In this document: positions 1-64,000 of the stretch, piece after piece | Layout: every line of letters begins with the position of its first letter | Position numbering within the stretch: the first letter of the stretch is position 1 | Origin: Nitrospinaceae bacterium | GTDB lineage: Bacteria; Nitrospinota; Nitrospinia; Nitrospinales; Nitrospinaceae | DNA: 64,000 nt | Direction: 5' to 3' | NCBI GenBank assembly: GCA_029261535.1 | Contig: JAJDBF010000011.1 | Location: 62,001 to 126,000 of the forward strand | Program-made: the position numbers and the translations under genes | The notes under the pieces: generated by a model | Told to the model about the DNA's origin: nothing | Seen by the model: the letters and a program-made list of their open reading frames with translations, nothing else | Databases searched by the model: none

Positions 1-173
1 CCTGGATGGTCATGGCGGAGTCGGGTGAAATCAAGCCGGAAGAGATGACGGCTGAAGAAGTTGCCGAGTCCAAACCTGCTGGCAAATGCCCCTTCACCGG
101 GCAGTTGGCTGAAATGGGAATCGACATCACCAAAATGGGCGGCAAGCCCGAAGGCATGCCCGGTCACGAATAG
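1..173 (+). CDS. 3' end of an unidentified protein
   Basis: This is an open frame entering from the left edge (first full codon at base 3) and ending at TAG 171-173. The last 56 residues are visible. They are acidic, then contain a KCPFTG stretch, and end in a Gly/Pro/Met-rich tail (KMGGKPEGMPGHE). I do not recognise the family with certainty. The single CPF[ST]G motif faintly recalls small PCP-reductase-like proteins, but this is a weak impression. Codon use looks like that of its neighbours and the frame has no internal stop, so it is probably real coding sequence. Confidence 0.6.
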   Translation, partial: WMVMAESGEIKPEEMTAEEVAESKPAGKCPFTGQLAEMGIDITKMGGKPEGMPGHE

Positions 174-471
174 TCCTCGCCGGACGGGCAACAGAAAACA
201 GATCCTGCGGGTGCTCCGCGCACGGCGAACGGATCCCCTTATGTCGTTGGCCAGTATAAAATTCAACCTGTCATTCTGATGAGCCTATAGGCGAAGAAGA
301 ATCTCGCCTTTGCTTTTGATTTCAAGGTTGTGTTTTTCTCCCTCATTGTAAAAGGGAAACGCAAAGCGAGGGGGATTTCAGCCTCTCCGCGTAGTTAGGT
401 AGAGCGCAATAAGTGTAATAAATATTTATAGGCGACCAACACGCCGTCCTTCGCAAGATGGAAGAGAGACT
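174..471. other. Intergenic stretch, no gene seen
   Basis: About 300 bases lie between the partial gene and the zinc-ribbon gene. I see only a short overlapping-frame ORF that starts inside the upstream gene and is not credible. There is no clear terminator hairpin. The last bases contain a purine-rich AAGAGAG that serves as ribosome binding site for the next gene. Confidence 0.5.
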
Positions 472-900
472 ATGGCATTTCGCGAACCAAGAGATTTACT
501 CATTGAATGCGGCGGCTGTGGCATCGAGAACATGTTCACCGATTACACAGCGGCGATGCCTGCTGTCTGCAATCAGTGCCGGGAGCGGCAGATTTGGCCC
601 AATTTCGACGAAACTCATCACGAGTATTGTTGTCAGGATTGCGGGATTTCGATTTGCCTCAAACAATCGACCAAGATGGATGTGGCCAGCACACCTTGCC
701 GTTGCGGCAAGTTGAAGATTTCCAAAGTAAGTCCATCGACTATCGCTCAAGAGGCCGAAGCCGCTGGAGCGACCCATCTGGAAGAACCCAACCCGTCGGA
801 TATTGACCCCGGTTTCGACTGGTTCCGCTCGGAGCCGGAAGCTGATCCTGGTAGGTCCGATTTCAATGAATTGTTTGACCAGGACCCGGGGCACAACTGA
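472..900 (+). CDS. Small zinc-ribbon protein of unknown function
   Basis: The predicted protein has 142 residues and is cytoplasmic, with no signal peptide or membrane segment. The N-terminal half is cysteine-rich: CxxC pairs at 13/16, 33/36 and 54/57, a further Cys62, and CxC at 76/78. This is enough ligands for two zinc-ribbon or rubredoxin-like knuckles. The C-terminal 60 residues are acidic and probably disordered. The ATG at 472 is preceded by AAGAGAG at suitable spacing, which decides between this frame and two overlapping shadow frames. The gene lies 44 bases upstream of the DHH phosphoesterase and may be co-transcribed with it. I cannot assign a family; a nucleic-acid or metal-binding role is only inferred from the cysteine pattern. 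Confidence 0.75.
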   Translation: MAFREPRDLLIECGGCGIENMFTDYTAAMPAVCNQCRERQIWPNFDETHHEYCCQDCGISICLKQSTKMDVASTPCRCGKLKISKVSPSTIAQEAEAAGATHLEEPNPSDIDPGFDWFRSEPEADPGRSDFNELFDQDPGHN

Positions 901-944
901 CTCCCGACTATCCCGCCGGATCGCCTCACCTTGAGGTTTTTCCC

Positions 945-2138
945 ATGAAGAAAAAACACGCGGTTTCCAGCGAAAACTGGAAGCCTGCCCTCCATCAAGG
1001 CGCGGTTTTTTTGCGCCGCCATTCCGGATTTGTGTTTTGTGGATACCCGGATGCCGATGCCCTTGGCTCAATGCTGTCGCTTGCCTTGTATCTCAAGGAC
1101 CTGGGCAAGCGGGTCTACATCGTTTGGCCGGGACCTCTCATCGGCAAGACCGATTTTCTGGAGGATATCCTGATGCACAATCGGGTGCCTCTTTTGGACA
1201 CGGCGGAACGGGTACGCGAATGCTCTGGCAAGATCGATGCGCTGGTGGTTTGCGATACCGCCAATCGTAAACTGGTTCCCTTGTTCAGCGAGCTCAGGCA
1301 ATATTTTCTGGATCGGGAATTTCCGGTGCTGGAAATCGATCATCATTTCGGCACGGACAGCGCACCGATCTGCCCCAACGGTCTGCATTTATTCCGGCAG
1401 GCCAACTCGACCACCGAGATCACCGCAGAAATTCTCTCAGCCTATTTTGAAACGGATGCAGACGCACCCGACCCGTTCGAGCAACGCAATATTCTGGTCA
1501 GCTTGCTGACCGGTCTGATCGCCGACACCGGCGGCGGCAACGCGTCCATCCGAAGGCAGGACTACGATTTCTGGGTGAAACGGTTGGGGGATCGCCTCAA
1601 TCAATTTACAAGAGCGACTGAAGAAGAAGAGTTTCCGGACTCGCCATACTTTGCCAGTCCGTTGGAAATTAAAACATTTCTTGCCAAATTGTCGGACGCG
1701 GAAAAACTGGGGGTGGAGCAGTTGCAGGAAAGAATTGTTCACGAGGGCGGAGTCGGAGTTTTGAATCTGCTGGAATCCATCCGCACCGAGCTTGTGGCCT
1801 CTTTGCAATTGAACCCGGCAGGCTGGGCGCAAATCCTGGAGACCATGGCCAATGCCATTCCGGAAGTTGCCGGTGCTGTCGGGATAGTATTTTTTGAAGA
1901 CAAAACCGCCGAAGGCGAGGAATGCTATTTCATCAAACTGAGACGGGCGCAGGAATCGCTGATCGATTTGCGGGAAACTGAAAGCGACATCCGCGCATCG
2001 TTTGAAGATGGCAGTGTGCTCGGCGGGGGCGGTCATCCCAACGCCGTCTCGTACCGCATCCGCCTTTTGCCGGAAGACCAGTTCCTCACAGGTATCGACA
2101 CACTCGCAACCCACCTGCGCCGGCGGTATGAATCGTAA
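945..2138 (+). CDS. DHH/DHHA1-family phosphoesterase (NrnA/RecJ-like)
   Basis: The 397-residue cytoplasmic protein has the metal-binding motifs of the DHH superfamily in order: GYPDADALGS at 33-42 (Asp36, Asp38), VVCDTA at 101-106 (Asp104), the DHH triad at 132-134, and TGLIADTGG at 189-197. The C-terminal DHHA1 domain carries GGGGHPNA at 360-367, the substrate-binding glycine-rich loop. Length and domain order match NrnA-type enzymes, which hydrolyse nanoRNA, short oligonucleotides or 3'-phosphoadenosine phosphate using Mn2+. The exact substrate cannot be read from the sequence. The insertion between the two domains is slightly longer than in classic NrnA, where proteins are about 310-350 residues. 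It follows the zinc-ribbon gene closely on the same strand. Confidence 0.88.
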   Translation: MKKKHAVSSENWKPALHQGAVFLRRHSGFVFCGYPDADALGSMLSLALYLKDLGKRVYIVWPGPLIGKTDFLEDILMHNRVPLLDTAERVRECSGKIDALVVCDTANRKLVPLFSELRQYFLDREFPVLEIDHHFGTDSAPICPNGLHLFRQANSTTEITAEILSAYFETDADAPDPFEQRNILVSLLTGLIADTGGGNASIRRQDYDFWVKRLGDRLNQFTRATEEEEFPDSPYFASPLEIKTFLAKLSDAEKLGVEQLQERIVHEGGVGVLNLLESIRTELVASLQLNPAGWAQILETMANAIPEVAGAVGIVFFEDKTAEGEECYFIKLRRAQESLIDLRETESDIRASFEDGSVLGGGGHPNAVSYRIRLLPEDQFLTGIDTLATHLRRRYES

Positions 2139-2180
2139 TGGTGCGCTGTCCCGCGTCTGCACTGAAAATTGTTTGATTTA

Positions 2181-2280
2181 AGGGCACCTCTAAAAATTGC
2201 TTTTGGCCGCGAGCAGACCATGATTTTAGAGGGTCTGCGAGTTGCCGGAACAGAAAATATTGGGTTTTTCGAGGTTCCCT
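2181..2280. repeat. Palindromic repeat element, copy 1 (intergenic)
   Basis: This element of about 100 bp is bounded by AGGGCACCTCTAAAAAT on the left and its imperfect inverse GTTTTTCGAGGTTCCCT on the right. Inside is a second inverted pair, GCAGACC / GGTCTGC. The same outer ends and the core words GGCCGCGAGC and GCGAGTTGCCGG recur at 10004-10126 and inside the pseudouridine synthase gene at 57882-57980. It has no coding capacity of its own. It sits 42 bases downstream of the DHH gene stop. Confidence 0.75.
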
Positions 2281-2282
2281 TA

Positions 2283-2545
2283 AAAATAGTTTGGTGCGAT
2301 ATATTTTCAGAGTTTCGCGTTAAATAAAAAAGGTGTGGTTGTGGCCTACAAATATGTTTTCAGTTTCCTTGCGATTGCGTTGACGATTTTTGCGTTTATC
2401 CCCTACAGCTTCTTTTCATTTAAATCCCTACATTTACTGGCTAATATTTCCCTGAATGCCCATATTAAAAGCGTTTGGGTAAAGGGCATACTGGAAGCGT
2501 CTCTTTACCCTCATTGCAACCGCCCAATATTTTTGAGAAGAGCAT
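2283..2545. other. Gene-poor stretch between two repeat elements
   Basis: This AT-rich spacer lies between palindromic repeat copy 1 and the MITE-like element. An open frame of about 74 codons beginning with GTG at 2335 would encode a hydrophobic peptide. It lacks a clear ribosome binding site and its last codons run into the terminal repeat of the downstream element, so I do not annotate it as a gene. No terminator or promoter is convincing. Confidence 0.4.
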
Positions 2546-2702
2546 TAGCAGGTTGCTGAAAAAGTCTTTTTTTCGAGTATTCCTCTGATTGTCACACTGA
2601 GCCTGTCGAAGTGTGCCCTTGATAATAAAGGCTGTCAGCGGACCTTAATAGATTCATGTGATACACTTTTGCCTTCGAAAATAGTTTTTCAGCAACCTGT
2701 TA
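2546..2702. mobile_element. MITE-like element with terminal inverted repeats
   Basis: The left end GCAGGTTGCTGAAAAA (2548-2563) is matched in inverse orientation by TTTTTCAGCAACCTGT (2685-2700), and both ends are flanked by TA, as expected of a TA target duplication. The 153-bp interior has no ORF. It contains a perfect small hairpin, CACACT at 2593-2598 with AGTGTG at 2610-2615, around the loop GAGCCTGTCGA, a word common in bacterial intergenic repeats. This fits a non-autonomous miniature transposon. No transposase is present in the window. Confidence 0.65.
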
Positions 2703-2868
2703 GGTCCGGCCGAGGATCGTAATTAATTGTTATCGAGCCTGAGACAATTGAGCGGTTCTCAAAATGGGGACCCATGGCCTGGTTAAAAAAAAGACGGCCT
2801 GAAGCATGAGGTCTGTTTTTTTTGAGTCACTTTGATTGGAACTTGCTTTTTCCCAAGGAGGTTCTCTA

Positions 2869-3972
2869 ATGAAAAATCGAATTCGCTTTTTCAGGAATAT
2901 TCTTGCGTGCACTTTTGTTTTAGCCTTGATTCTGGTTGAACCGGGTTTTGCCGATTTGACTTCTGGTAAGAAAGGAATTTCCGCACACAAGGCGGCAAAC
3001 ATGATCCACGCTGTGATCGAAGCCGGGCGGACAGCGTATTCAAAATATATCGTCAATCGATTGCACGAGAAAAAACTATTGGTAGCGACAGAGCGGTGGC
3101 GAGAGGATGGCGGTCTGCTACTCCCTGCTCAGTTCCTGAAAATATCATCAGAAATTTCAAACTCCCGGGGCGTGGGCTTGCGGTATCGGTTGACCAGCCT
3201 GTGGCCGATCAACCAGGAAAACCTGCCCCGGTCGGAAACAGAAAAAACGGGTTTGGAAGAAGTGACACGCAACCCGGACAAACCCTTCACCTGGGTGGTT
3301 CAAAAGGGAGACATGTGGTTTTACGAAGCCATCTACCCGGACAAGGCTGTGACGGAGTCCTGCGTCTCTTGCCACAACAGTCATCCAAAAAGTTCCAAAG
3401 CAGATTTCAAGATTGGAGACGTTATGGGAGGGATTGTGATCGACTTCCCCCTGGGCACCCATTCCCAGAAGGCTCCCACGGGGGCCTTTCAGGTTTCACC
3501 CGAAGTGGTTACAGATTACGTCCATGCGGTATTGCAAGCTGATCGAAAGGTGTATTCAAAATACATTGTTCAGCGTATGGAAGAACAGAACATTATTCAG
3601 TCAAGGGGAGATTGGAAGGAACAAAAAGCACTGATGCTACCCGCGCAATTTTTGATGAAAGTTGGTCAGATTGCCAACCGGCGAAAAGTAGGGTTGCATT
3701 TCGACCTCATCAGCCTGTGGCCGATCAATCCTCGTAACGGACCGACCAATACATTTGAGAAGATGGCATTGGAACGGGTGAAGATTCATCCGGTCCGACC
3801 TTATGAACGCCTTTGGACGGATAGAAAGCCATTTTTTCAATCCGTTTATCCTGATCGGGCGGTGACCAACTCTTGCGTGACCTGTCATAATGATCACCCG
3901 GCAAGCCCCAAACGGGATTTTAAAATAAATGATGTGATGGGAGGGATTGCTGTGACGATTGCTTTGGAATAA
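2869..3972 (+). CDS. Secreted protein with two tandem DUF3365 (Tll0287-like) c-type heme domains
   Basis: The start at ATG 2869 is fixed by a strong AAGGAGG at 2855-2861. The 367-residue product begins with a Sec signal peptide (charged MKNRIRFFRN, a hydrophobic stretch to about residue 27, cleavage probably after GFA). Two homologous domains follow, about residues 38-196 and 210-367. Each has the conserved KY[IV] and LPAQFL and S.LWPIN segments, and each ends with a CxxCH heme-attachment motif (Cys165-His169 and Cys336-His340) followed by a DVMGGI strand. Each should carry one covalent c-type heme in the periplasm. Single-domain Tll0287-like proteins are also found as sensor inputs; here no kinase or cyclase output domain is attached. 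The gene stands alone between a MITE and a convergent gene. An electron-transfer or redox/NO-sensing role is inference. Confidence 0.88.
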   Translation: MKNRIRFFRNILACTFVLALILVEPGFADLTSGKKGISAHKAANMIHAVIEAGRTAYSKYIVNRLHEKKLLVATERWREDGGLLLPAQFLKISSEISNSRGVGLRYRLTSLWPINQENLPRSETEKTGLEEVTRNPDKPFTWVVQKGDMWFYEAIYPDKAVTESCVSCHNSHPKSSKADFKIGDVMGGIVIDFPLGTHSQKAPTGAFQVSPEVVTDYVHAVLQADRKVYSKYIVQRMEEQNIIQSRGDWKEQKALMLPAQFLMKVGQIANRRKVGLHFDLISLWPINPRNGPTNTFEKMALERVKIHPVRPYERLWTDRKPFFQSVYPDRAVTNSCVTCHNDHPASPKRDFKINDVMGGIAVTIALE

Positions 3973-4164
3973 GTTCGGGGACCGCCTGGCGGGTGCTCGC
4001 CGCACAGGCAACTGGCTCAACTTTTTTGAGTGGGTAAAGTTTCAAGAGCGCACTTCTGGCGGAGAGGCCAGTGGGCTGGTCAATACTGAGCAAACAGGAA
4101 TTTCTGAGCGCATCGCAATGTTTCCAGTTGACTGCAAGGTTTCCGTGCGCCGTCTGCGGAGGAC

Positions 4165-5577
4165 CTAGGTCTGCGGTTTGTCTTTCCAGCGGCGCACATC
4201 GCGCATGAATTTTTCCCGATCCATTTCCAGGTTCCAGGGGAACGCCACCATCAGTGGTTCCAGCGCGACATCCAGTTTTTCGCTGGGAAAGTATTCGAAG
4301 TTACCATCGGTGACCCGGTAGATATTATTGAAGGTCCGGTAATTGCCGCACAGCGCGACAAAGTCCCACGATGTTTTGCCCTGTGTCAGCGCATCCAGTT
4401 CCGATGCGGAAATGCCCTCGTATAGATTGATCTTGCCGAGGCAAGAATTTTGAACGCGCGGCGGGGTTTCCTCAAAATCTATGCTCCAGATTTCCGAGCC
4501 TTCCTGCCCGAAAACTTCCAATTGATAAACCACCTTCCAATGTTGCCAGGCTTCGAGTAATTCGCTCTTAAGAATAATTTCAAGCAGGCGGTTTTCGATG
4601 AAGTCGCGCACTCGCACCATTTCTTCTTCGTGCTTTTTCGGGTCATCCGTGCGCGTTCTAAGCGGAGCCACTTCCATGACGGGTTTGAAAATCACCTTGT
4701 CGCTGTCATCTTCCAACACGCGGACAAACGGGGAACTTTGATTTTCAATCCGCACTTCATTTTTTGAAATGTGCGCGACATCGCCCGGATTAAATTTACC
4801 AGCGGGGACTTCCGGGCAGAATGCCTGCAAATCACGCAAATACTGGTCTTGAGTTGTGGGGAAGGAGTAGCGGTTAAGAAACGAAAACTCATCACGGTAA
4901 CGAAAGGCCGCTGAACCTGGGACAATAAATCGCGGCTTGAGTGCCTTCACCATATTCAGAAAGGTGCAGTACTCGTTGAACGGCAGGTTGAACGGTTTGT
5001 TGTACGAAAAGTTGCCTTCCAGCAGAGGCACAAATCGACCGTGCGCCAGATCAACTCCGCCATACATCTGGTTGATGCGCTCGATCGTATCCGGATTGAC
5101 CAGCGAATCCACTTGGTTCCAAAGAGTCACCTCACCATCATTGACCAGCAGACCATGTTCTGGAAACGTGTCCTGCGCCGTACTTTCCTGATTGCCCGAG
5201 GGTGTCGGGGTGATTTCTACATCCCGGATCTTGATGGTTTCAAAGTTGGCGACCACTTTGATGTTTTTAAATCCCAGCTCGCGTATCACTTCCAAAAGTA
5301 AGTCGTCGTCGGGCGCGAGGATGGTGACATCGGGCTTAAGGACTCCGTTATCCTGAAGAAGATAGGCCAGGGTGCGCACGTCGAAATGGTCCTGATGGCG
5401 ATGCGAAAGGTTGAGCACATCCACTGGCGGGATTTTATTTTTCTCCAGCACGATGCTGGGGCACAAGACGTTGATCTCTTCCCACAGGTAATCGAACCAG
5501 ACGGGGTCGGTCAGGATGGTCGTGTCACGCGACTGAATCAACAGGCAGGCATGGCCGATAAGAGTCGTCTGCATCAT
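4165..5577 (-). CDS. Metallo-beta-lactamase-fold hydrolase with a C-terminal extension
   Basis: This is a 470-residue cytoplasmic protein. The N-terminal half is an MBL-fold domain of the UlaG/NAPE-PLD type: GHACLLI at 8-14, LTDPVW at 22-27, and the metal-binding HxHxDH at 59-64 (SHRHQDH). The fold appears to run to about residue 250 (ending near RFIVPGSAAFRYRDEF). The remaining 220 residues have no motif I recognise. Related proteins occur next to oxygenases or nucleotide-sugar hydroxylases in other organisms, but nothing here confirms a substrate. The gene is convergent with the DUF3365 gene and lies 119 bases downstream of def on the same strand. Confidence 0.8.
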   Translation of the reverse strand: MMQTTLIGHACLLIQSRDTTILTDPVWFDYLWEEINVLCPSIVLEKNKIPPVDVLNLSHRHQDHFDVRTLAYLLQDNGVLKPDVTILAPDDDLLLEVIRELGFKNIKVVANFETIKIRDVEITPTPSGNQESTAQDTFPEHGLLVNDGEVTLWNQVDSLVNPDTIERINQMYGGVDLAHGRFVPLLEGNFSYNKPFNLPFNEYCTFLNMVKALKPRFIVPGSAAFRYRDEFSFLNRYSFPTTQDQYLRDLQAFCPEVPAGKFNPGDVAHISKNEVRIENQSSPFVRVLEDDSDKVIFKPVMEVAPLRTRTDDPKKHEEEMVRVRDFIENRLLEIILKSELLEAWQHWKVVYQLEVFGQEGSEIWSIDFEETPPRVQNSCLGKINLYEGISASELDALTQGKTSWDFVALCGNYRTFNNIYRVTDGNFEYFPSEKLDVALEPLMVAFPWNLEMDREKFMRDVRRWKDKPQT

Positions 5578-5696
5578 GGGATAAGGCCTCGGATTAAAAA
5601 GAAACGAGATTAACGGAACCGGACAAATTTTTCAACCACCCACCACCTGGCGGTGGGGCCGACGAGCAACTGGCAGTAATAACACTGGGACTTACT

Positions 5697-6194
5697 TCAT
5701 TTGTATTTTTTGCGGCGGAAGAGGTCCCTGCGGCTGACCAGGTGGTCGAGGAACAGTAATCCATCGAGATGATCCATCTCATGCTGAACAGCGCGGGCTT
5801 CGTAACCTTCCATGGAAAAACTTATGGTGTTTCCATGCGCGTCTTTTGCTTCCAGCTCAATCGACTCGGCGCGAGCGACGTTGCCGGTGAAATCTGGCAC
5901 GGACAGGCAACCTTCGCGACCCACCACCTGTCCTTGTTCCGCCACAATTTTTGGATTGATAAGAATCAAGCGCCCGTGATTAGGTATTTTGGGTTTGATC
6001 GATACGTCCACCAGCACGATGCGCTCGAAGCGACCCACCTGTGGCGCGGCGATACCCACCGAGGGTGGTCCCTCGTCCATCGTTTCTTCCAGGTCTTTTA
6101 AGAAGGCGTGCAGGCTGTCGTCAAATATTTCGACCTCAGTGGAAACCTGCTTCAATCGATCATCTGGAAAGGTGAGGATTTCAAGCTGAGCCAT
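5697..6194 (-). CDS. def: Peptide deformylase
   Basis: The enzyme removes the N-terminal formyl group from nascent proteins. The 165-residue product has all three active-site motifs: GIAAPQ at 47-52 (the usual GLAAPQ), EGCLS at 94-98 with metal ligand Cys96, and HEMDH at 138-142 with the two His ligands and the catalytic Glu. Length is normal for a bacterial type I enzyme. It starts two bases after the stop of the double-ACT gene, so the two are surely co-transcribed. No methionyl-tRNA formyltransferase gene, the frequent partner of def, is adjacent. Confidence 0.97.
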   Translation of the reverse strand: MAQLEILTFPDDRLKQVSTEVEIFDDSLHAFLKDLEETMDEGPPSVGIAAPQVGRFERIVLVDVSIKPKIPNHGRLILINPKIVAEQGQVVGREGCLSVPDFTGNVARAESIELEAKDAHGNTISFSMEGYEARAVQHEMDHLDGLLFLDHLVSRRDLFRRKKYK

Positions 6195-6196
6195 GG

Positions 6197-6721
6197 TCAG
6201 CCTATGAGGGTATTGATCGGGATGACACGGATTTCGATATTTTTTCGTTTGGCAAGCTCGACCAGTGCTCTTTCAATTTTTTCCTGTTTGGCTTTGGTTT
6301 CCCCTTCAATGTGCATAATGTAGATAGGGTTTTCGTCGGTGCCGCCAACATCAGTTTCAAGGTTAATGATATTGAGCCGCAGACGCGCCAGGGTTTCGGT
6401 GGTTTCGGCGACGATGCCTGCCTGATCGGCACCGTACACGGTGAACCGGTAATTGGGCTCGATGTGGCTGTGCAGAGCACCCTCAATCTCATCGATGTGA
6501 ACCCGTATGCCGGTAGATGCTTCCATCGGGCGGGTGAGGGTTATCAGTTCGGTCCGGTCGCTTTCAGTTTCGACCATCATCATGATGGTGAACATTCCGC
6601 CGAGGCGCACCATCGATGCTTCGCCGAGGTTGCAACCGTTTTCAAACAGAGCCCTGGTCAATCCGGCAACGATGCCGGGGCGGTCCTGACCGATCAGTGT
6701 CAACATGAACCAGTTTTTCAT
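6197..6721 (-). CDS. Double ACT-domain protein, GcvR-like regulator
   Basis: The 174-residue protein consists of two ACT domains, about 4-80 and 92-168. The first starts with the typical FMLTLIGQDRPGIVAGLT pattern, and the second has TVYGADQAGIVAET. ACT domains bind amino acids. This two-domain architecture without a DNA-binding domain matches GcvR, which represses the glycine cleavage operon in E. coli by binding GcvA. Because the partner GcvA is not visible here, the target is uncertain. The stop lies two bases before the def start codon, forming a two-gene operon. Confidence 0.85.
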   Translation of the reverse strand: MKNWFMLTLIGQDRPGIVAGLTRALFENGCNLGEASMVRLGGMFTIMMMVETESDRTELITLTRPMEASTGIRVHIDEIEGALHSHIEPNYRFTVYGADQAGIVAETTETLARLRLNIINLETDVGGTDENPIYIMHIEGETKAKQEKIERALVELAKRKNIEIRVIPINTLIG

Positions 6722-6821
6722 TTTTGTGCACTCTTGGTAAATTGATTCAGGAGAGACACTTTATCATGTTTTGACAGACGAATGTGCGGCGGATTCGGGT
6801 GGGCTGAATCCCATATTATTT

Positions 6822-7901
6822 TTAAAGGGATTGCAAGAGAGCCACAATTTTTTCTGCCGCATTTTGTCCATAGGGGCTACTGTCTGTTTGTTGTCCATTG
6901 TCGAGGTTTTTCCATTGTTTCAGAATGGAGTCACGCTGATAGCCGCAAAGATGGTTCCATCCAATGGAAACAGTTTCCACCCATTCAGTTTCCTCGCGCA
7001 GGGTGAGGCAGGGGACGCGGTAAAAATAGGCTTCTTTCTGAATGCCACCGGAGTCCGTCAAAATGGCTTTGGCAGACATCTCCAGCCGCGCCATTTCCAG
7101 ATAACCCAAAGGCGATACAATTTGAAGAGGCTTTGTTAAAGTCATCAATCCGAAAGTCTCTAATCGGTTGCGGGTGCGCGGGTGAAGCGGCAGAATGACC
7201 GGGCATTCCCGGGCGATCTCCCCCAATGCTTCGAATATATTTTTCAAGCGGTCCGGGTCGTCAGTGTTTTCTGCACGGTGGACGGTGGTCAACACATATT
7301 TTTTTTCTGCAAGGTTCCAGCGTGAGAGCGGGATTTCCGAGCGCGCTTTTTCTCCGTAAAAAAGAGACACGTCCTGCATCACGTCTCCGGTGAAGTGGAC
7401 ACCCGACTGGCATCCTTCATTCTTCAGATTTTCAACTGCCGTCTCGGTCGGGCAAAATAAAAACGAGGACATCCGGTCTGTCAGAATGCGGTTGATCTCC
7501 TCCGGCATTTGCAGGTTGAATGATCGGAGTCCGGCCTCGACATGGGCGACTGGAATATGCAGTTTGACGGCTGTGAGTGCCCCCGCCAGCGTGGAGTTGG
7601 TGTCTCCGTAAACCAGCACGACATCCGGACGTTCCTTTATCATCAGCGGTTCCAGAGCCATCAGCATGTTTCCCGTCATGGCACCGTGACCGAGATCTCC
7701 AATGCCGAGGTGATGGTCGGGTTGCGGAATCTCCAGTTCATCGAAGAAACATTGCGACATGTTGTTATCGTAGTGCTGACCGGTGTGCACCAGGATATGG
7801 CGAGTCTGGGAAATATTTTTACTGTTTTGAAAAGCACGATGAACGACCGCAGTTTTAATAAATTGAGGCCGTGCTCCAACGACTGTCAGAATGGTCTGCA
7901 T
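6822..7901 (-). CDS. wecB: UDP-N-acetylglucosamine 2-epimerase family enzyme (WecB/WbpI-like)
   Basis: This is a non-hydrolysing UDP-HexNAc 2-epimerase of 359 residues. Visible family motifs are GARPQFIK at 9-16, VYGDTNSTLAGA around 98-108, HVEAGLRS at 120-127 and PEEINRILTD at 133-142. The FNLQMPEEINRILTD and TGDVMQD context resembles WbpI, which converts UDP-GlcNAc(3NAc)A to the manno form, more than classical WecB; this is from memory. WbpA-, WbpB/D- and WbpE-like genes elsewhere in the window support that role. An alternative is FnlC/CapG in UDP-L-FucNAc synthesis, since CapE and CapF are also present. It is the only 2-epimerase in the window and lies at the downstream end of the minus-strand polysaccharide block. 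Confidence 0.9.
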   Translation of the reverse strand: MQTILTVVGARPQFIKTAVVHRAFQNSKNISQTRHILVHTGQHYDNNMSQCFFDELEIPQPDHHLGIGDLGHGAMTGNMLMALEPLMIKERPDVVLVYGDTNSTLAGALTAVKLHIPVAHVEAGLRSFNLQMPEEINRILTDRMSSFLFCPTETAVENLKNEGCQSGVHFTGDVMQDVSLFYGEKARSEIPLSRWNLAEKKYVLTTVHRAENTDDPDRLKNIFEALGEIARECPVILPLHPRTRNRLETFGLMTLTKPLQIVSPLGYLEMARLEMSAKAILTDSGGIQKEAYFYRVPCLTLREETEWVETVSIGWNHLCGYQRDSILKQWKNLDNGQQTDSSPYGQNAAEKIVALLQSL

Positions 7902-8019
7902 GATGTGATGTCAGATCGTAAGAATTTATTTGAGCCGTGTGATTCACGGCAGGGGATATTGTCAGACTGTAGCCTGACAGGGGGCAATAGGCCAGAATAA
8001 AAAATCCCAGTGTCGCTCA

Positions 8020-9987
8020 TCAATCTTGTTGGCGAAGCCAGCTCTGGAACATCAGAACAGCCCATAAATGATGCGGCCATGAAAATTTTCCGGACAGGTG
8101 CTCGCGCCATTTTTTTTGTATAGGCTCTGGGTTTAGATATCCTTCGTCACGCATGCGTTTTTCATCTAGCAGGTCCTCCGCCCAGTCGCGCAGAGGTCCG
8201 CGTAGCCATTGGTGCAGGGGAATGGAGAACCCCATCTTGGGTCGTTCGATGAGCGCATCGGGAATGTAGCGACTGAGAACCTGCCGAAGTAACCACTTAC
8301 TTTTCCCATTTCTGATTTTCATGGACAGCGGTAAACGCCAGGCAAATTCGACGACACGGTGATCCAGCAGGGGGACCCGCGTTTCCAGACTCACCCCCAT
8401 GCTGGCGCGATCCACTTTGGTCAGGATGTCTCCCGGCAGATAACCGGTCAGGTCCATCAGCATCATATCCTGCGAATAATTTTCAAGCGGCGCGATTGCA
8501 GGTAACCCGGGTGTGATGCTGGAAAAACCTGACTGACCCTGCACAAGTTTTTCGCCGAGGCCCCAATGAGTGATCATCCGGAAAAATAAATCGCGACGGG
8601 ATCGCGCTGGCAGAACCTCTGCCAGTTTATGAATTTTGTCGCCGATGTTGCTGTGTCTTAAACTGGCGGGCAATATCGGGTCAAGCAGGTGGAACAACGC
8701 GTCCCAACTGGCTGGCGAGAGTGCTGTGCAAAGTTTACTACCGGCGCGGCGCAAGGGTGGCGGAAACAGATTCATGCGTCGCCATAAGTTGGGAGACATC
8801 ATATAACGATTGTAGCCGCCAAACACTTCATCGCCGCCGTCACCGGAAAGACTCACCTTCACATGGCGTTGCGTCAGCTCGGAGACGAGAAACGTGGGAA
8901 TCTGGGAAGAGTCCGAAAACGGTTCGTCATATAGTGTTGGCATTTTTGGGATCACATCGCGCGCTTGCTTGGGTGTGACATACAGTTCGGTGTGGTCGGT
9001 GTTGAGGTGCCGGGCGACCGCCTTGGCGTACTCGGCCTCGTTATAATCTTTCTCAGCGAATCCGATAGAAAATGTTTTGACTGGAGAAACGCTTTCCGCC
9101 TGCATCAAAGCGGTCACTGTCGAGGAGTCGATACCGCCGGATAAAAATGCGCCGAACGGGACATCCGCAATCATGCGCAGACGAACCGAGTCGCGTAGCA
9201 GGTGATCGAGTTGGTCAATGGCTTCCTGATCGTTTCCAGAAAATGGATTGGCTAGTCCGTCATGCGCCACTTGTTCGACGGTCCAGTAAGGTGTTGGTTC
9301 AGGAAGCTGATGAGAGAAAGGTGCCGGAATGGAAATTAAATTTCCCGGAGGCAGTTTGAAAATATTCTGATAGATCGAATGCGGCGGCGGGATGTATGCG
9401 TACAGCATATACAGTTGTAACGCGGTGCGGTCGATCTCACCGGAAAAAACGGGATGGTGCCGCAGAGGTTTCAACTCGGAGCCAAAGAAAAACGTATCGT
9501 TTTGCCAGCCGTAATAAAGAGGCTTGATGCCCATACGGTCGCGCGCCAGATGCAATGTGCGCTCCTTTCGATCCCACAAAGCAAAGGCGAACATGCCGAT
9601 GAAACGCTCAAGTGCCTGGGCCAGACCCCATTGTTCAATGCAGGCGAGGATGACCTCGGTGTCCGAGTGTCCCTTCCATCCATCGAAAGATTCTGTCCTG
9701 CCTGAACTGTTGTCCAGCTCTTCCCTCAACGCCGCAAAATTGTAGATTTCACCGTTGTAGCTGATGACGTAGCGGCCCGTCGGGGACAACATGGGTTGAT
9801 GGCCCATCGGTGACAAATCAATAATGGACAATCGGGTGTGCCCGAAGTAGACCCCGGCAGTGCGATCCATCCATTGCCCCCGGTCGTTCGGTCCCCGGTG
9901 ATGCAAGGCCTCGCACATCGACTCCAGCGTCTTCGCCGGATCGTTTAAGTTTGAATTTTGACTGATGAAGCCAACGATGCCGCACAT
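8020..9987 (-). CDS. asnB: Asparagine synthase-type glutamine amidotransferase
   Basis: The 655-residue protein begins MCGIVGF, giving the N-terminal Cys nucleophile of class II glutaminase domains after Met removal. The glutaminase domain spans about 1-200 (RGPNDRG at 31-37, YNGEIYN at 77-83). The synthetase domain carries the PP-loop SGGIDSS at 283-289 that binds ATP. It would transfer glutamine-derived ammonia to a carboxylate activated as acyl-AMP. AsnB makes asparagine, but AsnB-like enzymes in O-antigen loci amidate uronic acids. Placement between a glycosyltransferase and a WbpI-like epimerase, in a cluster that makes acidic HexNAc sugars, favours the latter, though this is inference. 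A palindromic repeat lies directly upstream. Confidence 0.93.
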   Translation of the reverse strand: MCGIVGFISQNSNLNDPAKTLESMCEALHHRGPNDRGQWMDRTAGVYFGHTRLSIIDLSPMGHQPMLSPTGRYVISYNGEIYNFAALREELDNSSGRTESFDGWKGHSDTEVILACIEQWGLAQALERFIGMFAFALWDRKERTLHLARDRMGIKPLYYGWQNDTFFFGSELKPLRHHPVFSGEIDRTALQLYMLYAYIPPPHSIYQNIFKLPPGNLISIPAPFSHQLPEPTPYWTVEQVAHDGLANPFSGNDQEAIDQLDHLLRDSVRLRMIADVPFGAFLSGGIDSSTVTALMQAESVSPVKTFSIGFAEKDYNEAEYAKAVARHLNTDHTELYVTPKQARDVIPKMPTLYDEPFSDSSQIPTFLVSELTQRHVKVSLSGDGGDEVFGGYNRYMMSPNLWRRMNLFPPPLRRAGSKLCTALSPASWDALFHLLDPILPASLRHSNIGDKIHKLAEVLPARSRRDLFFRMITHWGLGEKLVQGQSGFSSITPGLPAIAPLENYSQDMMLMDLTGYLPGDILTKVDRASMGVSLETRVPLLDHRVVEFAWRLPLSMKIRNGKSKWLLRQVLSRYIPDALIERPKMGFSIPLHQWLRGPLRDWAEDLLDEKRMRDEGYLNPEPIQKKWREHLSGKFSWPHHLWAVLMFQSWLRQQD

Positions 9988-10003
9988 GGATTTTAAATTT
10001 TGC

Positions 10004-10126
10004 AGGGCCTCTAAAAAATGTTTCAGGTTGCGAGGTGTTCGCGCACGGCTAACAAAGATTTCCTCTGTTAAATTAAGGAAACGCGAGTTGTCGGACCTGA
10101 AATTTTTGAATGATTAGAGGTGTCCT
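10004..10126. repeat. Palindromic repeat element, copy 2 (intergenic)
   Basis: This element of about 123 bp fills almost the entire gap between asnB and the upstream glycosyltransferase. The ends are AGGGCCTCTAAAAAATG and the inverse TGATTAGAGGTGTCCT. An inner inverted pair TTTCAGGT / ACCTGAAA makes the whole unit a long imperfect palindrome. The right half (GCGAGTTGTCGG...GAAATTTTTGAA) aligns with copy 1 and with the copy inside the pseudouridine synthase gene. Confidence 0.65.
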
Positions 10127-10130
10127 GACG

Positions 10131-11225
10131 TTAAGTGTTGATACAAAAATCGTAAAGGTTTTTGGTGATGACTTTGGAATCGATAAACGGTGTGGCCGCA
10201 GAGCGAATTTTGGCACGAGAGGTCTGCCGATGACTTTCGGCAAATTCAAGAGCCTGCATCAGGTTGAATCCGGTTTGTTTCAAGGCGAAAGGAAATCCTT
10301 CCGGAATCGCGGGATCATTGTAACCCAGTACGATGGGAAGTCCTGCCGCCAGATACTCTCTGACCTTGAGCGGTGTGGCTTGCGTTAACCCGATAGTCGA
10401 AAACATCAGACTGCCAACCCCAAGATGCATGCGCCGGTATAAATTGAGAACCTGTTCACGTTCAAGGGTGCCATGGAGGGTAAACTCTGGCACGTCATGA
10501 TATTTTTTTTCCATTTCAGGCTTCAAGCGCCCGACGAGATGCAATTCAAAAGGCGGTAAATTCGATGAGGATTTGATTTGTTCGAGCAGGGCATCGAGAC
10601 CGTGCCAGGGAGAAAAGGTTGTGGAAACCATTACCAGCTGTAACGGCTCGGATGGGTCAAGTGCGGAGGAATCTACCGGGGTTGCGGGATAGGTGTCGAG
10701 GTCAATCCCGTTTGGAAAAAAACCGGCAGGGCCTTTAAATCCCGAACGCGCCACTTCGTAGTCGAGAATTTCGGGAGTGACCGCCGTGATCGCCCGGAAA
10801 TTTTTGATCCAGGAGCCTCCCATCCATTTTTCAAAGATCAGGCGGATATCGCCATTGACCTTGAGCTCCGGCACTTCCTTGGTGTGGTGTTCGAGGATTA
10901 TTTTATGCGTGTCCTGCAAGAATAGAAACATCACCGGGTCGATGAGTGGATACCGTAGGAGCAGGAGGTCGTATTGCTCGATCAACTCTTTTATGGCGCG
11001 GCATTGTCTGAGCCGAACGCTGATCGGGTTGCCACCTCCAACCGGTTTGATGTGAAGATGCGTGTAGCGGTCATCGCCCGGATAAGTTTGCTTGGGTAGC
11101 CAGTAAAAATCAAAAGGCAAGCCTAACTCCTTCGCCACTTTGGCTTGCATATTGATCTTTGACAGAATGCTATGCGACCGTTGCTTGAAATTGGAAGGGG
11201 CCAGGTTAATGTATGCAATACGCAC
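10131..11225 (-). CDS. Glycosyltransferase, GT4-like
   Basis: The 364-residue cytosolic protein has the two-lobed GT-B pattern. The N-terminal half holds short Rossmann-type elements (ILEHHTKEVPEL, AITAVTPEI). The C-terminal half holds the nucleotide-sugar binding region: FFPNGIDLD near 167-175, LQLVMVSTTFSPWHGLDALL, LHLVGRL, and a late KVREYLAAGLPIVLG corresponding to the family's E-x7-E segment (the second Glu is not obvious). It probably adds one sugar to the lipid-linked oligosaccharide at the inner face of the membrane. Donor and acceptor cannot be read. It is transcribed with the neighbouring minus-strand genes; the 154-base gap upstream shows no clear hairpin. Confidence 0.85.
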   Translation of the reverse strand: MRIAYINLAPSNFKQRSHSILSKINMQAKVAKELGLPFDFYWLPKQTYPGDDRYTHLHIKPVGGGNPISVRLRQCRAIKELIEQYDLLLLRYPLIDPVMFLFLQDTHKIILEHHTKEVPELKVNGDIRLIFEKWMGGSWIKNFRAITAVTPEILDYEVARSGFKGPAGFFPNGIDLDTYPATPVDSSALDPSEPLQLVMVSTTFSPWHGLDALLEQIKSSSNLPPFELHLVGRLKPEMEKKYHDVPEFTLHGTLEREQVLNLYRRMHLGVGSLMFSTIGLTQATPLKVREYLAAGLPIVLGYNDPAIPEGFPFALKQTGFNLMQALEFAESHRQTSRAKIRSAATPFIDSKVITKNLYDFCINT

Positions 11226-11379
11226 CGAGTCTCCTTATCGTGTCATCCATCGCCTGCACTGAAAAAAATAATCAGTATCAGGTGGGCGGGATCAGACTAC
11301 GGATTTAATTGTGTAGCAGTTCCAGTGCCCGGTTCAGGTTTTAAAACTTTCCCCCTGCACTTCTGCTTAAAAATTATTT

Positions 11380-12129
11380 TCAATTGGTCTTTTCTGCAAC
11401 AATGATGCATTGTCCGCAGGCGATATTTCGCAGAAAGGGAATTTGTTCAACAATCGGTCCGGCGGCACGCAAAACCCTTGCCATCCAGTTGGGACAGAAC
11501 ATGGGAACAAGATTAAACACCCTGTTGGAGCGGACACTAAATCCGGAATCCGTGAGCCAGGATGCGATTGTCGAAGGAGAAAATGAACGTTCCTCGTGTT
11601 CAATATGGTACCGCGAAAATTTTTCCAACAGTTTGAGTACAGGGTTATTGCCATTTGGCTCAAGAACGATAATGGTGCCGTTGAATGATGCCAGGCTGGC
11701 AATTGCGCCCGGTGGATCAGGAAGATGATGTAGAACACCACGTAGAACGATGCAGTCGAAGCGTTGGTCTGTGAAATAGTTTTCAAGTGCATAGATATTG
11801 CCCACTTCGAATTTTACGACCGCCTCCAGCCCGAGTTTTCGCGATTTGGCATTGGCTGAATCCACTGCAGATTCTGCCGGGTCCACCCCCAGAATTTCCC
11901 TGACACCCATCCGGGGATATTCCAATGTGTATGTACCATCACCACAACCCAGATCAAGAACGGTCTTTTCTTTAAAAGGATAGGACTCGGCAATACAATC
12001 GGTGAACCGCGAGTTGGCAATAGAAGCAGACAAGCGATCTGTAGTGTATGCATAAGAGCCTGTCTGTCTGACATCTTCATCAAACTGGCTGACATTCTTC
12101 TTGAGAGTTTTGCCCTGGTCTTCAGTCAT
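11380..12129 (-). CDS. Class I SAM-dependent methyltransferase
   Basis: I take the start at ATG 12129 (MTEDQGKT), which overlaps the end of the upstream gene by eight bases (ATGACTGA) and indicates translational coupling. The product has 249 residues. Motif I is VLDLGCGDGTYTLEY at about 57-71, followed by GVDPAESAV (acidic residue after strand 2) and a LRGVLHHLPDP motif IV/post-IV segment. These bind S-adenosylmethionine. The C-terminal part is hydrophobic around NWMARVLRAAGPIVEQIPF. In this context it probably methylates a sugar or a lipid-linked intermediate. Small-molecule target unknown. Confidence 0.85.
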   Translation of the reverse strand: MTEDQGKTLKKNVSQFDEDVRQTGSYAYTTDRLSASIANSRFTDCIAESYPFKEKTVLDLGCGDGTYTLEYPRMGVREILGVDPAESAVDSANAKSRKLGLEAVVKFEVGNIYALENYFTDQRFDCIVLRGVLHHLPDPPGAIASLASFNGTIIVLEPNGNNPVLKLLEKFSRYHIEHEERSFSPSTIASWLTDSGFSVRSNRVFNLVPMFCPNWMARVLRAAGPIVEQIPFLRNIACGQCIIVAEKTN

Positions 12130-13054
12130 TATTGTCCTCTTTGGGTTTGATCGCGACAGCAAGCATGTTCCCAACATTTAGAGACAATGGCGTGTGTGAT
12201 AGGCCTGTGCATTTCAGGAGTTGAAAAATAAATTTTTTTAATCCAGATGGCAAAGGCGTAAGGCGTAACCAGTATCTTGCAGGGTAAGTATTTCCAATCG
12301 ATTGGATATTGATTGATGTGAATCCTTTTGTTTCAAGGAGGCAACGCATTGACCGTGTGTTGAAAAGTTGCAAGTGTTCCACATCCATAATGGGTGAACG
12401 TGAACCCAGTATACGATTCAGTGGCGCACGCCAGTTGTGAACAACAACTGCGAGCATACCGCCAGGCTCTAATGAATCGTAGGCCAGCCCAATAAATTCT
12501 CCGGGGTCAGGTAAATGTTCCAGCGTCATAAAGGAACACACCAGTGAAAACCTGATATCTTCAAGCAAGGCAGGTGAAAACATACCTTCCTTCAGCATGG
12601 GGCGGATATCAGAAGATGCCGCATCAATAGCGGCACGCGAAGGTTCGATGCCTATCACCGGGTCAAAGCCACATTTGGACAGCCAGGGCAGAAGCGGCCC
12701 ACTACCCGCCCCAACGTCTACCGCGCCATTTCGTCCCGCAAGGTGGTCGACATGATGTGATAATAAATTTGAATAGTTGCGGGCGGCGGCCAGGGCTTCC
12801 TGCTCGGAGTCGAAAGCCGCATCCGAATAAGCTGTCGATAAGAACTCTACAGGCGGGGGTGCGGGAGCATAAACGAGATCACATCTCCGGCAACGCACCA
12901 GACGCAGGCACATGAACTCTGGTTCCTTGCGTGATGAATAAGTGAAGTTGTTAATCTGGCTTGCATTTATTCGCTCATCGGCAAAGTGCTCATGAGTTCT
13001 GTTACCACAAACCGGGCAGGGCCTTTCCAAGCTGTCCGGATTGGCATGCGGCAT
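12122..13054 (-). CDS. Zinc-ribbon plus SAM-dependent methyltransferase
   Basis: The 310-residue protein starts with a zinc-binding module: CPVCG at 13-17 and CRRC at 55-58. A class I methyltransferase domain follows, with AVDVGAGSGPLLPWL (motif I, about 111-125), GIEPSRAAIDAA and FMTLEHLPDPGEF. This arrangement occurs in sugar C-methyltransferases (NovU/TylC3 type), but those carry a further C-terminal domain and are about 400 residues long; this one stops after the methyltransferase. It is sandwiched between the SDR-GT2 fusion (two-base gap) and the second methyltransferase (eight-base overlap), so all three are one transcript. A carbohydrate substrate is likely from context. Confidence 0.85.
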   Translation of the reverse strand: MPHANPDSLERPCPVCGNRTHEHFADERINASQINNFTYSSRKEPEFMCLRLVRCRRCDLVYAPAPPPVEFLSTAYSDAAFDSEQEALAAARNYSNLLSHHVDHLAGRNGAVDVGAGSGPLLPWLSKCGFDPVIGIEPSRAAIDAASSDIRPMLKEGMFSPALLEDIRFSLVCSFMTLEHLPDPGEFIGLAYDSLEPGGMLAVVVHNWRAPLNRILGSRSPIMDVEHLQLFNTRSMRCLLETKGFTSINIQSIGNTYPARYWLRLTPLPSGLKKFIFQLLKCTGLSHTPLSLNVGNMLAVAIKPKEDNND

Positions 13055-13056
13055 GC

Positions 13057-15018
13057 TTAAACTCGAACCCGGTGGCGGGCCGGGCGTATTTCACCGCGCA
13101 TAATCAGGTTGCGTCGAATAAAATGGGGCCGAGCTTTAGCTTCTTCAAATATTTTTCCAATGTATTCGCCAAGGAGCCCTATTCCTAAAATGGTAAAGGA
13201 ACCAAAGAACATGACAATAAGTGAGATATAAGTTAATCCTTTAGGGACCGATTCCGGGAACAGCAGGCGCACAACGATACTGTATATAGCCAAGCCTATT
13301 GTGCCCAGGGTGGTCATTCCGCCAAGTGCTGTCAGCATGTGGAGGGGAATGCGTGTGAAAGAAAAAATACCCTTCTTGGCCCAGCCAATATTTTTTATCC
13401 AGTTATTGGTGCTTTTACCAAACATACGTTCAGGGCGTTCATAGTCAACCCCAACCTGATTAAAGCCTACATAAGCACGCAATCCACGGAGGAAGGCGTC
13501 GCGCTCCTGACATTGCAATAACCAATAGACCACAGAACGATCCATCAGGGAAAAATCTCCGGCATCTTTAGGGACAGCAATTTCGCTCATTGCCGAAAAC
13601 AATCGATAAAAACCGCGGTAACAGGTTTCAAGTAAAACCGACATCTTACGTTTGACCCGTCGTCCAAAAACAACATCAGCACCCGCCTTCCACTCCTGGA
13701 CAAAACTCTCAATCAGTTCCGGTGGGTCTTGAAGATCTCCGTCCAGAAGAACGCAGGCCTCTTTACTGGCAAGTTCCATTCCGCTTCTAAAAGCAGACTG
13801 CGAGCCAAAATTTCTTGAGTGGGTGATCCCGATCACGTGAGGGTCTTTCGCGCTAATTTCCCTGATGATTTCAGTGGAATTGTCCGGCGAGCAATCGTTG
13901 ACGAATATTATTTCATAATCCAGTCCAAGCCGATTGAAGACGGTGACCAATCGCTCATGCATGATCGGAATGGCCTGCTCATCTTTATAGCAAGCGATAA
14001 CCGCAGAGACCGAATTTTTTTCCTGGTGATGATGTTTCTTGGTGAGTTTTGAGAAATCAACTTCCACGAGATAATTTTTCCACCATTCGCGAGTTTCCGC
14101 CAACCCCTCTTTCAATCTAATTTTTGCAGTCCACCCTAATGCTTCTTTTGCCTTTTTTGGATTGGCAAACCAGTTATTGACATCCCATGCACGCCCCATT
14201 TCCGGATTGAATCGGGGCTCTTCCTGAATATCAAACAACTCTTTTGTAAGGCTGGCGAGGGAAGCAAGCGAGGTCTGAATACCGGTTCCTATATTAAAAG
14301 ATTCTCCTGCAATCTCCGGGGACATGCGAGAGGCGGCATCAATAAAGGCTTCAATGGCATCATCGATATGTAAGAAATCTCTGGATATTTCTGAATGCGC
14401 AAATGTGGGAAGTTTGCCCTTGATACTCTCTGAGCAAAGTGTCGGTATCAGGCGCGAACTGTCTTCATAAGGGCCATATATAGAATATAAACGCAGGTTG
14501 ACAATGGGCACGCCTCGAACTTTTCCATAGTAAGAAATCGCGTGGCTCGCCGCCGCTTTACTGACTGCATAGTGACTGTTCGGAATCAAACACTCTGCTT
14601 CCTCTGGGCCTGATGCATTGATCCCATATTCAGATGAACTGCCTGCGTGGATATATGCAGATAAATCAAGCTCCTGAATTTCTTCCATAAGACTAATAAA
14701 GCTCGAGTAATTTGTGGAATGCACGCGTGCAATATCCTTTTCGAAGGAATAAGCACCAAAAGACGAGCAATCAAATATTGTCTTGGGTTTTACACGATGG
14801 AAAAGAGATAGAACGCTTATAGGATCCTGAAGATTTAAAAATGAAACATGACCTGCCGGAATACCTTCGAGACGCCAGGAGTCTCCCGAGAAAACGGTAC
14901 CGACAATATCCTCCCGACTTTCCAGGCAACGGCGAAGCAAATTAGCCCCCACAAAGCCACTTGCACCGATCACAAGAATAGGGCCCGCCAGGCTTTTAAT
15001 TTTGTTATCAAGATTCAT
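13057..15018 (-). CDS. Fusion of NAD-dependent sugar epimerase/dehydratase and GT2 glycosyltransferase
   Basis: The start at ATG 15018 is preceded by GGGGGGAA and overlaps the transketolase stop as ATGA. The 653-residue protein has two parts. Residues 1-320 form an extended SDR domain: GASGFVG at 18-24, GSSSEYG around 126-132 and the catalytic Y150xxxK154. Residues 337-653 form a GT2 domain of the DPM1/ArnC/GtrB type: SAVIACYKDE, VNDCSPDNS, DGDLQDP at 426-432 holding the DxD, then two membrane helices at about 560-582 and 597-620. The second half would load a sugar onto undecaprenyl phosphate at the membrane, and the first half may make that sugar. The frame is continuous with a short KKHHHQEKN linker, so there is no sign of a sequencing fusion. 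Confidence 0.9.
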   Translation of the reverse strand: MNLDNKIKSLAGPILVIGASGFVGANLLRRCLESREDIVGTVFSGDSWRLEGIPAGHVSFLNLQDPISVLSLFHRVKPKTIFDCSSFGAYSFEKDIARVHSTNYSSFISLMEEIQELDLSAYIHAGSSSEYGINASGPEEAECLIPNSHYAVSKAAASHAISYYGKVRGVPIVNLRLYSIYGPYEDSSRLIPTLCSESIKGKLPTFAHSEISRDFLHIDDAIEAFIDAASRMSPEIAGESFNIGTGIQTSLASLASLTKELFDIQEEPRFNPEMGRAWDVNNWFANPKKAKEALGWTAKIRLKEGLAETREWWKNYLVEVDFSKLTKKHHHQEKNSVSAVIACYKDEQAIPIMHERLVTVFNRLGLDYEIIFVNDCSPDNSTEIIREISAKDPHVIGITHSRNFGSQSAFRSGMELASKEACVLLDGDLQDPPELIESFVQEWKAGADVVFGRRVKRKMSVLLETCYRGFYRLFSAMSEIAVPKDAGDFSLMDRSVVYWLLQCQERDAFLRGLRAYVGFNQVGVDYERPERMFGKSTNNWIKNIGWAKKGIFSFTRIPLHMLTALGGMTTLGTIGLAIYSIVVRLLFPESVPKGLTYISLIVMFFGSFTILGIGLLGEYIGKIFEEAKARPHFIRRNLIMRGEIRPARHRVRV

Positions 15019-15908
15019 GAATTCCCCCCTGAAACCATATCGCGAATCCCCGGCGCATCCAATCCACATTCCGCCCTGTGAAATTCCTGAGAGCCATATC
15101 GACCTGATGGATAGCGCAAGGCGTGGCGGTGAACAAACCCTGAGGTCTGGATTCCTTTGTGAACCATGGAGAGCGACAAGTGCATTCCAAGACCACCCGC
15201 GGCAACATGCTCTTCAAGTATAAACAGATTTTGATTCTCAATCTGTTTCCAGAAAGTTTCTGGAATTTCTTCGTCAACAAATTCCGTTACAGCCCAGACC
15301 GATGGCCTGCTCTCAATAGGTGTTTCTTGCAAGGCCTGCCACGCAACGCCAGCAAGGGGCCCCAAGGCCGCAATGGCCCCCTGCTCCCCATTAAGTACCT
15401 GCCTCCAGGGAGAGTATTGAGGGATGACCGTATTTTCAGGACGAACGTCATATCCCAGTCTAAGGTAAGTGGGGGAGGAAATCTCCATCAGCATGGCAGA
15501 AATATCTTCATCAAAAGCTGGGATCAGAACCCGGACCCCCAGCGCATTCATTGCCGCACAATCCTCAAGGGCGTGATGAGTAGGCCCCATACATCCATAG
15601 GCAAAGCCGCCACCATTCCCGACTAAACAAACAGGGAGGTTTGAAAAACAAATATCATTCCGAATTTGTTCATAGGGACGGGCAAAGCAAAATGGCGCAA
15701 TGCTATAAATAAAAACTTTTAATCCTTCGCGTGCAAGGCCGGAAGCCAATCCAATCATATTTTGTTCTGCAACACCGGCATTAATAAAGCGGTCCCCAAA
15801 AGTTGCCTGAACTTCCTCAAGTGCCATAAACCCCAAGTCTCCAGTGAGGAAAAAACAATCATTATTATTCCACTGCGAAACAATAGTCTTGGCAAAAATA
15901 TTTCTCAT
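15015..15908 (-). CDS. Transketolase C-terminal subunit (pyrimidine-binding)
   Basis: This 297-residue protein corresponds to the second half of transketolase. It has the GDLGFMALEE start, DRFINAGVAEQNMIGLASGLA around 40-60 with the catalytic Glu that activates thiamine diphosphate, and a C-terminal LEEHVAAGGLGMHL region. Together with the adjacent N-terminal subunit it should form a split TPP enzyme that moves a two-carbon ketol unit. It is two bases downstream of its partner and overlaps the SDR-GT2 fusion by four bases, so it sits in the middle of a glycan operon rather than with pentose-phosphate genes. A role in making an unusual sugar is inferred. Confidence 0.9.
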   Translation of the reverse strand: MRNIFAKTIVSQWNNNDCFFLTGDLGFMALEEVQATFGDRFINAGVAEQNMIGLASGLAREGLKVFIYSIAPFCFARPYEQIRNDICFSNLPVCLVGNGGGFAYGCMGPTHHALEDCAAMNALGVRVLIPAFDEDISAMLMEISSPTYLRLGYDVRPENTVIPQYSPWRQVLNGEQGAIAALGPLAGVAWQALQETPIESRPSVWAVTEFVDEEIPETFWKQIENQNLFILEEHVAAGGLGMHLSLSMVHKGIQTSGFVHRHALRYPSGRYGSQEFHRAECGLDAPGIRDMVSGGNS

Positions 15909-15910
15909 GA

Positions 15911-16705
15911 TTAATTTTTCTCAGAGATCTTTGAACGCGCTGTGAAATATTGTTCTTCAGAAAGAGGAAGATAGTGGGACTCCAGTTGGCCTTCAAAATG
16001 TAAATCCTTCCCCTTGACAGTATCTAAAATCAAAATATTGGGTTTTTCAGCCGATTTATTTTTTAAAGAGGCATAAATTTCTGAACAGTCATGACCATTT
16101 AATTTCTGAACATGCGCGCCGAAAGATGAAATTCTGGGAGTTAAATCGTCGCAAGATATTACATCGCTCGTTTTGCCGAACCCTTGCCAACCATTCTGAT
16201 CAATAATGATGGTCAAATTATCCAGTTGGCGATGAATTGAAAAAGCGAGTGCTTCCCAACAGCTTCCTTCCTGCCATTCACCATCTGAGCATAAACAATA
16301 GATGTGACGACCCGAACCTTTATGTTTCGAGGCCAAAGCCAGACCCACAGCAAGAGAAGGGCCATGCCCCAATGAGCCAGTAGGGAAAAGCAGGCCAGGG
16401 ATCCCTTTCCCACTGGGATGTGCCGGAAGAAATGTATTGTCTTTGCTAAAAGTTTTTAATTCCGAGTCCGATAATTTTCCAAGGCTCCAAAGGGTAATAT
16501 ACAAAGCCCCGGCAGAATGGCCTTTGGATAAAATAAAACGATCTTCAGGTTTCATGACCAAATGATGCAGGGTCATCAAAGCGTCGATGCAGGAAAAGTT
16601 ACCGCCCAAATGACCGGAATTTGCATCATGATGCATTTGCAAAAGCCTGGATTTGGATGATTTTAGTAATGCATCAAAGTTTTTATTCATTTGACCAGTT
16701 GACAT
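15911..16705 (-). CDS. Transketolase N-terminal subunit (TPP-binding)
   Basis: The 264-residue protein is the first half of a split transketolase. It has GHLGGNFSCIDAL near 31-43, SKGHSAGALY near 79-88, GSLGHGPSLAVGLA near 112-125, and the diphosphate/Mg-binding motif CSDGEWQEGS...IIIDQNGWQG (the GDG-x(n)-N pattern of TPP enzymes with Ser in the first position). Size and division point are the same as in other two-gene transketolases. It begins 14 bases after the stop of the polytopic membrane protein and is followed by its partner two bases on. Confidence 0.9.
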   Translation of the reverse strand: MSTGQMNKNFDALLKSSKSRLLQMHHDANSGHLGGNFSCIDALMTLHHLVMKPEDRFILSKGHSAGALYITLWSLGKLSDSELKTFSKDNTFLPAHPSGKGIPGLLFPTGSLGHGPSLAVGLALASKHKGSGRHIYCLCSDGEWQEGSCWEALAFSIHRQLDNLTIIIDQNGWQGFGKTSDVISCDDLTPRISSFGAHVQKLNGHDCSEIYASLKNKSAEKPNILILDTVKGKDLHFEGQLESHYLPLSEEQYFTARSKISEKN

Positions 16706-16719
16706 CGTGCTGATTTTTT

Positions 16720-18531
16720 TTAGGTCCTGGATGTCCTTTTAGCCGAGCAGGCTTCCGAGGCATTTTGAGTTGAGCGAATGGGTTTGAAAAATTTTTGGAC
16801 ATAAACTTCCTTGAACCCACCCGCGCCTTTAGCAGTATTTATTATACCAACGATTTCAAAGTCTGTACTCAGATTTGCGCCAAAACTCTGGAGGATATTT
16901 GGTGAAACTTTTCTGGGGCCTTCAGGCTCGATTAATAACCATGCGGTTGCAAGCTCCTTACACGATAATTTTTTTAACATCATAATTGCCAATGCTTCAC
17001 TTCCGGGGTAACCGCCGACCGTCCACGGTTGTCCAATATTTTTTGCTCCTATTGCATAAAGAATTCCTGGCGATTTGCCTGTCAAATCGATCATGGGGGT
17101 TGCCTGAATGAACCCGGCTTGGCGCGAAACTTTTACTGCCGCCTGAATATAATTTGCAAAGTCTTTGGAAAGAACCAATGTAGAGCCAGGTTTTCCAAAT
17201 GTAACTCGTTGGTCATTTAAATGGAGGGGTTGCGTCTGCCGGTAGGGTTTTTGAAATCCGTTATGGACTTGCACGACCGATATCAACTGAACCGAAAGAC
17301 CTAGTGATAAAAGTAATGGAGAAAGTTTTAGATGAGGAGCCAGGGGAACCAAAAAAACAAGGCCTGAAAATACCCAGAAAATTCCGGCCGAAGCCGCCGA
17401 AGCCCAGTAATTATTTCCTGTCCCGAAAGCATAAACAAATGGAAAAATAAAGAAGGTCAAGGCCAACGCCCAATGGGGCTGTGACATCTTGAAAGGTCCT
17501 TTCTTGCGGTAAAAAATGTAGCCAACAATCAACGTAGCGATGGGGATAGAACCAATATAGAGGCCCTGAAATCTATCCGGGAAAATTGTTTCCTGGGTGG
17601 TCTCAATCAAAATGGAAAGGCAGGACAACTCAATGAGAATTGAAAGAGAGGCGGCGAAAATCACCCAATGGGTTTTGATCGACTGGGAATAGTAAGCCGA
17701 AAGGAAAAAGGCAACCGTGCATCCGAAAATAAAAAAAAGCGAGCCAAGGCTGAAATAAAAAAAATCTAAACGAAACAAACTTCCATGTCCCCCTGCCTGG
17801 AGTATTTTATACATTTCTGCTCCAGCTTTTAGCCGATTGACAAAGGTGAAAATTGAACCATCTATGATCAAGGCAGAAAGAATTATAAAACTCAAGGCGA
17901 TCAGAATGGGGGTCACCAATGAACTTGTTTTAAGTTTTCTGGCAAACCATAAATAAAATATCATGACCACTGCAATAGCGGCGGCGGTCGTCGGTTTTGC
18001 CATAAAGGCCAACCAACCCCCTGCTCCGATCAAAAACAAACCTGAAAAACTTTTTTCAAACAGGAAAAGGCCGATGGCGACAATCAGGAGGGATTGTAAA
18101 GCCAGTCGATTGTAACTTGGAGTCGCCAGCCATAAATCCTGATGAACTAGCGAAGCCGCGGCAGTCGCCGCAATGGCTGAAGAAATTACTATTCGATAAA
18201 TTCGAGTCAGAGGTTGACCCGCAAAAACAGTTTTTAAAAATATATCTCCCAGAGCCCAGGACAGGCAAAAGGTAATTAGAAAGTTTGTTTGTCTTATAGC
18301 GGCAACATCGCCGCCAAATAGTTGATACAAGGGATGGTAAATGAAACCAAACTGAGTGGCGGAAACGGGGTAAATGAAAGGGTTCGACATCCATGCGAGG
18401 TAAAAACCTTCATCTGTAAAATCGATCCCGTATCGGCTGTATTCCCATACCCAGCTAATAGTAAGTCCAGTGCAAATAATTGAAAAAAGAATAATTATTT
18501 TTTGAGAGAAAATAGTAATTCGCGTATTCAA
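16720..18531 (-). CDS. Polytopic membrane protein, GT-C (ArnT/PMT-like) candidate
   Basis: The 603-residue product has an N-terminal membrane helix, then DFTDEGFYLAWMSNP near 36-50, and about ten further hydrophobic segments up to residue 420. A soluble C-terminal part of about 170 residues follows. The acidic DE pair in the first outer loop is the hallmark of GT-C transferases that use polyprenyl-phosphate sugars (GT39/GT83 type). Specific family membership is not certain. It starts with TTG at 18531: an in-frame TAA lies a few codons upstream and no ATG is nearby. It precedes the split transketolase by 14 bases. It may transfer a sugar made by the downstream genes to glycan in the periplasm. 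Confidence 0.72.
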   Translation of the reverse strand: MNTRITIFSQKIIILFSIICTGLTISWVWEYSRYGIDFTDEGFYLAWMSNPFIYPVSATQFGFIYHPLYQLFGGDVAAIRQTNFLITFCLSWALGDIFLKTVFAGQPLTRIYRIVISSAIAATAAASLVHQDLWLATPSYNRLALQSLLIVAIGLFLFEKSFSGLFLIGAGGWLAFMAKPTTAAAIAVVMIFYLWFARKLKTSSLVTPILIALSFIILSALIIDGSIFTFVNRLKAGAEMYKILQAGGHGSLFRLDFFYFSLGSLFFIFGCTVAFFLSAYYSQSIKTHWVIFAASLSILIELSCLSILIETTQETIFPDRFQGLYIGSIPIATLIVGYIFYRKKGPFKMSQPHWALALTFFIFPFVYAFGTGNNYWASAASAGIFWVFSGLVFLVPLAPHLKLSPLLLSLGLSVQLISVVQVHNGFQKPYRQTQPLHLNDQRVTFGKPGSTLVLSKDFANYIQAAVKVSRQAGFIQATPMIDLTGKSPGILYAIGAKNIGQPWTVGGYPGSEALAIMMLKKLSCKELATAWLLIEPEGPRKVSPNILQSFGANLSTDFEIVGIINTAKGAGGFKEVYVQKFFKPIRSTQNASEACSAKRTSRT

Positions 18532-18618
18532 TGGGTTGTATTCATTTTAAAGTGTTTGATGAGATAAACAGGCGCGAAGTTCCAATTGTTTCTTTATCGA
18601 TTTGGTAAAAATAAATCG

Positions 18619-18642
18619 GCTTGGAGGGGCCTCGCCTCCAGC
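18619..18642 (-). terminator. Possible hairpin terminator after the flippase gene
   Basis: In the 240-base gap between the flippase and the next gene, GCTTGGAGG (18619-18627) pairs with CCTCCAGC (18635-18642) around a seven-base loop. Read on the minus strand it is followed within a few bases by an AT-rich run containing ATTTATTTTT. It could stop or attenuate transcription from the flippase gene. The U-run is not immediate, so this is weak. Confidence 0.3.
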
Positions 18643-18782
18643 TTTCCTGTAATAACCATAACAGATTCATGCGTATTGGAAAGCAGGATACGCTCAAAAA
18701 GAAAAAGCACGGGAGGTCTTGGTACGCCTCTGCCACAAACAACTGCGCATGAGGGGAGGAAGATTGATGTCGTTTAAGATTA

Positions 18783-20273
18783 TTAATCTTTTTGTTGGGC
18801 GGATGTCGGCTTGGCGAGCAGTTGCGGGATACTCATGGTGAGGCGAAAATAAAAAGTGAAGTCTTTTTTGACAATATAGCCCAGTGCCAGAACTGTGAAT
18901 AGGGAAACAGTCAGTTTGATTAAAAAATGTGTCAACGGTTGGGTCCAGGTTAATCGGGATATAAAAACAGAAAACGTCAGGCAGAAGAAAAACGCCAGGC
19001 TGATTTTACCGTAATCCCATTGAAACGGTTCGTGTGGCTGACCGAGTTTGCCAATGATTATGGTCAGGATTAATTGCGAGAGTAGAGTGGCGATGGCGGC
19101 TCCTATCATGCCATATACAGGTATCAGAAAATAATTAAGCCCGACGTTGGCCAGAGCACCTGAGATGGTTCCCGCTGAGACCCATTTAGTAGCTTCCTTA
19201 TTGAACATTAATATATTGACCAGTACATAATAGATACCTCGCAGGACAAAACCAAAAGCGACAAACGGGACTATAAGGTAAGCTGAATGGAATGGTTCCG
19301 CAGTGAACAGTTGTAAAACTTCTTGGGAAAAAAGAGAAACCAGAGTTCCAAATAAACAATATCCACCGATGAGAGTCATGCCATTGGATTTCAGCTCATC
19401 AAGTGAATGTGCCTTATTTTCTTCAAGCGTTTCCATGGCTACTGGAACGTAGGCACGGTTGATGCTGTCTGTCACAATGGTGATGGTGGTTCCGAGGAGA
19501 AAACCAATATGGTAAATGCCAGCAGAGCTTGCACTTATCATCGAGTTTAGAAAAAATTTATCGGTTACTACCATAATTTGTGCTGACAGATTGTGGGGTA
19601 GCAAAGGTAGGCTGTATCGGAGGGCTTTTTTAAACAGATTCCACCGGAACACCCACGTGAAATCTTTTTTGAAATTCGTCAGGGTTATCAGGAAAAAAAG
19701 AATCGAGGTGACCAGGGTGGCAAATAAAGGTCCTTCCGCTTTCCAGCCCAGGAATACCACGAGGGTCAGCATCAGCGTCAATTGGATAATGAGTTGGGAT
19801 ATCGAAAATATGGCGTAATTCCTGGACTTGCCCCGGGCTTGAAGGGTGGAAAGAAAAACCTGGAAAAAAGGTTGAAAAAAAAGGGTGACAATTCCAATAG
19901 TAAAAAAGGGCCAAAAAGGAATATCCCCCATGACTGGTTTTAAGATAAAGGGCCCCGCTACCAGCAAGAAAAAACATCCTGCCAGAGAAAAAAACAGCAT
20001 CGCACAAACCATGGTTCCCCAGAATTCACGCAAGGTTTCAGGGTCTTCCCGGTAATCAAAATAAAACCGGTTGATAGAGGATGGGGGCATTGACCAGGTG
20101 AAAATTATCGACAGGAATCCGCTCAACGTGGTGACCACCGCCAGGATGCCATAGTCGTCTGGTGTCAGGTAGTGGGTGTAGACAGGCAGGAGGAAAAACG
20201 AAATGCCTCTTTGCAGAAGGTTGGCAGCGGTGTAAACGAAAGAGGTCCGACCCAGTTTTTGTGTGGGTGTCAT
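18783..20273 (-). CDS. Oligosaccharide flippase, Wzx/PST family
   Basis: The 496-residue integral membrane protein has about 12-14 predicted helices evenly spread over its length, and starts with a typical TSFVYTAANLLQRGISFFLLPVYTHYLTPDDYG segment spanning residues 10-42. That opening and the length are characteristic of the polysaccharide transporter family of the MOP superfamily. It would flip undecaprenyl-diphosphate-linked repeat units to the periplasmic side, feeding the polymerase/ligase encoded at 28725-30434. The gene lies 60 bases downstream of the UDP-glucuronate 4-epimerase-like gene on the same strand. Confidence 0.9.
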   Translation of the reverse strand: MTPTQKLGRTSFVYTAANLLQRGISFFLLPVYTHYLTPDDYGILAVVTTLSGFLSIIFTWSMPPSSINRFYFDYREDPETLREFWGTMVCAMLFFSLAGCFFLLVAGPFILKPVMGDIPFWPFFTIGIVTLFFQPFFQVFLSTLQARGKSRNYAIFSISQLIIQLTLMLTLVVFLGWKAEGPLFATLVTSILFFLITLTNFKKDFTWVFRWNLFKKALRYSLPLLPHNLSAQIMVVTDKFFLNSMISASSAGIYHIGFLLGTTITIVTDSINRAYVPVAMETLEENKAHSLDELKSNGMTLIGGYCLFGTLVSLFSQEVLQLFTAEPFHSAYLIVPFVAFGFVLRGIYYVLVNILMFNKEATKWVSAGTISGALANVGLNYFLIPVYGMIGAAIATLLSQLILTIIIGKLGQPHEPFQWDYGKISLAFFFCLTFSVFISRLTWTQPLTHFLIKLTVSLFTVLALGYIVKKDFTFYFRLTMSIPQLLAKPTSAQQKD

Positions 20274-20333
20274 GGCAGGCGAAAGACCGAGGCAGTTGAA
20301 GTTTGGGGTCGGGTATTTAAAATAGCAGATGCC

Positions 20334-21347
20334 TCAGGCACGGGTTTTATAATAGTCTAGGTACCAGGCGACGAATTGTTTGATGCCATAAGGCACGTCA
20401 TATTTTGGACGGTAGCCAAACTGTTCCTTGAGGTCCGAGATATCCGCGTGGTTTTTCGGAATGTCTCCCGGTTGCATGGGCAAGTGGTTGATGGTGGCTT
20501 TGCGACCGAGGTTTTTCTCAAGCTCTCCTATAAAAGTCATCAAGGGAACCGGATGGCTACAGCCGATGTTGTAGACCCGGTAGGGTGCGCTGGAGGTGGA
20601 GGGATCCGGGTGCGACGCATCCCAGTCGGGGGTAGGCGTGGCCGGGGTTTGCATCACCCGTATGATGCCTTCCACGATATCGTCGATGTAGGTGAAGTCG
20701 CGGGTCATCTCCCCCCGGTTGTAAACATCTATGGGCTTTCCTTCCAGAATATTTTTGGTGAAGATGAACAGGGCCATGTCCGGCCTTCCCCAGGGGCCGT
20801 AAGCCGTGAAAAAACGCAAACCTGAAACGGGCGTGCGGAACAGATGGGCGTAGCTGTGCGCCATCAGTTCGTTGGCTTTTTTGGTGGCACCGTACAAGGC
20901 CAGCGGATGGTTGGCAGGATCACTCGCCGCAAAGGGCATCTGGCTGTTGAGCCCGTAAACCGAACTCGATGAGGCGTAAACAAGATGCGGTACTTCGTGA
21001 TGCCGGCATCCTTCCAGAATATTCAGGAAGCCGGTCACATTGCTGTCGATGTAGTCGTGCGGATGAGTCAGTGAGTGCCGCACCCCGGCCTGCGCTCCCA
21101 GATGGATCACGCGTTCAAAGGCGGCATTTTTAAATATCGTTGTTATCGCAGAGCGGTCTTCCAGATGCTCCTGTTCGAACGCGAAACTGGAATAATTTCT
21201 AAGCAGGGCGAGCCGATCCTTTTTTAGCTGAACATCGTAATAGGCGTTCAGGTTGTCGAGCCCGACCACTTCATGACCGTCCTCCAGAAGTCGTCGGGTG
21301 GTATGAAAACCGATGAACCCTGCTGTTCCTGTTACGAGTAGTTTCAT
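20334..21347 (-). CDS. UDP-glucuronate 4-epimerase-like SDR
   Basis: The 337-residue extended SDR has the NAD-binding GTAGFIG at 7-13, followed by GLDNLNAYYDVQLKKDRL at 29-46. That YYD-LK-RL signature is typical of UDP-GlcA 4-epimerases (LspL/Cap1J type) and separates them from plain GalE. The catalytic motif is YGATK near 148-152, with the upstream Ser cluster SSSSVYG. The C-terminal half shows FTYIDDIVEGI and the usual PGDIPKNHADIS segment. It would interconvert UDP-GlcA and UDP-GalA, or act on a HexNAc analogue in this cluster. It heads the minus-strand unit containing the flippase and is divergent from the WbpM-like gene. Confidence 0.9.
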   Translation of the reverse strand: MKLLVTGTAGFIGFHTTRRLLEDGHEVVGLDNLNAYYDVQLKKDRLALLRNYSSFAFEQEHLEDRSAITTIFKNAAFERVIHLGAQAGVRHSLTHPHDYIDSNVTGFLNILEGCRHHEVPHLVYASSSSVYGLNSQMPFAASDPANHPLALYGATKKANELMAHSYAHLFRTPVSGLRFFTAYGPWGRPDMALFIFTKNILEGKPIDVYNRGEMTRDFTYIDDIVEGIIRVMQTPATPTPDWDASHPDPSTSSAPYRVYNIGCSHPVPLMTFIGELEKNLGRKATINHLPMQPGDIPKNHADISDLKEQFGYRPKYDVPYGIKQFVAWYLDYYKTRA

Positions 21348-21583
21348 GGTCGAATTAAAGTGGGGATAACTGCAAGGTTTTCAACGTCATGTGGAAACCT
21401 GGCGAGGAAGGGAAAAGACAGTTGAAATCACTGGAATTATATCAAATTTAAGGCATAATAATCATGGAAAATGAGGGGTGGGGATGGGGGGCCAGATCAG
21501 GTTCCGGTAGCGGGATGCCCGAATCACCCCTGAAGTTCATCTGAAGAAAGATGTGACCACGACCACCGCTATTCAGCCAGTTC

Positions 21584-21612
21584 TTGATTTTCGCTCACCT
21601 TGTCGGTATTAA
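21584..21612 (+). promoter_or_regulatory. Candidate sigma-70 promoter for the WbpM-like gene
   Basis: TTGATT (21584-21589) and TATTAA (21607-21612) are separated by 17 bases and lie 28 bases upstream of the ATG at 21640. Each box matches four of six consensus bases. The gap between the divergent genes at 21347 and 21640 is otherwise G-rich and empty. Confidence 0.4.
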
Positions 21613-21639
21613 AACCGGAACAACAGGAATAATGTTTAC

Positions 21640-23562
21640 ATGCGTCAAAATCCCTTGAGAATTTTTTTGTTAAAACCCCACCGTGCCTGGTTACTTTTTT
21701 TGGATTTAGGGTTTTCGGCGGCGGCTCTTTATCTGGCATTTTTTCTGCGCTTCGATGGACAGATTCCTGCCCATGAATTACTTGTGTTCAACACCGTCCT
21801 GCCCTTTCTCCTGGCATCAAGAGCCGTATGCCTGATCTATCTTGGTTTCTACAACCGATTCTGGGAGTACTACAGCATCGAAGACCTGTTGCAGATCGTA
21901 AAGGGTGTATTGTTAAGCTCCCTGATCGCCGTAGCAGTATTATTTTTCTACAACCGTGCTTTCCAAACCCCGCGTTCCATTTTGGTGATCGAATCTATTA
22001 TAGCAGTCACCCTTCTTGGTGGCTCCCGATTGCTTTGGCGATTCTGGACAGAACGCAAAAAGAAAATCAGTCAATCATCAACCGGGTGCAACACGCTGGT
22101 CATTGGTGCGGGAGATACCGGAGCGTATCTGCTCAAATACCTGAAAAGGTTTTCTTCGCATTATCGCGTTTGCTGTTTTATCGATCGCGATCCGTCCAAA
22201 TGGAACAGCCGGTTGATGGGGCTCAAGGTTTTGGGGGGAATGGAAAAATTACCGGACATCATTCAGGAATTTGAAATCAAGGAAGTGCTGGTGGCGATCA
22301 GCCAGATAGACTCGGATGATCTGAGTAAAATTGTCGGTCGCTGTCAGACACTGGGGGTGCAATGCAAGCTGGCCACTTCGGTGAAAGACGTTTCTTCCCA
22401 GGATATTCACATCAACCATATTCGCAATATTGAAATCAGCGATCTGCTGGGGCGCGAGGCGGTATCGCTGGATCTGCAGGCCATTCAGGAAATGTTCAAT
22501 GGCAAAACTGTTCTCGTGACCGGGGCCGGAGGGTCGATCGGTTCAGAACTTTGTTCGCAGATTCTGGAATACAATCCTGACCGGCTCATCATGGTTGATA
22601 AGGGAGAAAATTATTTATACGATCTCAACCTGAAAGTAAAACTTGAGACTCAGGGCACGGAAACCCATTGCGTGTTTGCCTCGGTGACCAATCAAAAGAA
22701 AATGGAAAGTGTGTTTCGCGAGTACCGCCCGGACATGGTATTTCATGCGGCCGCGCACAAACATGTGCCGCTAATGGAAGACAATGTCGACGAAGCCATC
22801 CACAATAATATTTTTGGAACCCATACCTGTTCCGAGCTTTCCGAGCGGTTTGGGGTCGAACGGTTTGTTCTGGTGTCGACCGACAAGGTGGTCAACCCTA
22901 CCAGCATCATGGGGATGACCAAAAATATCTGCGAGAAAATCCTGCAATTCAAATCCTCCAGCGAGGAAACCCGTTTCATCACCGTCCGGTTCGGAAATGT
23001 TCTGGGGAGTAACGGTAGCGTGGTGCGCCTGTTCAAAAGCCAGATCGAAAGTGGCGGACCCGTGACCATCACTCATCCCGATATGGAACGGTTCTTCATG
23101 CTAATTCCAGAGGCGGCGCAATTGATTCTGCAAGCGGCATCGCTGGGCGAGGGCGGGGAGATTTTTCTGCTCGACATGGGAAAACCGGTCAAGATTGTTG
23201 ACCTGGCGAAACGAATGATCCGATTGTCGGGCTTCATTCCCGGAAAGGATATGGAAATCCAGTATGTGGGTTTACGCCCAGGGGAAAAACTTTACGAGGA
23301 ACTGGTTGCCGATGGCGAAGAGGAACGCCCGACCCGCCATAAAAAAATCAAGCGCGTCATCCCGCCTTGTCGGGCAGATCAGAAATTTATTGAGCAGATG
23401 AATCAACTGTGCGGCGATGTTGGAACAGCTACACTGGAGACGCTGGAATCTAATTTAAAGAGTCTGGTGAAAAGCAGTGGGTCCAGAATCATGGAAATCG
23501 ACCCGGTTTTGCTCAAGGATGATCCACCATCGGGACCCACATCCAACAATCCCCTCGGTTAA
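21640..23562 (+). CDS. Membrane-bound UDP-HexNAc 4,6-dehydratase, WbpM/CapD family
   Basis: The 640-residue protein has four N-terminal membrane helices (about 17-38, 50-70, 88-105, 115-133). A first Rossmann domain follows with GAGDTGAYLL at 156-165, then the catalytic SDR domain with TGAGGSIGS at 294-302. The active site is STDK at 413-416 and MxxxK at 424/428, the Met replacing the usual Tyr as in WbpM and FlaA1-type enzymes. It converts UDP-GlcNAc to the 4-keto-6-deoxy intermediate for QuiNAc/FucNAc-type sugars. Full family length. It is one of the few plus-strand genes in the polysaccharide block and has its own candidate promoter. Confidence 0.93.
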   Translation: MRQNPLRIFLLKPHRAWLLFLDLGFSAAALYLAFFLRFDGQIPAHELLVFNTVLPFLLASRAVCLIYLGFYNRFWEYYSIEDLLQIVKGVLLSSLIAVAVLFFYNRAFQTPRSILVIESIIAVTLLGGSRLLWRFWTERKKKISQSSTGCNTLVIGAGDTGAYLLKYLKRFSSHYRVCCFIDRDPSKWNSRLMGLKVLGGMEKLPDIIQEFEIKEVLVAISQIDSDDLSKIVGRCQTLGVQCKLATSVKDVSSQDIHINHIRNIEISDLLGREAVSLDLQAIQEMFNGKTVLVTGAGGSIGSELCSQILEYNPDRLIMVDKGENYLYDLNLKVKLETQGTETHCVFASVTNQKKMESVFREYRPDMVFHAAAHKHVPLMEDNVDEAIHNNIFGTHTCSELSERFGVERFVLVSTDKVVNPTSIMGMTKNICEKILQFKSSSEETRFITVRFGNVLGSNGSVVRLFKSQIESGGPVTITHPDMERFFMLIPEAAQLILQAASLGEGGEIFLLDMGKPVKIVDLAKRMIRLSGFIPGKDMEIQYVGLRPGEKLYEELVADGEEERPTRHKKIKRVIPPCRADQKFIEQMNQLCGDVGTATLETLESNLKSLVKSSGSRIMEIDPVLLKDDPPSGPTSNNPLG

Positions 23563-23650
23563 ATATTCCCACCTGCGGGTTGCGTTGCCCTTCTCAAAAT
23601 ATAAAATATTTTAACGTCCCTGAAATTAAATTTTTGAACGGAAAAAAGAA

Positions 23651-25150
23651 TCATTCAGGGGGGCTCTCCTGACGGTTTCCAGCATGGTCCACATAGCCAT
23701 GAAGCGTGGCAGGATTGCCGTAAACCAGGCCATGGTCAGGAACATCCCGGGTGACCACAGCGCCCGCACCGATGAAGGCATTTTCGCCGATGGTGATTCC
23801 ACAGAGCAGAGTTGCGTTCGCACCAAGAGTCGCCCCCTTTTTCACCAGCGTTTTTTTGAACTCATGTTTGCGGGAGATGGCACTGCGTGGGTTGATGACA
23901 TTGGTGAAGACCAGGGAGGGGCCGCAAAATACTTCATCTTCAAGAGTGACTCCTTCATACACGGAAACATTGTTCTGGATTTTTACTCTTTTCCCGATCC
24001 TTGCATTGGGACCGATAACAACATTCTGTCCAATCGAACAGTTTTCTCCGACGACTGAATTTTTTAAAATGTGAGAGAAGTGCCAGATTTTTGTTCCTCG
24101 ACCGATCTCACACCCTTCATCCACCACACTGGTTTCATGAACGAAAAATTCGGTGTCGGAGTCATTATTAAGGTTCTCCAGGTCAAGACTTTGCTGACAT
24201 CTTTGAAGCACGGAAAGCACTCGCACAGCTTCTTCTCCCGTGGTGTGAAATGATTCACCTTGCATTGAATTGAGAAATGCCTGGCATTCATTTTTCAGAG
24301 GCTCTTCCCAGGTGTCGGTCAGGTCCACCGCCGTGCCTTCTTTTGTCTCCGGAACCGGAATGCCCTCGCGCCACAGGATATTATGCGGGTACACCATGAT
24401 CTTCTGATCCACTGGTGCCGTGTCGTCGAAGGTCACCATTTTGCGATCGCCAACGATGACCAGTTTTTGCTCTTTGAACGGGTGCAACCAGGAAACAAAA
24501 ATGTGGGCCGATACGCCGCTCGGGAATTTCATGTGAGTGATGGTCGTGTCTGCAATATCAGGATGTAAAATATTACTGCCGACAGCCCAGACGGAATCCG
24601 GTTCTTCGTGGACAAGCGACAGAATTACCGAGATATCGTGCGGCGCGAATGACCACAAAATATTTTCCTCCCGCCGGAATTTACCAAGGGCCAGGCGGTT
24701 GGAATAAATGTATTGCAGGCGCCCGAGTTCCCCTTGCGCCAGCATTTCCTTGATTTTTATAATTGCCGAATGGTAATGCAGGATGTGCCCTACAAACAAT
24801 ATTCGCTGTTGGGTTTTGGCAAGTGCTGTTAATTCCAGACCTTCTTCTGCCGTGAGTGCCAGAGGTTTTTCAACGAACACATGTTTGCCAGCAAGTAGCG
24901 CGTCTCGCGTCATCGAATAGTGATGGACGGCGGGTGTCGCAATGACGACCGAGTCAATGTTTTGCTGATTGAGCACTTCTGCGAAGGAGGTCGTGATGGT
25001 GACGTGGGGATATTTTTTTCTTTTACGTGCGCAAATCTCTTCCGATGGATCACAGATAACGCTGAGGACACCCAACTCATTAAACACGCGGGCAAGATTT
25101 TTCCCCCAGTAACCGGCACCCACCAGCGCAACATTTATGGATGAATTCAT
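23651..25150 (-). CDS. Fusion of Gfo/Idh/MocA dehydrogenase (WbpB-like) and left-handed beta-helix N-acetyltransferase (WbpD-like)
   Basis: The protein has 499 residues. Residues 1-330 form an NAD-dependent oxidoreductase: GAGYWGKN at 11-18, the catalytic EKP at 94-96, and [10 protein letters not shown] at 121-130. Residues 335-490 are hexapeptide-repeat coils ([33 protein letters not shown], and so on) ending with [19 protein letters not shown], the LbH fold of WbpD/WlbB-type 3-N-acetyltransferases. In P. aeruginosa, WbpB oxidises C3 of UDP-GlcNAcA and WbpD acetylates the 3-amino sugar made by WbpE; here the two steps are on one chain. The frame is continuous. It is convergent with the WbpM-like gene and downstream of CapE. 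Confidence 0.92.
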
Positions 25151-25377
25151 AGGGAAAGGTGGAAGTTAAGGGTGTTCGATTGAGACGGGCGCAAATGAAA
25201 CCTGGATTCAAAAAAATAAAACTTGCCGGGAGTTATTTAAAAATACCTGGATAACCTTGCGTGACCTGGTTTGTTTGTTGTTTTGAGGCCTCTCGATCAA
25301 TATAGCGAAATTAGTAAAAGGACACAACCGTTTCTCCTTCAGGGTTGACTTGGAATTAAGATAGGTTGCGGGGGCCG

Positions 25378-26400
25378 TTATCCCAGTCCCATCTCTTTCA
25401 GACTGGCCTGGATTTCCGGTTGGGTCAGCAGTAATTTTTCGATTTCTTCAATCGATAACTGCTCTGCAATTTGCGATGAATAATCATTGAGATCGGATCG
25501 GGCGGGCTCCCCTTGCGTGAGGTATTTTTCGTAATTCAGATCGCGGGTGTCCATGGTGATACGATAAAAACTTCCCATGTCTTCCGAGCGGCTCAGTTCA
25601 TCCTGATTCGCCAGAGTCTCGTGCATCTTTTCACTATGGCGCATACCAATGACCTCTACCGGGTTGGTCGCCTTGAATACCCGCTTGACCGCTTCCACCA
25701 GCGTATTCAAATCTGATGCTGAAGCCTTGCGAATAAAGAGATCACCCTGCCGCCCATGGGCGAAGGCAAACTCGACCAGTTCAATGGCATCTTCAAGGGT
25801 CATCAAAAACCGGGTCATGCTGGGTTCGGTTACAGTGAGGGGCTTGCCCGCGCGGATTTGTTTGACGAACAGCGGCACCACCGATCCGCGCGAGTGAATC
25901 ACGTTGCCGTAGCGCACGCAGGTGATCACCGTGTCATCGGGTTTGAGTTCGCGCGAAGCCGCTTGCGCAACTTTTTCCATCAACGCTTTGCTCATGCCCA
26001 TGGTGTTGACCGGGTACACTGCTTTGTCCGTGCTCAGGCACACCAGCGACCGAACACCATGCGCCACCGCCGAGGCAATCACGTTGCGGCTTCCAATCAC
26101 GTTGGTCTTGACCGCTTCCATCGGAAAAAATTCGCAGGACGGTACCTGCTTCAACGCCGCCGCATGGAACACGAGGTCGACATCCCGCATGGCCTCATCG
26201 AGACTTTGACGCTCGCGAATGTCTCCCAGAAAAAATTTCAGGCGCGGATTGTTGAGGTTGACCCGCATGGCATCCTGCTTGGTCTCATCCCGACTGAATA
26301 TGCGGATCTCCCGGCAATCTTTTTTCAGCAGATAATGCACCATCTGGTTGCCAAAGGAGCCGGTCCCTCCGGTGATCAGTATTGTTTTACCGTCAAACAT
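25378..26400 (-). CDS. capE: UDP-GlcNAc 4,6-dehydratase/5-epimerase, CapE/FnlA family
   Basis: The 340-residue soluble SDR has GGTGSFG at 11-17 and the active-site stretch STDKAVYPVNTMGMSK at 123-138, with Met134 and Lys138 replacing the Tyr/Lys pair. VRYGNVIHSRGSV follows, typical of CapE/FnlA. These catalyse the first steps from UDP-GlcNAc to UDP-L-FucNAc (dehydration and C5 epimerisation). It is 88 bases downstream of rmlD and two genes away from CapF, the second enzyme of the same route. The C-terminal tail (EQLSIEEIEKLLLTQPEI) is longer than a bare SDR and is also seen in CapE proteins. Confidence 0.92.
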   Translation of the reverse strand: MFDGKTILITGGTGSFGNQMVHYLLKKDCREIRIFSRDETKQDAMRVNLNNPRLKFFLGDIRERQSLDEAMRDVDLVFHAAALKQVPSCEFFPMEAVKTNVIGSRNVIASAVAHGVRSLVCLSTDKAVYPVNTMGMSKALMEKVAQAASRELKPDDTVITCVRYGNVIHSRGSVVPLFVKQIRAGKPLTVTEPSMTRFLMTLEDAIELVEFAFAHGRQGDLFIRKASASDLNTLVEAVKRVFKATNPVEVIGMRHSEKMHETLANQDELSRSEDMGSFYRITMDTRDLNYEKYLTQGEPARSDLNDYSSQIAEQLSIEEIEKLLLTQPEIQASLKEMGLG

Positions 26401-26488
26401 GCAGACCCTCCTGCGCTGGTTTATTTTGATGTTGGACGCTTAACATGCCTATCGAGAATCCTGAGTGATTCCTTGATGTTTTTTCGGA

Positions 26489-27391
26489 TTAAATGTCCGG
26501 CCCCTCTGTCATACAGTGGTTGAGGGCCTGCTCCCAGGTTGGCGGGGCGACATCAAAGGTACGCGCGAGTTTTGAGTTGTCCAGCACAGAATGCCTGGGC
26601 CGGACCGCAAGCGTCGGGTATTCACTTGTCGGGATGGGTGAAAGAGTGGGAGGACACTCAAGCCCCAGCGCATCGACAATCGCCCTGGTAAAACCAAACC
26701 ATGTGGTCTGACCCGCCGAGGTTAGATGATAGACTCCCGAAACGTTTTTTAAATTTTCCGGATTTTCTTTGAGTTGTGCCCCCAGTATTTTTTCAAGAGC
26801 GGTCACCGTTGTCCGGGCGATGGTTCTGCACCAGGTGGGCGCGCCGTGTTGGTCGTCGATGACTTTAAGTTCCGGACGTTCCTTGGCGAGGCGCATCATG
26901 GTCAAAAGAAAATTTTTGCCGCGCAAGCCATACACCCAACTGGTTCGGAAGATAAGATGTGGTGCTCCACTTTTCTGTATCGCCTGATCCCCTTCAAGTT
27001 TCGTAGCCCCGTAAACACTCAACGGTTCGGCCTCATCGTCTTCCACATAAGGGGTGTCTTTCTCACCAGAGTAAACGTAGTCGGTGGAATAGTGGATCAG
27101 TGCCGCGCCTGCCCGCCCCGCCTCTTCTGCCAGCAGTGCCGGAACTCCGGCGTTTAACAGTTGAGCCGCTTCCGGCTGTTCTTCGGCCTTGTCGACCTGA
27201 GTGTAAGCCGCGGCATTGATGATGATGGCTGGTTGAATCTCGCGGATGGTACTGCGTACGTTTTCAAACTGGCGCAGATCCAGGTTGTGCAGATCGAATG
27301 TCTTTAACTCTGAACGGGAGGCGAGTGACTGTTCCAGTTCAAACCCTACCTGGCCTCGGCATCCAATGAGCATGATAGTGGGAAGTGGCAT
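26489..27391 (-). CDS. rmlD: dTDP-4-dehydrorhamnose reductase
   Basis: The 300-residue SDR has GCRGQVG at 10-16, the family-typical STDYVYSG at 102-109 and catalytic Y127xxxK131 (YGATK LEG). The RTSWVYG and DDQHGAPTW segments are diagnostic for RmlD. It reduces dTDP-4-keto-L-rhamnose to dTDP-L-rhamnose using NAD(P)H. It lies between capF and capE, so it could instead belong to the FucNAc pathway as a reductase; the sequence signature favours rhamnose. RmlA and RmlB are 6-8 kb away in the same locus. Confidence 0.93.
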   Translation of the reverse strand: MPLPTIMLIGCRGQVGFELEQSLASRSELKTFDLHNLDLRQFENVRSTIREIQPAIIINAAAYTQVDKAEEQPEAAQLLNAGVPALLAEEAGRAGAALIHYSTDYVYSGEKDTPYVEDDEAEPLSVYGATKLEGDQAIQKSGAPHLIFRTSWVYGLRGKNFLLTMMRLAKERPELKVIDDQHGAPTWCRTIARTTVTALEKILGAQLKENPENLKNVSGVYHLTSAGQTTWFGFTRAIVDALGLECPPTLSPIPTSEYPTLAVRPRHSVLDNSKLARTFDVAPPTWEQALNHCMTEGPDI

Positions 27392-27412
27392 TTCAGGAAC
27401 CTCGTTAGATCA

Positions 27413-28510
27413 TCAGACATCCGCACGGACGGTATCTGGAAGGGAAGCATCAAAAATTTCGTGGGCCCAGAACAACATCATCAGTTCATCCCGACCCGTG
27501 TTGGTCAGATTATGCGCATGCAGGGTGGGAATGTCCAGCACTTGCGGTGCCTCGCCGCTGATCTCAAAATGTTTGACTTCATCGCTGAACATGCGACGGA
27601 TGTTAATGGTTACTGAACCTTTAAGCACGACAAACCGCTCGAACTTGCGCGAATGAAAATGGTTGCCGCGCGTCACCCCCGGTTTTGTGGTGGAAACAAA
27701 GACCTGCCCGCCGTTGAGCTCCTTGACCATTTCAACAAGATCGCCCCGGGAATCGCTGTGCCGTATCAGGTCAAGTGGAAAACGCTGGGGATACAGATAA
27801 GACCGGTAGGTATTGAACAGAGACAAGGTCAGGGGGTCGCGCAGGTCCGGCACGATATTCTGCTGGTAAGTTTGCGCAAGCTCTGTCAAGCGGGAGAGCA
27901 ACTGCGACACCAGGATTTCTTCGCCGTCCAGGGTCAGTTGATTTTTCGATGCGGAACGCCCTGCATTGAACAGGCACTCCGCAACCTTTTGGGCGTGTAC
28001 CAGAGCCAGTGGTTCGTCGTTAATGATTTTGGGTTTGTCGCCGCTTGCCAGTTGGTGGCAGAAAGTATGGACCACGGAGTTGTAAAAAGGTTTGCCGTGT
28101 TCGCCAAAGACATGAGGCAGAATCACATTGACAAAGGTTCCACCCGATTCATTGGCCCATTGTGAAAAATGGTCGGCACACAGGCGCTTGGCCTTGCCGT
28201 AAGTGGTGTGACGGTCCTGATGAATGGAGGATGAAAACACGAGATTTGGTTTTGCGCCCGTCCGGTTAAGGGCATCGATCAACAACCCGGCAAGCTGTGT
28301 ATTGACCGATTCGATTTCCTCTGGCTCACCTCGATTAACGCCCGCAAGATGAATCAAAATATCCAGATCGCAGACAAAGCTATCGAGGGAATCCGGGCTG
28401 GAAAATGTTGCACGATCCGCCAGCAAAACATCTTCTACATTTTGTGAGGCCAGATAGCACTGTAAATGCCAGCCAATTTGACCGCTTGCTCCGGTGATGC
28501 CAATGTTCAT
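27413..28510 (-). CDS. capF: CapF-type bifunctional SDR/cupin enzyme of UDP-L-FucNAc synthesis
   Basis: The 365-residue protein has an N-terminal SDR domain (GITGASGQIG at 4-13, catalytic Y104xxxK108) and a C-terminal cupin from about residue 245, with GVTRGNHFH at 278-286 and a final HNLTNTG...LMMLFWAHEIFD. S. aureus CapF has the same arrangement: the cupin binds zinc and epimerises C3, and the SDR domain reduces C4 to give UDP-6-deoxy-L-TalNAc. A CapG/FnlC 2-epimerase would finish the pathway. It is 21 bases upstream of rmlD, so capF-rmlD-capE form one transcript. Confidence 0.92.
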   Translation of the reverse strand: MNIGITGASGQIGWHLQCYLASQNVEDVLLADRATFSSPDSLDSFVCDLDILIHLAGVNRGEPEEIESVNTQLAGLLIDALNRTGAKPNLVFSSSIHQDRHTTYGKAKRLCADHFSQWANESGGTFVNVILPHVFGEHGKPFYNSVVHTFCHQLASGDKPKIINDEPLALVHAQKVAECLFNAGRSASKNQLTLDGEEILVSQLLSRLTELAQTYQQNIVPDLRDPLTLSLFNTYRSYLYPQRFPLDLIRHSDSRGDLVEMVKELNGGQVFVSTTKPGVTRGNHFHSRKFERFVVLKGSVTINIRRMFSDEVKHFEISGEAPQVLDIPTLHAHNLTNTGRDELMMLFWAHEIFDASLPDTVRADV

Positions 28511-28724
28511 GAGTCAGGTTCGAGGTTGGGAGTGGATGCTAATAAGCGTATCGAAATCGATAGAGCCAGACTTAATGCCATTCAGGTTTTTTTTGACCAT
28601 TCAGGGAAATAAAAGTGAATGGTGAGTTTCGGGTAGAAGGCGTTCACAGTCAGCCTGCACGGACAGGGCGACTCTAAACATTGTACTGAATTCATGCGCC
28701 GATCAAAAGGGGAAGCTTTGCCAA

Positions 28725-30434
28725 TTATTGTTGGCGAGAGGCTTCCCGTTGTTTTTTTATTCGGATACGCCTGAAAGCCTGAAACAGTCGATACGGCTGA
28801 TTGCCCACCCGGTAATAATGCAGATAATTTTTCATCGCCTGAATATTATTTCCCTCGATTTCGGAAAGAATCCCGCGGAGATAAATCACTTGCGGCAGGG
28901 GAACCACGCTCCCCCGGATTTTTTCCAAAGCAAGTTTTGCCTTGTCCCGGAACACCGGGTCATGCGTTGTCTCGTAGAGATTGGCGAAAACTGTGGCGCG
29001 ATAGAGAAAAGGAAAATCGCAGAGGGGGCACAGGGCTCTGGCCTCTTCGGTCATTTGGATTCTTTCTTCCGCGCCGAGGTTCCTGGAGTTGGCCGCATGA
29101 AGTTTTTGCGAGTAGCTGAAGGTGGTCCATAAGACTCCTGCCCCGATCAATAATATTACAGTCGCAAGGACGGTCCATCTTGCTGGAGAACCGGCGGTTG
29201 TTGTTTCAGGCGGAGAACCGGCTGTGATCAACGCTTGCGCCGCGCCAAAACACATCACCAGAGTGAACAGGAAATAAGGCGAAGGCCATATTGTATCGAC
29301 CAGGTTGTGCGTCAGAAAGCCTGCCATGCCGGCCAGAAGTCCGAGGGCGAGCAAGGCCTCGGGGCCTCGATTTTTCTGGTAAAAGGGAAAGAGCCCTTTG
29401 AAAAAATAAAAGAATGCAGTGAGTAGCAGGCCCAGCCCGATCAAACCCATATCGGACAGGGTTTGCAGGTAGAGACTGTGCGCATGAGGTGGCGGCAACA
29501 CGATGGGAGGAATGGCATCCGTAAGAGGAAAGGGAATCTGGTATGGAAACAGCAGGGAGAAGGTCCACGGGCCTGATCCGATGAGGGGGTATTGTTTGAA
29601 AATTTCAAAGGCACCGTCCCAAAACAATTGGCGATAAAAAAATGCAGATGTCGCGGCTGAAAGTTCACCGAAGGCTGAGTCCTCCTGTCCGCCATCAAAG
29701 TTCATGAATAGTAGGTGAAATATCAGGCGGCCCACTCCAAACCCCAGAACAAGTAGCCCAGCGTTTTTTTTGTTGTCATTTTTAAAAAGGGCCCAGATGA
29801 AGAGGATCATCATCACGCCAGCGGCGACATGCGCCCCGCGTGAATTGGTGAATCCCAATTGAACCCAGATCAATACAAACAGAAGCCAGGCGATTCCTTT
29901 GCGCGATTTTTCAGGTTCGTAAAGAAACAATGCTGAAGACATGGCGAGCGGAAACAGCAGATAACCCGCCCGGAAATTAGAGTTGATGAATACAAAACTG
30001 ATGGTGGTGTTGACTGTCGGAAAGTAAACTTGAAAGATCCAGCTCATCACCCCTTGCAGAGCGGCGATAAGGGTCAGTAACCAGAATAATCTTCGCACCT
30101 GCTCCACAGTTCTGAAGGTTCGATGGAGAAATAACAGGAGCACCATCCCGGTGATGTATTTTACAAAAAACTGTAGGCTTAAATCCGGCCATACCGAATA
30201 GAAGAACCCGATCACTCCCCATAAGAATAACAACCCGAGCCAGATCGATCCGATAGTGTCAGGGCGGACCTCCTCATTCCCTTGCTTCCTGTGCAGAAGG
30301 GAAAACATCAGGCAGGACAGTGCCAGAAATAGAAACAGGCAGGAGATTTCTATCGGGTCGAAGGGGACGTGGGTTTCACCCACCCCAATCGTGTGGAGGG
30401 CGATCAGAAAAAGAGAGAAGAGGAAGCCGCTCAT
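28725..30434 (-). CDS. O-antigen polymerase/ligase (Wzy_C family)
   Basis: The 569-residue membrane protein has about 12 helices and a C-terminal soluble portion of about 120 residues. The conserved Wzy_C motif is visible as PPHAHSLYLQTLSDMGLIGL (about residues 313-332), containing the His-x-Tyr/Leu pattern in the large periplasmic loop. The family comprises WaaL ligases and Wzy polymerases, which cannot be told apart by sequence alone. The C-terminal part has Cys-Leu-Cys and helical segments that may be degenerate TPR, more usual in PglL/WaaL-type O-oligosaccharide ligases. It works in the periplasm downstream of the flippase. Confidence 0.85.
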   Translation of the reverse strand: MSGFLFSLFLIALHTIGVGETHVPFDPIEISCLFLFLALSCLMFSLLHRKQGNEEVRPDTIGSIWLGLLFLWGVIGFFYSVWPDLSLQFFVKYITGMVLLLFLHRTFRTVEQVRRLFWLLTLIAALQGVMSWIFQVYFPTVNTTISFVFINSNFRAGYLLFPLAMSSALFLYEPEKSRKGIAWLLFVLIWVQLGFTNSRGAHVAAGVMMILFIWALFKNDNKKNAGLLVLGFGVGRLIFHLLFMNFDGGQEDSAFGELSAATSAFFYRQLFWDGAFEIFKQYPLIGSGPWTFSLLFPYQIPFPLTDAIPPIVLPPPHAHSLYLQTLSDMGLIGLGLLLTAFFYFFKGLFPFYQKNRGPEALLALGLLAGMAGFLTHNLVDTIWPSPYFLFTLVMCFGAAQALITAGSPPETTTAGSPARWTVLATVILLIGAGVLWTTFSYSQKLHAANSRNLGAEERIQMTEEARALCPLCDFPFLYRATVFANLYETTHDPVFRDKAKLALEKIRGSVVPLPQVIYLRGILSEIEGNNIQAMKNYLHYYRVGNQPYRLFQAFRRIRIKKQREASRQQ

Positions 30435-30648
30435 GGGCAGGTGGGGATTAAGTTTAAGGAAGGTACGGGTAATTCGGGGAAGGCAACGACTGGCTTCGAG
30501 TATAGCTAAATAAAGTTTGTGTTAACAGGAAATAAAGGCAGGCGAAACTTTCAAGGGGCGTGGGCTTGTGTTAGAATTTTGACAACTGCACCGCGATGAA
30601 CCACGGCGCAGAAGTTAATCCTTCTCCACTTTTTCCCATTCCAAATTG

Positions 30649-32085
30649 ATGAAAGCCGTCCTGCTTGCCGGGGGAAGCGGTACCCGATTCTGGCCGCTCA
30701 GCCGGGAAATGCACCCCAAACAGTTCCTGAAATTTGAAGGGGATCGTTCCCTTCTGCAAGGTACCCTGGCGCGTTTGTTACCGCTGGTCCCGATAGAAAA
30801 TATCTACGCTGTCACCCACCGTAAACAGGCCGAGGAAACCTGCCGTCAATTACAGGGTTTTGGATTTCATCCGCAAAACCTGGTGGCAGAACCGATCGGT
30901 CGTAACACCTCTGCCGCCGTGGCTCTGGTCTGTCATTTGCTGGAAGGTGATGCGGATGAAGTGGTCGGGTTTTTCCCGGCCGATCATCTGGTAGACAATC
31001 TGCCAGCCTTTGAAGAAGGGGTCAAAGCGGCGGAAGCGTTGGCCCGGCGCGGGTTTCTGGTGACGCTCGGCATACCTCCTCTTCGCCCTGAGACGGGATA
31101 CGGCTATATTGAACGCGGTGAATCGTTGTCTGATTCAACCGGTTTCAAGGTGAAGGCCTTTCGAGAAAAACCCGATTCTGAAACTGCGAAAGGGTATCTT
31201 GAGCAGGAAGGTTTTTTCTGGAACTCGGGCATATTGTTCGGCACCGCCCGTCAGTTGTTGCAAGAGATTCACCACTGGATGCCAGAGCTGAATGAGTCTC
31301 TTCAAGAAATTAAAACGTATCTAAAACCCGATCCCGGATTTTTTCCGTTTCAAGTGTTCAATGATGCAGGTTGCCGTCTCTATCAAACACTGCCGTCCTT
31401 GTCCATCGATTACGGCGTGTTGGAGCGGTCCGAAAATGTCGCGGTGGTGCCGTGCGAGATGGGCTGGTGCGATGTGGGCTCGTGGGAAGTTCTTCGCGAT
31501 TTGTTCGATGCCGATGACGATGGCAACGTATCGCCTGAAAACGTGGAACTGCTCGATTGTACCAACAACCTCATTCATGCCGATGGCCGACTCATCGCCG
31601 CCCTCGGTGTGGACAATCTCATCGTGGTCGACACGCCAGATGCCTTGCTCGTGTGTCGCCGTGACCGGGCGCAGGACATTCGCAAGCTGGTTGAGAAATT
31701 AAAGTCGCACGATCGCCAAGAGGTGAAAAGTGATTCCACCGTGGCCAAGCCCTGGGGCAGTTACACCGATCTTGTGCGTCAACAGGATTACCTGATCAAA
31801 CGAATCACGGTGATGCCGGGGCATCAGCTCAGCCTGCAGGCGCACGAACATCGCTCGGAACACTGGGTGGTGGTGTCGGGGCAGGCGGAAGTGGAATGCG
31901 ATGATTCGCGGCGACAGCTCAATGTGAATGAGTCAACTTTCATCCCACAGGGGGCGAAGCATCGTCTGTCCAATCCCGGTACCACGCCACTGGTTCTGGT
32001 CGAGATTCAGATCGGGCATCACCTGAGCGAAGACGACATCACCCGCTATGAAGACCGCTATGGTCGCGCCGATCCTTTGATATAA
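30649..32085 (+). CDS. manC: Mannose-1-phosphate guanylyltransferase / mannose-6-phosphate isomerase
   Basis: I take ATG 30649 rather than the adjacent TTG three bases upstream. The 478-residue type II enzyme has the nucleotidyltransferase signature [15 protein letters not shown] at 5-19, FFPADHL, and the FREKP motif in the first 340 residues. A C-terminal cupin domain (RPWGSY-like KPWGSY, ITVMPGHQLSLQ, EHWVVVSGQAEV, FIPQGAKH) provides the phosphomannose isomerase activity. It makes GDP-mannose from fructose-6-phosphate together with a phosphomannomutase not seen here. It is convergent with gmhA and divergent from the O-antigen polymerase/ligase gene. Confidence 0.95.
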   Translation: MKAVLLAGGSGTRFWPLSREMHPKQFLKFEGDRSLLQGTLARLLPLVPIENIYAVTHRKQAEETCRQLQGFGFHPQNLVAEPIGRNTSAAVALVCHLLEGDADEVVGFFPADHLVDNLPAFEEGVKAAEALARRGFLVTLGIPPLRPETGYGYIERGESLSDSTGFKVKAFREKPDSETAKGYLEQEGFFWNSGILFGTARQLLQEIHHWMPELNESLQEIKTYLKPDPGFFPFQVFNDAGCRLYQTLPSLSIDYGVLERSENVAVVPCEMGWCDVGSWEVLRDLFDADDDGNVSPENVELLDCTNNLIHADGRLIAALGVDNLIVVDTPDALLVCRRDRAQDIRKLVEKLKSHDRQEVKSDSTVAKPWGSYTDLVRQQDYLIKRITVMPGHQLSLQAHEHRSEHWVVVSGQAEVECDDSRRQLNVNESTFIPQGAKHRLSNPGTTPLVLVEIQIGHHLSEDDITRYEDRYGRADPLI

Positions 32086-32114
32086 TTAATTTTGGGAACA
32101 GAAAAAAGACTTCG

Positions 32115-32681
32115 TTAAAACTCGTCGTCCAGGATTTCACAGATGATATGACCCATCGTGATATGCGCTTCCTGAATGCGGGCGGTTTCCGAAGAGGGGA
32201 CCACCAGAGCGAGATCCACAATATCTTTTAGTGCACCGCCATCTTTTCCCAGCAGACCGATCGTCTGGATCCCCATCGCCTGTGCTTGTTGCACTGCCCG
32301 GATGACATTTTCCGATTGCCCACTGGTGCTGATGGCAAGCACGACATCATTTTTTTGTCCCAGCCCTTCGATCTGTCGCGAAAAGATTTCTTCAAAACCA
32401 TAGTCGTTGCCAATGGCAGTGAGGGCGGAAGTGTCGACAGTCAGTGCCAGTGCTGGAATCGATTGCCGCTCCTTTTTGTATCGCCCCACCAGTTCCGCCG
32501 CGATGTGCTGGGCATCCGCCGCGCTCCCGCCGTTGCCCATGAGGAGCAGTTTGCCGCCACTTTTAAGACTGTGCCGAACCATGCCGATGGCCCGGTCGAT
32601 GTCCTCCGCCATGGTGTCGGCGATGGTGCGTTTGAGATCGGCACTGTTGTTGAGGAATGCACGGATTCGATCCTGACTCAT
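32115..32681 (-). CDS. gmhA: Sedoheptulose-7-phosphate isomerase (SIS domain)
   Basis: The 188-residue protein is a single SIS domain with the GmhA signatures [19 protein letters not shown] at about 49-67, [17 protein letters not shown] and [12 protein letters not shown]. It converts sedoheptulose-7-phosphate to D-glycero-D-manno-heptose-7-phosphate, the first step of ADP-heptose or GDP-heptose synthesis. No hldE, gmhB or hldD is in the window. The start codon overlaps the rmlA stop by four bases (ATGA), so it is the last gene of the wbpA-wbpE-rmlB-rmlA-gmhA unit. Confidence 0.95.
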
Positions 32682-33568
32682 CGTTGGTGCGGCCTTCCGC
32701 TCTTGGCGAGCTTGAGAAGATATTGTCCGTAATTATTTTTGGCCAGAGGCTCCGCCAGTATTGCCAGTTGATCGGCAGAGATGGTCCCCATGTTGAAAGC
32801 GACTTCTTCCGGACAGCAGATTTTCAGTCCCTGCCGCTTTTCGATGGTTTCGATGAAGTTGGATGCAGAGAGCAAGGCATCGTGCGACCCGGTGTCGAGC
32901 CAGGCGTAACCGCGTTGCATGATCTCTACCGTCAACTGTCCGCGTTCCAGATAGACCCGGTTTAAATCCGTGATTTCCAGTTCGCCCCTGGCAGAAGGTT
33001 TCAGGTTGGCGGCGATGTCGATCACTTGATTGTCGTAAAAGTACAATCCGGTAACAGCGTAATTTGATTTTGGATTCGCGGGTTTTTCTTCCAGGCTGAT
33101 GGCACTTCCGTTGTCATCGAATTCGACGACACCATAAATTTCCGGATCGTTCACCCAGTAGCCGAAAACGGTAGCACCCTCGGTGCGTTTGCGGGCGTTG
33201 TTCAACAGGTCGGTCAGTCCGTGTCCGTAGAAAATATTGTCGCCCAAAATCAGACTGCAACTGTCATTGCCGACAAAATCCGCACCAATAATGAATGCCT
33301 GCGCCAGTCCATCCGGGCTGGGTTGCTCGGCATACTGGATGCTTATTCCCCACTGGGTACCATCCTTGAGCAGGGCCTCATACAACGGGCGGTCCTGCGG
33401 TGTGGTGATCACCAGAACTTCATTGATCCCTGCCAGCATCAGCACACTTAGCGGATAGTAGACCATCGGCTTGTCGTACAGAGGCATGAGTTGTTTGCTC
33501 ACGACTTGAGTGAGTGGATACAGCCGCGTCCCCGAGCCACCTGCGAGAATGATTCCTTTTTTTACCAT
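32678..33568 (-). CDS. rmlA: Glucose-1-phosphate thymidylyltransferase
   Basis: The 296-residue protein starts with [17 protein letters not shown], the nucleotide-binding signature, and has the family segments [27 protein letters not shown] and [21 protein letters not shown]. It makes dTDP-glucose from glucose-1-phosphate and dTTP and is the first enzyme of dTDP-L-rhamnose synthesis. It is 30 bases downstream of rmlB and overlaps gmhA. Full length, with nothing missing. Confidence 0.97.
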
Positions 33569-33598
33569 GTGATTTTTTCTCTGCGTTCTAAAGATTAG

Positions 33599-34657
33599 TT
33601 AATCCGTTAAACCCAACCGCTCGCCGCGGTAGGCACCGGACATCACCCGCTCCAGCCATTGGCTGTTGTCGAGGTACCAGCGAAGGGTTTTGCGCAAGCC
33701 CGATTCAAAATCATTTTCCGGTTTCCAGCTCAGCTCCTTTTTTATTTTGGAAGCGTCGATTGCATAACGGCGATCGTGTCCCGGTCGGTCCTTCACAAAA
33801 GTGATCAACTCTTCATGCGGTACAGGTCCGCGCTCCGGTGCCATTTCATCCAGCAGGCGGCAGATGGTCTTGACCACTTCAATATTTGGTTTCTCGCTGT
33901 CGCCGCCAATGTTATAGACCTCTCCAGGAGTTCCGGCTTCCAGTACGCGCTGAATCGCCCGGCAATGATCCTCGACGAACAACCAGTCGCGCACCTGCTG
34001 ACCGTCGCCGTAAATCGGTAACGGTTCTCCCGCCAACGCTTTGCCCGTCACCAGCGGGATGAGTTTCTCCGGAAACTGAAACGGACCGTAATTGTTGGAA
34101 CAATTGGTGGTGAGCACGGGCAGGCCAAACGTCCGGTTGTATGCCCGCGCAAGATGATCGGCCCCGGCTTTGGATGCGGAGTAGGGCGAGTTCGGCGCGT
34201 AGGGGGTGGTCTCGGTGAACAACCCGGTTTTCCCGAGCGAGCCATAAACTTCATCAGTGGAAACGTGAAGAAAACGGAAGTCCTCTTTCGCCTGCCCTGC
34301 AAGCGACAGCCAGTGACCCCGGGCTGACTCCAGCATTTCAAACGTGCCGACGACATTGGTCAGGATGAAATCTCCGGGCGATTCAATGGACCGGTCGACG
34401 TGCGACTCGGCGGCAAAATTCACCACATAGTCCGGTGAATGATCTTTAAAAAGGGAACGGACCAGATCGTGGTCGCGGATATCCCCTTCTACGAAAATGT
34501 GATTGGGGTTGCCGCTCAGCGATTGCAAAGTATCGAGGTTGCCCGCGTAGGTCAGGGCATCCAGATTGATCACCTTGACACCGGGCTTCTGCAAGGTCAG
34601 TAGAACAAAGTTGCCGCCAATAAAACCGGCACCGCCTGTTACCAGATATGTTTTCAT
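33599..34657 (-). CDS. rmlB: dTDP-glucose 4,6-dehydratase
   Basis: The 352-residue extended SDR has [11 protein letters not shown] at 7-17, [11 protein letters not shown], the catalytic STDEVYG stretch and [10 protein letters not shown] carrying the Tyr/Lys pair. It dehydrates dTDP-glucose to dTDP-4-keto-6-deoxyglucose, feeding RmlC and RmlD. It sits 23 bases downstream of the PIN-aminotransferase fusion gene. The 4-keto product could also be an aminotransferase substrate, so the neighbouring DegT enzyme might in principle act on it instead of on a UDP-sugar. Confidence 0.97.
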
Positions 34658-34680
34658 GGACGGATCATCTCATGGAAGGA

Positions 34681-36204
34681 TTAGGAAAAAAAGTCCTGAA
34701 TTGCGGAGACGACAAACTCCTGCTGTTCCGGAACCACTTCGAACGAGTTGGGTAGTGCCAGCGTTTCGTCTGCGGCAGTTTCAGAAACTTTGAAATCACC
34801 TGTCTTGTAACCGAGGTCCTTAAAACATTCCTGCTGGTGCAGGCACAGCGGATAATACACTTCGCAACCGATACTGCGTTTCTGGAAATGTTCGCGCAGG
34901 GCATCACGCTTGCCGTTAGCGACCCGGATGACGAACTGATTGTAGATGTGGCGCGAGGTGACATCCGCCGGAGTCTGGACATGGTTTTCCAATCCTGCCT
35001 CTGCGATGAGTCCGCGGTAGCGGTCGGCATTCGCCTGTCGTTTTTGGGTCCATCCGTCCAGATACGGGAGTTTGGCCGCCACCACCGCCGCTTGCAGAGT
35101 GTCGAGGCGAAAATTCCCGCCAACCCACTTGTGGTAATACTTCGGATGCGAACCATGCACCCGCAGGATACGCAGGCGTTCATAAAGACTTTCAGAATCG
35201 GTGGTGACCAGGCCGCCATCGCCGATGCCTCCGAGATTTTTTGTCGGGAAAAAGGAGAAGCACCCCATGTCGCCGAGTGATCCTGCGCGTTGGTCCTTGT
35301 ATTCAGAGCCGATCGCCTGTGCCGCGTCTTCAATCACCACGAGGTTGTGCTCTTTGGCGATGGTATGGATCGGTTCCATATCCGCGCACTGACCGTACAA
35401 GTGAACCGGCATAATGGCTTTGGTTTTTTTTGTTACGGCTTTGGCAACCAGATCGGCATCGATGTTGAACGTCACCGGATCGATATCAACGAATACCGGT
35501 TTGGCTCCGACTCGCACGATGGAGCCTACGGTCGCAAAAAAAGTGAACGGAGTGGTGATGACTTCATCGCCGGGGCCAATGTCCCCAGCCATCAGGGCGA
35601 TCACCAGCGCATCGGTGCCGGAAGACACGCCCACGGCAAACCGAGACTGGCAATATTGCGCGACCTTGTCCTCCAGGTCTGTCACCTGTGGACCCAGAAT
35701 GAATTTGCCGGATCGGACGACTTCATACATCTCCCGCTCGGCAGAATTTAACCATTCGTGATACGAACCCGGTATATCGAGCAGGGGCACGCCAGTCAAC
35801 GGTGCTGTGGATTGATCGAGACGTGTTATAAATTGCGCCGGGGTGAGTGTCGAAACTTCCAGCGCAGAAAATGATTCGGTATTTAATGTGAGCACCGCAT
35901 CCAGCCCAAGAATCTGCACCGCTTGGGCTGACAGGGTTTCGCAAAACCCGGCACGGGTATCGGGGAGGGTGTCTGTCACCTCTGGTCCGGCTTGAGGTGT
36001 GGTCGGAAAACGGGACACTATCTGGCCCAATCGTTCGCGAGCCAGTTTATCGTCGAGAGAATTTCGGATTTGCCGATGGGCATCGGGCACGCTGGCAGAC
36101 AGCACCCAAGCCTGCACCCGATCACTGCTCAATTGTTCGAGTAGCTCGTCATTAGGATGGATCGCAAGATCGACCAGGACATCAGTATGGATTAACAGTT
36201 TCAA
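34681..36204 (-). CDS. PIN-like domain fused to DegT/DnrJ/EryC1-family sugar aminotransferase (WbpE-like)
   Basis: Residues 137-507 are a complete PLP-dependent sugar aminotransferase: VPLLDIPGSY, SGKFILGPQV (about 165-174), VGVSSGTDAL, IEDAAQAIGS and FPTKNLGG with the PLP lysine at 322. It resembles WbpE, which makes the 3-amino sugar in UDP-GlcNAc(3NAc)A synthesis. Residues 1-130 look like a PIN domain: LLIHTDVLVDL at 3-13 and, at the end, DAVLTLNTESFSALEVSTLTP in the place of the usual TrNxxDF...TP strand. The first catalytic Asp is His6 and the last acidic position is Glu110 or lost, so nuclease activity is doubtful. The start is TTG 36204 with AGAGG eight bases upstream, which supports translation of the PIN part. 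Confidence 0.88.
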   Translation of the reverse strand: MKLLIHTDVLVDLAIHPNDELLEQLSSDRVQAWVLSASVPDAHRQIRNSLDDKLARERLGQIVSRFPTTPQAGPEVTDTLPDTRAGFCETLSAQAVQILGLDAVLTLNTESFSALEVSTLTPAQFITRLDQSTAPLTGVPLLDIPGSYHEWLNSAEREMYEVVRSGKFILGPQVTDLEDKVAQYCQSRFAVGVSSGTDALVIALMAGDIGPGDEVITTPFTFFATVGSIVRVGAKPVFVDIDPVTFNIDADLVAKAVTKKTKAIMPVHLYGQCADMEPIHTIAKEHNLVVIEDAAQAIGSEYKDQRAGSLGDMGCFSFFPTKNLGGIGDGGLVTTDSESLYERLRILRVHGSHPKYYHKWVGGNFRLDTLQAAVVAAKLPYLDGWTQKRQANADRYRGLIAEAGLENHVQTPADVTSRHIYNQFVIRVANGKRDALREHFQKRSIGCEVYYPLCLHQQECFKDLGYKTGDFKVSETAADETLALPNSFEVVPEQQEFVVSAIQDFFS

Positions 36205-36237
36205 GAAAAACCTCTTTAAAATTTGAGAAGAAAAAAA

Positions 36238-37557
36238 TCAGGCTTTGATGATTTTGTCGGACTGGATATCACCGCAGGCGTTGCGCGTGTCGAGCACCAT
36301 CTTCGCTGAATTGACAATCGACTCGTAGTCGAACACGGTGTGATCGGTGAGGATCAGCACGGCATCGAATTGTGGGATGGTGGACAGCGCAACGGATTCC
36401 TTTCCAGTAAACTGTGCGTATTCGCGTGACGGGCCGATGCGGGGAACATAAGGATCGTGGTACTCGACTTGTGCTCCCGCGTCCTTCAGCAATTGCATGA
36501 TTTTCAAGCTCGGCGATTCCCGGTAGTCGTCGACATTTTTTTTGTAGGCCACGCCGAGGATGAGCAACCGACTTTTTCCAAAAGCGATGCCTTTTTTATT
36601 GAGCACCCACATGAGGCGTTGCACAACGTAAGTGGGCATTTGCAGGTTGATCTCACCGGCCAATTCAATGAAACGGGTGGTGATGCCGTATTCCCGCGCC
36701 TTCCAGGTCAGATAAAAAGGGTCGATGGGGATGCAGTGTCCGCCGAGACCCGGTCCCGGATAAAACGGCATGAAGCCGAACGGTTTGGTGCTGGCGGCGC
36801 GGATCACTTCCCACACGTCGATGTCCATACGGTCAAAAATAATTTTCAGTTCGTTGACCAGCGCGATGTTGACTGCGCGAAAAATATTCTCCATCAACTT
36901 GGTGGCTTCAGCCGTTGACGTGCTCGATACCGGCACGATCTCTTCGACAATCTGGCTGTACAGCGCAATGGCCGCTTCGAGCCCGAACTCAGTATCGGCC
37001 CCGACCACTTTCGGGATCGTGCGGGTACTGAAATTTGGATTGTTCGGGTCTTCGCGTTCCGGCGAATAGGCAACATGGTAATCTTCGTTGGCTTTCAGGT
37101 CGGATCCTTTTTCCATGAGAGGAATCAACACGTCGCGGGTGGTTCCTGGATAAGTGGTCGATTCCAGAAGTATCAGTTGTCCTTTTTTAAGATGCGGGGC
37201 GATGGACCGGGCGGTGTTCGCCACATAGCGCATTTCCGGTTCGCGGTTTTTGGTCAATGGGGTGGGGACGCAGATCAACAGGCAGTCCATCTGGCTCACT
37301 TTGGCAAATTCGGTGGTCGCCAAAAATTTTCCTGATGAGACCAGTTCGCTGATGATCTCTCCCGACAGATGACGAATATAACTTTTTCCGGCGGTAAGTT
37401 GTTCAACCTTATTTTTGTCGATGTCAAAACCGGTGACGGAAAAACCTGCCCTGCCAAATTCGATGACAAGGGGAAGTCCTACATAGCCGAGGCCGATAAC
37501 ACCGATGTTGGCCTTTTGATTTTTTATCAGGTCGATGAGCATACGTTGCGCGGGCAT
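36238..37557 (-). CDS. wbpA: UDP-N-acetylglucosamine 6-dehydrogenase, WbpA/TviB family
   Basis: The enzyme oxidises UDP-HexNAc to the uronic acid with two NAD+. With the start at ATG 37557 (MPAQRMLIDL, CTTGGA upstream) it has 439 residues; ATG 37542 is equally possible and the open frame extends to 37626. The NAD site is GVIGLGYVGLPL at about 19-30. The catalytic Cys lies in GPGLGGHCIPIDPFYL, and the UDP-binding domain has the LGVAYKKNVDDYRESPSLKI stretch. This pattern is the UDP-GlcNAc/ManNAc branch rather than UDP-glucose dehydrogenase. It opens the unit that includes the aminotransferase, rmlB, rmlA and gmhA. Confidence 0.93.
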   Translation of the reverse strand: MPAQRMLIDLIKNQKANIGVIGLGYVGLPLVIEFGRAGFSVTGFDIDKNKVEQLTAGKSYIRHLSGEIISELVSSGKFLATTEFAKVSQMDCLLICVPTPLTKNREPEMRYVANTARSIAPHLKKGQLILLESTTYPGTTRDVLIPLMEKGSDLKANEDYHVAYSPEREDPNNPNFSTRTIPKVVGADTEFGLEAAIALYSQIVEEIVPVSSTSTAEATKLMENIFRAVNIALVNELKIIFDRMDIDVWEVIRAASTKPFGFMPFYPGPGLGGHCIPIDPFYLTWKAREYGITTRFIELAGEINLQMPTYVVQRLMWVLNKKGIAFGKSRLLILGVAYKKNVDDYRESPSLKIMQLLKDAGAQVEYHDPYVPRIGPSREYAQFTGKESVALSTIPQFDAVLILTDHTVFDYESIVNSAKMVLDTRNACGDIQSDKIIKA

Positions 37558-37755
37558 TCCAAGGAAAAGGTTGCTTGTCCATTGTCGAAAAATGGTGCGC
37601 CGACTAGGTTTGAGAGAGTTTAGCAAATAACAAGTGCCAACTCAATTTCCCCTTTGTCTTTTAGAGCTTGTAAAAATTGTTCCCTTCCTCAACATTTGCT
37701 AGAGTGGAGGGGATGTCGTAAGGCTTGATTTCCGGTGAGTTTTTCAAGGGGCAAC

Positions 37756-38766
37756 ATGGCAGGTGTGCAGAAAATTCTGGTGGTGCGGCCGGGCCGGGCC
37801 GGGGATATGGTCATGATCACCCCTGCGCTCACCCAGATTTTAAAAGCCTTTCCGAAGGCCGAGGTGCATCTCGTGACCAGCACCGATGGTCGCCGCGTGC
37901 TCAAAAACTTTCATCCGAGGTTGACCCGTTTTTTCATTTACACGCGCCGGATACCGCAAACCTGGTGGATCAGTCGTCAACTGGTGAAGGCACTCCGGCA
38001 GGAGGGTTACGAGCGAATCTTCCTGTTCGAGACCAATCCGCATTACACGAAATTGCTGGACGGCGTGTGCTCCAACCTTACCGGCATCACCAACCTTGAG
38101 CCGGATGTGCATTATTGCGTCCGTTGCCTTGAGGCGGTGGAAAATGTTCTACCGCATGCGCCAAAAAGAGGCTGGCTCACTTTGCCCGTGACCGACAGTG
38201 GGCGGAGCCAGGCGGTGGATTTGCTGGCGCGGCACGGGGTGACCGAATCGACATTTCTGGTCGGCCTGCACCCGACGTATAGCGGCATGACCTTGCCGTT
38301 TTACCGGCAATGGGGTGGCAGGAAAAAACATCGCACCTGGCCGCAAGCATATTTTGCACGGCTGGCGCAACGGCTCAACGAATATGGGAAAGAATCCGGG
38401 CACGATCTCAAGGTGGTGGTCGACATCCTGCCGGAAGAAAGACTTTTGCTGGAAGAGTTGATCGAGAACAACCGCGATACGTTGATTGCTTTGTCGGAGC
38501 CGCCGGATTTTGAACGCTACAAGGCGATCATCGCGCGGATGAATTTATTCATCGCGCCGGACACCGGCCCGATGCACATGGCCGCTGGGCTGGGAACACC
38601 GCTGGTGGCCTTATTCTCCGGCAAGTCACCACTCGATTGCGGGCCCTTTGTTCCGCCCACTCAATATGAGGTTGTGCAAGCCAAAGACATGGCGCATCCG
38701 GAGCTGGGCTTGTCCGCCATACCCCCGGAAACGGTGTTTGAAACCTGTCGCCGTTTTCTGCCTTGA
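37756..38766 (+). CDS. Heptosyltransferase-type glycosyltransferase (GT9)
   Basis: I choose ATG 37756 (MAGVQKI), which has AAGGGG eight bases upstream; the frame stays open to a GTG at 37735. The 336-residue GT-B protein has KILVVRPGRAGDMVMITPAL at 6-25 and late APDTGPMHMAAGLGTPLVALFSG, the two diagnostic GT9 segments. These enzymes transfer heptose from ADP-heptose to lipid A-core. Here gmhA nearby could feed it, but the acceptor may also be a capsule or O-antigen. It starts a plus-strand unit with a GT2 gene and nadE. Confidence 0.9.
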   Translation: MAGVQKILVVRPGRAGDMVMITPALTQILKAFPKAEVHLVTSTDGRRVLKNFHPRLTRFFIYTRRIPQTWWISRQLVKALRQEGYERIFLFETNPHYTKLLDGVCSNLTGITNLEPDVHYCVRCLEAVENVLPHAPKRGWLTLPVTDSGRSQAVDLLARHGVTESTFLVGLHPTYSGMTLPFYRQWGGRKKHRTWPQAYFARLAQRLNEYGKESGHDLKVVVDILPEERLLLEELIENNRDTLIALSEPPDFERYKAIIARMNLFIAPDTGPMHMAAGLGTPLVALFSGKSPLDCGPFVPPTQYEVVQAKDMAHPELGLSAIPPETVFETCRRFLP

Positions 38767-38851
38767 TTCTCTTCCCCCGTCTTTCCTGCCCGATGGTCCC
38801 TGCCCGGTATCAATTGTCACCTTCCTTCAGTTTTGTTACATTGCAGAGATA

Positions 38852-39865
38852 ATGCAAACGGATACCGTCGCGGTCATCATCGTAAACTTCAATGCAGGGG
38901 AACATCTGGCGCGGTGCCTTGAGGCACTGCACCTGCAAACGCGCCAGCCGGATAGAATTCTCCTGATCGATAACGCCAGTACCGATGCATCAATGGAGGG
39001 TATCGAAGCCAGGTGGCCCGCAGTGGAAATTTTCCCTCAGGAAAAAAATACCGGCTTTGCTGTTGCCAACAATCTGGGAATTGCGAAAGCCCACGATTGC
39101 CAATGGGTGGCCCTGCTCAACCCGGATGCCTTTGCCGATCCCGATTGGCTGGAGCGTTTGTTGGAGGCGACCGAGGCGTATCCTGACGAGTCGTTTTTCG
39201 GGTGCAAAATGTTGTGCTACGGTGCGCGGGATCGACTGGACGGGACGGGTGACGTGTATCATGCGAGTGGTTTAGCCTGGCGGCGCGACCATGGTTTCAA
39301 AGTTTCCGATGGCTCACCGGTCGGTGAAATTTTTTCGCCCTGCGCGGCGGCGGCTCTTTATAAAAGGCAGGCGATCCTCGACGCTGGCGGATTTGATGAG
39401 GATTACTTTTGCTATTTTGAGGATGTGGATTTGGGGTTTCGTCTGCGTTTGCTGGGTTATCACGGACGCACTATTCCGACAGCGGTGGTTGAACATGTGG
39501 GTTGGGGCACCACGGAAAAAAGCAGTGACTTTTCGATTTACCATGGTCACCGCAACCTCGTCTGGGCCTATTTTAAAAATATGCCGGGTCCGTTATTTTG
39601 GAAATTTTTACCACAGCACCTCCTGTGGAATTTTATCTTTTTAGTTGTGTTTACATTGCGAGGCCAGGCCGGGGCTATATGGAAAGCAAAATGGGATGCT
39701 TTGCTGGGGTTGGGTCCTGCTTTGAGAAAACGGCGAGATATCCAATCGAAAATCAGGGTGACTCCCGATCAATTACTACCCGTCATTAATCGCGATGCAC
39801 TGGCTCCGGTCCGGCAGTTTCGAAGTCGCAAACTGAATAGTCAACAACGCAAGAGGTCCACTTGA
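38852..39865 (+). CDS. GT2 glycosyltransferase (rhamnosyltransferase-like)
   Basis: The start at ATG 38852 (MQTDTVAV) is chosen because the homologous region begins there; the longer frame overlaps the GT9 gene. The 337-residue GT-A protein has VIIVNFNAGEHLARCLEAL at 8-26, LLIDNASTD, NPDAFADPDW with the DxD-like acidic pair, and FDEDYFCYFEDVDLGFRLRLLGY near 185-207, the EDVDL motif of GT2 rhamnosyltransferases such as WbbL. A C-terminal hydrophobic segment (ILWNFIFLVVFTL region) may anchor it to the membrane. Given rmlA/B/D, rhamnose transfer is plausible. Its TGA overlaps the nadE TTG start. Confidence 0.88.
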   Translation: MQTDTVAVIIVNFNAGEHLARCLEALHLQTRQPDRILLIDNASTDASMEGIEARWPAVEIFPQEKNTGFAVANNLGIAKAHDCQWVALLNPDAFADPDWLERLLEATEAYPDESFFGCKMLCYGARDRLDGTGDVYHASGLAWRRDHGFKVSDGSPVGEIFSPCAAAALYKRQAILDAGGFDEDYFCYFEDVDLGFRLRLLGYHGRTIPTAVVEHVGWGTTEKSSDFSIYHGHRNLVWAYFKNMPGPLFWKFLPQHLLWNFIFLVVFTLRGQAGAIWKAKWDALLGLGPALRKRRDIQSKIRVTPDQLLPVINRDALAPVRQFRSRKLNSQQRKRST

Positions 39866-41508
39866 AATTTGCACTGGCACAGATCAATCCGACGGTAGGT
39901 GATCTCGAAGGTAACGTTGAGAAAATCCGCCGTGCCATTGTGAATGCGGAGCAGGCGCGGGCCGATTGCGTCCTGTTTCCCGAGATGGCGGTGTCGGGTT
40001 ACCCTTGCCGGGATTTGCTGGATAAACCGGAATTTATCAAAGCGAATTCCAGCATGGTGCAGGAGGTGATCGAACAGACGCGCGGCCCGGCTGTCCTGCT
40101 CGGTCATTTTGACGAAAGTTCGCGCGGGGCAGGCAAGCGTCTGGTGAATTGTGCGACGTTGTTTGAAAATGGCAAGGTGCTGGCTCGCCACGAAAAAATA
40201 TTGCTACCGGCTTATGATGTGTTCGATGAGTTGCGCTATTTCCAGCCGGGCGATGCGCCTGCCGTGGTCACGCTGAACGGGTTGCGGATTGGGATCACGA
40301 TTTGTGAAGACATCTGGAACGTCCCTGGATTTTATGACCGCGATTGTTATGCGCGTCACCCGGTAAAGGAATTGACAACTGCCGGAATCGATTGTCTGGT
40401 CAACTTGTCGGCATCCCCTTACAGGAAAGGGCGCGGAAAAAGGCGGTTGGAGTTGGGTCGCTCGATTGTAAAAGAAACCGGGACACCGTTTCTGCTGGTC
40501 AATCAGGTGGGGGGCAACGATGATCTGCTGTTCGATGGTCATAGTTTTGCGCTGGACTCTGATGGCACCGTGCTGGCGCAGTCTCCGGGGTTTAAAGAAG
40601 ACTTATTGCTGGTCGACACGGCGCAACCGTCGGGTGAAATCGCGCACTGGGCTGATGACTCCAACGAAGAAATTTTTAAGGCCTTGACACTCGGGGTGCG
40701 CGACTATTTGCACAAGTGTGGCTACAAGGGGGCGGTGATCGGTCTTTCCGGTGGCATCGATTCTTCTGTGGTTGCTGTGCTGGCGGCTCACGCCCTTGGC
40801 GCAGAAAATGTTTTCGGGATCAGTATGCCTTCCGGTTACACCGCAGATGCGAGTAAGCAGGATGCCTCAACGCTTGCCCATAATTTGAGGATCAAGTTCG
40901 AGACGATTCCTATCCTGCCCTTATTCGATCAATATAAGGAAACGCTCAGGCCTTTGTTTGGCAATGAACCGGAAGACGTGACCGAGGAAAATATTCAGGC
41001 GCGGATTCGCGGCAATTTGCTCATGGCCGTGTCGAATAAACGCGGCAGTATGGTGTTGTCGACCGGAAATAAAAGTGAAATGTCGGTGGGCTATTGTACG
41101 TTGTATGGCGACATGGCGGGCGGACTTTCCGTTTTGGCCGATGTGCTCAAAACCCGTGTCTACCAACTGGCGCGCTGGATCAATCGCGATACTGAAGTGA
41201 TCCCCCAGCGTGTTCTGGATAGGCCTCCGACCGCGGAACTGCGCCCGGATCAAACCGATCAGGACAGCCTGCCTCCTTATGATGTGCTGGATGCGATTCT
41301 TGAAGGTTATGTTGAGCAGGACCTGAGTCAGGATGAGATTGTCAGTCTGGGATTCGATACCGAACTGGTGCACGCGATCACGGCTAAAGTTGACAACAAC
41401 GAATACAAGCGCAATCAGTCTGCACCGGGTCTTAAGATTTCCGGCAAAGCTTTTGGCAGTGGTCGCCGGATTCCTATCGCCCAGCGTTTTCGCAAAAACA
41501 GCATCTGA
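39862..41508 (+). CDS. nadE: Glutamine-dependent NAD+ synthetase
   Basis: The 548-residue protein combines an N-terminal nitrilase-fold glutaminase (catalytic triad Glu41, Lys113, Cys148 in GITICEDIW) and a C-terminal NAD synthetase domain with PP-loop SGGIDSS at 296-302, followed by STGNKSEMSVGYCTLYGDMAGGL. It amidates deamido-NAD with ammonia from glutamine. The start is TTG 39862, overlapping the stop of the upstream gene (TTGA) and preceded by AAGAGG. A housekeeping enzyme at the end of a glycosyltransferase operon. Confidence 0.97.
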   Translation: MKFALAQINPTVGDLEGNVEKIRRAIVNAEQARADCVLFPEMAVSGYPCRDLLDKPEFIKANSSMVQEVIEQTRGPAVLLGHFDESSRGAGKRLVNCATLFENGKVLARHEKILLPAYDVFDELRYFQPGDAPAVVTLNGLRIGITICEDIWNVPGFYDRDCYARHPVKELTTAGIDCLVNLSASPYRKGRGKRRLELGRSIVKETGTPFLLVNQVGGNDDLLFDGHSFALDSDGTVLAQSPGFKEDLLLVDTAQPSGEIAHWADDSNEEIFKALTLGVRDYLHKCGYKGAVIGLSGGIDSSVVAVLAAHALGAENVFGISMPSGYTADASKQDASTLAHNLRIKFETIPILPLFDQYKETLRPLFGNEPEDVTEENIQARIRGNLLMAVSNKRGSMVLSTGNKSEMSVGYCTLYGDMAGGLSVLADVLKTRVYQLARWINRDTEVIPQRVLDRPPTAELRPDQTDQDSLPPYDVLDAILEGYVEQDLSQDEIVSLGFDTELVHAITAKVDNNEYKRNQSAPGLKISGKAFGSGRRIPIAQRFRKNSI

Positions 41509-41552
41509 TTTTTTTTCCTCCTGCAAGCACTCGCGCAATGAGGCTGGTTTTT

Positions 41553-43628
41553 TTAACGCGATTCTATTTCAGTTAACAGTGCTTCGGCTTCGAGAGTCTG
41601 GGAAGGTTCCAGATGGAATCGAAGTGCTTGCTGAAGGTGTTCTGCCGAGCGAGACAGGTCACCGTGTTCCCATAACAGTTTGCCGAGAAAATAATGTCCG
41701 GGTCCATTCTTTGGATCGTGGATCAGCGAGCGTTCAAGCGCGGTGATGGCTTGTTCCCATTTCTGCTCGTTATAAAAAAGGAGAGCCAGGGATGCCTCCA
41801 CTCTGGCCAGTGCGGGCGGATTTTTAAGGAGGGTGCGGAGCGACTGGTAATATTTTATCGCGGCATTTATTTTTTCCCTTGCCTGTAAAATTTCCCCGAG
41901 CAGTAAATACCCCTCCGCGTGTCCCGGTTTTTGCCTGAGGAATTCCCGCACTTCTTTTTCAGCTTCTTCAAATCGTTTTAAATTGAGGAGCACACGGCCC
42001 TTGTACAGGCCGGCTGTGGCAGGCAGAAGGTGTTTTTCAGGATGGTATTTCCGGACGGCGCGGGCCCGGTCGAAAGCTGAATTGGCTTCCTCATCCATGC
42101 CGCGCGTTGCAAACAGCACACCGAGATTGAAATGTCCCGAGGGCAGGCGCGGGTAAATTTGCACCGCCTGAACAAACTCGCGTTCGGCGTTTGCCATGTC
42201 TCCCCACAACGCATAAATATTTCCCAGGTTGGTGTGAGCGTAAGATCGGTAATACGGCGTGGCGTTGGAGGCGGCGAGTTTCTTGAGCATGACAAAGGCG
42301 TTGTCGAACTGATTCATCTCAGTATAAAAATAACTGAGGTTGTGGTAGATGCGCGGTTTGCCCGGATTTTTTTTCAGCGCGTCTTCCCAAAGTGAAACAT
42401 TCGATTCGTACACCGCGTTGCGATGTACCAGCAGAGTCATAAAACAAAGAACCGTGATCCCGGCGCAGAGGGTGATCAATCGCCGGGCCTGCTTGCTACT
42501 GTGCGGCCCGAAGCCCAATCGCTCCGCAAAACCGGCTCCCAGAAAAAGCAGTCCGAACGATGCCAGATATAAATTGCGTTCGCTGAGCAAATCCATGCGT
42601 GGCAGAAAACTGTTGGTGGGCGACAGGATGATCAGATACCAGCCCACCCCGAAGGCTACCAGCGGGTAGGCTCGATAGAGCTTCAGCCATAACCAGGAAA
42701 GAACACCGATGGCGAACAGGGAGGTGACGATTCGCAGTGTGTCGGTGGACAGGCTGGAATAGGGCCATTCGTAATCGAACACCTGATTGATGGGAAGCAG
42801 AACCATCTTGGCGCCGAAGGGAATCACGAGCAATTGTTGCAGGGCGTAACCTGGATTGATTTTTTGTGACCAGGTCACCACATGTTCCCACAGAAATGGA
42901 GAGACCATGAACAGTGTGGCGAGGGTGAGGAGGATCGGTGCGTACACCCAGGCGATACGCGGTTTGAAGAAACGAAAATTTTGATTCCGCATGAAGCAGG
43001 CATCGTAAAGCAAAAACGCGGCGGGCAGGGTGATCGCCGTTTCCTTGGACAATAGAGCCAGTGCACCGGAAAAGAAACACAGGCTGTAGCTGGCAATGCG
43101 CTTCACCCATGTGGTCTGGCGAATTTCCGCATGGATGAATCCGAAAAGTGAGAGCAGGTAAAACAGAGCCATCAACGAACTGGTGCGTCCGGCAATGTAA
43201 GACACAGATTCGGTCTGGATGGGGTTGAACGCAAACAACAGGGCGGTGAGTGAGGCCATTCGAAGTGCGGATTCGCGGCCCCAGTCCAATCCCTTTTCAA
43301 TCGTGATGCGCGTTACTGAAAAAACGAGCAGACAGGCGAGAAGGTGTATCCCGATGTTGAGCAGATGGTAACCAAACGGATCATTTTGCCCCAGATGATA
43401 ATTGAAGGCAAACGTCAGGTAAAAAATATGGCGGTAGTGCAGGACCTGAGCTTGCAAATAATGATCGAGAGTTTGAATGGTATGATTGTTGAGGATCACC
43501 ACCCCATCGTCAAAATTAAAGGGTGAGTTGAGGACGGAGGAATAGCCAAAGGCCACGCCCAGGCCGATGGTCAGCCCGACTAAAATACAAATCAACCGTT
43601 GCCGGTTGCCGGTGTCAATTGAGATCAT
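41553..43628 (-). CDS. TMTC-like membrane protein with C-terminal TPR repeats
   Basis: The start at ATG 43628 overlaps the end of the upstream paralogue by 14 bases. The product has about 691 residues. The first 400 are membrane-embedded with about ten helices: a FNFDDGVVILNN segment in the first loop (acidic pair of GT-C enzymes), SYIAGRTSSLMALFYLLSL, and LPRMDLLSERNLYLASFG, which resembles the ER-Y-Y motif of eukaryotic TMTC O-mannosyltransferases. The last 280 residues carry about six TPR units (for example HTNLGNIYALWGDMANAEREF). A polyprenyl-phosphate-mannose-dependent protein glycosyltransferase is a reasonable guess from fold only. It and the next gene are diverged duplicates. Confidence 0.78.
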   Translation of the reverse strand: MISIDTGNRQRLICILVGLTIGLGVAFGYSSVLNSPFNFDDGVVILNNHTIQTLDHYLQAQVLHYRHIFYLTFAFNYHLGQNDPFGYHLLNIGIHLLACLLVFSVTRITIEKGLDWGRESALRMASLTALLFAFNPIQTESVSYIAGRTSSLMALFYLLSLFGFIHAEIRQTTWVKRIASYSLCFFSGALALLSKETAITLPAAFLLYDACFMRNQNFRFFKPRIAWVYAPILLTLATLFMVSPFLWEHVVTWSQKINPGYALQQLLVIPFGAKMVLLPINQVFDYEWPYSSLSTDTLRIVTSLFAIGVLSWLWLKLYRAYPLVAFGVGWYLIILSPTNSFLPRMDLLSERNLYLASFGLLFLGAGFAERLGFGPHSSKQARRLITLCAGITVLCFMTLLVHRNAVYESNVSLWEDALKKNPGKPRIYHNLSYFYTEMNQFDNAFVMLKKLAASNATPYYRSYAHTNLGNIYALWGDMANAEREFVQAVQIYPRLPSGHFNLGVLFATRGMDEEANSAFDRARAVRKYHPEKHLLPATAGLYKGRVLLNLKRFEEAEKEVREFLRQKPGHAEGYLLLGEILQAREKINAAIKYYQSLRTLLKNPPALARVEASLALLFYNEQKWEQAITALERSLIHDPKNGPGHYFLGKLLWEHGDLSRSAEHLQQALRFHLEPSQTLEAEALLTEIESR

Positions 43629-45834
43629 GGTCTGGTGGGATGCGGGATAGCAACTGCTCAACCATCTGCCGCTTGTTGGCATCCTTTGTTTGGTTCAGCA
43701 GGATTTCAAGATGATGGCGCGCCAGATTCTGGTCGCCTCCATGTTCCAGAATTAATTTGGCTAGGTTGAAACGGGCGGACAGATTTTCTGGAGCCAATTG
43801 AAGGGTTTGCGTGAGTGTTGCCTGCGCTTCATCAATCCTGTTTTGGCTGACCTGGGCCATGGCGATTTTAAAAAGCACTTCAGCTTTAATTTTTGGAGAG
43901 GTGAGCACCTTCTGCCAGTGAGCAATGGCCTCGTTCGCATGCCCCAACGCCAGTTCAATATTGCCCAGCAACAAATAACCGTCGCTCTTTTCTGATGCAG
44001 AATTTAATAATTGTGTGGCTTCCTGTTTCGCTTCCTTAAATTGATTTTGACGCAACAGGATGCGGGCGCGGGTGAGGTGAAAGCGCGGCTTAAGATTCGG
44101 GGCAAGATGCATTTTATTTTTCGCCAGCTCGGTTTCCTTGAAGGCTTGAGGGAGCAGACCCTTTCGCACAAACAGAGCCGCCAGATCAAGATACGCGTGC
44201 GGCAGATGCGGCCGGGCTGTCCGGGCTTGTCTAAATTCCGCTTCCGCTTGTTTTAATTTCCCCTGAGTGGCCAACTGCACGCCTGATAGCAGTCGGGTGA
44301 AATACAAAGGAGTCTGGTTTCGATGCAATCCGGCCAACTCGCGGTAAACCTGCCCGTACATTTTGTACTGACCGGGATCAGATTGCACGATCTGTTTGAG
44401 GTTTTCCAGAAGTTGAAGATGACTTTTCCATTGTTTGCGGGAAGCTTCGTCGCTGGCAGTGACTTTTCTGGCCAGAGCAGGATATTTTTTAGACAAACGC
44501 GCCATTTCACGTCTGGCCTCGGCGGAATCTCCTGCAAGAAAATGTGCCATCGCTAAATAATAATGGACTTCACTTTTGTTCGGCGATTTTTCTAACGTGT
44601 CCTGCCACAGGGTGACGTCGTTTAAGTAAACATGGTTGCGGTGGTGGGTTAAAGATCCGAAGCACACACAAATTATAAGCGCAGAGGCTGTCATTAAAGG
44701 TGTCGAACGAAAGGCGGATTTTTTTTCCAGCAGAGAGTTCAACAGCAGGCCGCCCCACCAGCAAATCCCGATAGAGGGAAGATACAGGTTGCGTTCACTG
44801 AGTAAATCCATTCGCGGCAAAATGCTGTTGGTGGGCGAGAGGATGATCAAAAACCAGAAGACGGCAAAGGTGAACACGGGTGGGCTTTGTCGGCGGAATT
44901 TCCACGCGGTGACTAAAAGAATTATCCAGAACAGGATGGAAACGATTTGAAACGGGCCGCTTAAAAAAGAGGCTCGCGGGAAATCGTAATCAAAAGTCAG
45001 GTTGAACGGTAGAAAAATCAACTTTAAAGCGTGAGCCAAAACCGGCAATTGATCGAGAGTCAGGTTCCATTGGATGCGGTTCAGCCAATGTTGGGCCTGA
45101 ATCGAAAATGTGGGCGAGATTAAAAATAATAGAACGGCTCCCGCGACAAGAGGTCCGTAAATTATTTTCCAGCGAAGAGAGGGCGGTGCCCAGGAAAAAC
45201 CACGCATGAAACATAGATCGAAGAGCAGGAGGCCGAGGGGCAGGGTGAGGCTGGTTTCTTTGCTCAGGGCCGCGCCGATTCCTGCAAGAAATAACAGCGG
45301 GAAGGCGATGATTTTTTTTCCGGAGCCGGTTTTTTTCAATTGGGATATTGCAAAAAAATACAGGGAGGAAAGATAAAACAGGGAAGACAAGCCGCTACTG
45401 CGTCCCGAAATATAAGTGATCGTTTCGGTGTGGACCGGATGCAGGGCGAACAAGGCTCCGGCAATGAAAGCGACCCGGTTTGCCGATGGAGCTTTCCATC
45501 CGTAACCCTCGAAAAGCGTCAGGCGGATCAGGGCCATTAACAGACAGGTTGAGATCAAATGCAGGGCGAGGTTGACCGCATGGTATCCCCACGAATCAAG
45601 CCCTCCATAGGCAAAGTTGATTGCGAACGATGCGGTCAGCCATTGTCTGTAGTGAGGCGGAAAATTCCAGAACGATTCGGGGTGTTCGATTTCAGGATGC
45701 GATTGAATGGTGGTGTAGTCATCGGAATGAAACGAACCGTTGAAACCATTTTGATTTACGAAGACGACCGCCGCCAACAAAATCATGACAGCTACAAGGT
45801 GGCGAATATTAATGGACTTGAAATCGGTGTTCAT
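43615..45834 (-). CDS. TMTC-like membrane protein with C-terminal TPR repeats, second copy
   Basis: This 739-residue paralogue of the downstream gene has the same plan: an N-terminal GT-C-like membrane region with FHSDDYTTIQSHPEI in the first outer loop, TYISGRSSGLSSLFYLSSL, LPRMDLLSERNLYLPSIG, and a TPR region from about residue 420 on (AEAEFRQARTARPHLPHAYLDLAALF, and so on). The ER-x-LYLPS motif is closer to TMTC than in the first copy. It overlaps its downstream paralogue by 14 bases and follows the WecA-like gene by four bases, so the three are one operon with an undecaprenyl-phosphate transferase. Confidence 0.78.
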   Translation of the reverse strand: MNTDFKSINIRHLVAVMILLAAVVFVNQNGFNGSFHSDDYTTIQSHPEIEHPESFWNFPPHYRQWLTASFAINFAYGGLDSWGYHAVNLALHLISTCLLMALIRLTLFEGYGWKAPSANRVAFIAGALFALHPVHTETITYISGRSSGLSSLFYLSSLYFFAISQLKKTGSGKKIIAFPLLFLAGIGAALSKETSLTLPLGLLLFDLCFMRGFSWAPPSLRWKIIYGPLVAGAVLLFLISPTFSIQAQHWLNRIQWNLTLDQLPVLAHALKLIFLPFNLTFDYDFPRASFLSGPFQIVSILFWIILLVTAWKFRRQSPPVFTFAVFWFLIILSPTNSILPRMDLLSERNLYLPSIGICWWGGLLLNSLLEKKSAFRSTPLMTASALIICVCFGSLTHHRNHVYLNDVTLWQDTLEKSPNKSEVHYYLAMAHFLAGDSAEARREMARLSKKYPALARKVTASDEASRKQWKSHLQLLENLKQIVQSDPGQYKMYGQVYRELAGLHRNQTPLYFTRLLSGVQLATQGKLKQAEAEFRQARTARPHLPHAYLDLAALFVRKGLLPQAFKETELAKNKMHLAPNLKPRFHLTRARILLRQNQFKEAKQEATQLLNSASEKSDGYLLLGNIELALGHANEAIAHWQKVLTSPKIKAEVLFKIAMAQVSQNRIDEAQATLTQTLQLAPENLSARFNLAKLILEHGGDQNLARHHLEILLNQTKDANKRQMVEQLLSRIPPDHDLN

Positions 45835-45838
45835 TAAG

Positions 45839-46909
45839 TCACAGGTTGAGGTCGCGCTCTTTTCTGCGCAACCATGCGATCAGGAATATTAAATGGACGA
45901 GTATGAAGATAAAGAATATTGGAGTGAATTTTGGAATCAGGTTGATGTGGAATACCGGGATCAGTGACCACAGATCGAAATAAAACGCGAGACCGAGCAG
46001 GATGAAAATAGTCCGGGTGGGCGACAACCCCAGGTGTTCCAGCCGATGGTGGAAGTGTTCCGCATCCCGGCGGAACGGACTGACCCCTTTCCGGACCCGG
46101 CGCACAAAGGCCCAGACGGTGTCGGTGATGGGCACGAGTAGCGTCACCACCGGTATCAGGTAATAAATTTCGTCGGTGAACCCTTGCGCAAGCGGAAGCA
46201 GAGTCACCAGCGAAATGATCAGTCCCAGAGGCAGACTGCCGGTATCACCCAGAATAATTTTCGCCGGTGGGTAGTTGAATAAAAGAAACCCGAAAACACT
46301 TCCTGAAAGAATCACAGAGAAAAAGGAAGCACTAAAAATTTTTCGCTCGAGATAAACCAGAGTCAGCGTCAGACAGGACAAAAAAATGAGGCCGCCTGCC
46401 AGCCCGTCTTTGCCATCGATGAGATTGAGTGAATTGGATATGCCCACAATCCAGAGAACGGTCACCACCGGGGACAGGGCACCGAGTTCCCACCAGTCGC
46501 CGATGCGCTCGATGCGGAATCCGAAATAATAAAGACCGAGGGCGATGACGACCTGCGCGATCAACTTGGTCCATGGACGGGCCACGACGAGGTCGTCGTA
46601 AATTCCAAGACAAAACATGAGGGCTCCGCCGATGGTCATACCGGCAAACAAAGTGCGATGATCCGGGTGCAGGTCAAAAATCAGGGGCACGACCCAGAGG
46701 GTGATGAAAAATGAAATCATCACCGCCACTCCGCCAAAAGAAACGACGCCGGGCTTGCCGATGTCGACTTGTTTGCGGATGACCTCAGCCAAACGGTTGT
46801 CTCCCTTTAACAGCCGGATGGTGGCGTAGGTGATTCCCGCCGATAGCAACAGGGCCATCGGGTAGGCGGTCAGGAAAGTGGGACCGGAAATGGGGTGGTT
46901 GGCGATCAT
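45839..46909 (-). CDS. Undecaprenyl-phosphate HexNAc-1-phosphate transferase, WecA/MraY family
   Basis: I use ATG 46909 (MIANHPIS); other starts at 46936 or 46957 would overlap or abut the upstream GT2 gene. The product of about 356 residues is a polytopic membrane protein with the family motifs SLNLIDGKDGLAGG (the DxD region), ILGDTGSLPLG (catalytic Asp) and HHRLEHLGL (the HHxxxHxG loop). It should transfer HexNAc-1-phosphate from a UDP-sugar to undecaprenyl phosphate, starting each repeat unit. It resembles WecA/TagO rather than MraY. It follows a GT2 gene in the same orientation. Confidence 0.88.
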   Translation of the reverse strand: MIANHPISGPTFLTAYPMALLLSAGITYATIRLLKGDNRLAEVIRKQVDIGKPGVVSFGGVAVMISFFITLWVVPLIFDLHPDHRTLFAGMTIGGALMFCLGIYDDLVVARPWTKLIAQVVIALGLYYFGFRIERIGDWWELGALSPVVTVLWIVGISNSLNLIDGKDGLAGGLIFLSCLTLTLVYLERKIFSASFFSVILSGSVFGFLLFNYPPAKIILGDTGSLPLGLIISLVTLLPLAQGFTDEIYYLIPVVTLLVPITDTVWAFVRRVRKGVSPFRRDAEHFHHRLEHLGLSPTRTIFILLGLAFYFDLWSLIPVFHINLIPKFTPIFFIFILVHLIFLIAWLRRKERDLNL

Positions 46910-46937
46910 AGTTGTTCGCCCCAGAGGGGCTGTCATC

Positions 46938-47870
46938 TCAGCGAAAGACGTTTGCAATTATTTGAAGGCAACAACGCAGGGAGATCAATCCATCAAGTGC
47001 CATCCTTGTGAAAAAGTTTCCCTTTATATACTTTCGGTGGTAATGGCTCATACCTTGATGCCGCTTGATGATGGTGCTGAATTGTGTCCACTGGTTTTTC
47101 GATGAAATATGAGTGATGGTGGTAGCGGGATGGTACACCACGTCCAGTCCCTGATCTCCAATCGTTCGGCACAGGTCGACATCTTCGATGAAGAGGAAAT
47201 AGTTTTCGTCAAACATCCCCACCTTTTGAAATACAACACGCGGGACCATCAGGCAACAGCCGGAAAGCCAGTCCACAATTTGCGTTGCATCGTGGTCCAT
47301 GTCCGTCATCAGATAGCGGCGGCTGAACCGGTTGTTGGGGAACAGGCGGGTGAGCCATGAATAACGATTGAACAGGCCCGACCATACTGTGGGGAATCTT
47401 CTACAGGAAAACTGCAAGGTACCATCCGGATTCAAAACTTTGGGTCCCACCGCTCCTGTCTTTGGATGTTCATCGAGATAGGCCGACAGGCGGGACACCG
47501 TATGCGGGTTCAGTTCGACATCCGGGTTTACGAATAACAAATGCCGACCGGTGGCGAGGCGCGCGGCCTGGTTGCAAGCGGAGGCAAATCCAATGTTGGT
47601 CGAATTCCGGACTAACCGGATTTCAGGAAATGTTTCGCGCACAATTGGAATGCCGGAATCGACATCACTGTTGTCGATCACCAGAACCTCGGTACCCCCT
47701 TTAAACTCTGACGCACGGATAGATTCAAGACAGCGCAACAGTTCGCGACTGCTCCGGTAATTGACGATAATAAAGGAAAGGTCCACGGTAGTTGGGGGCC
47801 GGACTGAAGGCCTGTGGTTCAAGGCGGGATTACCTTTCGGTATTATCGGGGAAAACACCTTTATTTTCAA
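46938..47870 (-). CDS. GT2 glycosyltransferase (rhamnosyltransferase-like)
   Basis: The 310-residue GT-A protein has LSFIIVNYRSSRELLRCLESI near 30-50, VLVIDNSDVDSG, the NPDVELNP motif, and MFDENYFLFIEDVDLCRTIGDQGLD near 223-247, the same EDVDL signature as the GT2 protein at 38852-39865. The longest open frame starts with TTG at 47870; the conserved domain begins about 29 residues later, near a GTG, so the true start is uncertain. It is divergent from the small lysine-rich gene and is followed by the WecA-like gene. Confidence 0.85.
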   Translation of the reverse strand: MKIKVFSPIIPKGNPALNHRPSVRPPTTVDLSFIIVNYRSSRELLRCLESIRASEFKGGTEVLVIDNSDVDSGIPIVRETFPEIRLVRNSTNIGFASACNQAARLATGRHLLFVNPDVELNPHTVSRLSAYLDEHPKTGAVGPKVLNPDGTLQFSCRRFPTVWSGLFNRYSWLTRLFPNNRFSRRYLMTDMDHDATQIVDWLSGCCLMVPRVVFQKVGMFDENYFLFIEDVDLCRTIGDQGLDVVYHPATTITHISSKNQWTQFSTIIKRHQGMSHYHRKYIKGNFFTRMALDGLISLRCCLQIIANVFR

Positions 47871-48019
47871 GGGTGTCGAGCAGGTTCTCCATGGCTTTCA
47901 GCACCCTTCCAGAAAACGCACTGTCTGCCTTCCTGTCCTTAAAAAATTGTCGGGAATAATACCGTTGCTCTGTTGTAAACTGGAGGCGAAACGTGAGAGA
48001 AACTTTGTGAGGCAGAACC

Positions 48020-48190
48020 ATGATTGATGAGATCGATTTTTTTGATCGCCGGGCCAATTTTCAGAAGAAACAGAAAAAGGGCGACGATTGGAATGAGTTG
48101 AAAGAACTCAAACTGAAGCAGACGAATCCTGCCAAAAATAAGGAACCCGGGAAGTCTGAAGCGGGTCCTGTCGAGAAACCGGAATCCTGA
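48020..48190 (+). CDS. Small lysine-rich protein (56 residues), function unknown
   Basis: ATG 48020 has GAGG eight bases upstream and the frame ends with TGA at 48190. The peptide begins MIDEIDFFDRR, then has a QKKQKKGDDWNELKELKLKQ segment that is likely helical, and a proline-rich, charged tail. It is highly basic and acidic with no hydrophobic segment. I recognise no family. Codon choice is like that of its neighbours. Its transcript would run from the divergent intergenic region shared with the GT2 gene. Confidence 0.5.
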   Translation: MIDEIDFFDRRANFQKKQKKGDDWNELKELKLKQTNPAKNKEPGKSEAGPVEKPES

Positions 48191-48233
48191 TACCACATGA
48201 AATTTTTAAACTGAGGCCTTCTCGGCTTTTGCA

Positions 48234-48263
48234 TTGTCGGGCAAGCGGGCAGTGTTATATACT
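48234..48263 (+). promoter_or_regulatory. Candidate promoter for the TPR/SUMF1 gene
   Basis: TTGTCG (48234-48239) and TATACT (48258-48263) are 18 bases apart, 43 bases upstream of the ATG at 48307. The -10 box matches five of six consensus bases. Confidence 0.42.
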
Positions 48264-48306
48264 GCTCCGATTCCGTACTTCAAACCTAAACATCCTGGGG
48301 GACCTG

Positions 48307-49590
48307 ATGCTCTGGATGAGAAAATGTACATGTTTAACTAGTGGAGCCCTGCTTGTGTTGGCTCTGATGGGGGTCTTCGCGACACCCGGTTTTGCAGGTG
48401 ATGCCGTCAAGCTGGATCAATTGATTCGTTCAGCGGACGACGCTCTTGAAAAAAAAGAATATGAAAAGGCGCAGAAACTGTACACCAGTGTGCTGGAGCA
48501 GGACCCGCAAAACTGGCGGGTGATGTTTTCTCTGGCGGGGATCAAGTTTGATACTCAGCAATACGAAGCATCGCGCCAACTGGTCACCAAGATATTAGCG
48601 ATGCCAGTGGCGAATGGTCGCAATGTGAATGTGTATTACCCGGATTCCAGTACGGGCGAACCGGCGGAACTGGTCGATGAAATTGTTCTGCCGCCGCAAC
48701 GCACCAAAAATAATATGCGCAATTACCTCGACATCAAAAGCAACGTGCCCATTCCGCATTACCGTCTGTACTTCAAGAAGTCCGGGAAAATGGAACTGGT
48801 GCCGCAAAGTGTTGTGCGGATCGAATACGATGGTGTTCTTAGGAGAGCGTACGAAGAAGTTCAGGTATTTTCCCTCCAGGTTGATCGCGCTCTGGTGGCC
48901 AAAGGTGGGTCAGCCGGTACGAGCGAAGTGGTCAAAATAAAAGGCGGTTGTTTTCAGATGGGCAACAAGGAAGGCACGCCCCTTGAAAAACCGGTGCACG
49001 AGGTGTGCCTCAAGGATTTTGACATGGATAAATTTGAAGTCACACAAGCGCAGTATCAGGTTGTGATGGATGATAACCCGTCCCAGAGAATTGGAGCCGA
49101 CAGACCGGTCGAGCATATGACCTGGTATGAAGCGGACCGATACTGTAGCAAGGTGGGTCGCCGTCTGCCCACGGAAGCCGAGTGGGAGTACGCCGCCAGA
49201 GGCAACACCACCACACATTTTTACTGGGGCAATACGGTCAAAGGCAAGGAAGCCAATTTCTGCGATAAAAATTGTACGCTCAACATCCGCGTTGCCAGCA
49301 TCGACGATGGATACACCACCACGTCACCTGTCGGCAAATTTCCTGCCAATCCATTCGGACTGCATGATATGGCGGGCAATGTTTCAGAATGGGTGAGCGA
49401 CTGGTGGGACCCGAACTATTATCGTTACAGCCCGAAAGACAATCCGCAAGGACCGCGTCCGCTCGACCATAAAATCATTCGCGGTGGCGGCTGGAACAAT
49501 ACTGCAGGGTTCGTCCGCACTTCCAACCGCGCCGGGTTCTGGCCCGATTTCCGGAGTGACGGGCTCGGTTTCCGTTGTGCATCCAAATAG
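48307..49590 (+). CDS. Secreted TPR plus SUMF1/FGE-sulfatase domain protein
   Basis: The start is ATG 48307 with GGGGGACC nearby upstream. The 427-residue product begins with a signal peptide (cleavage likely at VFATPGFAG). Residues about 35-90 are a TPR unit (ALEKKEYEKAQKLYTSVLEQDP). The SUMF1 domain runs from about 220 to the end: GGCFQMGN, RLPTEAEWEYAARG, GLHDMAGNVSEWVSDWW, RGGGWNN and a final GFRCASK. Such domains bind substrate or calcium in many non-sulfatase proteins; the activity of true formylglycine-generating enzyme depends on a late Cys pair that I cannot confirm here. A periplasmic or surface role is inferred. It is convergent with the acyl-CoA ligase gene. Confidence 0.85.
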   Translation: MLWMRKCTCLTSGALLVLALMGVFATPGFAGDAVKLDQLIRSADDALEKKEYEKAQKLYTSVLEQDPQNWRVMFSLAGIKFDTQQYEASRQLVTKILAMPVANGRNVNVYYPDSSTGEPAELVDEIVLPPQRTKNNMRNYLDIKSNVPIPHYRLYFKKSGKMELVPQSVVRIEYDGVLRRAYEEVQVFSLQVDRALVAKGGSAGTSEVVKIKGGCFQMGNKEGTPLEKPVHEVCLKDFDMDKFEVTQAQYQVVMDDNPSQRIGADRPVEHMTWYEADRYCSKVGRRLPTEAEWEYAARGNTTTHFYWGNTVKGKEANFCDKNCTLNIRVASIDDGYTTTSPVGKFPANPFGLHDMAGNVSEWVSDWWDPNYYRYSPKDNPQGPRPLDHKIIRGGGWNNTAGFVRTSNRAGFWPDFRSDGLGFRCASK

Positions 49591-49630
49591 GAAAACAGTT
49601 TGTCAAAATTGAAGCTGGCGGGTCACGATT

Positions 49631-51172
49631 TCATTTATTAGCGGCTTCTTCCCGGAGTTGTTTCTTCAAGACTTTGCCGGTCGCGGTTTTGGGCAGGGTA
49701 TCATAAAACTGAAAACTGTCCGGTGTCATGAAGGCGGGTAATTTTTCTCGACAATAACTGCGCAAGTCGGTGACGGTAGCTTCCGCCCCTTCGCGCAAAA
49801 CCAGGCAGACCTTTACCTGCTCGCCCAGGCGTTCATGCGGTACCCCGATTGCCGCCACCTCTGCCACCGCCGGATGGTTCATCAATACATTTTCGATGGC
49901 GAGCGGCGAAATATTTTCTCCGGCACGGATGATGAGGTCTTTCTTGCGTCCGGCGGAAATGTACAAGCGTCCTTGTTCATCGAGGTGCCCCAGGTCCCCT
50001 GTTTTCAGCCAGCCGTCTTCAGTCAGGACCTTCCGCGTCTCCTCCGGTTTTTTCCAGTAACCGCGCATAACTGTTTCGGCTTTCACCAGAATTTCGCCGA
50101 CCTCTCCCTGAGGCATTTCCTCTCCGTCGTCGTTGACAATTTTCACCTTGACGTTGGGTAGCACCGGGCCAACGGAGCCCACCACACTGCCGTGTTGCAT
50201 CGTGTTGACGGCGATCACCGGCGAGGTTTCCGTCAGGCCGTATCCTTCCAGCACGGTGCACTCCAGAGTTTTCTCCACCGTAGCCAGCAACGCGTGCGGC
50301 AGGGCCGCCCCGCCAGAGATGCAATATTTCAGCGAGTCAGCATCGTATTCCCCGCGCTGATACAACTGCACCAGAAAAGAGTAGATGGTTGGTACCAGCG
50401 GCAGAACCGTGGCCTTGTGCTCGGTGATCCCCTGCAAAATAGATTTTGGCTGGAACTGGGGGATCAGGATGAGTGTGCCTCCTGCCCGTAAAAATACCAG
50501 CGCGATGATGTTGCCGAAAGAATGAAACAAGGGCAGGGCCATGATGGCGCGATCTTCCGGAACAAACGGCAGGTGTTCGATGACGCCACTCGTGTTGTCG
50601 AAAAACTGGGACTCGTTGAGCCCGACACCTTTAGGCCGGGCGGTGGTGCCGGAGGTGTAGAGGATCACATCCGGTACGCCTTCATCGCGCTGGACGCGGA
50701 GGGTTGCTTTGTCGCGATCCCCTTGCTTAACAAAAGCATCGAACCATTGTGTAGTTTCTTCAGGAAGTCCAAGATCCTGTTCCGGGCCAGTGAGGATTCG
50801 ATGTCGGAACTGTGCGAAAAATGGACGCGTCTCTTCTTTAATAAACGCCGGATTGAGCATGAGCAAATCGATGCCGGCATCCTGCGTGATATAAACCAGG
50901 TCTTGGGCAGTCAGCAGGTAGTTGTAAGGAATGACCGGAACGCCCTTCAAAAATGCACCGAGCAGGGCCACCAGCGTTTCACTCTGGTTCAGGCCCATGA
51001 TCGCAAGTTTGCTTTGAGGGCCCAGACCCAGCGTGTCCAGGTTTCCTGCGAACCCTTCTATCCGTTCCAGTAATTGCCGGTAGGTGATCGTCCCTTGCGC
51101 TTCAATAATGGCCGGGTGGTCCGGTTGATTGTGTGCGTGTGCTTGCAGTTCCTTGTAAAATTCCAGAGCCAT
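49631..51172 (-). CDS. Long-chain acyl-CoA ligase (AMP-forming)
   Basis: I take ATG 51172 (MALEFYKE), which has GGGAGG just upstream; a TTG four codons earlier is less likely. The 513-residue ANL-family enzyme has the P-loop YTSGTTARPKGVG at 172-184, LPLFHSFGN, EGYGLTETSPV, GWLKTGDLG and RKKDLIIRAGENI, with a PKTATGKVLKK C-terminus holding the catalytic Lys. It activates a carboxylic acid as acyl-AMP and then forms a CoA thioester. Substrate chain length cannot be inferred. It stands alone, convergent with the SUMF1 gene and divergent from the efflux genes. Confidence 0.92.
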   Translation of the reverse strand: MALEFYKELQAHAHNQPDHPAIIEAQGTITYRQLLERIEGFAGNLDTLGLGPQSKLAIMGLNQSETLVALLGAFLKGVPVIPYNYLLTAQDLVYITQDAGIDLLMLNPAFIKEETRPFFAQFRHRILTGPEQDLGLPEETTQWFDAFVKQGDRDKATLRVQRDEGVPDVILYTSGTTARPKGVGLNESQFFDNTSGVIEHLPFVPEDRAIMALPLFHSFGNIIALVFLRAGGTLILIPQFQPKSILQGITEHKATVLPLVPTIYSFLVQLYQRGEYDADSLKYCISGGAALPHALLATVEKTLECTVLEGYGLTETSPVIAVNTMQHGSVVGSVGPVLPNVKVKIVNDDGEEMPQGEVGEILVKAETVMRGYWKKPEETRKVLTEDGWLKTGDLGHLDEQGRLYISAGRKKDLIIRAGENISPLAIENVLMNHPAVAEVAAIGVPHERLGEQVKVCLVLREGAEATVTDLRSYCREKLPAFMTPDSFQFYDTLPKTATGKVLKKQLREEAANK

Positions 51173-51281
51173 ACGGCCTCCCAAAAAGTTTTGCTGATTA
51201 TAACCTTAAACAGGAGGTCACCGCAGGGCTTCCTGTCACCTCCTGTTGCCACACCCTTTCACCACCGGATGATATTTGGAA

Positions 51282-51310
51282 TTGTATTTTCGCTTGAATT
51301 ATAAGATAAT
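51282..51310 (+). promoter_or_regulatory. Candidate promoter for the RND efflux operon
   Basis: TTGTAT (51282-51287) and GATAAT (51305-51310) are 17 bases apart and lie 33 bases before the GTG at 51344. The -10 box matches five of six consensus bases; a TATAAG overlaps it. AAAGAGG at about 51326-51332 is a good ribosome binding site. Confidence 0.42.
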
Positions 51311-51343
51311 AAAATCAAATACTTAAAAGAGGTTCGGCGAATT

Positions 51344-52747
51344 GTGAAGCCATTTCTGGCCGGGGTCTCCCGGAATTTTTTTATTGGATTAGTACTAATA
51401 TTATTGGCAATTTTATATTTACCTGGTTGCTCCGGCGAGCCGGAAGAGGGCGGAGCTCCCAAGCGAGGCGGCATGATGTTCCCGGTGGAGCTGGGCAAAG
51501 TTGAATTCCGTTCCATTGTGGACGAGGTGCGTGCGGTCGGAAATATTGTGGCTGACCAGCGGGTGACCCTCACCTCGGAAGTGAAGGGCAAGTTAGTTGA
51601 TTTTCCTGTCAAGGAAGGCCAGCCTGTGCAAGCCGGGTCCTTCATAGCGCAGATCGATCCGCGTGAATACCGTTTGCAGGTCGAACGTTTGCAGGCAGAT
51701 TTGATCGGTGCGCAAAAAGATTTCGAAAAGGCCCAGCAGGGGGCAAGGCCGGAAGACCGGGCGCGATTGAAAGCTAAGGAACAAGCCAGTGCCAGTGCCC
51801 TGAAACTTGCTGAGAAGGAAGAAGAACGTTTTCGCAGTCTGGTGAAAGACGGTGTGATTTCGCAGTCGCAGTATGACACAGCGTCTGACCGGGTGATGCA
51901 GGCCAAAGAACAATTTCGTGCAAGTCAGGCGGAACTTGCCGCCGGAAACAAGGGCCGTGAAGAAGACATCCTGAAAATGCGGGCCCGGTTGGAGTCGGTG
52001 ACCAAGCAGTTGGAAATGGCCGAGTTGAATCTGGAGAAAACATCTGTGACCGCTCCTTTTGATGGAGTGATCCTGTCGCGACAGGTGGAAGTGGGAGCGT
52101 ATTTGAAAGACGGCGATGGGGTCGCGGAAATGATTGGCGCGTCTTCGCTGAAAGCCATGCTGGAACTGCCGCAGTCTTACCGCCCAAGGCTCAAGGAATT
52201 GAGGGAGATTGAATTTTCCGTGCCGGAGCTCGGTATTCGTTTCAAGGAAACGTCGCGGTTGAAATCGCGCGTGCGGATCATTCCCGATGCCAACATTTTC
52301 TCCGGCAACATTCAGGCGCAGGTCGAATTGTCGAAACCGGATTCACAGTTGTTCCCCGGTGTCACGCTGGAGGCAAGGCTTCGTTTCAATGTTCGCAAAA
52401 ATGTGAAACATGTGCCTTCGATTTCTCTGGTCATCGGTGAACAGGGAACCATTGTCTATGTTGCGCGGGATGGCAAGGCTGTGCTGGTGCCGGTTAAAGC
52501 CGGATTGGAGCACGATGGCTGGGTGGAGATCACCGACTTCACGCATCAACTCACCAAACAAACCAAATTGATCGTGCGCGGTTCCGGCGCGGTGTTCCCC
52601 GGTGCCGGTGTGATGGCAACAATCGGGGGGCCGGGTCCGGGAGGATCACCGGGAAAACCTTCGGGAAAACCTCCGCACAATAAAGCCGGGCCACCTGCCA
52701 AAGCTGAAGCTAAACCGAAACCAATGTCTGCCGGAAAAGCCTCGTGA
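51344..52747 (+). CDS. RND efflux periplasmic adaptor (HlyD/MFP family), probable lipoprotein
   Basis: The start is GTG 51344 with AAAGAGG upstream. The 467-residue product has an N-terminal hydrophobic segment ending in LYLPGCSG, a lipoprotein-type Cys (the -2 Pro is unusual). The adaptor core follows: VDEVRAVGNIVADQRVTLTSEVKGKLVDFPVKEG (biotinyl-lipoyl-like), a coiled-coil hairpin at about 105-225, and a beta-barrel region. The C-terminal 40 residues are Pro/Gly/Lys-rich (GPGPGGSPGKPSGKPP). It bridges the RND pump encoded next and an outer-membrane channel not seen here. Its TGA overlaps the pump GTG by four bases (GTGA). Confidence 0.93.
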   Translation: MKPFLAGVSRNFFIGLVLILLAILYLPGCSGEPEEGGAPKRGGMMFPVELGKVEFRSIVDEVRAVGNIVADQRVTLTSEVKGKLVDFPVKEGQPVQAGSFIAQIDPREYRLQVERLQADLIGAQKDFEKAQQGARPEDRARLKAKEQASASALKLAEKEEERFRSLVKDGVISQSQYDTASDRVMQAKEQFRASQAELAAGNKGREEDILKMRARLESVTKQLEMAELNLEKTSVTAPFDGVILSRQVEVGAYLKDGDGVAEMIGASSLKAMLELPQSYRPRLKELREIEFSVPELGIRFKETSRLKSRVRIIPDANIFSGNIQAQVELSKPDSQLFPGVTLEARLRFNVRKNVKHVPSISLVIGEQGTIVYVARDGKAVLVPVKAGLEHDGWVEITDFTHQLTKQTKLIVRGSGAVFPGAGVMATIGGPGPGGSPGKPSGKPPHNKAGPPAKAEAKPKPMSAGKAS

Positions 52748-55700
52748 AGCTGGTCGATTATTCCATTCGTAACTATCACACGGTGACAGTGGCCATTGTC
52801 ATGGCAACGACTCTCGGCGTGTTGTGTTACGGAATCTTGCCGCGTCAGCTCACACCGACTGTCGACAAACCGCTCGTCGAGGTGACCACCACCTATCGCG
52901 GGTTGTCCCCCAATGAAGTCGAGCGCAACATCACTCGCCGTCTTGAAGACCAGTTGGAAAATGTCGAGAGCCTGAAAAAAATGACCTCGCGTTCCCAGCA
53001 CGGGCAAAGTTCCATCACGCTTGAGTTTGACTGGGGTGTTGACAAAAAAACCACCATGATCGATGTGAATAATAAACTGCAACAGGTGAAAGACCTGCCT
53101 GTACTGGCCGACAAGCCAACGATGAAATCGGTGTCATCGGACAATTCCCAGCCGATCATGTGGGTCATCGTTGAAAAACCGAACGAGAAAATGCAGGAAC
53201 TCGGCAAGAACAAAATGTTCGAGATCGGCGAAGACCTCATCAAGCCGGTGCTCAACCGGGTCGAGGGAGTGGGGGATGTCTGGCATTTTGGCGGCGAAGA
53301 GCGCGAGATGCGGGTGGAGTTTGACCCCTACGCTATGGCACGTCTGCACCTTACCTATTCCGAGGTGATCTCCCGTCTTTCCAATGAAAACCAGAACACG
53401 CGCGCCGGGTTCCACGATGAAAGTAGTCGCGAGTACACGGTCCGCACCCTGGGTGAATTTACCAGCCCGGAAGATATTCTGAACGCGGTGATCAAACGCG
53501 ATGGCGAAAAAACCATTCGTGTGCGTGATTTTGCAACGGTAGTCGATGGCTATCAACGTACGACCTCGATTGTGCGCATCAATGGTCAGATGTCGAATGC
53601 CTTCGGCATTATCCGCGAGGCCGGTGCCAATGTAGTGAAGACCTGCAACCTCACACGGGAAACGATTGAAGAACTCAATCAGGAACTGGTCAATCGTGGT
53701 ATCCCGATGCGACTCAAAATTGTTTATCAGGACGTGGATTACATCAACGAAGCGATGGACTTGGTGAAAGACAACCTCGGGCTCGGAGCCATTCTCGCCA
53801 TTGCCGTGTTGTTGTTTTTCCTGGGATCGTTTCGCTCGGTGCTCATCATCAGCATCAGCATTCCGGTCAGCCTCGTCAGCGTGTTCATCGTTCTTAAATT
53901 GCTGGACCGCTCGATCAATATCATTTCCCTCGCAGGCATGGCGTTTGCCGTTGGCATGGTGGTGGATAATTCCATCGTGGTCCTCGAAAATATTTATCGT
54001 CACCTCACTCTGCGCAAGGGTGTACTTCGCGCGGCGTACGATGGCACCGTTGAAGTGTGGGGCGCGGTGTTGTCCTCGACTCTGACAACGCTTGCCGTAT
54101 TCCTGCCCATCGTCTTTGTGCAGGAAGAAGCCGGGCAATTATTTCGCGACATTGCGATCACCATCAGTGCCAGTATCGCTTTGTCTCTTTTGGTTTCGAT
54201 CACCGTCATCCCGACGCTGGCCTGTTTGTTGATCAAGCTGAAACCGGGCGAAGAGTATAATGCCGGGTTTTTCAAGAAAGCCTGGTTTCGCCCCTTCATG
54301 TGGATCGGCGAAACGACTAAAAATGGATACGATCGTATCCTTCGATTTTTACTAGGAACCGGAACGGCGAAAACATTGTTGAAGGGCGGCATCATCGCAG
54401 GCATTGGATCGTTGTTGTTATTGAGCACAACTATTTTACCGGATCGCGATTACCTGCCGTTTGGAAACAGCAACATGGTGTTCATGTTCATTGAACCTGT
54501 GGCGGGTATGCCGGTGGACAAGAACATGCAGTTCATGGCCTCTTATGAAAAAAAGATCACCGAGATGGAGGACGTGCAGCACAATTTTTTGGTATTCTCC
54601 AGCAGGTTCAACGGCGGCGGGGCCATCCTTTACCCCGAATTGGCGAGCGGGCAGAAGGGTGAAGTGAAAATGGCGGTCAAGTCCGGCGAAATGGGAAAAG
54701 AAATTTTTGCCATCCCCGGCTACCGGTTTGCCTTCGCCTCCCAGCGGCCTATTTTTTCTTCCGCCAACAAAACCTTTGATGTCGAAATCGTTGGGCCGGA
54801 CATGCTACTGCTGAAGGATACGGCGATTTCACTGATCGGTCAGATATCTCAGAGCAAGGGAATTCATTCGGTGCGCCCCGAGTTCAAGTTTGGTAACCCG
54901 GAATTACGTTTTCTTCCTAAACGTGAGTTGAGCGCGCGTTTAAACATGGGAGTGCCCGAGGTGGGGCGCGTGGTGGAAGCCCTCAATGCAGGAACCTATC
55001 TCGGCGAATTCAACGATCAAGGCGAACCGATCGATTTTGTTCTGGTGCAAAAAAAGGACAATAAAAAAATGGAGCTTCAGGATTACCGCGACCTGCCTGT
55101 GTGGTCGGCGGGGGGGCGCATGACGCACCTCGGTCATCTGGTGGATATTGAAACGGCGGCGGGTCCGGCAAGAATCGATCACATCGAAAAGGAACGGTCG
55201 ATTAAATTGCTGGTGCAGGTGAGAAAAGAATTTCCCATGCAAAAGGTTATCGATCATGTCGAAAAGAAAATCCTCGCTCAACAGCGTTTGTCTCTGGGGC
55301 CGGAGTACGGATTGAGGGTCGGTGGCTCGGCGGACGATCTGGCATCGACCACGCAATCCCTGCTCGACAGTTTCTGGTACGCCATCGGATTTATTTACCT
55401 GCTACTGGTGGCTTTGTTTAAATCCTTTGTCAGGCCTTTCATTGTGATGCTGACGGTGGCGCTTGCGGTGAGCGGATCGTTTTTTGGTATCGCCGGTAAC
55501 AACGCCTGGCAGAAGGGGAATATCCGCGGCTATCTCGAAGAGTTTAACGTGCCCAATCCGGAGCAGATGCTGGACGGTTGGAACTGGGTCACATTTGATA
55601 TTTTGACCCAATTGGGCATAATCATTCTTGCAGGGATCGTGGTCAACAATGCCATCCTGATCGTGCATCAGATGCTCAATAATATTCGCGAGGGAATGGA

Positions 55701-55998
55701 CGAAAGAAAAGCTCTGTTGGAATCCTGCGAGACGCGATTGCGACCGATCATGATGACGGTCATATCCAGTATTTCCGGGATGATCCCTCTGGCCTTTGGA
55801 GAAGGCTCCGGCACTGAATTGTATCGGGGGATGGGGACCGCGCTGATCGGAGGGCTGGCGTTTTCTTCTTTGTTTACTTTATTTCTGATACCCGTTTTAA
55901 TATCTTTTATGACGGATCTTGGATTTCATACGAGGCGCGAAGATCTGGTAAAAGAATCGCTGGCTGATCCGGAGATAACTCCCGTTGCCAGTCAGTAA
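52744..55998 (+). CDS. RND-family efflux pump, inner-membrane permease
   Basis: This is a 1084-residue RND permease with the usual layout: one N-terminal helix, a large periplasmic loop, six helices, a second periplasmic loop and six helices. The relay residues in helix 4 read GMAFAVGMVVDNSIVVLENI, so the AcrB Asp407-Asp408 pair is Asp408-Asn409 here. GMIPLAFGEGSG and IVVNNAILIVHQ mark the later helices. The periplasmic loops (about 300 residues each) are typical of HAE1-type drug/solute pumps. It is translationally coupled to the adaptor. No outer-membrane factor follows. Substrate unknown. Confidence 0.95.
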   Translation: MKLVDYSIRNYHTVTVAIVMATTLGVLCYGILPRQLTPTVDKPLVEVTTTYRGLSPNEVERNITRRLEDQLENVESLKKMTSRSQHGQSSITLEFDWGVDKKTTMIDVNNKLQQVKDLPVLADKPTMKSVSSDNSQPIMWVIVEKPNEKMQELGKNKMFEIGEDLIKPVLNRVEGVGDVWHFGGEEREMRVEFDPYAMARLHLTYSEVISRLSNENQNTRAGFHDESSREYTVRTLGEFTSPEDILNAVIKRDGEKTIRVRDFATVVDGYQRTTSIVRINGQMSNAFGIIREAGANVVKTCNLTRETIEELNQELVNRGIPMRLKIVYQDVDYINEAMDLVKDNLGLGAILAIAVLLFFLGSFRSVLIISISIPVSLVSVFIVLKLLDRSINIISLAGMAFAVGMVVDNSIVVLENIYRHLTLRKGVLRAAYDGTVEVWGAVLSSTLTTLAVFLPIVFVQEEAGQLFRDIAITISASIALSLLVSITVIPTLACLLIKLKPGEEYNAGFFKKAWFRPFMWIGETTKNGYDRILRFLLGTGTAKTLLKGGIIAGIGSLLLLSTTILPDRDYLPFGNSNMVFMFIEPVAGMPVDKNMQFMASYEKKITEMEDVQHNFLVFSSRFNGGGAILYPELASGQKGEVKMAVKSGEMGKEIFAIPGYRFAFASQRPIFSSANKTFDVEIVGPDMLLLKDTAISLIGQISQSKGIHSVRPEFKFGNPELRFLPKRELSARLNMGVPEVGRVVEALNAGTYLGEFNDQGEPIDFVLVQKKDNKKMELQDYRDLPVWSAGGRMTHLGHLVDIETAAGPARIDHIEKERSIKLLVQVRKEFPMQKVIDHVEKKILAQQRLSLGPEYGLRVGGSADDLASTTQSLLDSFWYAIGFIYLLLVALFKSFVRPFIVMLTVALAVSGSFFGIAGNNAWQKGNIRGYLEEFNVPNPEQMLDGWNWVTFDILTQLGIIILAGIVVNNAILIVHQMLNNIREGMDERKALLESCETRLRPIMMTVISSISGMIPLAFGEGSGTELYRGMGTALIGGLAFSSLFTLFLIPVLISFMTDLGFHTRREDLVKESLADPEITPVASQ

Positions 55999-56016
55999 GG
56001 CTTTAGGATTCTTCAA

Positions 56017-56022
56017 TATAAT
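56017..56022 (+). promoter_or_regulatory. Perfect -10 box upstream of the DUF4234-like gene
   Basis: TATAAT at 56017-56022 lies 29 bases before the ATG at 56051 and 19 bases after the RND gene stop. No -35 box is convincing, so this is only a candidate. Confidence 0.3.
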
Positions 56023-56050
56023 ACTAGTTTGCTTTTAATCAGGCGAGACG

Positions 56051-57295
56051 ATGTCCGTATTCATTCAGTTTAAAAGTTGGTCCGGAAAAGATGCGACTGT
56101 GGCCATTATACAATTGTCGAAAGTTTTCAAGTTAAAGGGGAAACAGTCTGAAACAGTAATGGATTTACTGACTCAGGGCCGGACCTGGAAATATGGAACT
56201 CCTGTTGCGGAGGCTAAAGCCGGTCAAGCCAAAGTTTTTTTTCAAAAACTGGGATTTAAACTGGAGCTGATTCCTGTAGCCCCGTCAGTGTCCGTCGTAC
56301 AAGCCACCGCCTTGGCTCATGCGGCTTCCTCATCACCAGCACCCTCCAATACCATCAGTGCAAAAGATTTTGAAGTTCCCGGTGTTATCTGTCTGCTCGA
56401 TGAATCACCGGAGGAGGCCGAACTAAACCAGGACCGCCGTTTGCTGGAAATTAAACGGACACCTGTGCTGTTGGTCGTGTTTTTTCTGGTCATTACCCTT
56501 GGGTTTTACGGTATCTTCTGGTTTTTAAATCGCATGGAAGCGTTGAACAACCTGGATTCCAAAAGCAAATTATCTCCCGGTATATTCCAGGTTTTGCTCA
56601 TTTCCTCTGGGACCCTCCTGGTGTTTCGTATTCTCGACGTATTCTTTGACATAAATTTTGGCATTGACCTGATTCTGTTTTTGGTTTCGCTTATTGTGTT
56701 CGGTCTGGTAATTGCTCAGGCGTTTAAGGTCCGCCGCATTCTTCTGGACCATTTCGATGCAAATTTTTCGGGTTTAAAAGTCATCTCCGGGGGATTGACT
56801 CTGTTCCTCGGCATTATTTTTCTTCAATATAAAATAAACGGAATTCATGCCTGGTATCAACGTGAAGAGGAAGGGGAAATTCGATTAAATGGCGATGGTC
56901 TGGCCTGGTTCTTCGCTATTTTATTTTTGTTCATCGCGCCGGTGGCGTTGATCAGCTATAGCGCAAGAGTGGCGTTCGAGGAATTTGATTCTGAAAATAC
57001 GTTCACAGAATCCTTTGCAGAAGGACTCCAATTGGGAAGTTATTTTGCCGCGTGCGAAGATTACTGGAAAAAAAATGGAGACGAACAGGTATGCACGAAA
57101 GAAAAAGCTGGAGACAGCCGACCCTCCTATTCAGATAACCCCAAGGTCAAGGTCACGGGATCGGGCACGCGAGAGACCTTCCATGCCGAGGCCGTATATG
57201 AAGGTTCTGAATCGGGCTTAACCATTAATAGCCAGGGAGAGGTTGGGATCAAAGATGGCGACGAAACTTATGTGATCGATTTTGATGTTAAATAA
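56051..57295 (+). CDS. Membrane protein with DUF4234-like domain
   Basis: The 414-residue protein has an N-terminal soluble region of about 80 residues (IQLSKVFKLKGKQSETVMDLL, then an EAKAGQAKVFFQKLGFKLEL helix-strand pattern) that I do not recognise, and an Ala/Ser/Pro linker. A membrane region starts near residue 135 with KRTPVLLVVFFLVITLGFYGIFWF, the DUF4234 pattern, followed by three or four more helices to about 310. The C-terminal 100 residues are soluble and Gly/Ser/acidic. It probably sits in the inner membrane. It follows the efflux genes with a 52-base gap and its own -10 box. Function unknown. Confidence 0.72.
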   Translation: MSVFIQFKSWSGKDATVAIIQLSKVFKLKGKQSETVMDLLTQGRTWKYGTPVAEAKAGQAKVFFQKLGFKLELIPVAPSVSVVQATALAHAASSSPAPSNTISAKDFEVPGVICLLDESPEEAELNQDRRLLEIKRTPVLLVVFFLVITLGFYGIFWFLNRMEALNNLDSKSKLSPGIFQVLLISSGTLLVFRILDVFFDINFGIDLILFLVSLIVFGLVIAQAFKVRRILLDHFDANFSGLKVISGGLTLFLGIIFLQYKINGIHAWYQREEEGEIRLNGDGLAWFFAILFLFIAPVALISYSARVAFEEFDSENTFTESFAEGLQLGSYFAACEDYWKKNGDEQVCTKEKAGDSRPSYSDNPKVKVTGSGTRETFHAEAVYEGSESGLTINSQGEVGIKDGDETYVIDFDVK

Positions 57296-57343
57296 GCAAA
57301 AAAATTTATTCTGTCTATGATTGTCTAATGCTCTTGAGAAAGT

Positions 57344-58126
57344 TTATCGCGGCTCCCATTCTGAAGTGGGAGCTTCGATCACCAGCTCCTTGTGGTTGTG
57401 CGGATGGGTCAGGATCAGCTTGCTGGCACACAGCGCAATTTTATAATCCCCCAGCCGTGTTTTGGCGCGGTATTTTAAATCCCCGACGATGGGGTGCCCG
57501 ATGAAAGACAACTGGGCGCGGATCTGATGGAACCGCCCGGTGTGCAATTCCACCTCCAATAAAGCCACCTGCTTTATTTTACTCAATACCCGGTAACTCA
57601 GAACCGCACGCTTGGCATCCGGAGCCGGGCGAGGGAACACCGTTGCTTTGAGAGATTTTCCCTTGCGAATAAAATGCGTGAGGCACGCTTCTTCTTTTTC
57701 CGGAATCCCTTCCACCAGACAGCGGTAGAATTTTCTCATGTGACGTTGCCTGATCTGGTCGGACAGGCTGGAGGCGGCGGCGCGGGTTTTGGCGAATACC
57801 ATCACCCCTTCAACGTTGCGGTCCAGCCGGTGGATCAGCCCGACAAACGTTTCATCCTGCTGGGACTGTCGAGAATTTTTCAGGGCACCTTTAAAAGTCG
57901 CATCTGGCCGCGAGCGTCTCTTGTCAGGCAAGCGGGAGCGAACTGCTGGTATAAAAGGTTTTGAACGGTGGGAGGTTTTTTTTAAATAATCGCGAATCGC
58001 CCCGGTGAGTGCCGGTGCGCCGGACTTGTCCCCCTGCGCCAGCCACCCTGCGGGTTTCAGAACGGCGATCAAATGTTTGTCTTCAAAAAGAATAGCAAAA
58101 GGCAGAGCGGATTTTTTTTCGTTCAA
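57344..58126 (-). CDS. RluA-family pseudouridine synthase with an in-frame repeat insertion
   Basis: The 260-residue enzyme isomerises uridine in RNA. The motif containing the catalytic Asp is HRLDR at 99-103 (Asp102), and LLEVELHTGRFHQIRAQL near 191-208 is the conserved RNA-binding segment. The start is TTG 58126, overlapping the DUF502 stop (TTGA). There is no S4 domain. Residues about 49-82 (the KKTSHRSKPFIP...RPDATFKGAL segment) form a basic insertion not expected between the first strand block and the FVGLIHRLDR motif. It coincides with palindromic repeat copy 3 at 57882-57980. The catalytic core on both sides is intact, so the enzyme is probably functional. Target site unknown. Confidence 0.9.
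   Translation of the reverse strand: MNEKKSALPFAILFEDKHLIAVLKPAGWLAQGDKSGAPALTGAIRDYLKKTSHRSKPFIPAVRSRLPDKRRSRPDATFKGALKNSRQSQQDETFVGLIHRLDRNVEGVMVFAKTRAAASSLSDQIRQRHMRKFYRCLVEGIPEKEEACLTHFIRKGKSLKATVFPRPAPDAKRAVLSYRVLSKIKQVALLEVELHTGRFHQIRAQLSFIGHPIVGDLKYRAKTRLGDYKIALCASKLILTHPHNHKELVIEAPTSEWEPR
57882..57980. repeat. Palindromic repeat element, copy 3 (inside the pseudouridine synthase gene)
   Basis: The 99-bp segment starts AGGGCACCTTTAAAAGTCGC. Over its first 34 bases it matches copy 1 (2181-2214) at 29 positions, including GGCCGCGAGC. Its right half (GCGAACTGCTGG...GGTTTTGAACGG) aligns with the right halves of copies 1 and 2. It is read in frame on the minus strand as residues 49-82 of the enzyme. 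It has no stop in that frame and 99 bases is a multiple of three. Confidence 0.72.
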
Positions 58127-58842
58127 GTGGATATGTCCTGCTTGTTGATTGTCTGAGGATCAATTTCAACGGTGCTTCCTTTATGAAGGGCATCGCGCTT
58201 GTCATGCTTGGGGGTGACAATGCCGCAGGAGATCACCATTTTGATGCCTTCTTCGACCGTCATTGAAAGCGAGGTGGTGTCTTTCTTCGGCACGAAAATG
58301 AGGAAGCCGGAGGTGGGATTCGGCGTGGTGGGAACGAAGACGTTGACCACTTCCTCTGTAGTGATTTCCTGAACCTCACCGCGAGTCTGGCTGGTGATGA
58401 ACCCCATCGACCAGATACCCTTGCGCGGAAACTCGACCACGACCACTTCATTGAAAGCACCGGTATCGGTGGTGGCGATGGTGGTGACTACCTGCTTGGC
58501 GCCCGTGTAAACATTGCGCACGATGGGAATACGTTCCAGAATTTTTTCGCCCAGTTGAAGAAGTTTGGCACCCATCACATTGGTGGTGATGACACCGATC
58601 AGGAAGATAGCCACCAAGGTCATGAACACACCAAGCCCAGGAATACGATAACCTGCCTGGATGGGAGCGCCGAGGGTGATGAGGAGTTTGGTGAAGGTCG
58701 GCGAAAGCGCATCGTCCAAAAGACGAAAAAGAAAGTTCAGGATAAAAATGGTGAACGCAATGGGTAGTGAGATGAGCAGTCCCGTGATGAAATAATTTCG
58801 CAACTTGATTTTCAGTTTTTTAAACACAATCTGAATACCCAC
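58123..58842 (-). CDS. DUF502 family membrane protein
   Basis: The 239-residue protein has two N-terminal membrane helices (about 18-40 and 70-90), then a GAKLLQLGEKILERIPIVRNVYTGAKQV segment and a C-terminal FVPTTPNPTSGFLIFVPK stretch, all characteristic of DUF502. The family is found widely in bacteria and plants (LCV-like) without a settled biochemical role. Its stop overlaps the TTG start of the pseudouridine synthase gene, suggesting one transcript. Confidence 0.88.
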   Translation of the reverse strand: MGIQIVFKKLKIKLRNYFITGLLISLPIAFTIFILNFLFRLLDDALSPTFTKLLITLGAPIQAGYRIPGLGVFMTLVAIFLIGVITTNVMGAKLLQLGEKILERIPIVRNVYTGAKQVVTTIATTDTGAFNEVVVVEFPRKGIWSMGFITSQTRGEVQEITTEEVVNVFVPTTPNPTSGFLIFVPKKDTTSLSMTVEEGIKMVISCGIVTPKHDKRDALHKGSTVEIDPQTINKQDIST

Positions 58843-59097
58843 ACAGGAGTTTATTGGCGATTCGATTCCGGCCCTTTAAAATATAGCCTGGGCACATTGT
58901 ATAGAAGGTGGAGGGCCGGAACAAGGTACCCGCATTTTTTTGGAGGTGGATTGGGGGTTGCCAAGGATCAGGAATTTCGTTAATATTCAGACAGTTTCGA
59001 AAAAAAATCTGTTGGTATTTCCCACACCCAAGCTGAAAAACTAGTCTTTTTTTTGCTGGGTTTTGGATGTTTGGAACCGGGAAAACCTTTGCAGGTG

Positions 59098-59170
<73 letters not shown>

Positions 59171-59206
59171 TTAAATTGAGATTCAATAAAATCCAAAGAA
59201 GTACAG

Positions 59207-59240
59207 AAGCCCATGGAAACAGGGGCTTTTTCTTTTCTTT
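59207..59240 (+). terminator. Rho-independent terminator of the tRNA gene
   Basis: AAGCCC (59207-59212) pairs with GGGCTT (59223-59228) across a ten-base loop, followed at once by TTTCTTTTCTTT. It lies 37 bases after the tRNA end on the same strand. Confidence 0.7.
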
Positions 59241-59472
59241 GCGTCCAGAGAGTGTATCCCGTCAGCCGAATCTGGTCCAAATGAGTTAATAAGTTAAGAG
59301 ACACTTTTTGTTAACCTTTCCTATTGGAAGAAAGTATTAAGTGAACCCGTAGTCCGAGACATCCGTTGCCAAACCCGCCGTATATTCCTCCGGGGAAAAG
59401 ATCTGGATTGTACTGGAAGGTCTCAGCTTTATTGTCGTTTGAGAAGGGACGGGTGGAATTCAAAAAACCGGT

Positions 59473-61359
59473 TCAAACCGAAACATCCTTGATCTGGACT
59501 TCGACCTTGAGTTGCTCGGTACCGCCACCTTTAAAAATGGTTCCGCTGACGGGCGTGGCGTCCCGGTAATTTCTTCCAGAGGCTACGCGTATATGATCCC
59601 GCTCCACAATACAGCCGTTGGTGGGATCGAATCCGCGCCAGCCTAAATACGGCAGATACACTTCCGCCCAAGCGTGGGAGGCATCGGACTGGAGTTTGTT
59701 TTCATAATCCCCTCCCGTGTAAATATAGCCGACCCGGTATCTCGCTGGAATACCCAGCAGGCGACAGAGGCATATGAACAGGTTGGCGAAATCTTGGCAC
59801 ACACCTTTTCGTATTGAGAAAACATCAAATGCCGTGGTCTCAAGAAAGGTGATCCCCTGAACGTAAGCGAAGTCTTCATAGATTTTCTTATTAATATCCA
59901 TGAGGCTGTCGATCAGATGGGAATCATTTCGCTTAACAAAACTCATGGCGAAATCAGTCAACTGCCGGAGTTGCGTTTCCGGGAGCTCGGGAGGCAACAG
60001 ATAAGGAAGCATCATCTGGCGCTGCCAGGGCATCCACATGAGCGGAATCTGAGAGCGCCGCATGGCCGAGGTGTGGTCGTCCGGGGGACAGGAGTAAACC
60101 TTTACACGGCTTTGGGTTTTGATCAAAAGTTGTGTGTAGGCTTCAGTGATATCGTAATGCATCGAATGATTCGCAAACACATCTTCAAATTGCAATAGTT
60201 TGCCGTCGACCGAAAGTTCCAGCGTGGCCTGCAACACTTCCTGGATTTCGTCTTCCACCGGTTTCAGACGAAAGGTATGAGTACTGTGTTCCACAGGAAC
60301 GGAATAGTTGTATTCCGTAAGGTGGGCGATGTCGTAGGACCGGTATTCCAGCGGATTCCCATCTGATGCATGGGTGAGAGACTTAATATTGATTATATTC
60401 GAAAAACTTTTCGTTACGGAGGCCTCCGCATCATCTATTTGCGTGCTGGTTTGGGATTGTTCCTGTTGCTGGGAAACGAACAGTTCCGTTTTTTTTGCGG
60501 TATCTTCTATAGCCGCTGGAGGATTTTCACCGACGGTGTGCTGATTCAGGGTGTTTGCTTCAGCGGGCAGGTTATCCCAGTAAATCGCGCCTCTGCGGGT
60601 GATGATGAGACGTCCAGGCTGCATGGGCTGGGAGGAAGCCTCATCAAACGGGAAAGACGAAACCAGGAAAACAGTGCGTAGCGAATCGCGCGGGTCTTCC
60701 AGATTCAGGGAAACCAGTTCAGTTTCTAAAACCGGCGATTTTTCGGAAGGCAACACTCGGTGAAAGTAAAGATCACGTTCCGAATTTTTTCCGTGATAAA
60801 TGGCAAGGCTCCTGCCGTCGCTCAAGACGAAGTCGGAGGTCCCCAATTCGTCCAGCTTTTCCATCCACTCTAAAATTTCGTTGCCCTGGATGTCGGTCAA
60901 CCCTTTCGCGGAGCAAGCCAGAAGTTTGCCCAGCAAGAAGCAGAACGCTAGCTCTGAATCGGTCGTTCCGATAGGTTCCAGAAGACCGGCGGGATCGTTA
61001 TGAAGCTCATTGAGCGCGGTCCGGTCCAGTCGGCCGTTGTGCAGGAAAAGCCAGTCGTAGCCGCCAAAACTGCGCCGGAACGGTTGAGTGTCATGCTGGG
61101 TATATTGTTTGCCTGCGCCCTTAACCTTGCACATAAAAATGGTGGAACGAAAACTGGTCCCATCCTGAAGTGCATTCAACAAGGTAGGGGTGTCATTGGC
61201 CATGGAGTCCTTTATTATGGAGGCTCCATAGTCATCGTTGGGATACCAGCCAAACCCCCAACCCGGGGTTTTAAGGTCCCTGGAGTCTTCGCCAGCCTTG
61301 AGCTTGATGGAAGGAGAGCCCAGGCAATCAAAATTTAGTGCTAGAATTTCTCCGGACAT
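59473..61359 (-). CDS. Fusion of class II glutamine amidotransferase-like domain and transglutaminase domain
   Basis: The start is ATG 61359 (MSGEI). Residues 1-260 resemble YafJ-type class II amidotransferases: GWGFGWYPND at 33-42, QPFRRSFGG and WLFLHNGRLD, but the N-terminal Cys is absent: the protein starts Met-Ser-Gly. Residues about 340-430 form the bacterial transglutaminase N-domain (EYRSYDIAHLTEYNYSVPVE). The transglutaminase domain follows with the triad Cys521 in GVCQDF, His562 in SHAWAEVY and Asp578 in GFDPTNG. The C-terminal half could hydrolyse or form amide bonds; with the changed nucleophile the first half may bind rather than cleave glutamine. It is downstream of the DUF2126 gene on the same strand, with a 376-base gap. 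Confidence 0.88.
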   Translation of the reverse strand: MSGEILALNFDCLGSPSIKLKAGEDSRDLKTPGWGFGWYPNDDYGASIIKDSMANDTPTLLNALQDGTSFRSTIFMCKVKGAGKQYTQHDTQPFRRSFGGYDWLFLHNGRLDRTALNELHNDPAGLLEPIGTTDSELAFCFLLGKLLACSAKGLTDIQGNEILEWMEKLDELGTSDFVLSDGRSLAIYHGKNSERDLYFHRVLPSEKSPVLETELVSLNLEDPRDSLRTVFLVSSFPFDEASSQPMQPGRLIITRRGAIYWDNLPAEANTLNQHTVGENPPAAIEDTAKKTELFVSQQQEQSQTSTQIDDAEASVTKSFSNIINIKSLTHASDGNPLEYRSYDIAHLTEYNYSVPVEHSTHTFRLKPVEDEIQEVLQATLELSVDGKLLQFEDVFANHSMHYDITEAYTQLLIKTQSRVKVYSCPPDDHTSAMRRSQIPLMWMPWQRQMMLPYLLPPELPETQLRQLTDFAMSFVKRNDSHLIDSLMDINKKIYEDFAYVQGITFLETTAFDVFSIRKGVCQDFANLFICLCRLLGIPARYRVGYIYTGGDYENKLQSDASHAWAEVYLPYLGWRGFDPTNGCIVERDHIRVASGRNYRDATPVSGTIFKGGGTEQLKVEVQIKDVSV

Positions 61360-61735
61360 TTTCCGTATCAAAATAGTGTTGGTAATTGAAAACTTTTACA
61401 GCTGTTACTCTACTTCTACAATTATTATTTTAAAATAACTATCAAAAACTTAGGTCATAAAAAGTAAGCAGTTTAGTTTCAACGTTATAGTCGATGACTG
61501 TCAGAGTTGGCGGCACTCCCTGACAGGATATTTAAACGGTCAGATGATCCATCTGGGATCACCGAGCGTCCAGCTTCGTTGTCATATCCTCCCGAGGATT
61601 TCCTCGTTTTCCCTCAAAATTGTTCTCGAAAATACTTTCCCAGAATCGATAAGGTGTTTTTTTTGAGAAAAATCTACGGAGTGTAAACTTCGTTGTTTGC
61701 GGTGATCAATATTTATTTAAGAGCAGGCTCTTACC
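61360..61735. other. Intergenic stretch with hairpins, no gene seen
   Basis: This gap of about 376 bases lies between the two minus-strand transglutaminase-related genes. It contains two inverted repeats: CTGTCAG/CTGACAG near 61498-61526 (interrupted by a second AGT/ACT pair) and GATCC/GGATC near 61544-61558. Neither has an adjacent T-run, so I do not call a terminator. The bases nearest the downstream gene start are very AT-rich and probably hold its promoter. Confidence 0.45.
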
Positions 61736-64000
61736 TCACTTGATTTTTTTTCTAAGGTCTAACGTGTGGGGAAAATCCGGGTTAATCTCGACGGGAGGGA
61801 TATCACATTTACCAGGCGAATGCCCCATAACCTGGAATCGGGAAAGGCATCGTCCTTCGGCCGCCTGCTCGGTTACGGGAAGGTCTTCTTCATTACGTCC
61901 GCCCTGATGTTCGACATGATAGGTACAGCCTCCAATGGAACGGTTGTAGCGAATATCAATGACATCAAAAACAAGTGGCGAGTTAATAGGGAGAGTTGGG
62001 TGCAGACCGGACGGAAAAGACCATGCTTTAAATCGGACACCAGCAATAAACGTCCCAGTTTCAGAAGTGGGTTTCAAGGGAAGGCGGCGACCATTGCAGG
62101 TCACTACATAATGAGAATCAATAAACCCTTCTATTTTCACTTGCAGGCGTTCCACAGCCGCATCCACTCCTCGGCTCACGGCTCCCTGGTAGAGCTCTTC
62201 TCCCATGACATTCCACGACTCAAGTGCCATTCTTAATTCCAATTGAACAGGGCCTATTTGGGTCGCTCCATATTTCGGAAATCTAAACTCTAAAAATGGC
62301 CGGAACCAGTCCAACTGAAAAGAATATCCGTTTGAATTCAACCGCTGGACCACGTCGGATAAATCCTCCCATAGTCGTTGAGGAAGCATGAACTGGTCGT
62401 GCAAACGGGTTCCCCAACGGATGAGATTATGACTGTAAGGCGTTTTCCAGAAACAGGCTATACATGCCCGCACCAAAAGCATCATGAGAAGGCTCATCTG
62501 AGGATGAGGAGTCATTTCAAACCCACGCATTTCTAATAGTCCCAACCGCCCCGTATCGCTGTCGGGACTGTAGAGTTTATCAATGCAAAACTCCGCTCGA
62601 TGGGTATTGCCCGTTAGGTCGGTAAGCAAGTTGCGGAACAATCGGTCAACCAGCCAATGAGGTACTTTTTCTTTCTCACAAATCTGGTCAAAAGCGATAT
62701 CAAGCTCATAAAGAGCTTCGTGTCGCGCTTCGTCGATACGAGGTGCCTGACTCGTTGGCCCAATAAACATAGATGAAAAAAAGTAGGACAAAGACGGGTG
62801 GTTTTGCCAGAAAATAATTAAACTTTTAAGCAAATCTGGACGCCGCAAAAATGGACTGTCTTCTGGAACTGACGCCCCCGTGACAAGGTGATGTCCTCCC
62901 CCGGAGCCGATCCGTCGCCCATCGGGTTGAAATTTTTCAGGAGTGAGCCGCGCCAAACGGGCTTCTTCATAAATGGTCTGGATGATACCAACCAACTCGT
63001 CCCAATTTCCGGCGGGTTGCATATTGATTTCTAAAACCCCGGGATCTGGCGTGACCTTGAAATTTTGAATCCTGTGGTCAGCAGGCGGACCGTATCCCTC
63101 AAGGATAACCGGAGTGTTTAGTTGTTTGGCAACATTCTCAATGTGCCCAGCCAATTCCAAAAAATGTTCGATATGCGAGACAGGTGGTAAAAACAAATGC
63201 AACTGGCCTTCCCGGCTTTCTGCACATATGGCGTGTCGAACTAAACCTGCAGGATCGTTCTCGAAGGGCTTGGAGCTTTCCCCGGAAGTTTTCGCTTCAT
63301 CCTGAGTTAAGTCTGCAAAGTGATATCCCATTGCTGGAAGCTCGCCAGTTTGCTGAAAAGGATTTCTTTTTGCAAAAGTTTCTTCTTCAGCCCCCGGCAC
63401 GAATGGCAAACTGTGTAATGGGAGGCGCAGCCCTATAGGAGAGTCGCCAATTGCTAAAATGAGGCGATCCGAACGAAACTTCCAAAGGTTGCTGATCCAT
63501 TGGTTTTTTTTCTGGGAATAACTCAGAGGCAATACATAACCCACTGGATCGGCGAGATGGCTATCCAACATTTTTTGCAGGCGTTTTCTTTCGGTTTTTT
63601 CAAATAAATTTATTTTGAAGATATCGCCCTCGATAGGCAAACGGTTTTCCTTCCAAAGATAGTACCCAGCGTCTTCTCTTGCAGGCAAAATGGCCTGACT
63701 GGGAATACTTAAGGATTCGGCCAGACAAGAAATAAACCGTTCCGCGGTCTTGATGTCGTGACCGCAATCCTTGCCGGGCTCTGCAAATAGAGAATCGTCT
63801 TTCCAAATAGGATTGCCGTCTTTTCGCCAGTAACAATTAAACGACCAGCGCGGCAATATTTCTCCCGGATACCATTTCCCTTGCCCGTGAAACAGCAATC
63901 CGCCTGGCGCAAAACGTTCTTTCAACCTTAAGAGCATGTCGTTGCCGAGTTCTTTTTTCCCCTTGCCCAAGGCCTCAATCTTCCATTCCGCTCCTTCGCG
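61736..64000 (-). CDS. DUF2126 protein, C-terminal part of a transglutaminase-like protein (5' end outside window)
   Basis: The frame is open to the right edge (REGAEWKIEAL visible before the TTG at 63970), so the gene is truncated by the window. The visible 754 residues carry the DUF2126 signature LKERFAPGGLLFHGQGKWYPGE, WSFNCYWRKDG and SPFLRRPDLL. Full-length relatives (about 1100 residues) have an N-terminal transglutaminase domain before this part. Genes of this kind cluster with alpha-E and circularly permuted ATP-grasp proteins and are proposed to make or modify peptides. It is followed by the amidotransferase-transglutaminase fusion, consistent with such a cluster. Confidence 0.9.
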   Translation of the reverse strand, partial: REGAEWKIEALGKGKKELGNDMLLRLKERFAPGGLLFHGQGKWYPGEILPRWSFNCYWRKDGNPIWKDDSLFAEPGKDCGHDIKTAERFISCLAESLSIPSQAILPAREDAGYYLWKENRLPIEGDIFKINLFEKTERKRLQKMLDSHLADPVGYVLPLSYSQKKNQWISNLWKFRSDRLILAIGDSPIGLRLPLHSLPFVPGAEEETFAKRNPFQQTGELPAMGYHFADLTQDEAKTSGESSKPFENDPAGLVRHAICAESREGQLHLFLPPVSHIEHFLELAGHIENVAKQLNTPVILEGYGPPADHRIQNFKVTPDPGVLEINMQPAGNWDELVGIIQTIYEEARLARLTPEKFQPDGRRIGSGGGHHLVTGASVPEDSPFLRRPDLLKSLIIFWQNHPSLSYFFSSMFIGPTSQAPRIDEARHEALYELDIAFDQICEKEKVPHWLVDRLFRNLLTDLTGNTHRAEFCIDKLYSPDSDTGRLGLLEMRGFEMTPHPQMSLLMMLLVRACIACFWKTPYSHNLIRWGTRLHDQFMLPQRLWEDLSDVVQRLNSNGYSFQLDWFRPFLEFRFPKYGATQIGPVQLELRMALESWNVMGEELYQGAVSRGVDAAVERLQVKIEGFIDSHYVVTCNGRRLPLKPTSETGTFIAGVRFKAWSFPSGLHPTLPINSPLVFDVIDIRYNRSIGGCTYHVEHQGGRNEEDLPVTEQAAEGRCLSRFQVMGHSPGKCDIPPVEINPDFPHTLDLRKKIK

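Follow-up and report, generated by a model that had tools for sequence, protein, structure and literature searches.

A split transketolase in a mobile surface-glycan gene cassette: a candidate for two-carbon branching of nucleotide keto-sugars

Introduction

In Yersinia, the O-antigen sugar yersiniose A is made with YerE, which catalyzes a ThDP-dependent two-carbon addition to CDP-4-keto-3,6-dideoxyglucose; yerE sits beside the ddhA-D genes and is accompanied by a second gene, yerF (PMC12247030, PMC4509608). For the octoses of paulomycin and avilamycin, a two-protein enzyme (Pau11/Pau12 with Pau7, and AviB1/AviB2) was proposed to add a two-carbon branch at C-4. In the paulomycin case, the ketoreductase, an aldo/keto reductase (AKR), reduces the branch once it is attached, and pyruvate is the proposed donor (PMC4753412).

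A split transketolase has been proposed for hydroxyacetyl transfer to a keto-sugar in the miharamycin and amipurimycin clusters. The 2025 review that discusses them gives the number of sequences of this kind as 13; all come from streptomycetes and, in its account, none was tested in vitro. It likewise presents ketone-acceptor transketolases as proposed and not shown in vitro (PMC12247030). In E. coli TktA, the S385Y/D469T/R520Q changes broaden the acceptor range and abolish a phosphate contact (PMC5073344, PMC3657141).

Here, we describe a split transketolase from a Nitrospinaceae bacterium (assembly GCA_029261535.1, contig JAJDBF010000011.1). All coordinates refer to the window, i.e., the whole 64,000-nt stretch of this contig that was analysed.

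Results

Genes of the locus

The following genes of the window are considered:

11380-12177, minus strand: MT2, SAM methyltransferase 2 (PF13847, E=7e-20; in 6/9 close loci)
12122-13054, minus strand: MT1, SAM methyltransferase 1 (PF13489, E=7.9e-18; in 9/9 close loci)
13057-14034, minus strand: GT2 domain of the polyprenyl-phosphate glycosyltransferase type, with membrane helices at its C-terminus (PF00535)
14035-15018, minus strand: extended SDR domain, likely a ketoreductase (PF01370, E=1.8e-34)
15015-15908, minus strand: TKC, transketolase C-half with pyrimidine-binding and C-terminal domains (297 aa; PF02779, E=1.7e-17)
15911-16705, minus strand: TKN, transketolase N-half, the ThDP-binding subunit (264 aa; PF00456, E=2.5e-28)
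16720-18531, minus strand: polytopic membrane protein, resembling GT-C enzymes in topology only
32115-32681: GmhA-type protein (SIS_2)
32678-33568, minus strand: RmlA-type glucose-1-phosphate thymidylyltransferase (PF00483, E=1.3e-79; best reference match RfbA)
33599-34657, minus strand: RmlB, dTDP-glucose 4,6-dehydratase (TIGR01181, 491 bits at a cut-off of 365)

The initial annotation had read TKN and TKC as the halves of a split transketolase lying two bases apart. This was confirmed: both open reading frames are present on the minus strand with the expected Pfam domains, and their coordinates leave a gap of 2 bases. It had also described the pair as overlapped or closely flanked by glycan genes. 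The overlap holds for the SDR-GT2 gene, in which PF01370 and PF00535 are found in one reading frame. The longest ORF of this gene begins at 15069; an in-frame ATG at 15018 that overlaps the stop of TKC as ATGA was taken as the start of the SDR domain, and the SDR/GT2 boundary was cut by us at residue 345. The polytopic gene, by contrast, does not overlap TKN and ends 14 bases upstream of it. Its product has no family match in Pfam or NCBIfam and a 42% identical homologue at the same position in locus L013; its AlphaFold2 model was built from a 2-sequence alignment and has a pLDDT of 36.6. The GT-C label is thus a topological and unproven one.

The SDR domain carries the motifs GSxxEYG...YxxxK, has SSSEYG where dehydratases have STDEVYG, and lacks the S/T-D-E triad of NDP-sugar 4,6-dehydratases. 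It clusters with SDRs adjoining other split transketolases (clade support 0.94-0.97). The GT2 domain is of the sll0501/ArnC polyprenyl-phosphate glycosyltransferase type, as its structural-reference matches are 5ekp (sll0501-type, E=4.9e-57) and ArnC 9hwj (E=7.6e-43), and the 5ekp alignment runs through the C-terminal membrane part.

Enzyme class of the pair

Pfam and NCBIfam assign the pair to the transketolases: Transketolase_N and Transket_pyr domains, the ThDP motif and the catalytic residues are all present. It is therefore placed apart from the decarboxylase-type ThDP enzymes with a pyruvate donor, to which YerE belongs; the window enzyme has two chains and transketolase donor residues, whereas YerE is a single-chain flavoprotein. 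The best match in sequence and in Foldseek is the split transketolase of Carboxydothermus hydrogenoformans (6yaj/6yak), which has the same two-chain architecture, encoded in the window by separate adjacent half-genes. The AlphaFold2 model of TKC (pLDDT 91.9) has the C-terminal chain of 6yaj as its top Foldseek match.

A DXS- or YerE-like transfer of an acetyl unit from pyruvate, which would leave a 1-hydroxyethyl branch resembling that of yersiniose, has to be weighed here, as TKC scores nearly equally with the transketolase and DXS models (70.9 and 63.1 bits) and VIA-align ranks its fold slightly closer to DXS than to split transketolase (Z 31.8 vs 29.4). We consider this improbable, since TKN scores 171.5 bits with the transketolase model vs 40.0 with DXS and retains the equivalent of H100, a residue that in transketolases contacts the C1-OH of the donor; the DXS of the host genome (contig C26) has Phe there.

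Active-site and acceptor-pocket residues

Residues are numbered as in E. coli TktA. The equivalents of H26, H66, H100, D155, E160, N185, and H261 are kept in TKN and those of E411 and H473 in TKC; the GDG of the ThDP motif reads SDG. At the phosphate and acceptor positions that characterize pentose-phosphate transketolases, S385, H461, D469, and R520 are replaced in TKC by M28, G99, M107, and Y153, respectively. As read from the alignment, the acceptor pocket differs from that of the pentose-phosphate enzyme.

Glycan-type TKCs have Gly at position 461 and His at 473 in 27/27 cases, while the housekeeping-type split TKCs used as controls have H, D, and R at 461, 469, and 520 in 30/30 (for L107 of this set, the Arg at 520 was read separately). 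The Carboxydothermus enzyme keeps all three equivalents in the alignment, and the window TKC keeps none. We take AptA/AptB, the apulose-4-phosphate transketolase, to be a split catabolic enzyme acting on a phosphorylated, branched-sugar substrate; this type (annotated example L116) retains the H461 and D469 equivalents, which the window TKC lacks. Split transketolases from sugar-use loci of Agrobacterium, Pantoea, and Acinetobacter are also without H461, so changes in the pocket also occur outside glycan loci, and loss of H461 alone was rejected as proof of specificity. In the tree, glycan-type and other split transketolases are separated with a support of 0.94; many other nodes are weak.

Conservation of the cassette

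The order TKN-TKC-SDR-GT2 fusion-methyltransferase is found in 9/9 close homologue loci from unrelated taxa and is absent from all same-genus and same-family genomes searched, which argues for horizontal transfer. Among the wider set of 43 loci, TKN-TKC-SDR-GT2 is contiguous in 14 and an SDR of the window kind adjoins the pair in 20. These counts come from tblastn because longest-ORF gene calling failed in G+C-rich loci (L011, L014-L016). Carriers include Gram-negatives, CPR, cyanobacteria, and others; Methylobacterium aquaticum (L041) and Duganella (L016) are among them. In Paenibacillus, the SDR is fused to TKN, and one phage contig has TKN-TKC-SDR with no GT2 domain behind. A classical SDR lies downstream of TKC in L021, L022, and L027, and an aldo/keto reductase in Azospirillum (L117). 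An apparent TKC-SDR-GT2 triple fusion in Methylobacterium (L041) was rejected, as its 948-aa ORF is a frame read-through that does not encode TKC. A PADLOC search gave no match. By gene order and distribution, the pair belongs to a mobile surface-glycan gene cassette.

A check for another transketolase in the host genome found one on contig C10, itself split, and full-length transketolases are present in 5/5 other tested genomes with close homologues. Hence, the window pair is an extra enzyme, and the idea that it is the only transketolase was dropped. It is very improbable that the pair is an ordinary additional pentose-phosphate transketolase placed in a glycan locus by chance: the split form of the second host enzyme would suit this explanation, but the cassette is conserved in distant bacteria, a further transketolase occurs in every cassette genome tested, and the acceptor pocket is altered.

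Links to nucleotide keto-sugar pathways

RfbF, RfbG, and RfbH, the genes for CDP-4-keto-3,6-dideoxyglucose, lie beside the pair in four distant loci of the 43 (L024, L028, L044, L079), with RfbH above its cut-off in 3/3 tested; yersiniose clusters have YerE where these loci have the pair. In L013, RfbB-RfbA is directly upstream of the cassette. In the window, RmlB lies 16.9 kb from TKN and is a possible source of the keto-sugar acceptor. No RfbA, RfbB, RfbF, or RfbG of note was found in the examined stretch of 7/9 close loci (a 59-bit RfbF match in L010 was not counted), and the host genome has no RfbF or RfbG above cut-off, its one CDP-glucose gene pair on contig C7 (in L085) being below it. 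Thus, the acceptor is not fixed. Azospirillum RfbF-G-H clusters for which no transketolase is listed also contain related SDRs, whose role there may be to reduce C-4 itself.

These partners bear on two further readings. Chain extension, in which the two carbons go to a sugar aldehyde rather than branching at a ketone, is quite unlikely: the usual transketolase acceptors are aldehydes and none of the tested residues separates aldehyde from ketone, but the partners of clear function, RfbF-RfbG-RfbH and RmlB, yield 4-keto sugars. The pair might also make an unusual ketose phosphate, such as the phosphate of a heptulose or octulose, for subsequent isomerisation, activation, and use as a sugar nucleotide. 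GmhA-like isomerases adjoin the pairs in L082 and L083, kinase-like APH proteins are near those in L082 and L043, and the window has its own GmhA-type protein. The latter, however, is 15 kb from the pair, none was seen near the pairs of close homologues, the cassette has no conserved kinase or nucleotidyltransferase among the references searched, and the phosphate-contact positions of TKC are altered. We rate this route as unlikely.

Discussion

The initial annotation had suggested a role in making an unusual sugar rather than in the pentose phosphate pathway. Co-inheritance with glycan genes, the changed pocket, and relatives in NDP-keto-sugar pathways support such a role as the likely one. 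We give roughly even weight to the specific proposal that the pair acts as a two-chain transketolase dedicated to forming a hydroxyacetyl branch on a nucleotide keto-sugar, followed by SDR reduction, polyprenyl loading, and methylation. Gene order, co-inheritance, retained ThDP and donor residues, the altered acceptor pocket, and the second genomic transketolase are its observed basis.

For donor, acceptor, branching position, step order, and polyprenyl loading, we infer the following. With a ketose or hydroxypyruvate as donor, the pair would transfer a hydroxyacetyl (glycolaldehyde) unit to a nucleotide-activated keto-sugar at its keto carbon. This acceptor would most likely be dTDP-4-keto-6-deoxyhexose in the window; for relatives that have RfbF-G-H, it would presumably be CDP-4-keto-3,6-dideoxyglucose. 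The product, which we infer to be branched rather than chain-extended and to derive from these sugars, would be a tertiary alcohol bearing a branch of two carbons, in parallel to YerE with its acetyl unit. Reduction of the ketone on the branch by the SDR domain would then yield a 1,2-dihydroxyethyl group. The GT2 domain of the same fusion protein would load the sugar onto undecaprenyl phosphate, the polytopic protein would move it to a glycan outside the membrane, and MT1 and MT2 would methylate it.

The paulomycin and avilamycin systems differ in their proposed pyruvate donor and aldo/keto reductase, against the hydroxyacetyl unit and SDR proposed here, and we take Pau11/Pau12 and AviB1/AviB2 to be of another ThDP class than the transketolase pair. 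The miharamycin and amipurimycin enzymes, likened here by their published description, belong to antibiotic clusters, whereas the window type belongs to surface-glycan cassettes. The idea is thus known from the Streptomyces proposals, and the window type is its surface-glycan branch, with one phage-borne copy. Our search of the open-access literature found no paper that describes split transketolases from surface-glycan clusters, which does not show that there is none.

More broadly, and judged from sequence, the chances are evenly balanced that there is a widespread class of split transketolases, spreading horizontally, which acts on nucleotide keto-sugars of surface glycans. Such enzymes would build, on a tertiary carbon, a branch that is first hydroxyacetyl and later dihydroxyethyl, replace YerE in CDP-dideoxyhexose pathways, and work with a dedicated, sometimes fused SDR; a phage would carry the minimal TKN-TKC-SDR set. 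The cassette supplies many new candidates for ketone-acceptor transketolases, some in cultivated Gram-negatives, and, because partner genes and nucleotide-sugar pathways are defined, the ketone-acceptor question becomes directly testable. These natural enzymes differ at 385, 461, 469, and 520, the positions that engineers alter in E. coli transketolase, and, for strains with analysable glycans, the cassette leads one to expect a branched sugar on the surface.

Organization of the locus

The initial annotation described two transketolase halves lying two bases apart inside a glycan operon and suggested a role in making an unusual sugar rather than in the pentose phosphate pathway. In the 3.45 Mb genome (84 contigs; the window is C11:62001-126000), the N-half TKN and the C-half TKC are indeed separated by 2 bases and enclosed by a run of glycan genes on the minus strand.

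Genes of the locus (window coordinates)
11380-12177, minus: MT2, methyltransferase, after MT1
12122-13054, minus: MT1, methyltransferase, downstream of SDR-GT2
13057-15018, minus: SDR-GT2 fusion, downstream of TKC, from the ATG overlapping the TKC stop; longest ORF starts at 15069
15015-15908, minus: TKC
15911-16705, minus: TKN
16720-18531, minus: polytopic protein, upstream of TKN
18783-20273: Wzx-like flippase, wider locus
26489-27391: RmlD-like reductase, wider locus
28725-30434: Wzy/ligase-like protein, wider locus
32678-34657: RmlA and RmlB, wider locus

The SDR-GT2 fusion flanks the pair as described. The polytopic protein is a close neighbor (14 bases from TKN); it is GT-C-like by topology and has no match in Pfam or NCBIfam. 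RmlC is encoded outside this locus, on contig C23. The start of a GmhA-type SIS isomerase gene (32115-32681) overlaps the RmlA gene end by 4 bases, which suggests that the locus also encodes a heptose route.

Other transketolases

A Transketolase_N search of the genome gave three places: a split pair on contig C10, TKN/TKC, and DXS on C26. The window pair is the second transketolase of the genome, and it is extremely improbable that it serves as an ordinary one. Of the 41 genomes in the relatives search, 32 carry a C10-type TKC (E below 1e-100); the other rows are DXS, fragments, or other pairs. A single-chain transketolase (664-742 aa) was present in all five genomes checked out of those of the nine loci with close homologues (L010, L011, L013, L014, and L015 among L008-L016).

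The C10-type split transketolase (G000:C10:144481-146219, in L001 and L086; also L087-L115) has Ala at the position of H473 in E. coli TktA (GPDGPTAQ) in 30/30 loci of the phylum, whereas the glycan-type pair keeps His.

Active site

ThDP and donor side: H26, H66, H100, D155, E160, N185, and H261 of TktA are kept in the pair, and TKC retains the equivalents of E411 and H473. H100 contacts the donor C1-hydroxyl in transketolases. Its retention in TKN, against Phe at this position of the genome's DXS, favors a hydroxyacetyl over an acetyl donor; acetyl transfer appears very doubtful.

Acceptor side: four positions are changed, namely S385 to M28, H461 to G99, D469 to M107, and R520 to Y153 (S385 is gapped in the TktA comparison, and M28 was assigned from a further alignment). 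G99, Y104, and H111 are invariant across 27 glycan-type TKCs, and H461, D469, and R520 are retained in 30/30 C10-type split TKCs from the phylum. Two papers link S385 and H461 of E. coli transketolase to phosphate binding and report that S385Y/D469T/R520Q, or changes of H461 and R520, open the enzyme to non-phosphorylated or bulky acceptors (PMC5073344, PMC3657141). That the pair instead supplies a ketose-phosphate for an unusual sugar nucleotide is unlikely. H461 is also missing in split transketolases of sugar-use loci (Agrobacterium, Pantoea, Acinetobacter), where Arg at 520 is kept. The pocket signature is therefore not exclusive to glycan-type TKCs.

Distribution of the cassette

Scanning genomes with TKC yielded 32 loci, which were compared by tblastn together with 4 plasmid stretches and 7 loci from the window's phylum (43 in all). 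TKC identity is 64-71% in the close loci, which come from a delta-proteobacterium, Thiodictyon, Pseudomonas protegens, Zoogloea, Accumulibacter, a Rhizobiales bacterium, Pseudoduganella, Xanthomonas, and Duganella. TKN, TKC, SDR, GT2, and MT1 are consecutive in all nine, which upholds the proposed linkage to glycan genes; MT2 is present in six. Contiguous TKN-TKC-SDR-GT2 occurs in 14/43 loci, among them those of Syntrophobacteraceae, a cyanobacterial MAG, a Chitinophagaceae MAG, a Methylobacterium plasmid, and L081 of the window's phylum (in L018, the SDR is cut by the contig end). The same kind of SDR adjoins the pair in 20/43.

At E 1e-30, a search of 2 genomes from the same genus and 9 from the same family did not find the pair. 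Among 77 phylum genomes, the window copy alone exceeds 500 bits, the next best scoring 210, and G+C is 0.456 in 11380-18531 against 0.503 in the window. Since the cassette is also common to distant taxa, horizontal transfer is the simplest account.

Partner enzymes

SDR: the domain has the motifs GSSSEYG and YAVSK and is without the 4,6-dehydratase TDE triad. Tree analysis places it with SDRs next to other split transketolases (support 0.94-0.97), separate from RmlB, RfbG, GalE, Gmd, and Fcl, and Paenibacillus has a TKN-SDR fusion. Where this SDR is absent, classical short-chain dehydrogenases can lie downstream of TKC (L021, L022, L027), or, in Azospirillum (L117), an epimerase-family protein and then an aldo/keto reductase follow.

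GT2: the best matches of the domain are sll0501 and ArnC. Loading of polyprenyl phosphate is established for ArnC by its annotation, and the sll0501/GtrB type does the same.

The reductase in Azospirillum has a likeness in the paulomycose pathway, where the proven ketoreductase for the C-4 branch is an aldo/keto reductase (PMC4753412).

Candidate acceptor sugar

RfbF, RfbG, and RfbH, the route to CDP-4-keto-3,6-dideoxyglucose, all adjoin the pair in 4/43 loci (L024, L028, L044, L079). Yersiniose clusters have YerE and YerF at this point (PMC4509608, PMC12247030). RfbH is above its curated cut-off in the three loci tested; RfbF and RfbG are above theirs in L079 and below in the CPR loci L024 and L028. 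Partial sets occur in L042 (RfbF and RfbG), L030 (RfbF), L026 (RfbG at the contig start), and L029 (an RfbH-like protein). Among the close loci, a dehydratase was seen only in L013, with RfbB-RfbA immediately upstream, and in L015, where Rml genes lie on the opposite strand at a distance of about 2 kb; the other 7/9 showed none within the stretch examined per locus.

In the window, RmlA and RmlB belong to the same glycan locus as the pair, and the genome has no RfbF/RfbG above curated cut-off, which makes dTDP-4-keto-6-deoxyhexose the best guess for the acceptor. Chain extension at an aldehyde is quite improbable. An RfbF/RfbG-like pair below both cut-offs, in a separate region (G000:C7:89188-90857; L085:11186-12858), is a possible second keto-sugar source.

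Proposed pathway

The most likely order of steps, which after keto-sugar formation is inferred from gene content and residues, is as follows. A 4,6-dehydratase would make the keto-sugar nucleotide, TKN/TKC would add hydroxyacetyl to its ketone, and the SDR would reduce the new ketone. GT2 would then load the sugar on undecaprenyl phosphate and the polytopic protein would pass it to the glycan; MT1 and MT2 would act as methylating enzymes. Split transketolases on keto-sugars have already been proposed, unproven, for miharamycin and amipurimycin (PMC12247030), and the surface-glycan cassette would be a variant of that idea. We found no account of such a cassette in the open-access library searched.

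Other split transketolases and a phage copy

L029, a Microgenomates MAG, carries two different pairs on opposite strands (3164-6681 and 9802-12495), one with SDR and the other with GT2. On a Rhizobium anhuiense plasmid (L118:4100-8221), a split transketolase accompanies an acyltransferase, a 79 aa protein, and an AMP-binding enzyme, which looks like a different pathway. On a Solidesulfovibrio plasmid (L043:3299-8948), a PseB/PseC cluster contains a split transketolase and a phosphotransferase, so that an amino sugar may be the acceptor in this case.

Among viral contigs, the TKC alignment picked out two loci, L132 (4808-9262) and L133, which are identical over 4455 bases and thus represent one element. 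It encodes TKN, TKC (with GNGGGYGYGIMGATHH and RLGY, the window-type pocket), and SDR, preceded by a B12/radical SAM protein and followed by a GMA12-type glycosyltransferase. The set sits between a phage primase/helicase (upstream) and a tail-collar fibre protein. TKN-TKC-SDR is the minimal unit, isolated by the phage copy, which is perhaps a phage-borne sugar branching set for glycan or DNA modification.

Follow-up and report, generated by a model that had tools for sequence, protein, structure and literature searches.

The RluA-family pseudouridine synthase gene described here carries one complete copy of a repeat that is dispersed in the genome, and we consider it highly probable that this copy is a MITE that inserted in frame, was tolerated by the enzyme and then drifted. 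The window (the whole stretch of DNA analysed, G000:C11:62001-126000, 64 kb with 50% GC) belongs to an assembly of 3.45 Mb in 84 contigs, called G000 below. The gene, its insert and the other copies of the repeat in the window are the following.

57344-58126, minus strand: RluA-family pseudouridine synthase gene, ORF of 260 aa (PF00849, E 1.8e-30)
57883-57981, minus strand: in-frame MITE copy of 99 bp encoding about residues 50-84, delimited by model R1 and by its absence in homologues
57982-57984, minus strand: 5' target-site triplet TAA (TNA) of the RluA copy
57880-57882, minus strand: 3' target-site triplet TGA (TNA) of the RluA copy, one base different from the 5' triplet
2178-2282, minus strand: intergenic MITE copy 1 with its TNA triplets, 116.6 bits, perfect TTA duplication
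9999-10128, minus strand: longer MITE copy of 130 nt with an internal insertion, 43.6 bits, between an asparagine-synthase-like ORF and the next upstream ORF

The first-pass annotation had matched the first 34 bases of the segment to copy 1 at 29 positions, and this match was recovered inside a BLASTN alignment of 32/38 nucleotides with window positions 2177-2214, far above chance. The covariance model R1, built from an alignment of 17 other copies and leaving the RluA copy out, matched the latter over positions 1-105 with 72.3 bits; the E value was 8e-10 for the whole genome and 2e-11 for the window set. The 5' end is poorly conserved. When the segment was compared by BLASTN with its own genome many copies appeared, so the resemblance is that of a true genome-wide family and not a chance one. 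The 99 bp length given at first was kept, with boundaries shifted from 57882-57980 to 57883-57981, between the TNA triplets. The insert is in frame and free of stops as claimed; its size is not the 33 residues (49-82) first proposed, since the net insertion is 99 + 3 = 102 bp, that is 34 codons (about residues 50-84), which preserves the frame.

The ends of the 99-bp repeat unit are imperfect inverted repeats (GGGGACCTCTAAT... and GGGCACCTCTAAAAA...), and a hairpin lies inside it. The terminal inverted repeats are GGGGACCTCTAA / GGGCACCTCTAA; the best copies show complementarity at about 12 of the 17 end positions. A triplet, mostly TNA, is repeated on both flanks; it was identical in 42 of 101 copies versus 13.1 expected when left and right ends were shuffled between copies (p<=1e-4). 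The family is short, multi-copy, dispersed and with no room for a transposase, the features of a MITE, here with a TNA target duplication of 3 bp. At E<=0.1 model R1 found at least 102 matches in G000, at least 98 in G001 and at least 15 in G002, three genomes of one genus; these counts are lower bounds, since at most 150 candidates were scored in each genome. About a quarter of the copies have 114-167 nt owing to internal additions. A search of Rfam with the repeat gave no match.

The element had been called palindromic, which holds for the family and not for the RluA copy itself, whose DNA folding z-score was +0.5 (-2.8 for copy 1 and -3.0 for a consensus-like sequence) and whose inverted repeats have decayed to 8 of 17 complementary end positions. 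This loss is expected of an older, diverged copy (72 bits versus 124 for the best ones). We considered palindrome loss as a mark of coding copies and rejected it, because other coding copies still fold and non-RluA copies of similar divergence also lack the hairpin; the decay follows overall divergence.

The comparison with homologues suggested in the first-pass annotation was clear-cut. The 34-residue segment was absent from all 28 aligned RluA homologues, in which the sequence continues directly past the insert site. They comprise an orthologue of the same genus with 81% identity (G002, 226 aa) and 27 others, both Nitrospinota and distant, 16 of the proteins coming from named Nitrospina, Nitrospinaceae or Nitrospinota genomes, where the closest named relatives of the protein are also found. 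The G002 orthologue reads GAIRDYLK-AKQKGKQDD-IFVGLVHRLDRN where the window protein, 34 residues longer, reads GAIRDYLKK-TSHRSKPFIPAVRSRLPDKRRSRPDATFKGAL-KNSRQSQQDETFVGLIHRLDRN. The G001 orthologue ends at a contig edge and says nothing about the insert. Homologues resume right after it, and the flanks match the family core as had been stated. The PF00849 domain, the catalytic HRLDR motif (residues 99-103) and the RluA fold are all present and identify the protein as an RluA-family pseudouridine synthase. The top Foldseek matches were RluC and RluA. AlphaFold predicted the RluA fold with confidence, most residues outside the insert having pLDDT >90, and the insert as a disordered loop, with residues 55-90 nearly all at pLDDT <50.

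The sequence of events is most probably as follows. Insertion of the MITE duplicated a TNA triplet and added 102 bp to the gene; the element landed in the orientation and phase that are usually stop-free, so that translation would read through. In this way 34 basic residues, predicted to be unstructured, lengthen a surface loop that lies after the N-terminal helix and before the HRLD motif, and the copy was probably tolerated, and later drifted, because the enzyme retained its fold and catalytic residues. The same process has acted in three or more further genes of G000. No adaptive role of the insert is demonstrated.

Copies inside coding sequences, which the first-pass annotation proposed to list, were sought among 101 copies of G000 by screening the frames through the element and the coding character of the flanks. 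Most lie outside reading frames. In-frame coding copies were four of about 100, the one in the RluA gene and three more, all sharing one orientation and frame of the element and giving peptides such as FKETSNNSKFPVPATRAPFKTKGGSRPETIFRNSLA.

G000:C68:820-2070 (L184, L153): MsrA-MsrB fusion gene, MITE at C68:1295-1399 as interdomain linker
G000:C70:233524-234624 (L192): gene of an SGNH-hydrolase-like protein, in-frame MITE at C70:234089-234193
G000:C62:3171-4688 (L346): gene of a TPR / carboxypeptidase-regulatory-like protein, MITE at codon 13, C62:3209-3313

A further in-frame candidate, at C2:122124, was dropped as its translation resembles that of a tRNA-antisense frame. The SGNH-hydrolase-like protein gave weak AlgX-like/GDSL matches past the insert and had no relative among 30 genomes, hence no empty site to compare. 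The insert of the TPR protein, whose start was deduced from the ribosome-binding site and from orthologues, precedes the core of the signal peptide and lengthens the stretch before it to about 48 residues. The MsrAB insert was also found in G002, in frame, still open and diverged (65 of 108 nucleotides identical); R1 gave there 11.4 bits for a full-length match in the right place, individually non-significant. It was absent from the sister species G001 and from the other aligned relatives, so that alignments document in-frame insertion with empty sites in orthologues for both RluA and MsrAB. The MsrAB linker of G014 (L186), from another family of the order, is lengthened there independently, by a shorter segment of its own of roughly 20 residues. 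Three of the four gene-borne copies sit in a loop (RluA), a linker (MsrAB) and an N-terminal tail (TPR), and all four have the permitted orientation and phase, which is the pattern that purifying selection on random insertion would leave. The best reading is that the element inserts selfishly and is tolerated where it meets a loop or a linker.

A different view is that selection has kept the 34 basic residues because the synthase, or MsrAB, gains something useful from them, for example RNA binding. The encoded peptide is indeed basic, and the MsrAB insert came through a speciation still open and still in frame (dN 0.46, dS 1.0). However, most intergenic copies encode the same kind of basic peptide, so the one in RluA is not tuned to that enzyme, where moreover the insert is disordered in the model and missing from the sister orthologue. 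Besides, the MsrAB insert evolves faster at the protein level than its flanks (dN/dS about 0.45 versus 0.13 and 0.06, from few sites), and it appears to be under relaxed constraint. We therefore regard co-option as very unlikely.

That the insertion inactivated the RluA gene, leaving a young pseudogene that is open by chance, seems to us very unlikely. The gene starts with TTG, overlapping the stop upstream, and loops near the active site can matter; but the same TTG start is found in the G002 orthologue, the 260 codons have remained open despite the long divergence of the copy (72 versus 124 bits), the codon usage of both flanks of the insert resembles that of coding sequence, and alignment with homologues shows that every residue invariant across the family is retained. 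A family-specific loop resembling the intergenic repeat by chance could be imagined from the mere two other copies in the window and the weak 5' end, but it is already refuted by an end-to-end match (E 8e-10) to a model that excluded the RluA copy and by boundaries that coincide with the 34-residue gap of the orthologue.

The frame used by the coding copies was open in 42 of 68 near-full-length G000 copies, against 0, 15, 26, 2 and 13 for the other five frames. The same frame was open in 15 of 19 copies in G044, 1 of 20 in G013 and 0 of 12 in G016. Openness is therefore not conserved over the order, which argues against selection for coding, and an order-wide selection for the open frame is unsupported. 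The idea that the MITE has been shaped by coexistence with genes, its multiple-of-three unit and single near-stop-free frame being selected for harmless entry, is unlikely; if true, the element would amount to a transposon that genes can tolerate, one that repeatedly supplies proteins of marine Nitrospinota with new segments. Among 82 copies placed in G001, G012, G013, G016, G018, G021, G038 and G044 no convincing further in-frame coding copy was found, and the best candidate (L074 in G001) had a translation unlike a real protein. So far the coding cases are confined to the genus of the window.

The family was detected in 32 of the 61 genomes searched and in 12 of 16 genera, with a patchy distribution over the order. 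Its copies have probably been moved by an IS5-family transposase, as suggested by the similarity of their ends to those of one element in another genome.

G016:C159:415-1713 (L376): IS5-family element of about 1.3 kb, candidate autonomous partner

This element carries an intact transposase gene (369 aa, NF033581, E 6.6e-86) bounded by GGTGACCTCTAAAAAT and inverted GGGCGTCTCTAAAAAT and, like the MITE, has a TTA triplet on each side of ends that resemble those of the repeat. It differs from the MITE in its size and in its transposase gene, the ends being the part compared. Both ends were obtained by chance in 13 of 5000 shuffles, a figure to be read with several loci having been inspected. Transposase fragments in G049, G058 and G045 also have similar ends nearby. 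Facing pairs of MITE ends at the inspected loci were examined as candidate IS and turned out to be accidental, in most cases a MITE lying next to ordinary genes (that of G044:C432 adjoins an ABC-transporter gene), and the PF01609 transposases of G000, G044 and G013 had unrelated ends or no matching pair, G016:C159 being the only one that fits. In G000 itself we found neither an autonomous IS with MITE ends nor a homologue of the G016 transposase, so the family may now be immobile there.

The first-pass annotation compared the insert with the palindromic elements of Rickettsia, an apt comparison in mechanism that can now be refined with a MITE, a TNA duplication and IS5-like ends. RPE-1, -2 and -3 (Ogata et al. 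2000), as they are described in PMC2229807, PMC3767692 and PMC10969869, are likewise dispersed repeats of 100-150 bp found between genes and in frame within conserved protein genes, with a similar peptide translated, inserts in exposed regions and an insertion sometimes common to orthologues. They live in Rickettsiales, whereas the present family is from Nitrospinota; their target duplication is listed as unknown (PMC2229807), and nearly half of the copies are coding in R. conorii (PMC10969869), compared with four of about 100 here. RPEs proper have a Rickettsia or Wolbachia host and the nearest named relatives in our case are Nitrospina, Nitrospinaceae and Nitrospinota; by its host the family falls outside the RPEs.

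In-frame coding repeats are also known beyond Rickettsia, in Neisseria, enterics, Coxiella and archaea (PMC2229807, PMC5896051), and the mechanism resembles that by which Correia, ERIC, RU-2 and QMITE2 elements become fused in frame with genes (PMC2229807, PMC3767692, PMC5896051, PMC10969869). Correia/NEMIS (107 bp), ERIC and YPAL/RU-2 (PMC2229807) have other hosts, and in contrast to them the MITE lies internal to two conserved enzymes (RluA family and MsrAB) with empty-site orthologues. QMITE1 and QMITE2 of Coxiella burnetii are MITEs as well and share the occasional in-frame insertion or C-terminal extension (33 residues for enhC in one strain), but are a different element in another lineage, and the in-frame mid-gene cases named are hypothetical proteins (PMC5896051). 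The title of Ogata et al. 2002, cited in PMC10969869, presents protein-coding mobile palindromes as a Rickettsia speciality, and such palindromes tend to be discussed for intracellular bacteria. In the open-access literature we found no similar repeats in Nitrospina. Nitrospinota are marine and free-living, and the family works like RPEs, being a known type of element in a new case among free-living bacteria. This case has documented empty sites, conserved enzymes and one insertion kept through speciation; with an order-wide family, a candidate transposase partner and two same-genus genomes to compare, it offers a usable system for how frequently MITEs add protein segments and whether these ever become useful.

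Two other kinds of repeats were seen. The strongest internal repeat of the window (42553/44768, 103 bp) was rejected as a MITE, being a pair of similar genes; there, the 120-bp stretches 42553-42672 and 44768-44886 are 76% identical, in adjacent similar frames of apparently paralogous genes. Some long copies carry a second short repeat (about GTTAGCCGTGCGCCAGCACCTCACGGC) within the loop of the MITE, as at the following loci.

G000:C38:103489 (L015): long copy with the nested second repeat
G000:C18:47431 (L024): long copy with the nested second repeat
G000:C26:112976 (L021): long copy with the nested second repeat
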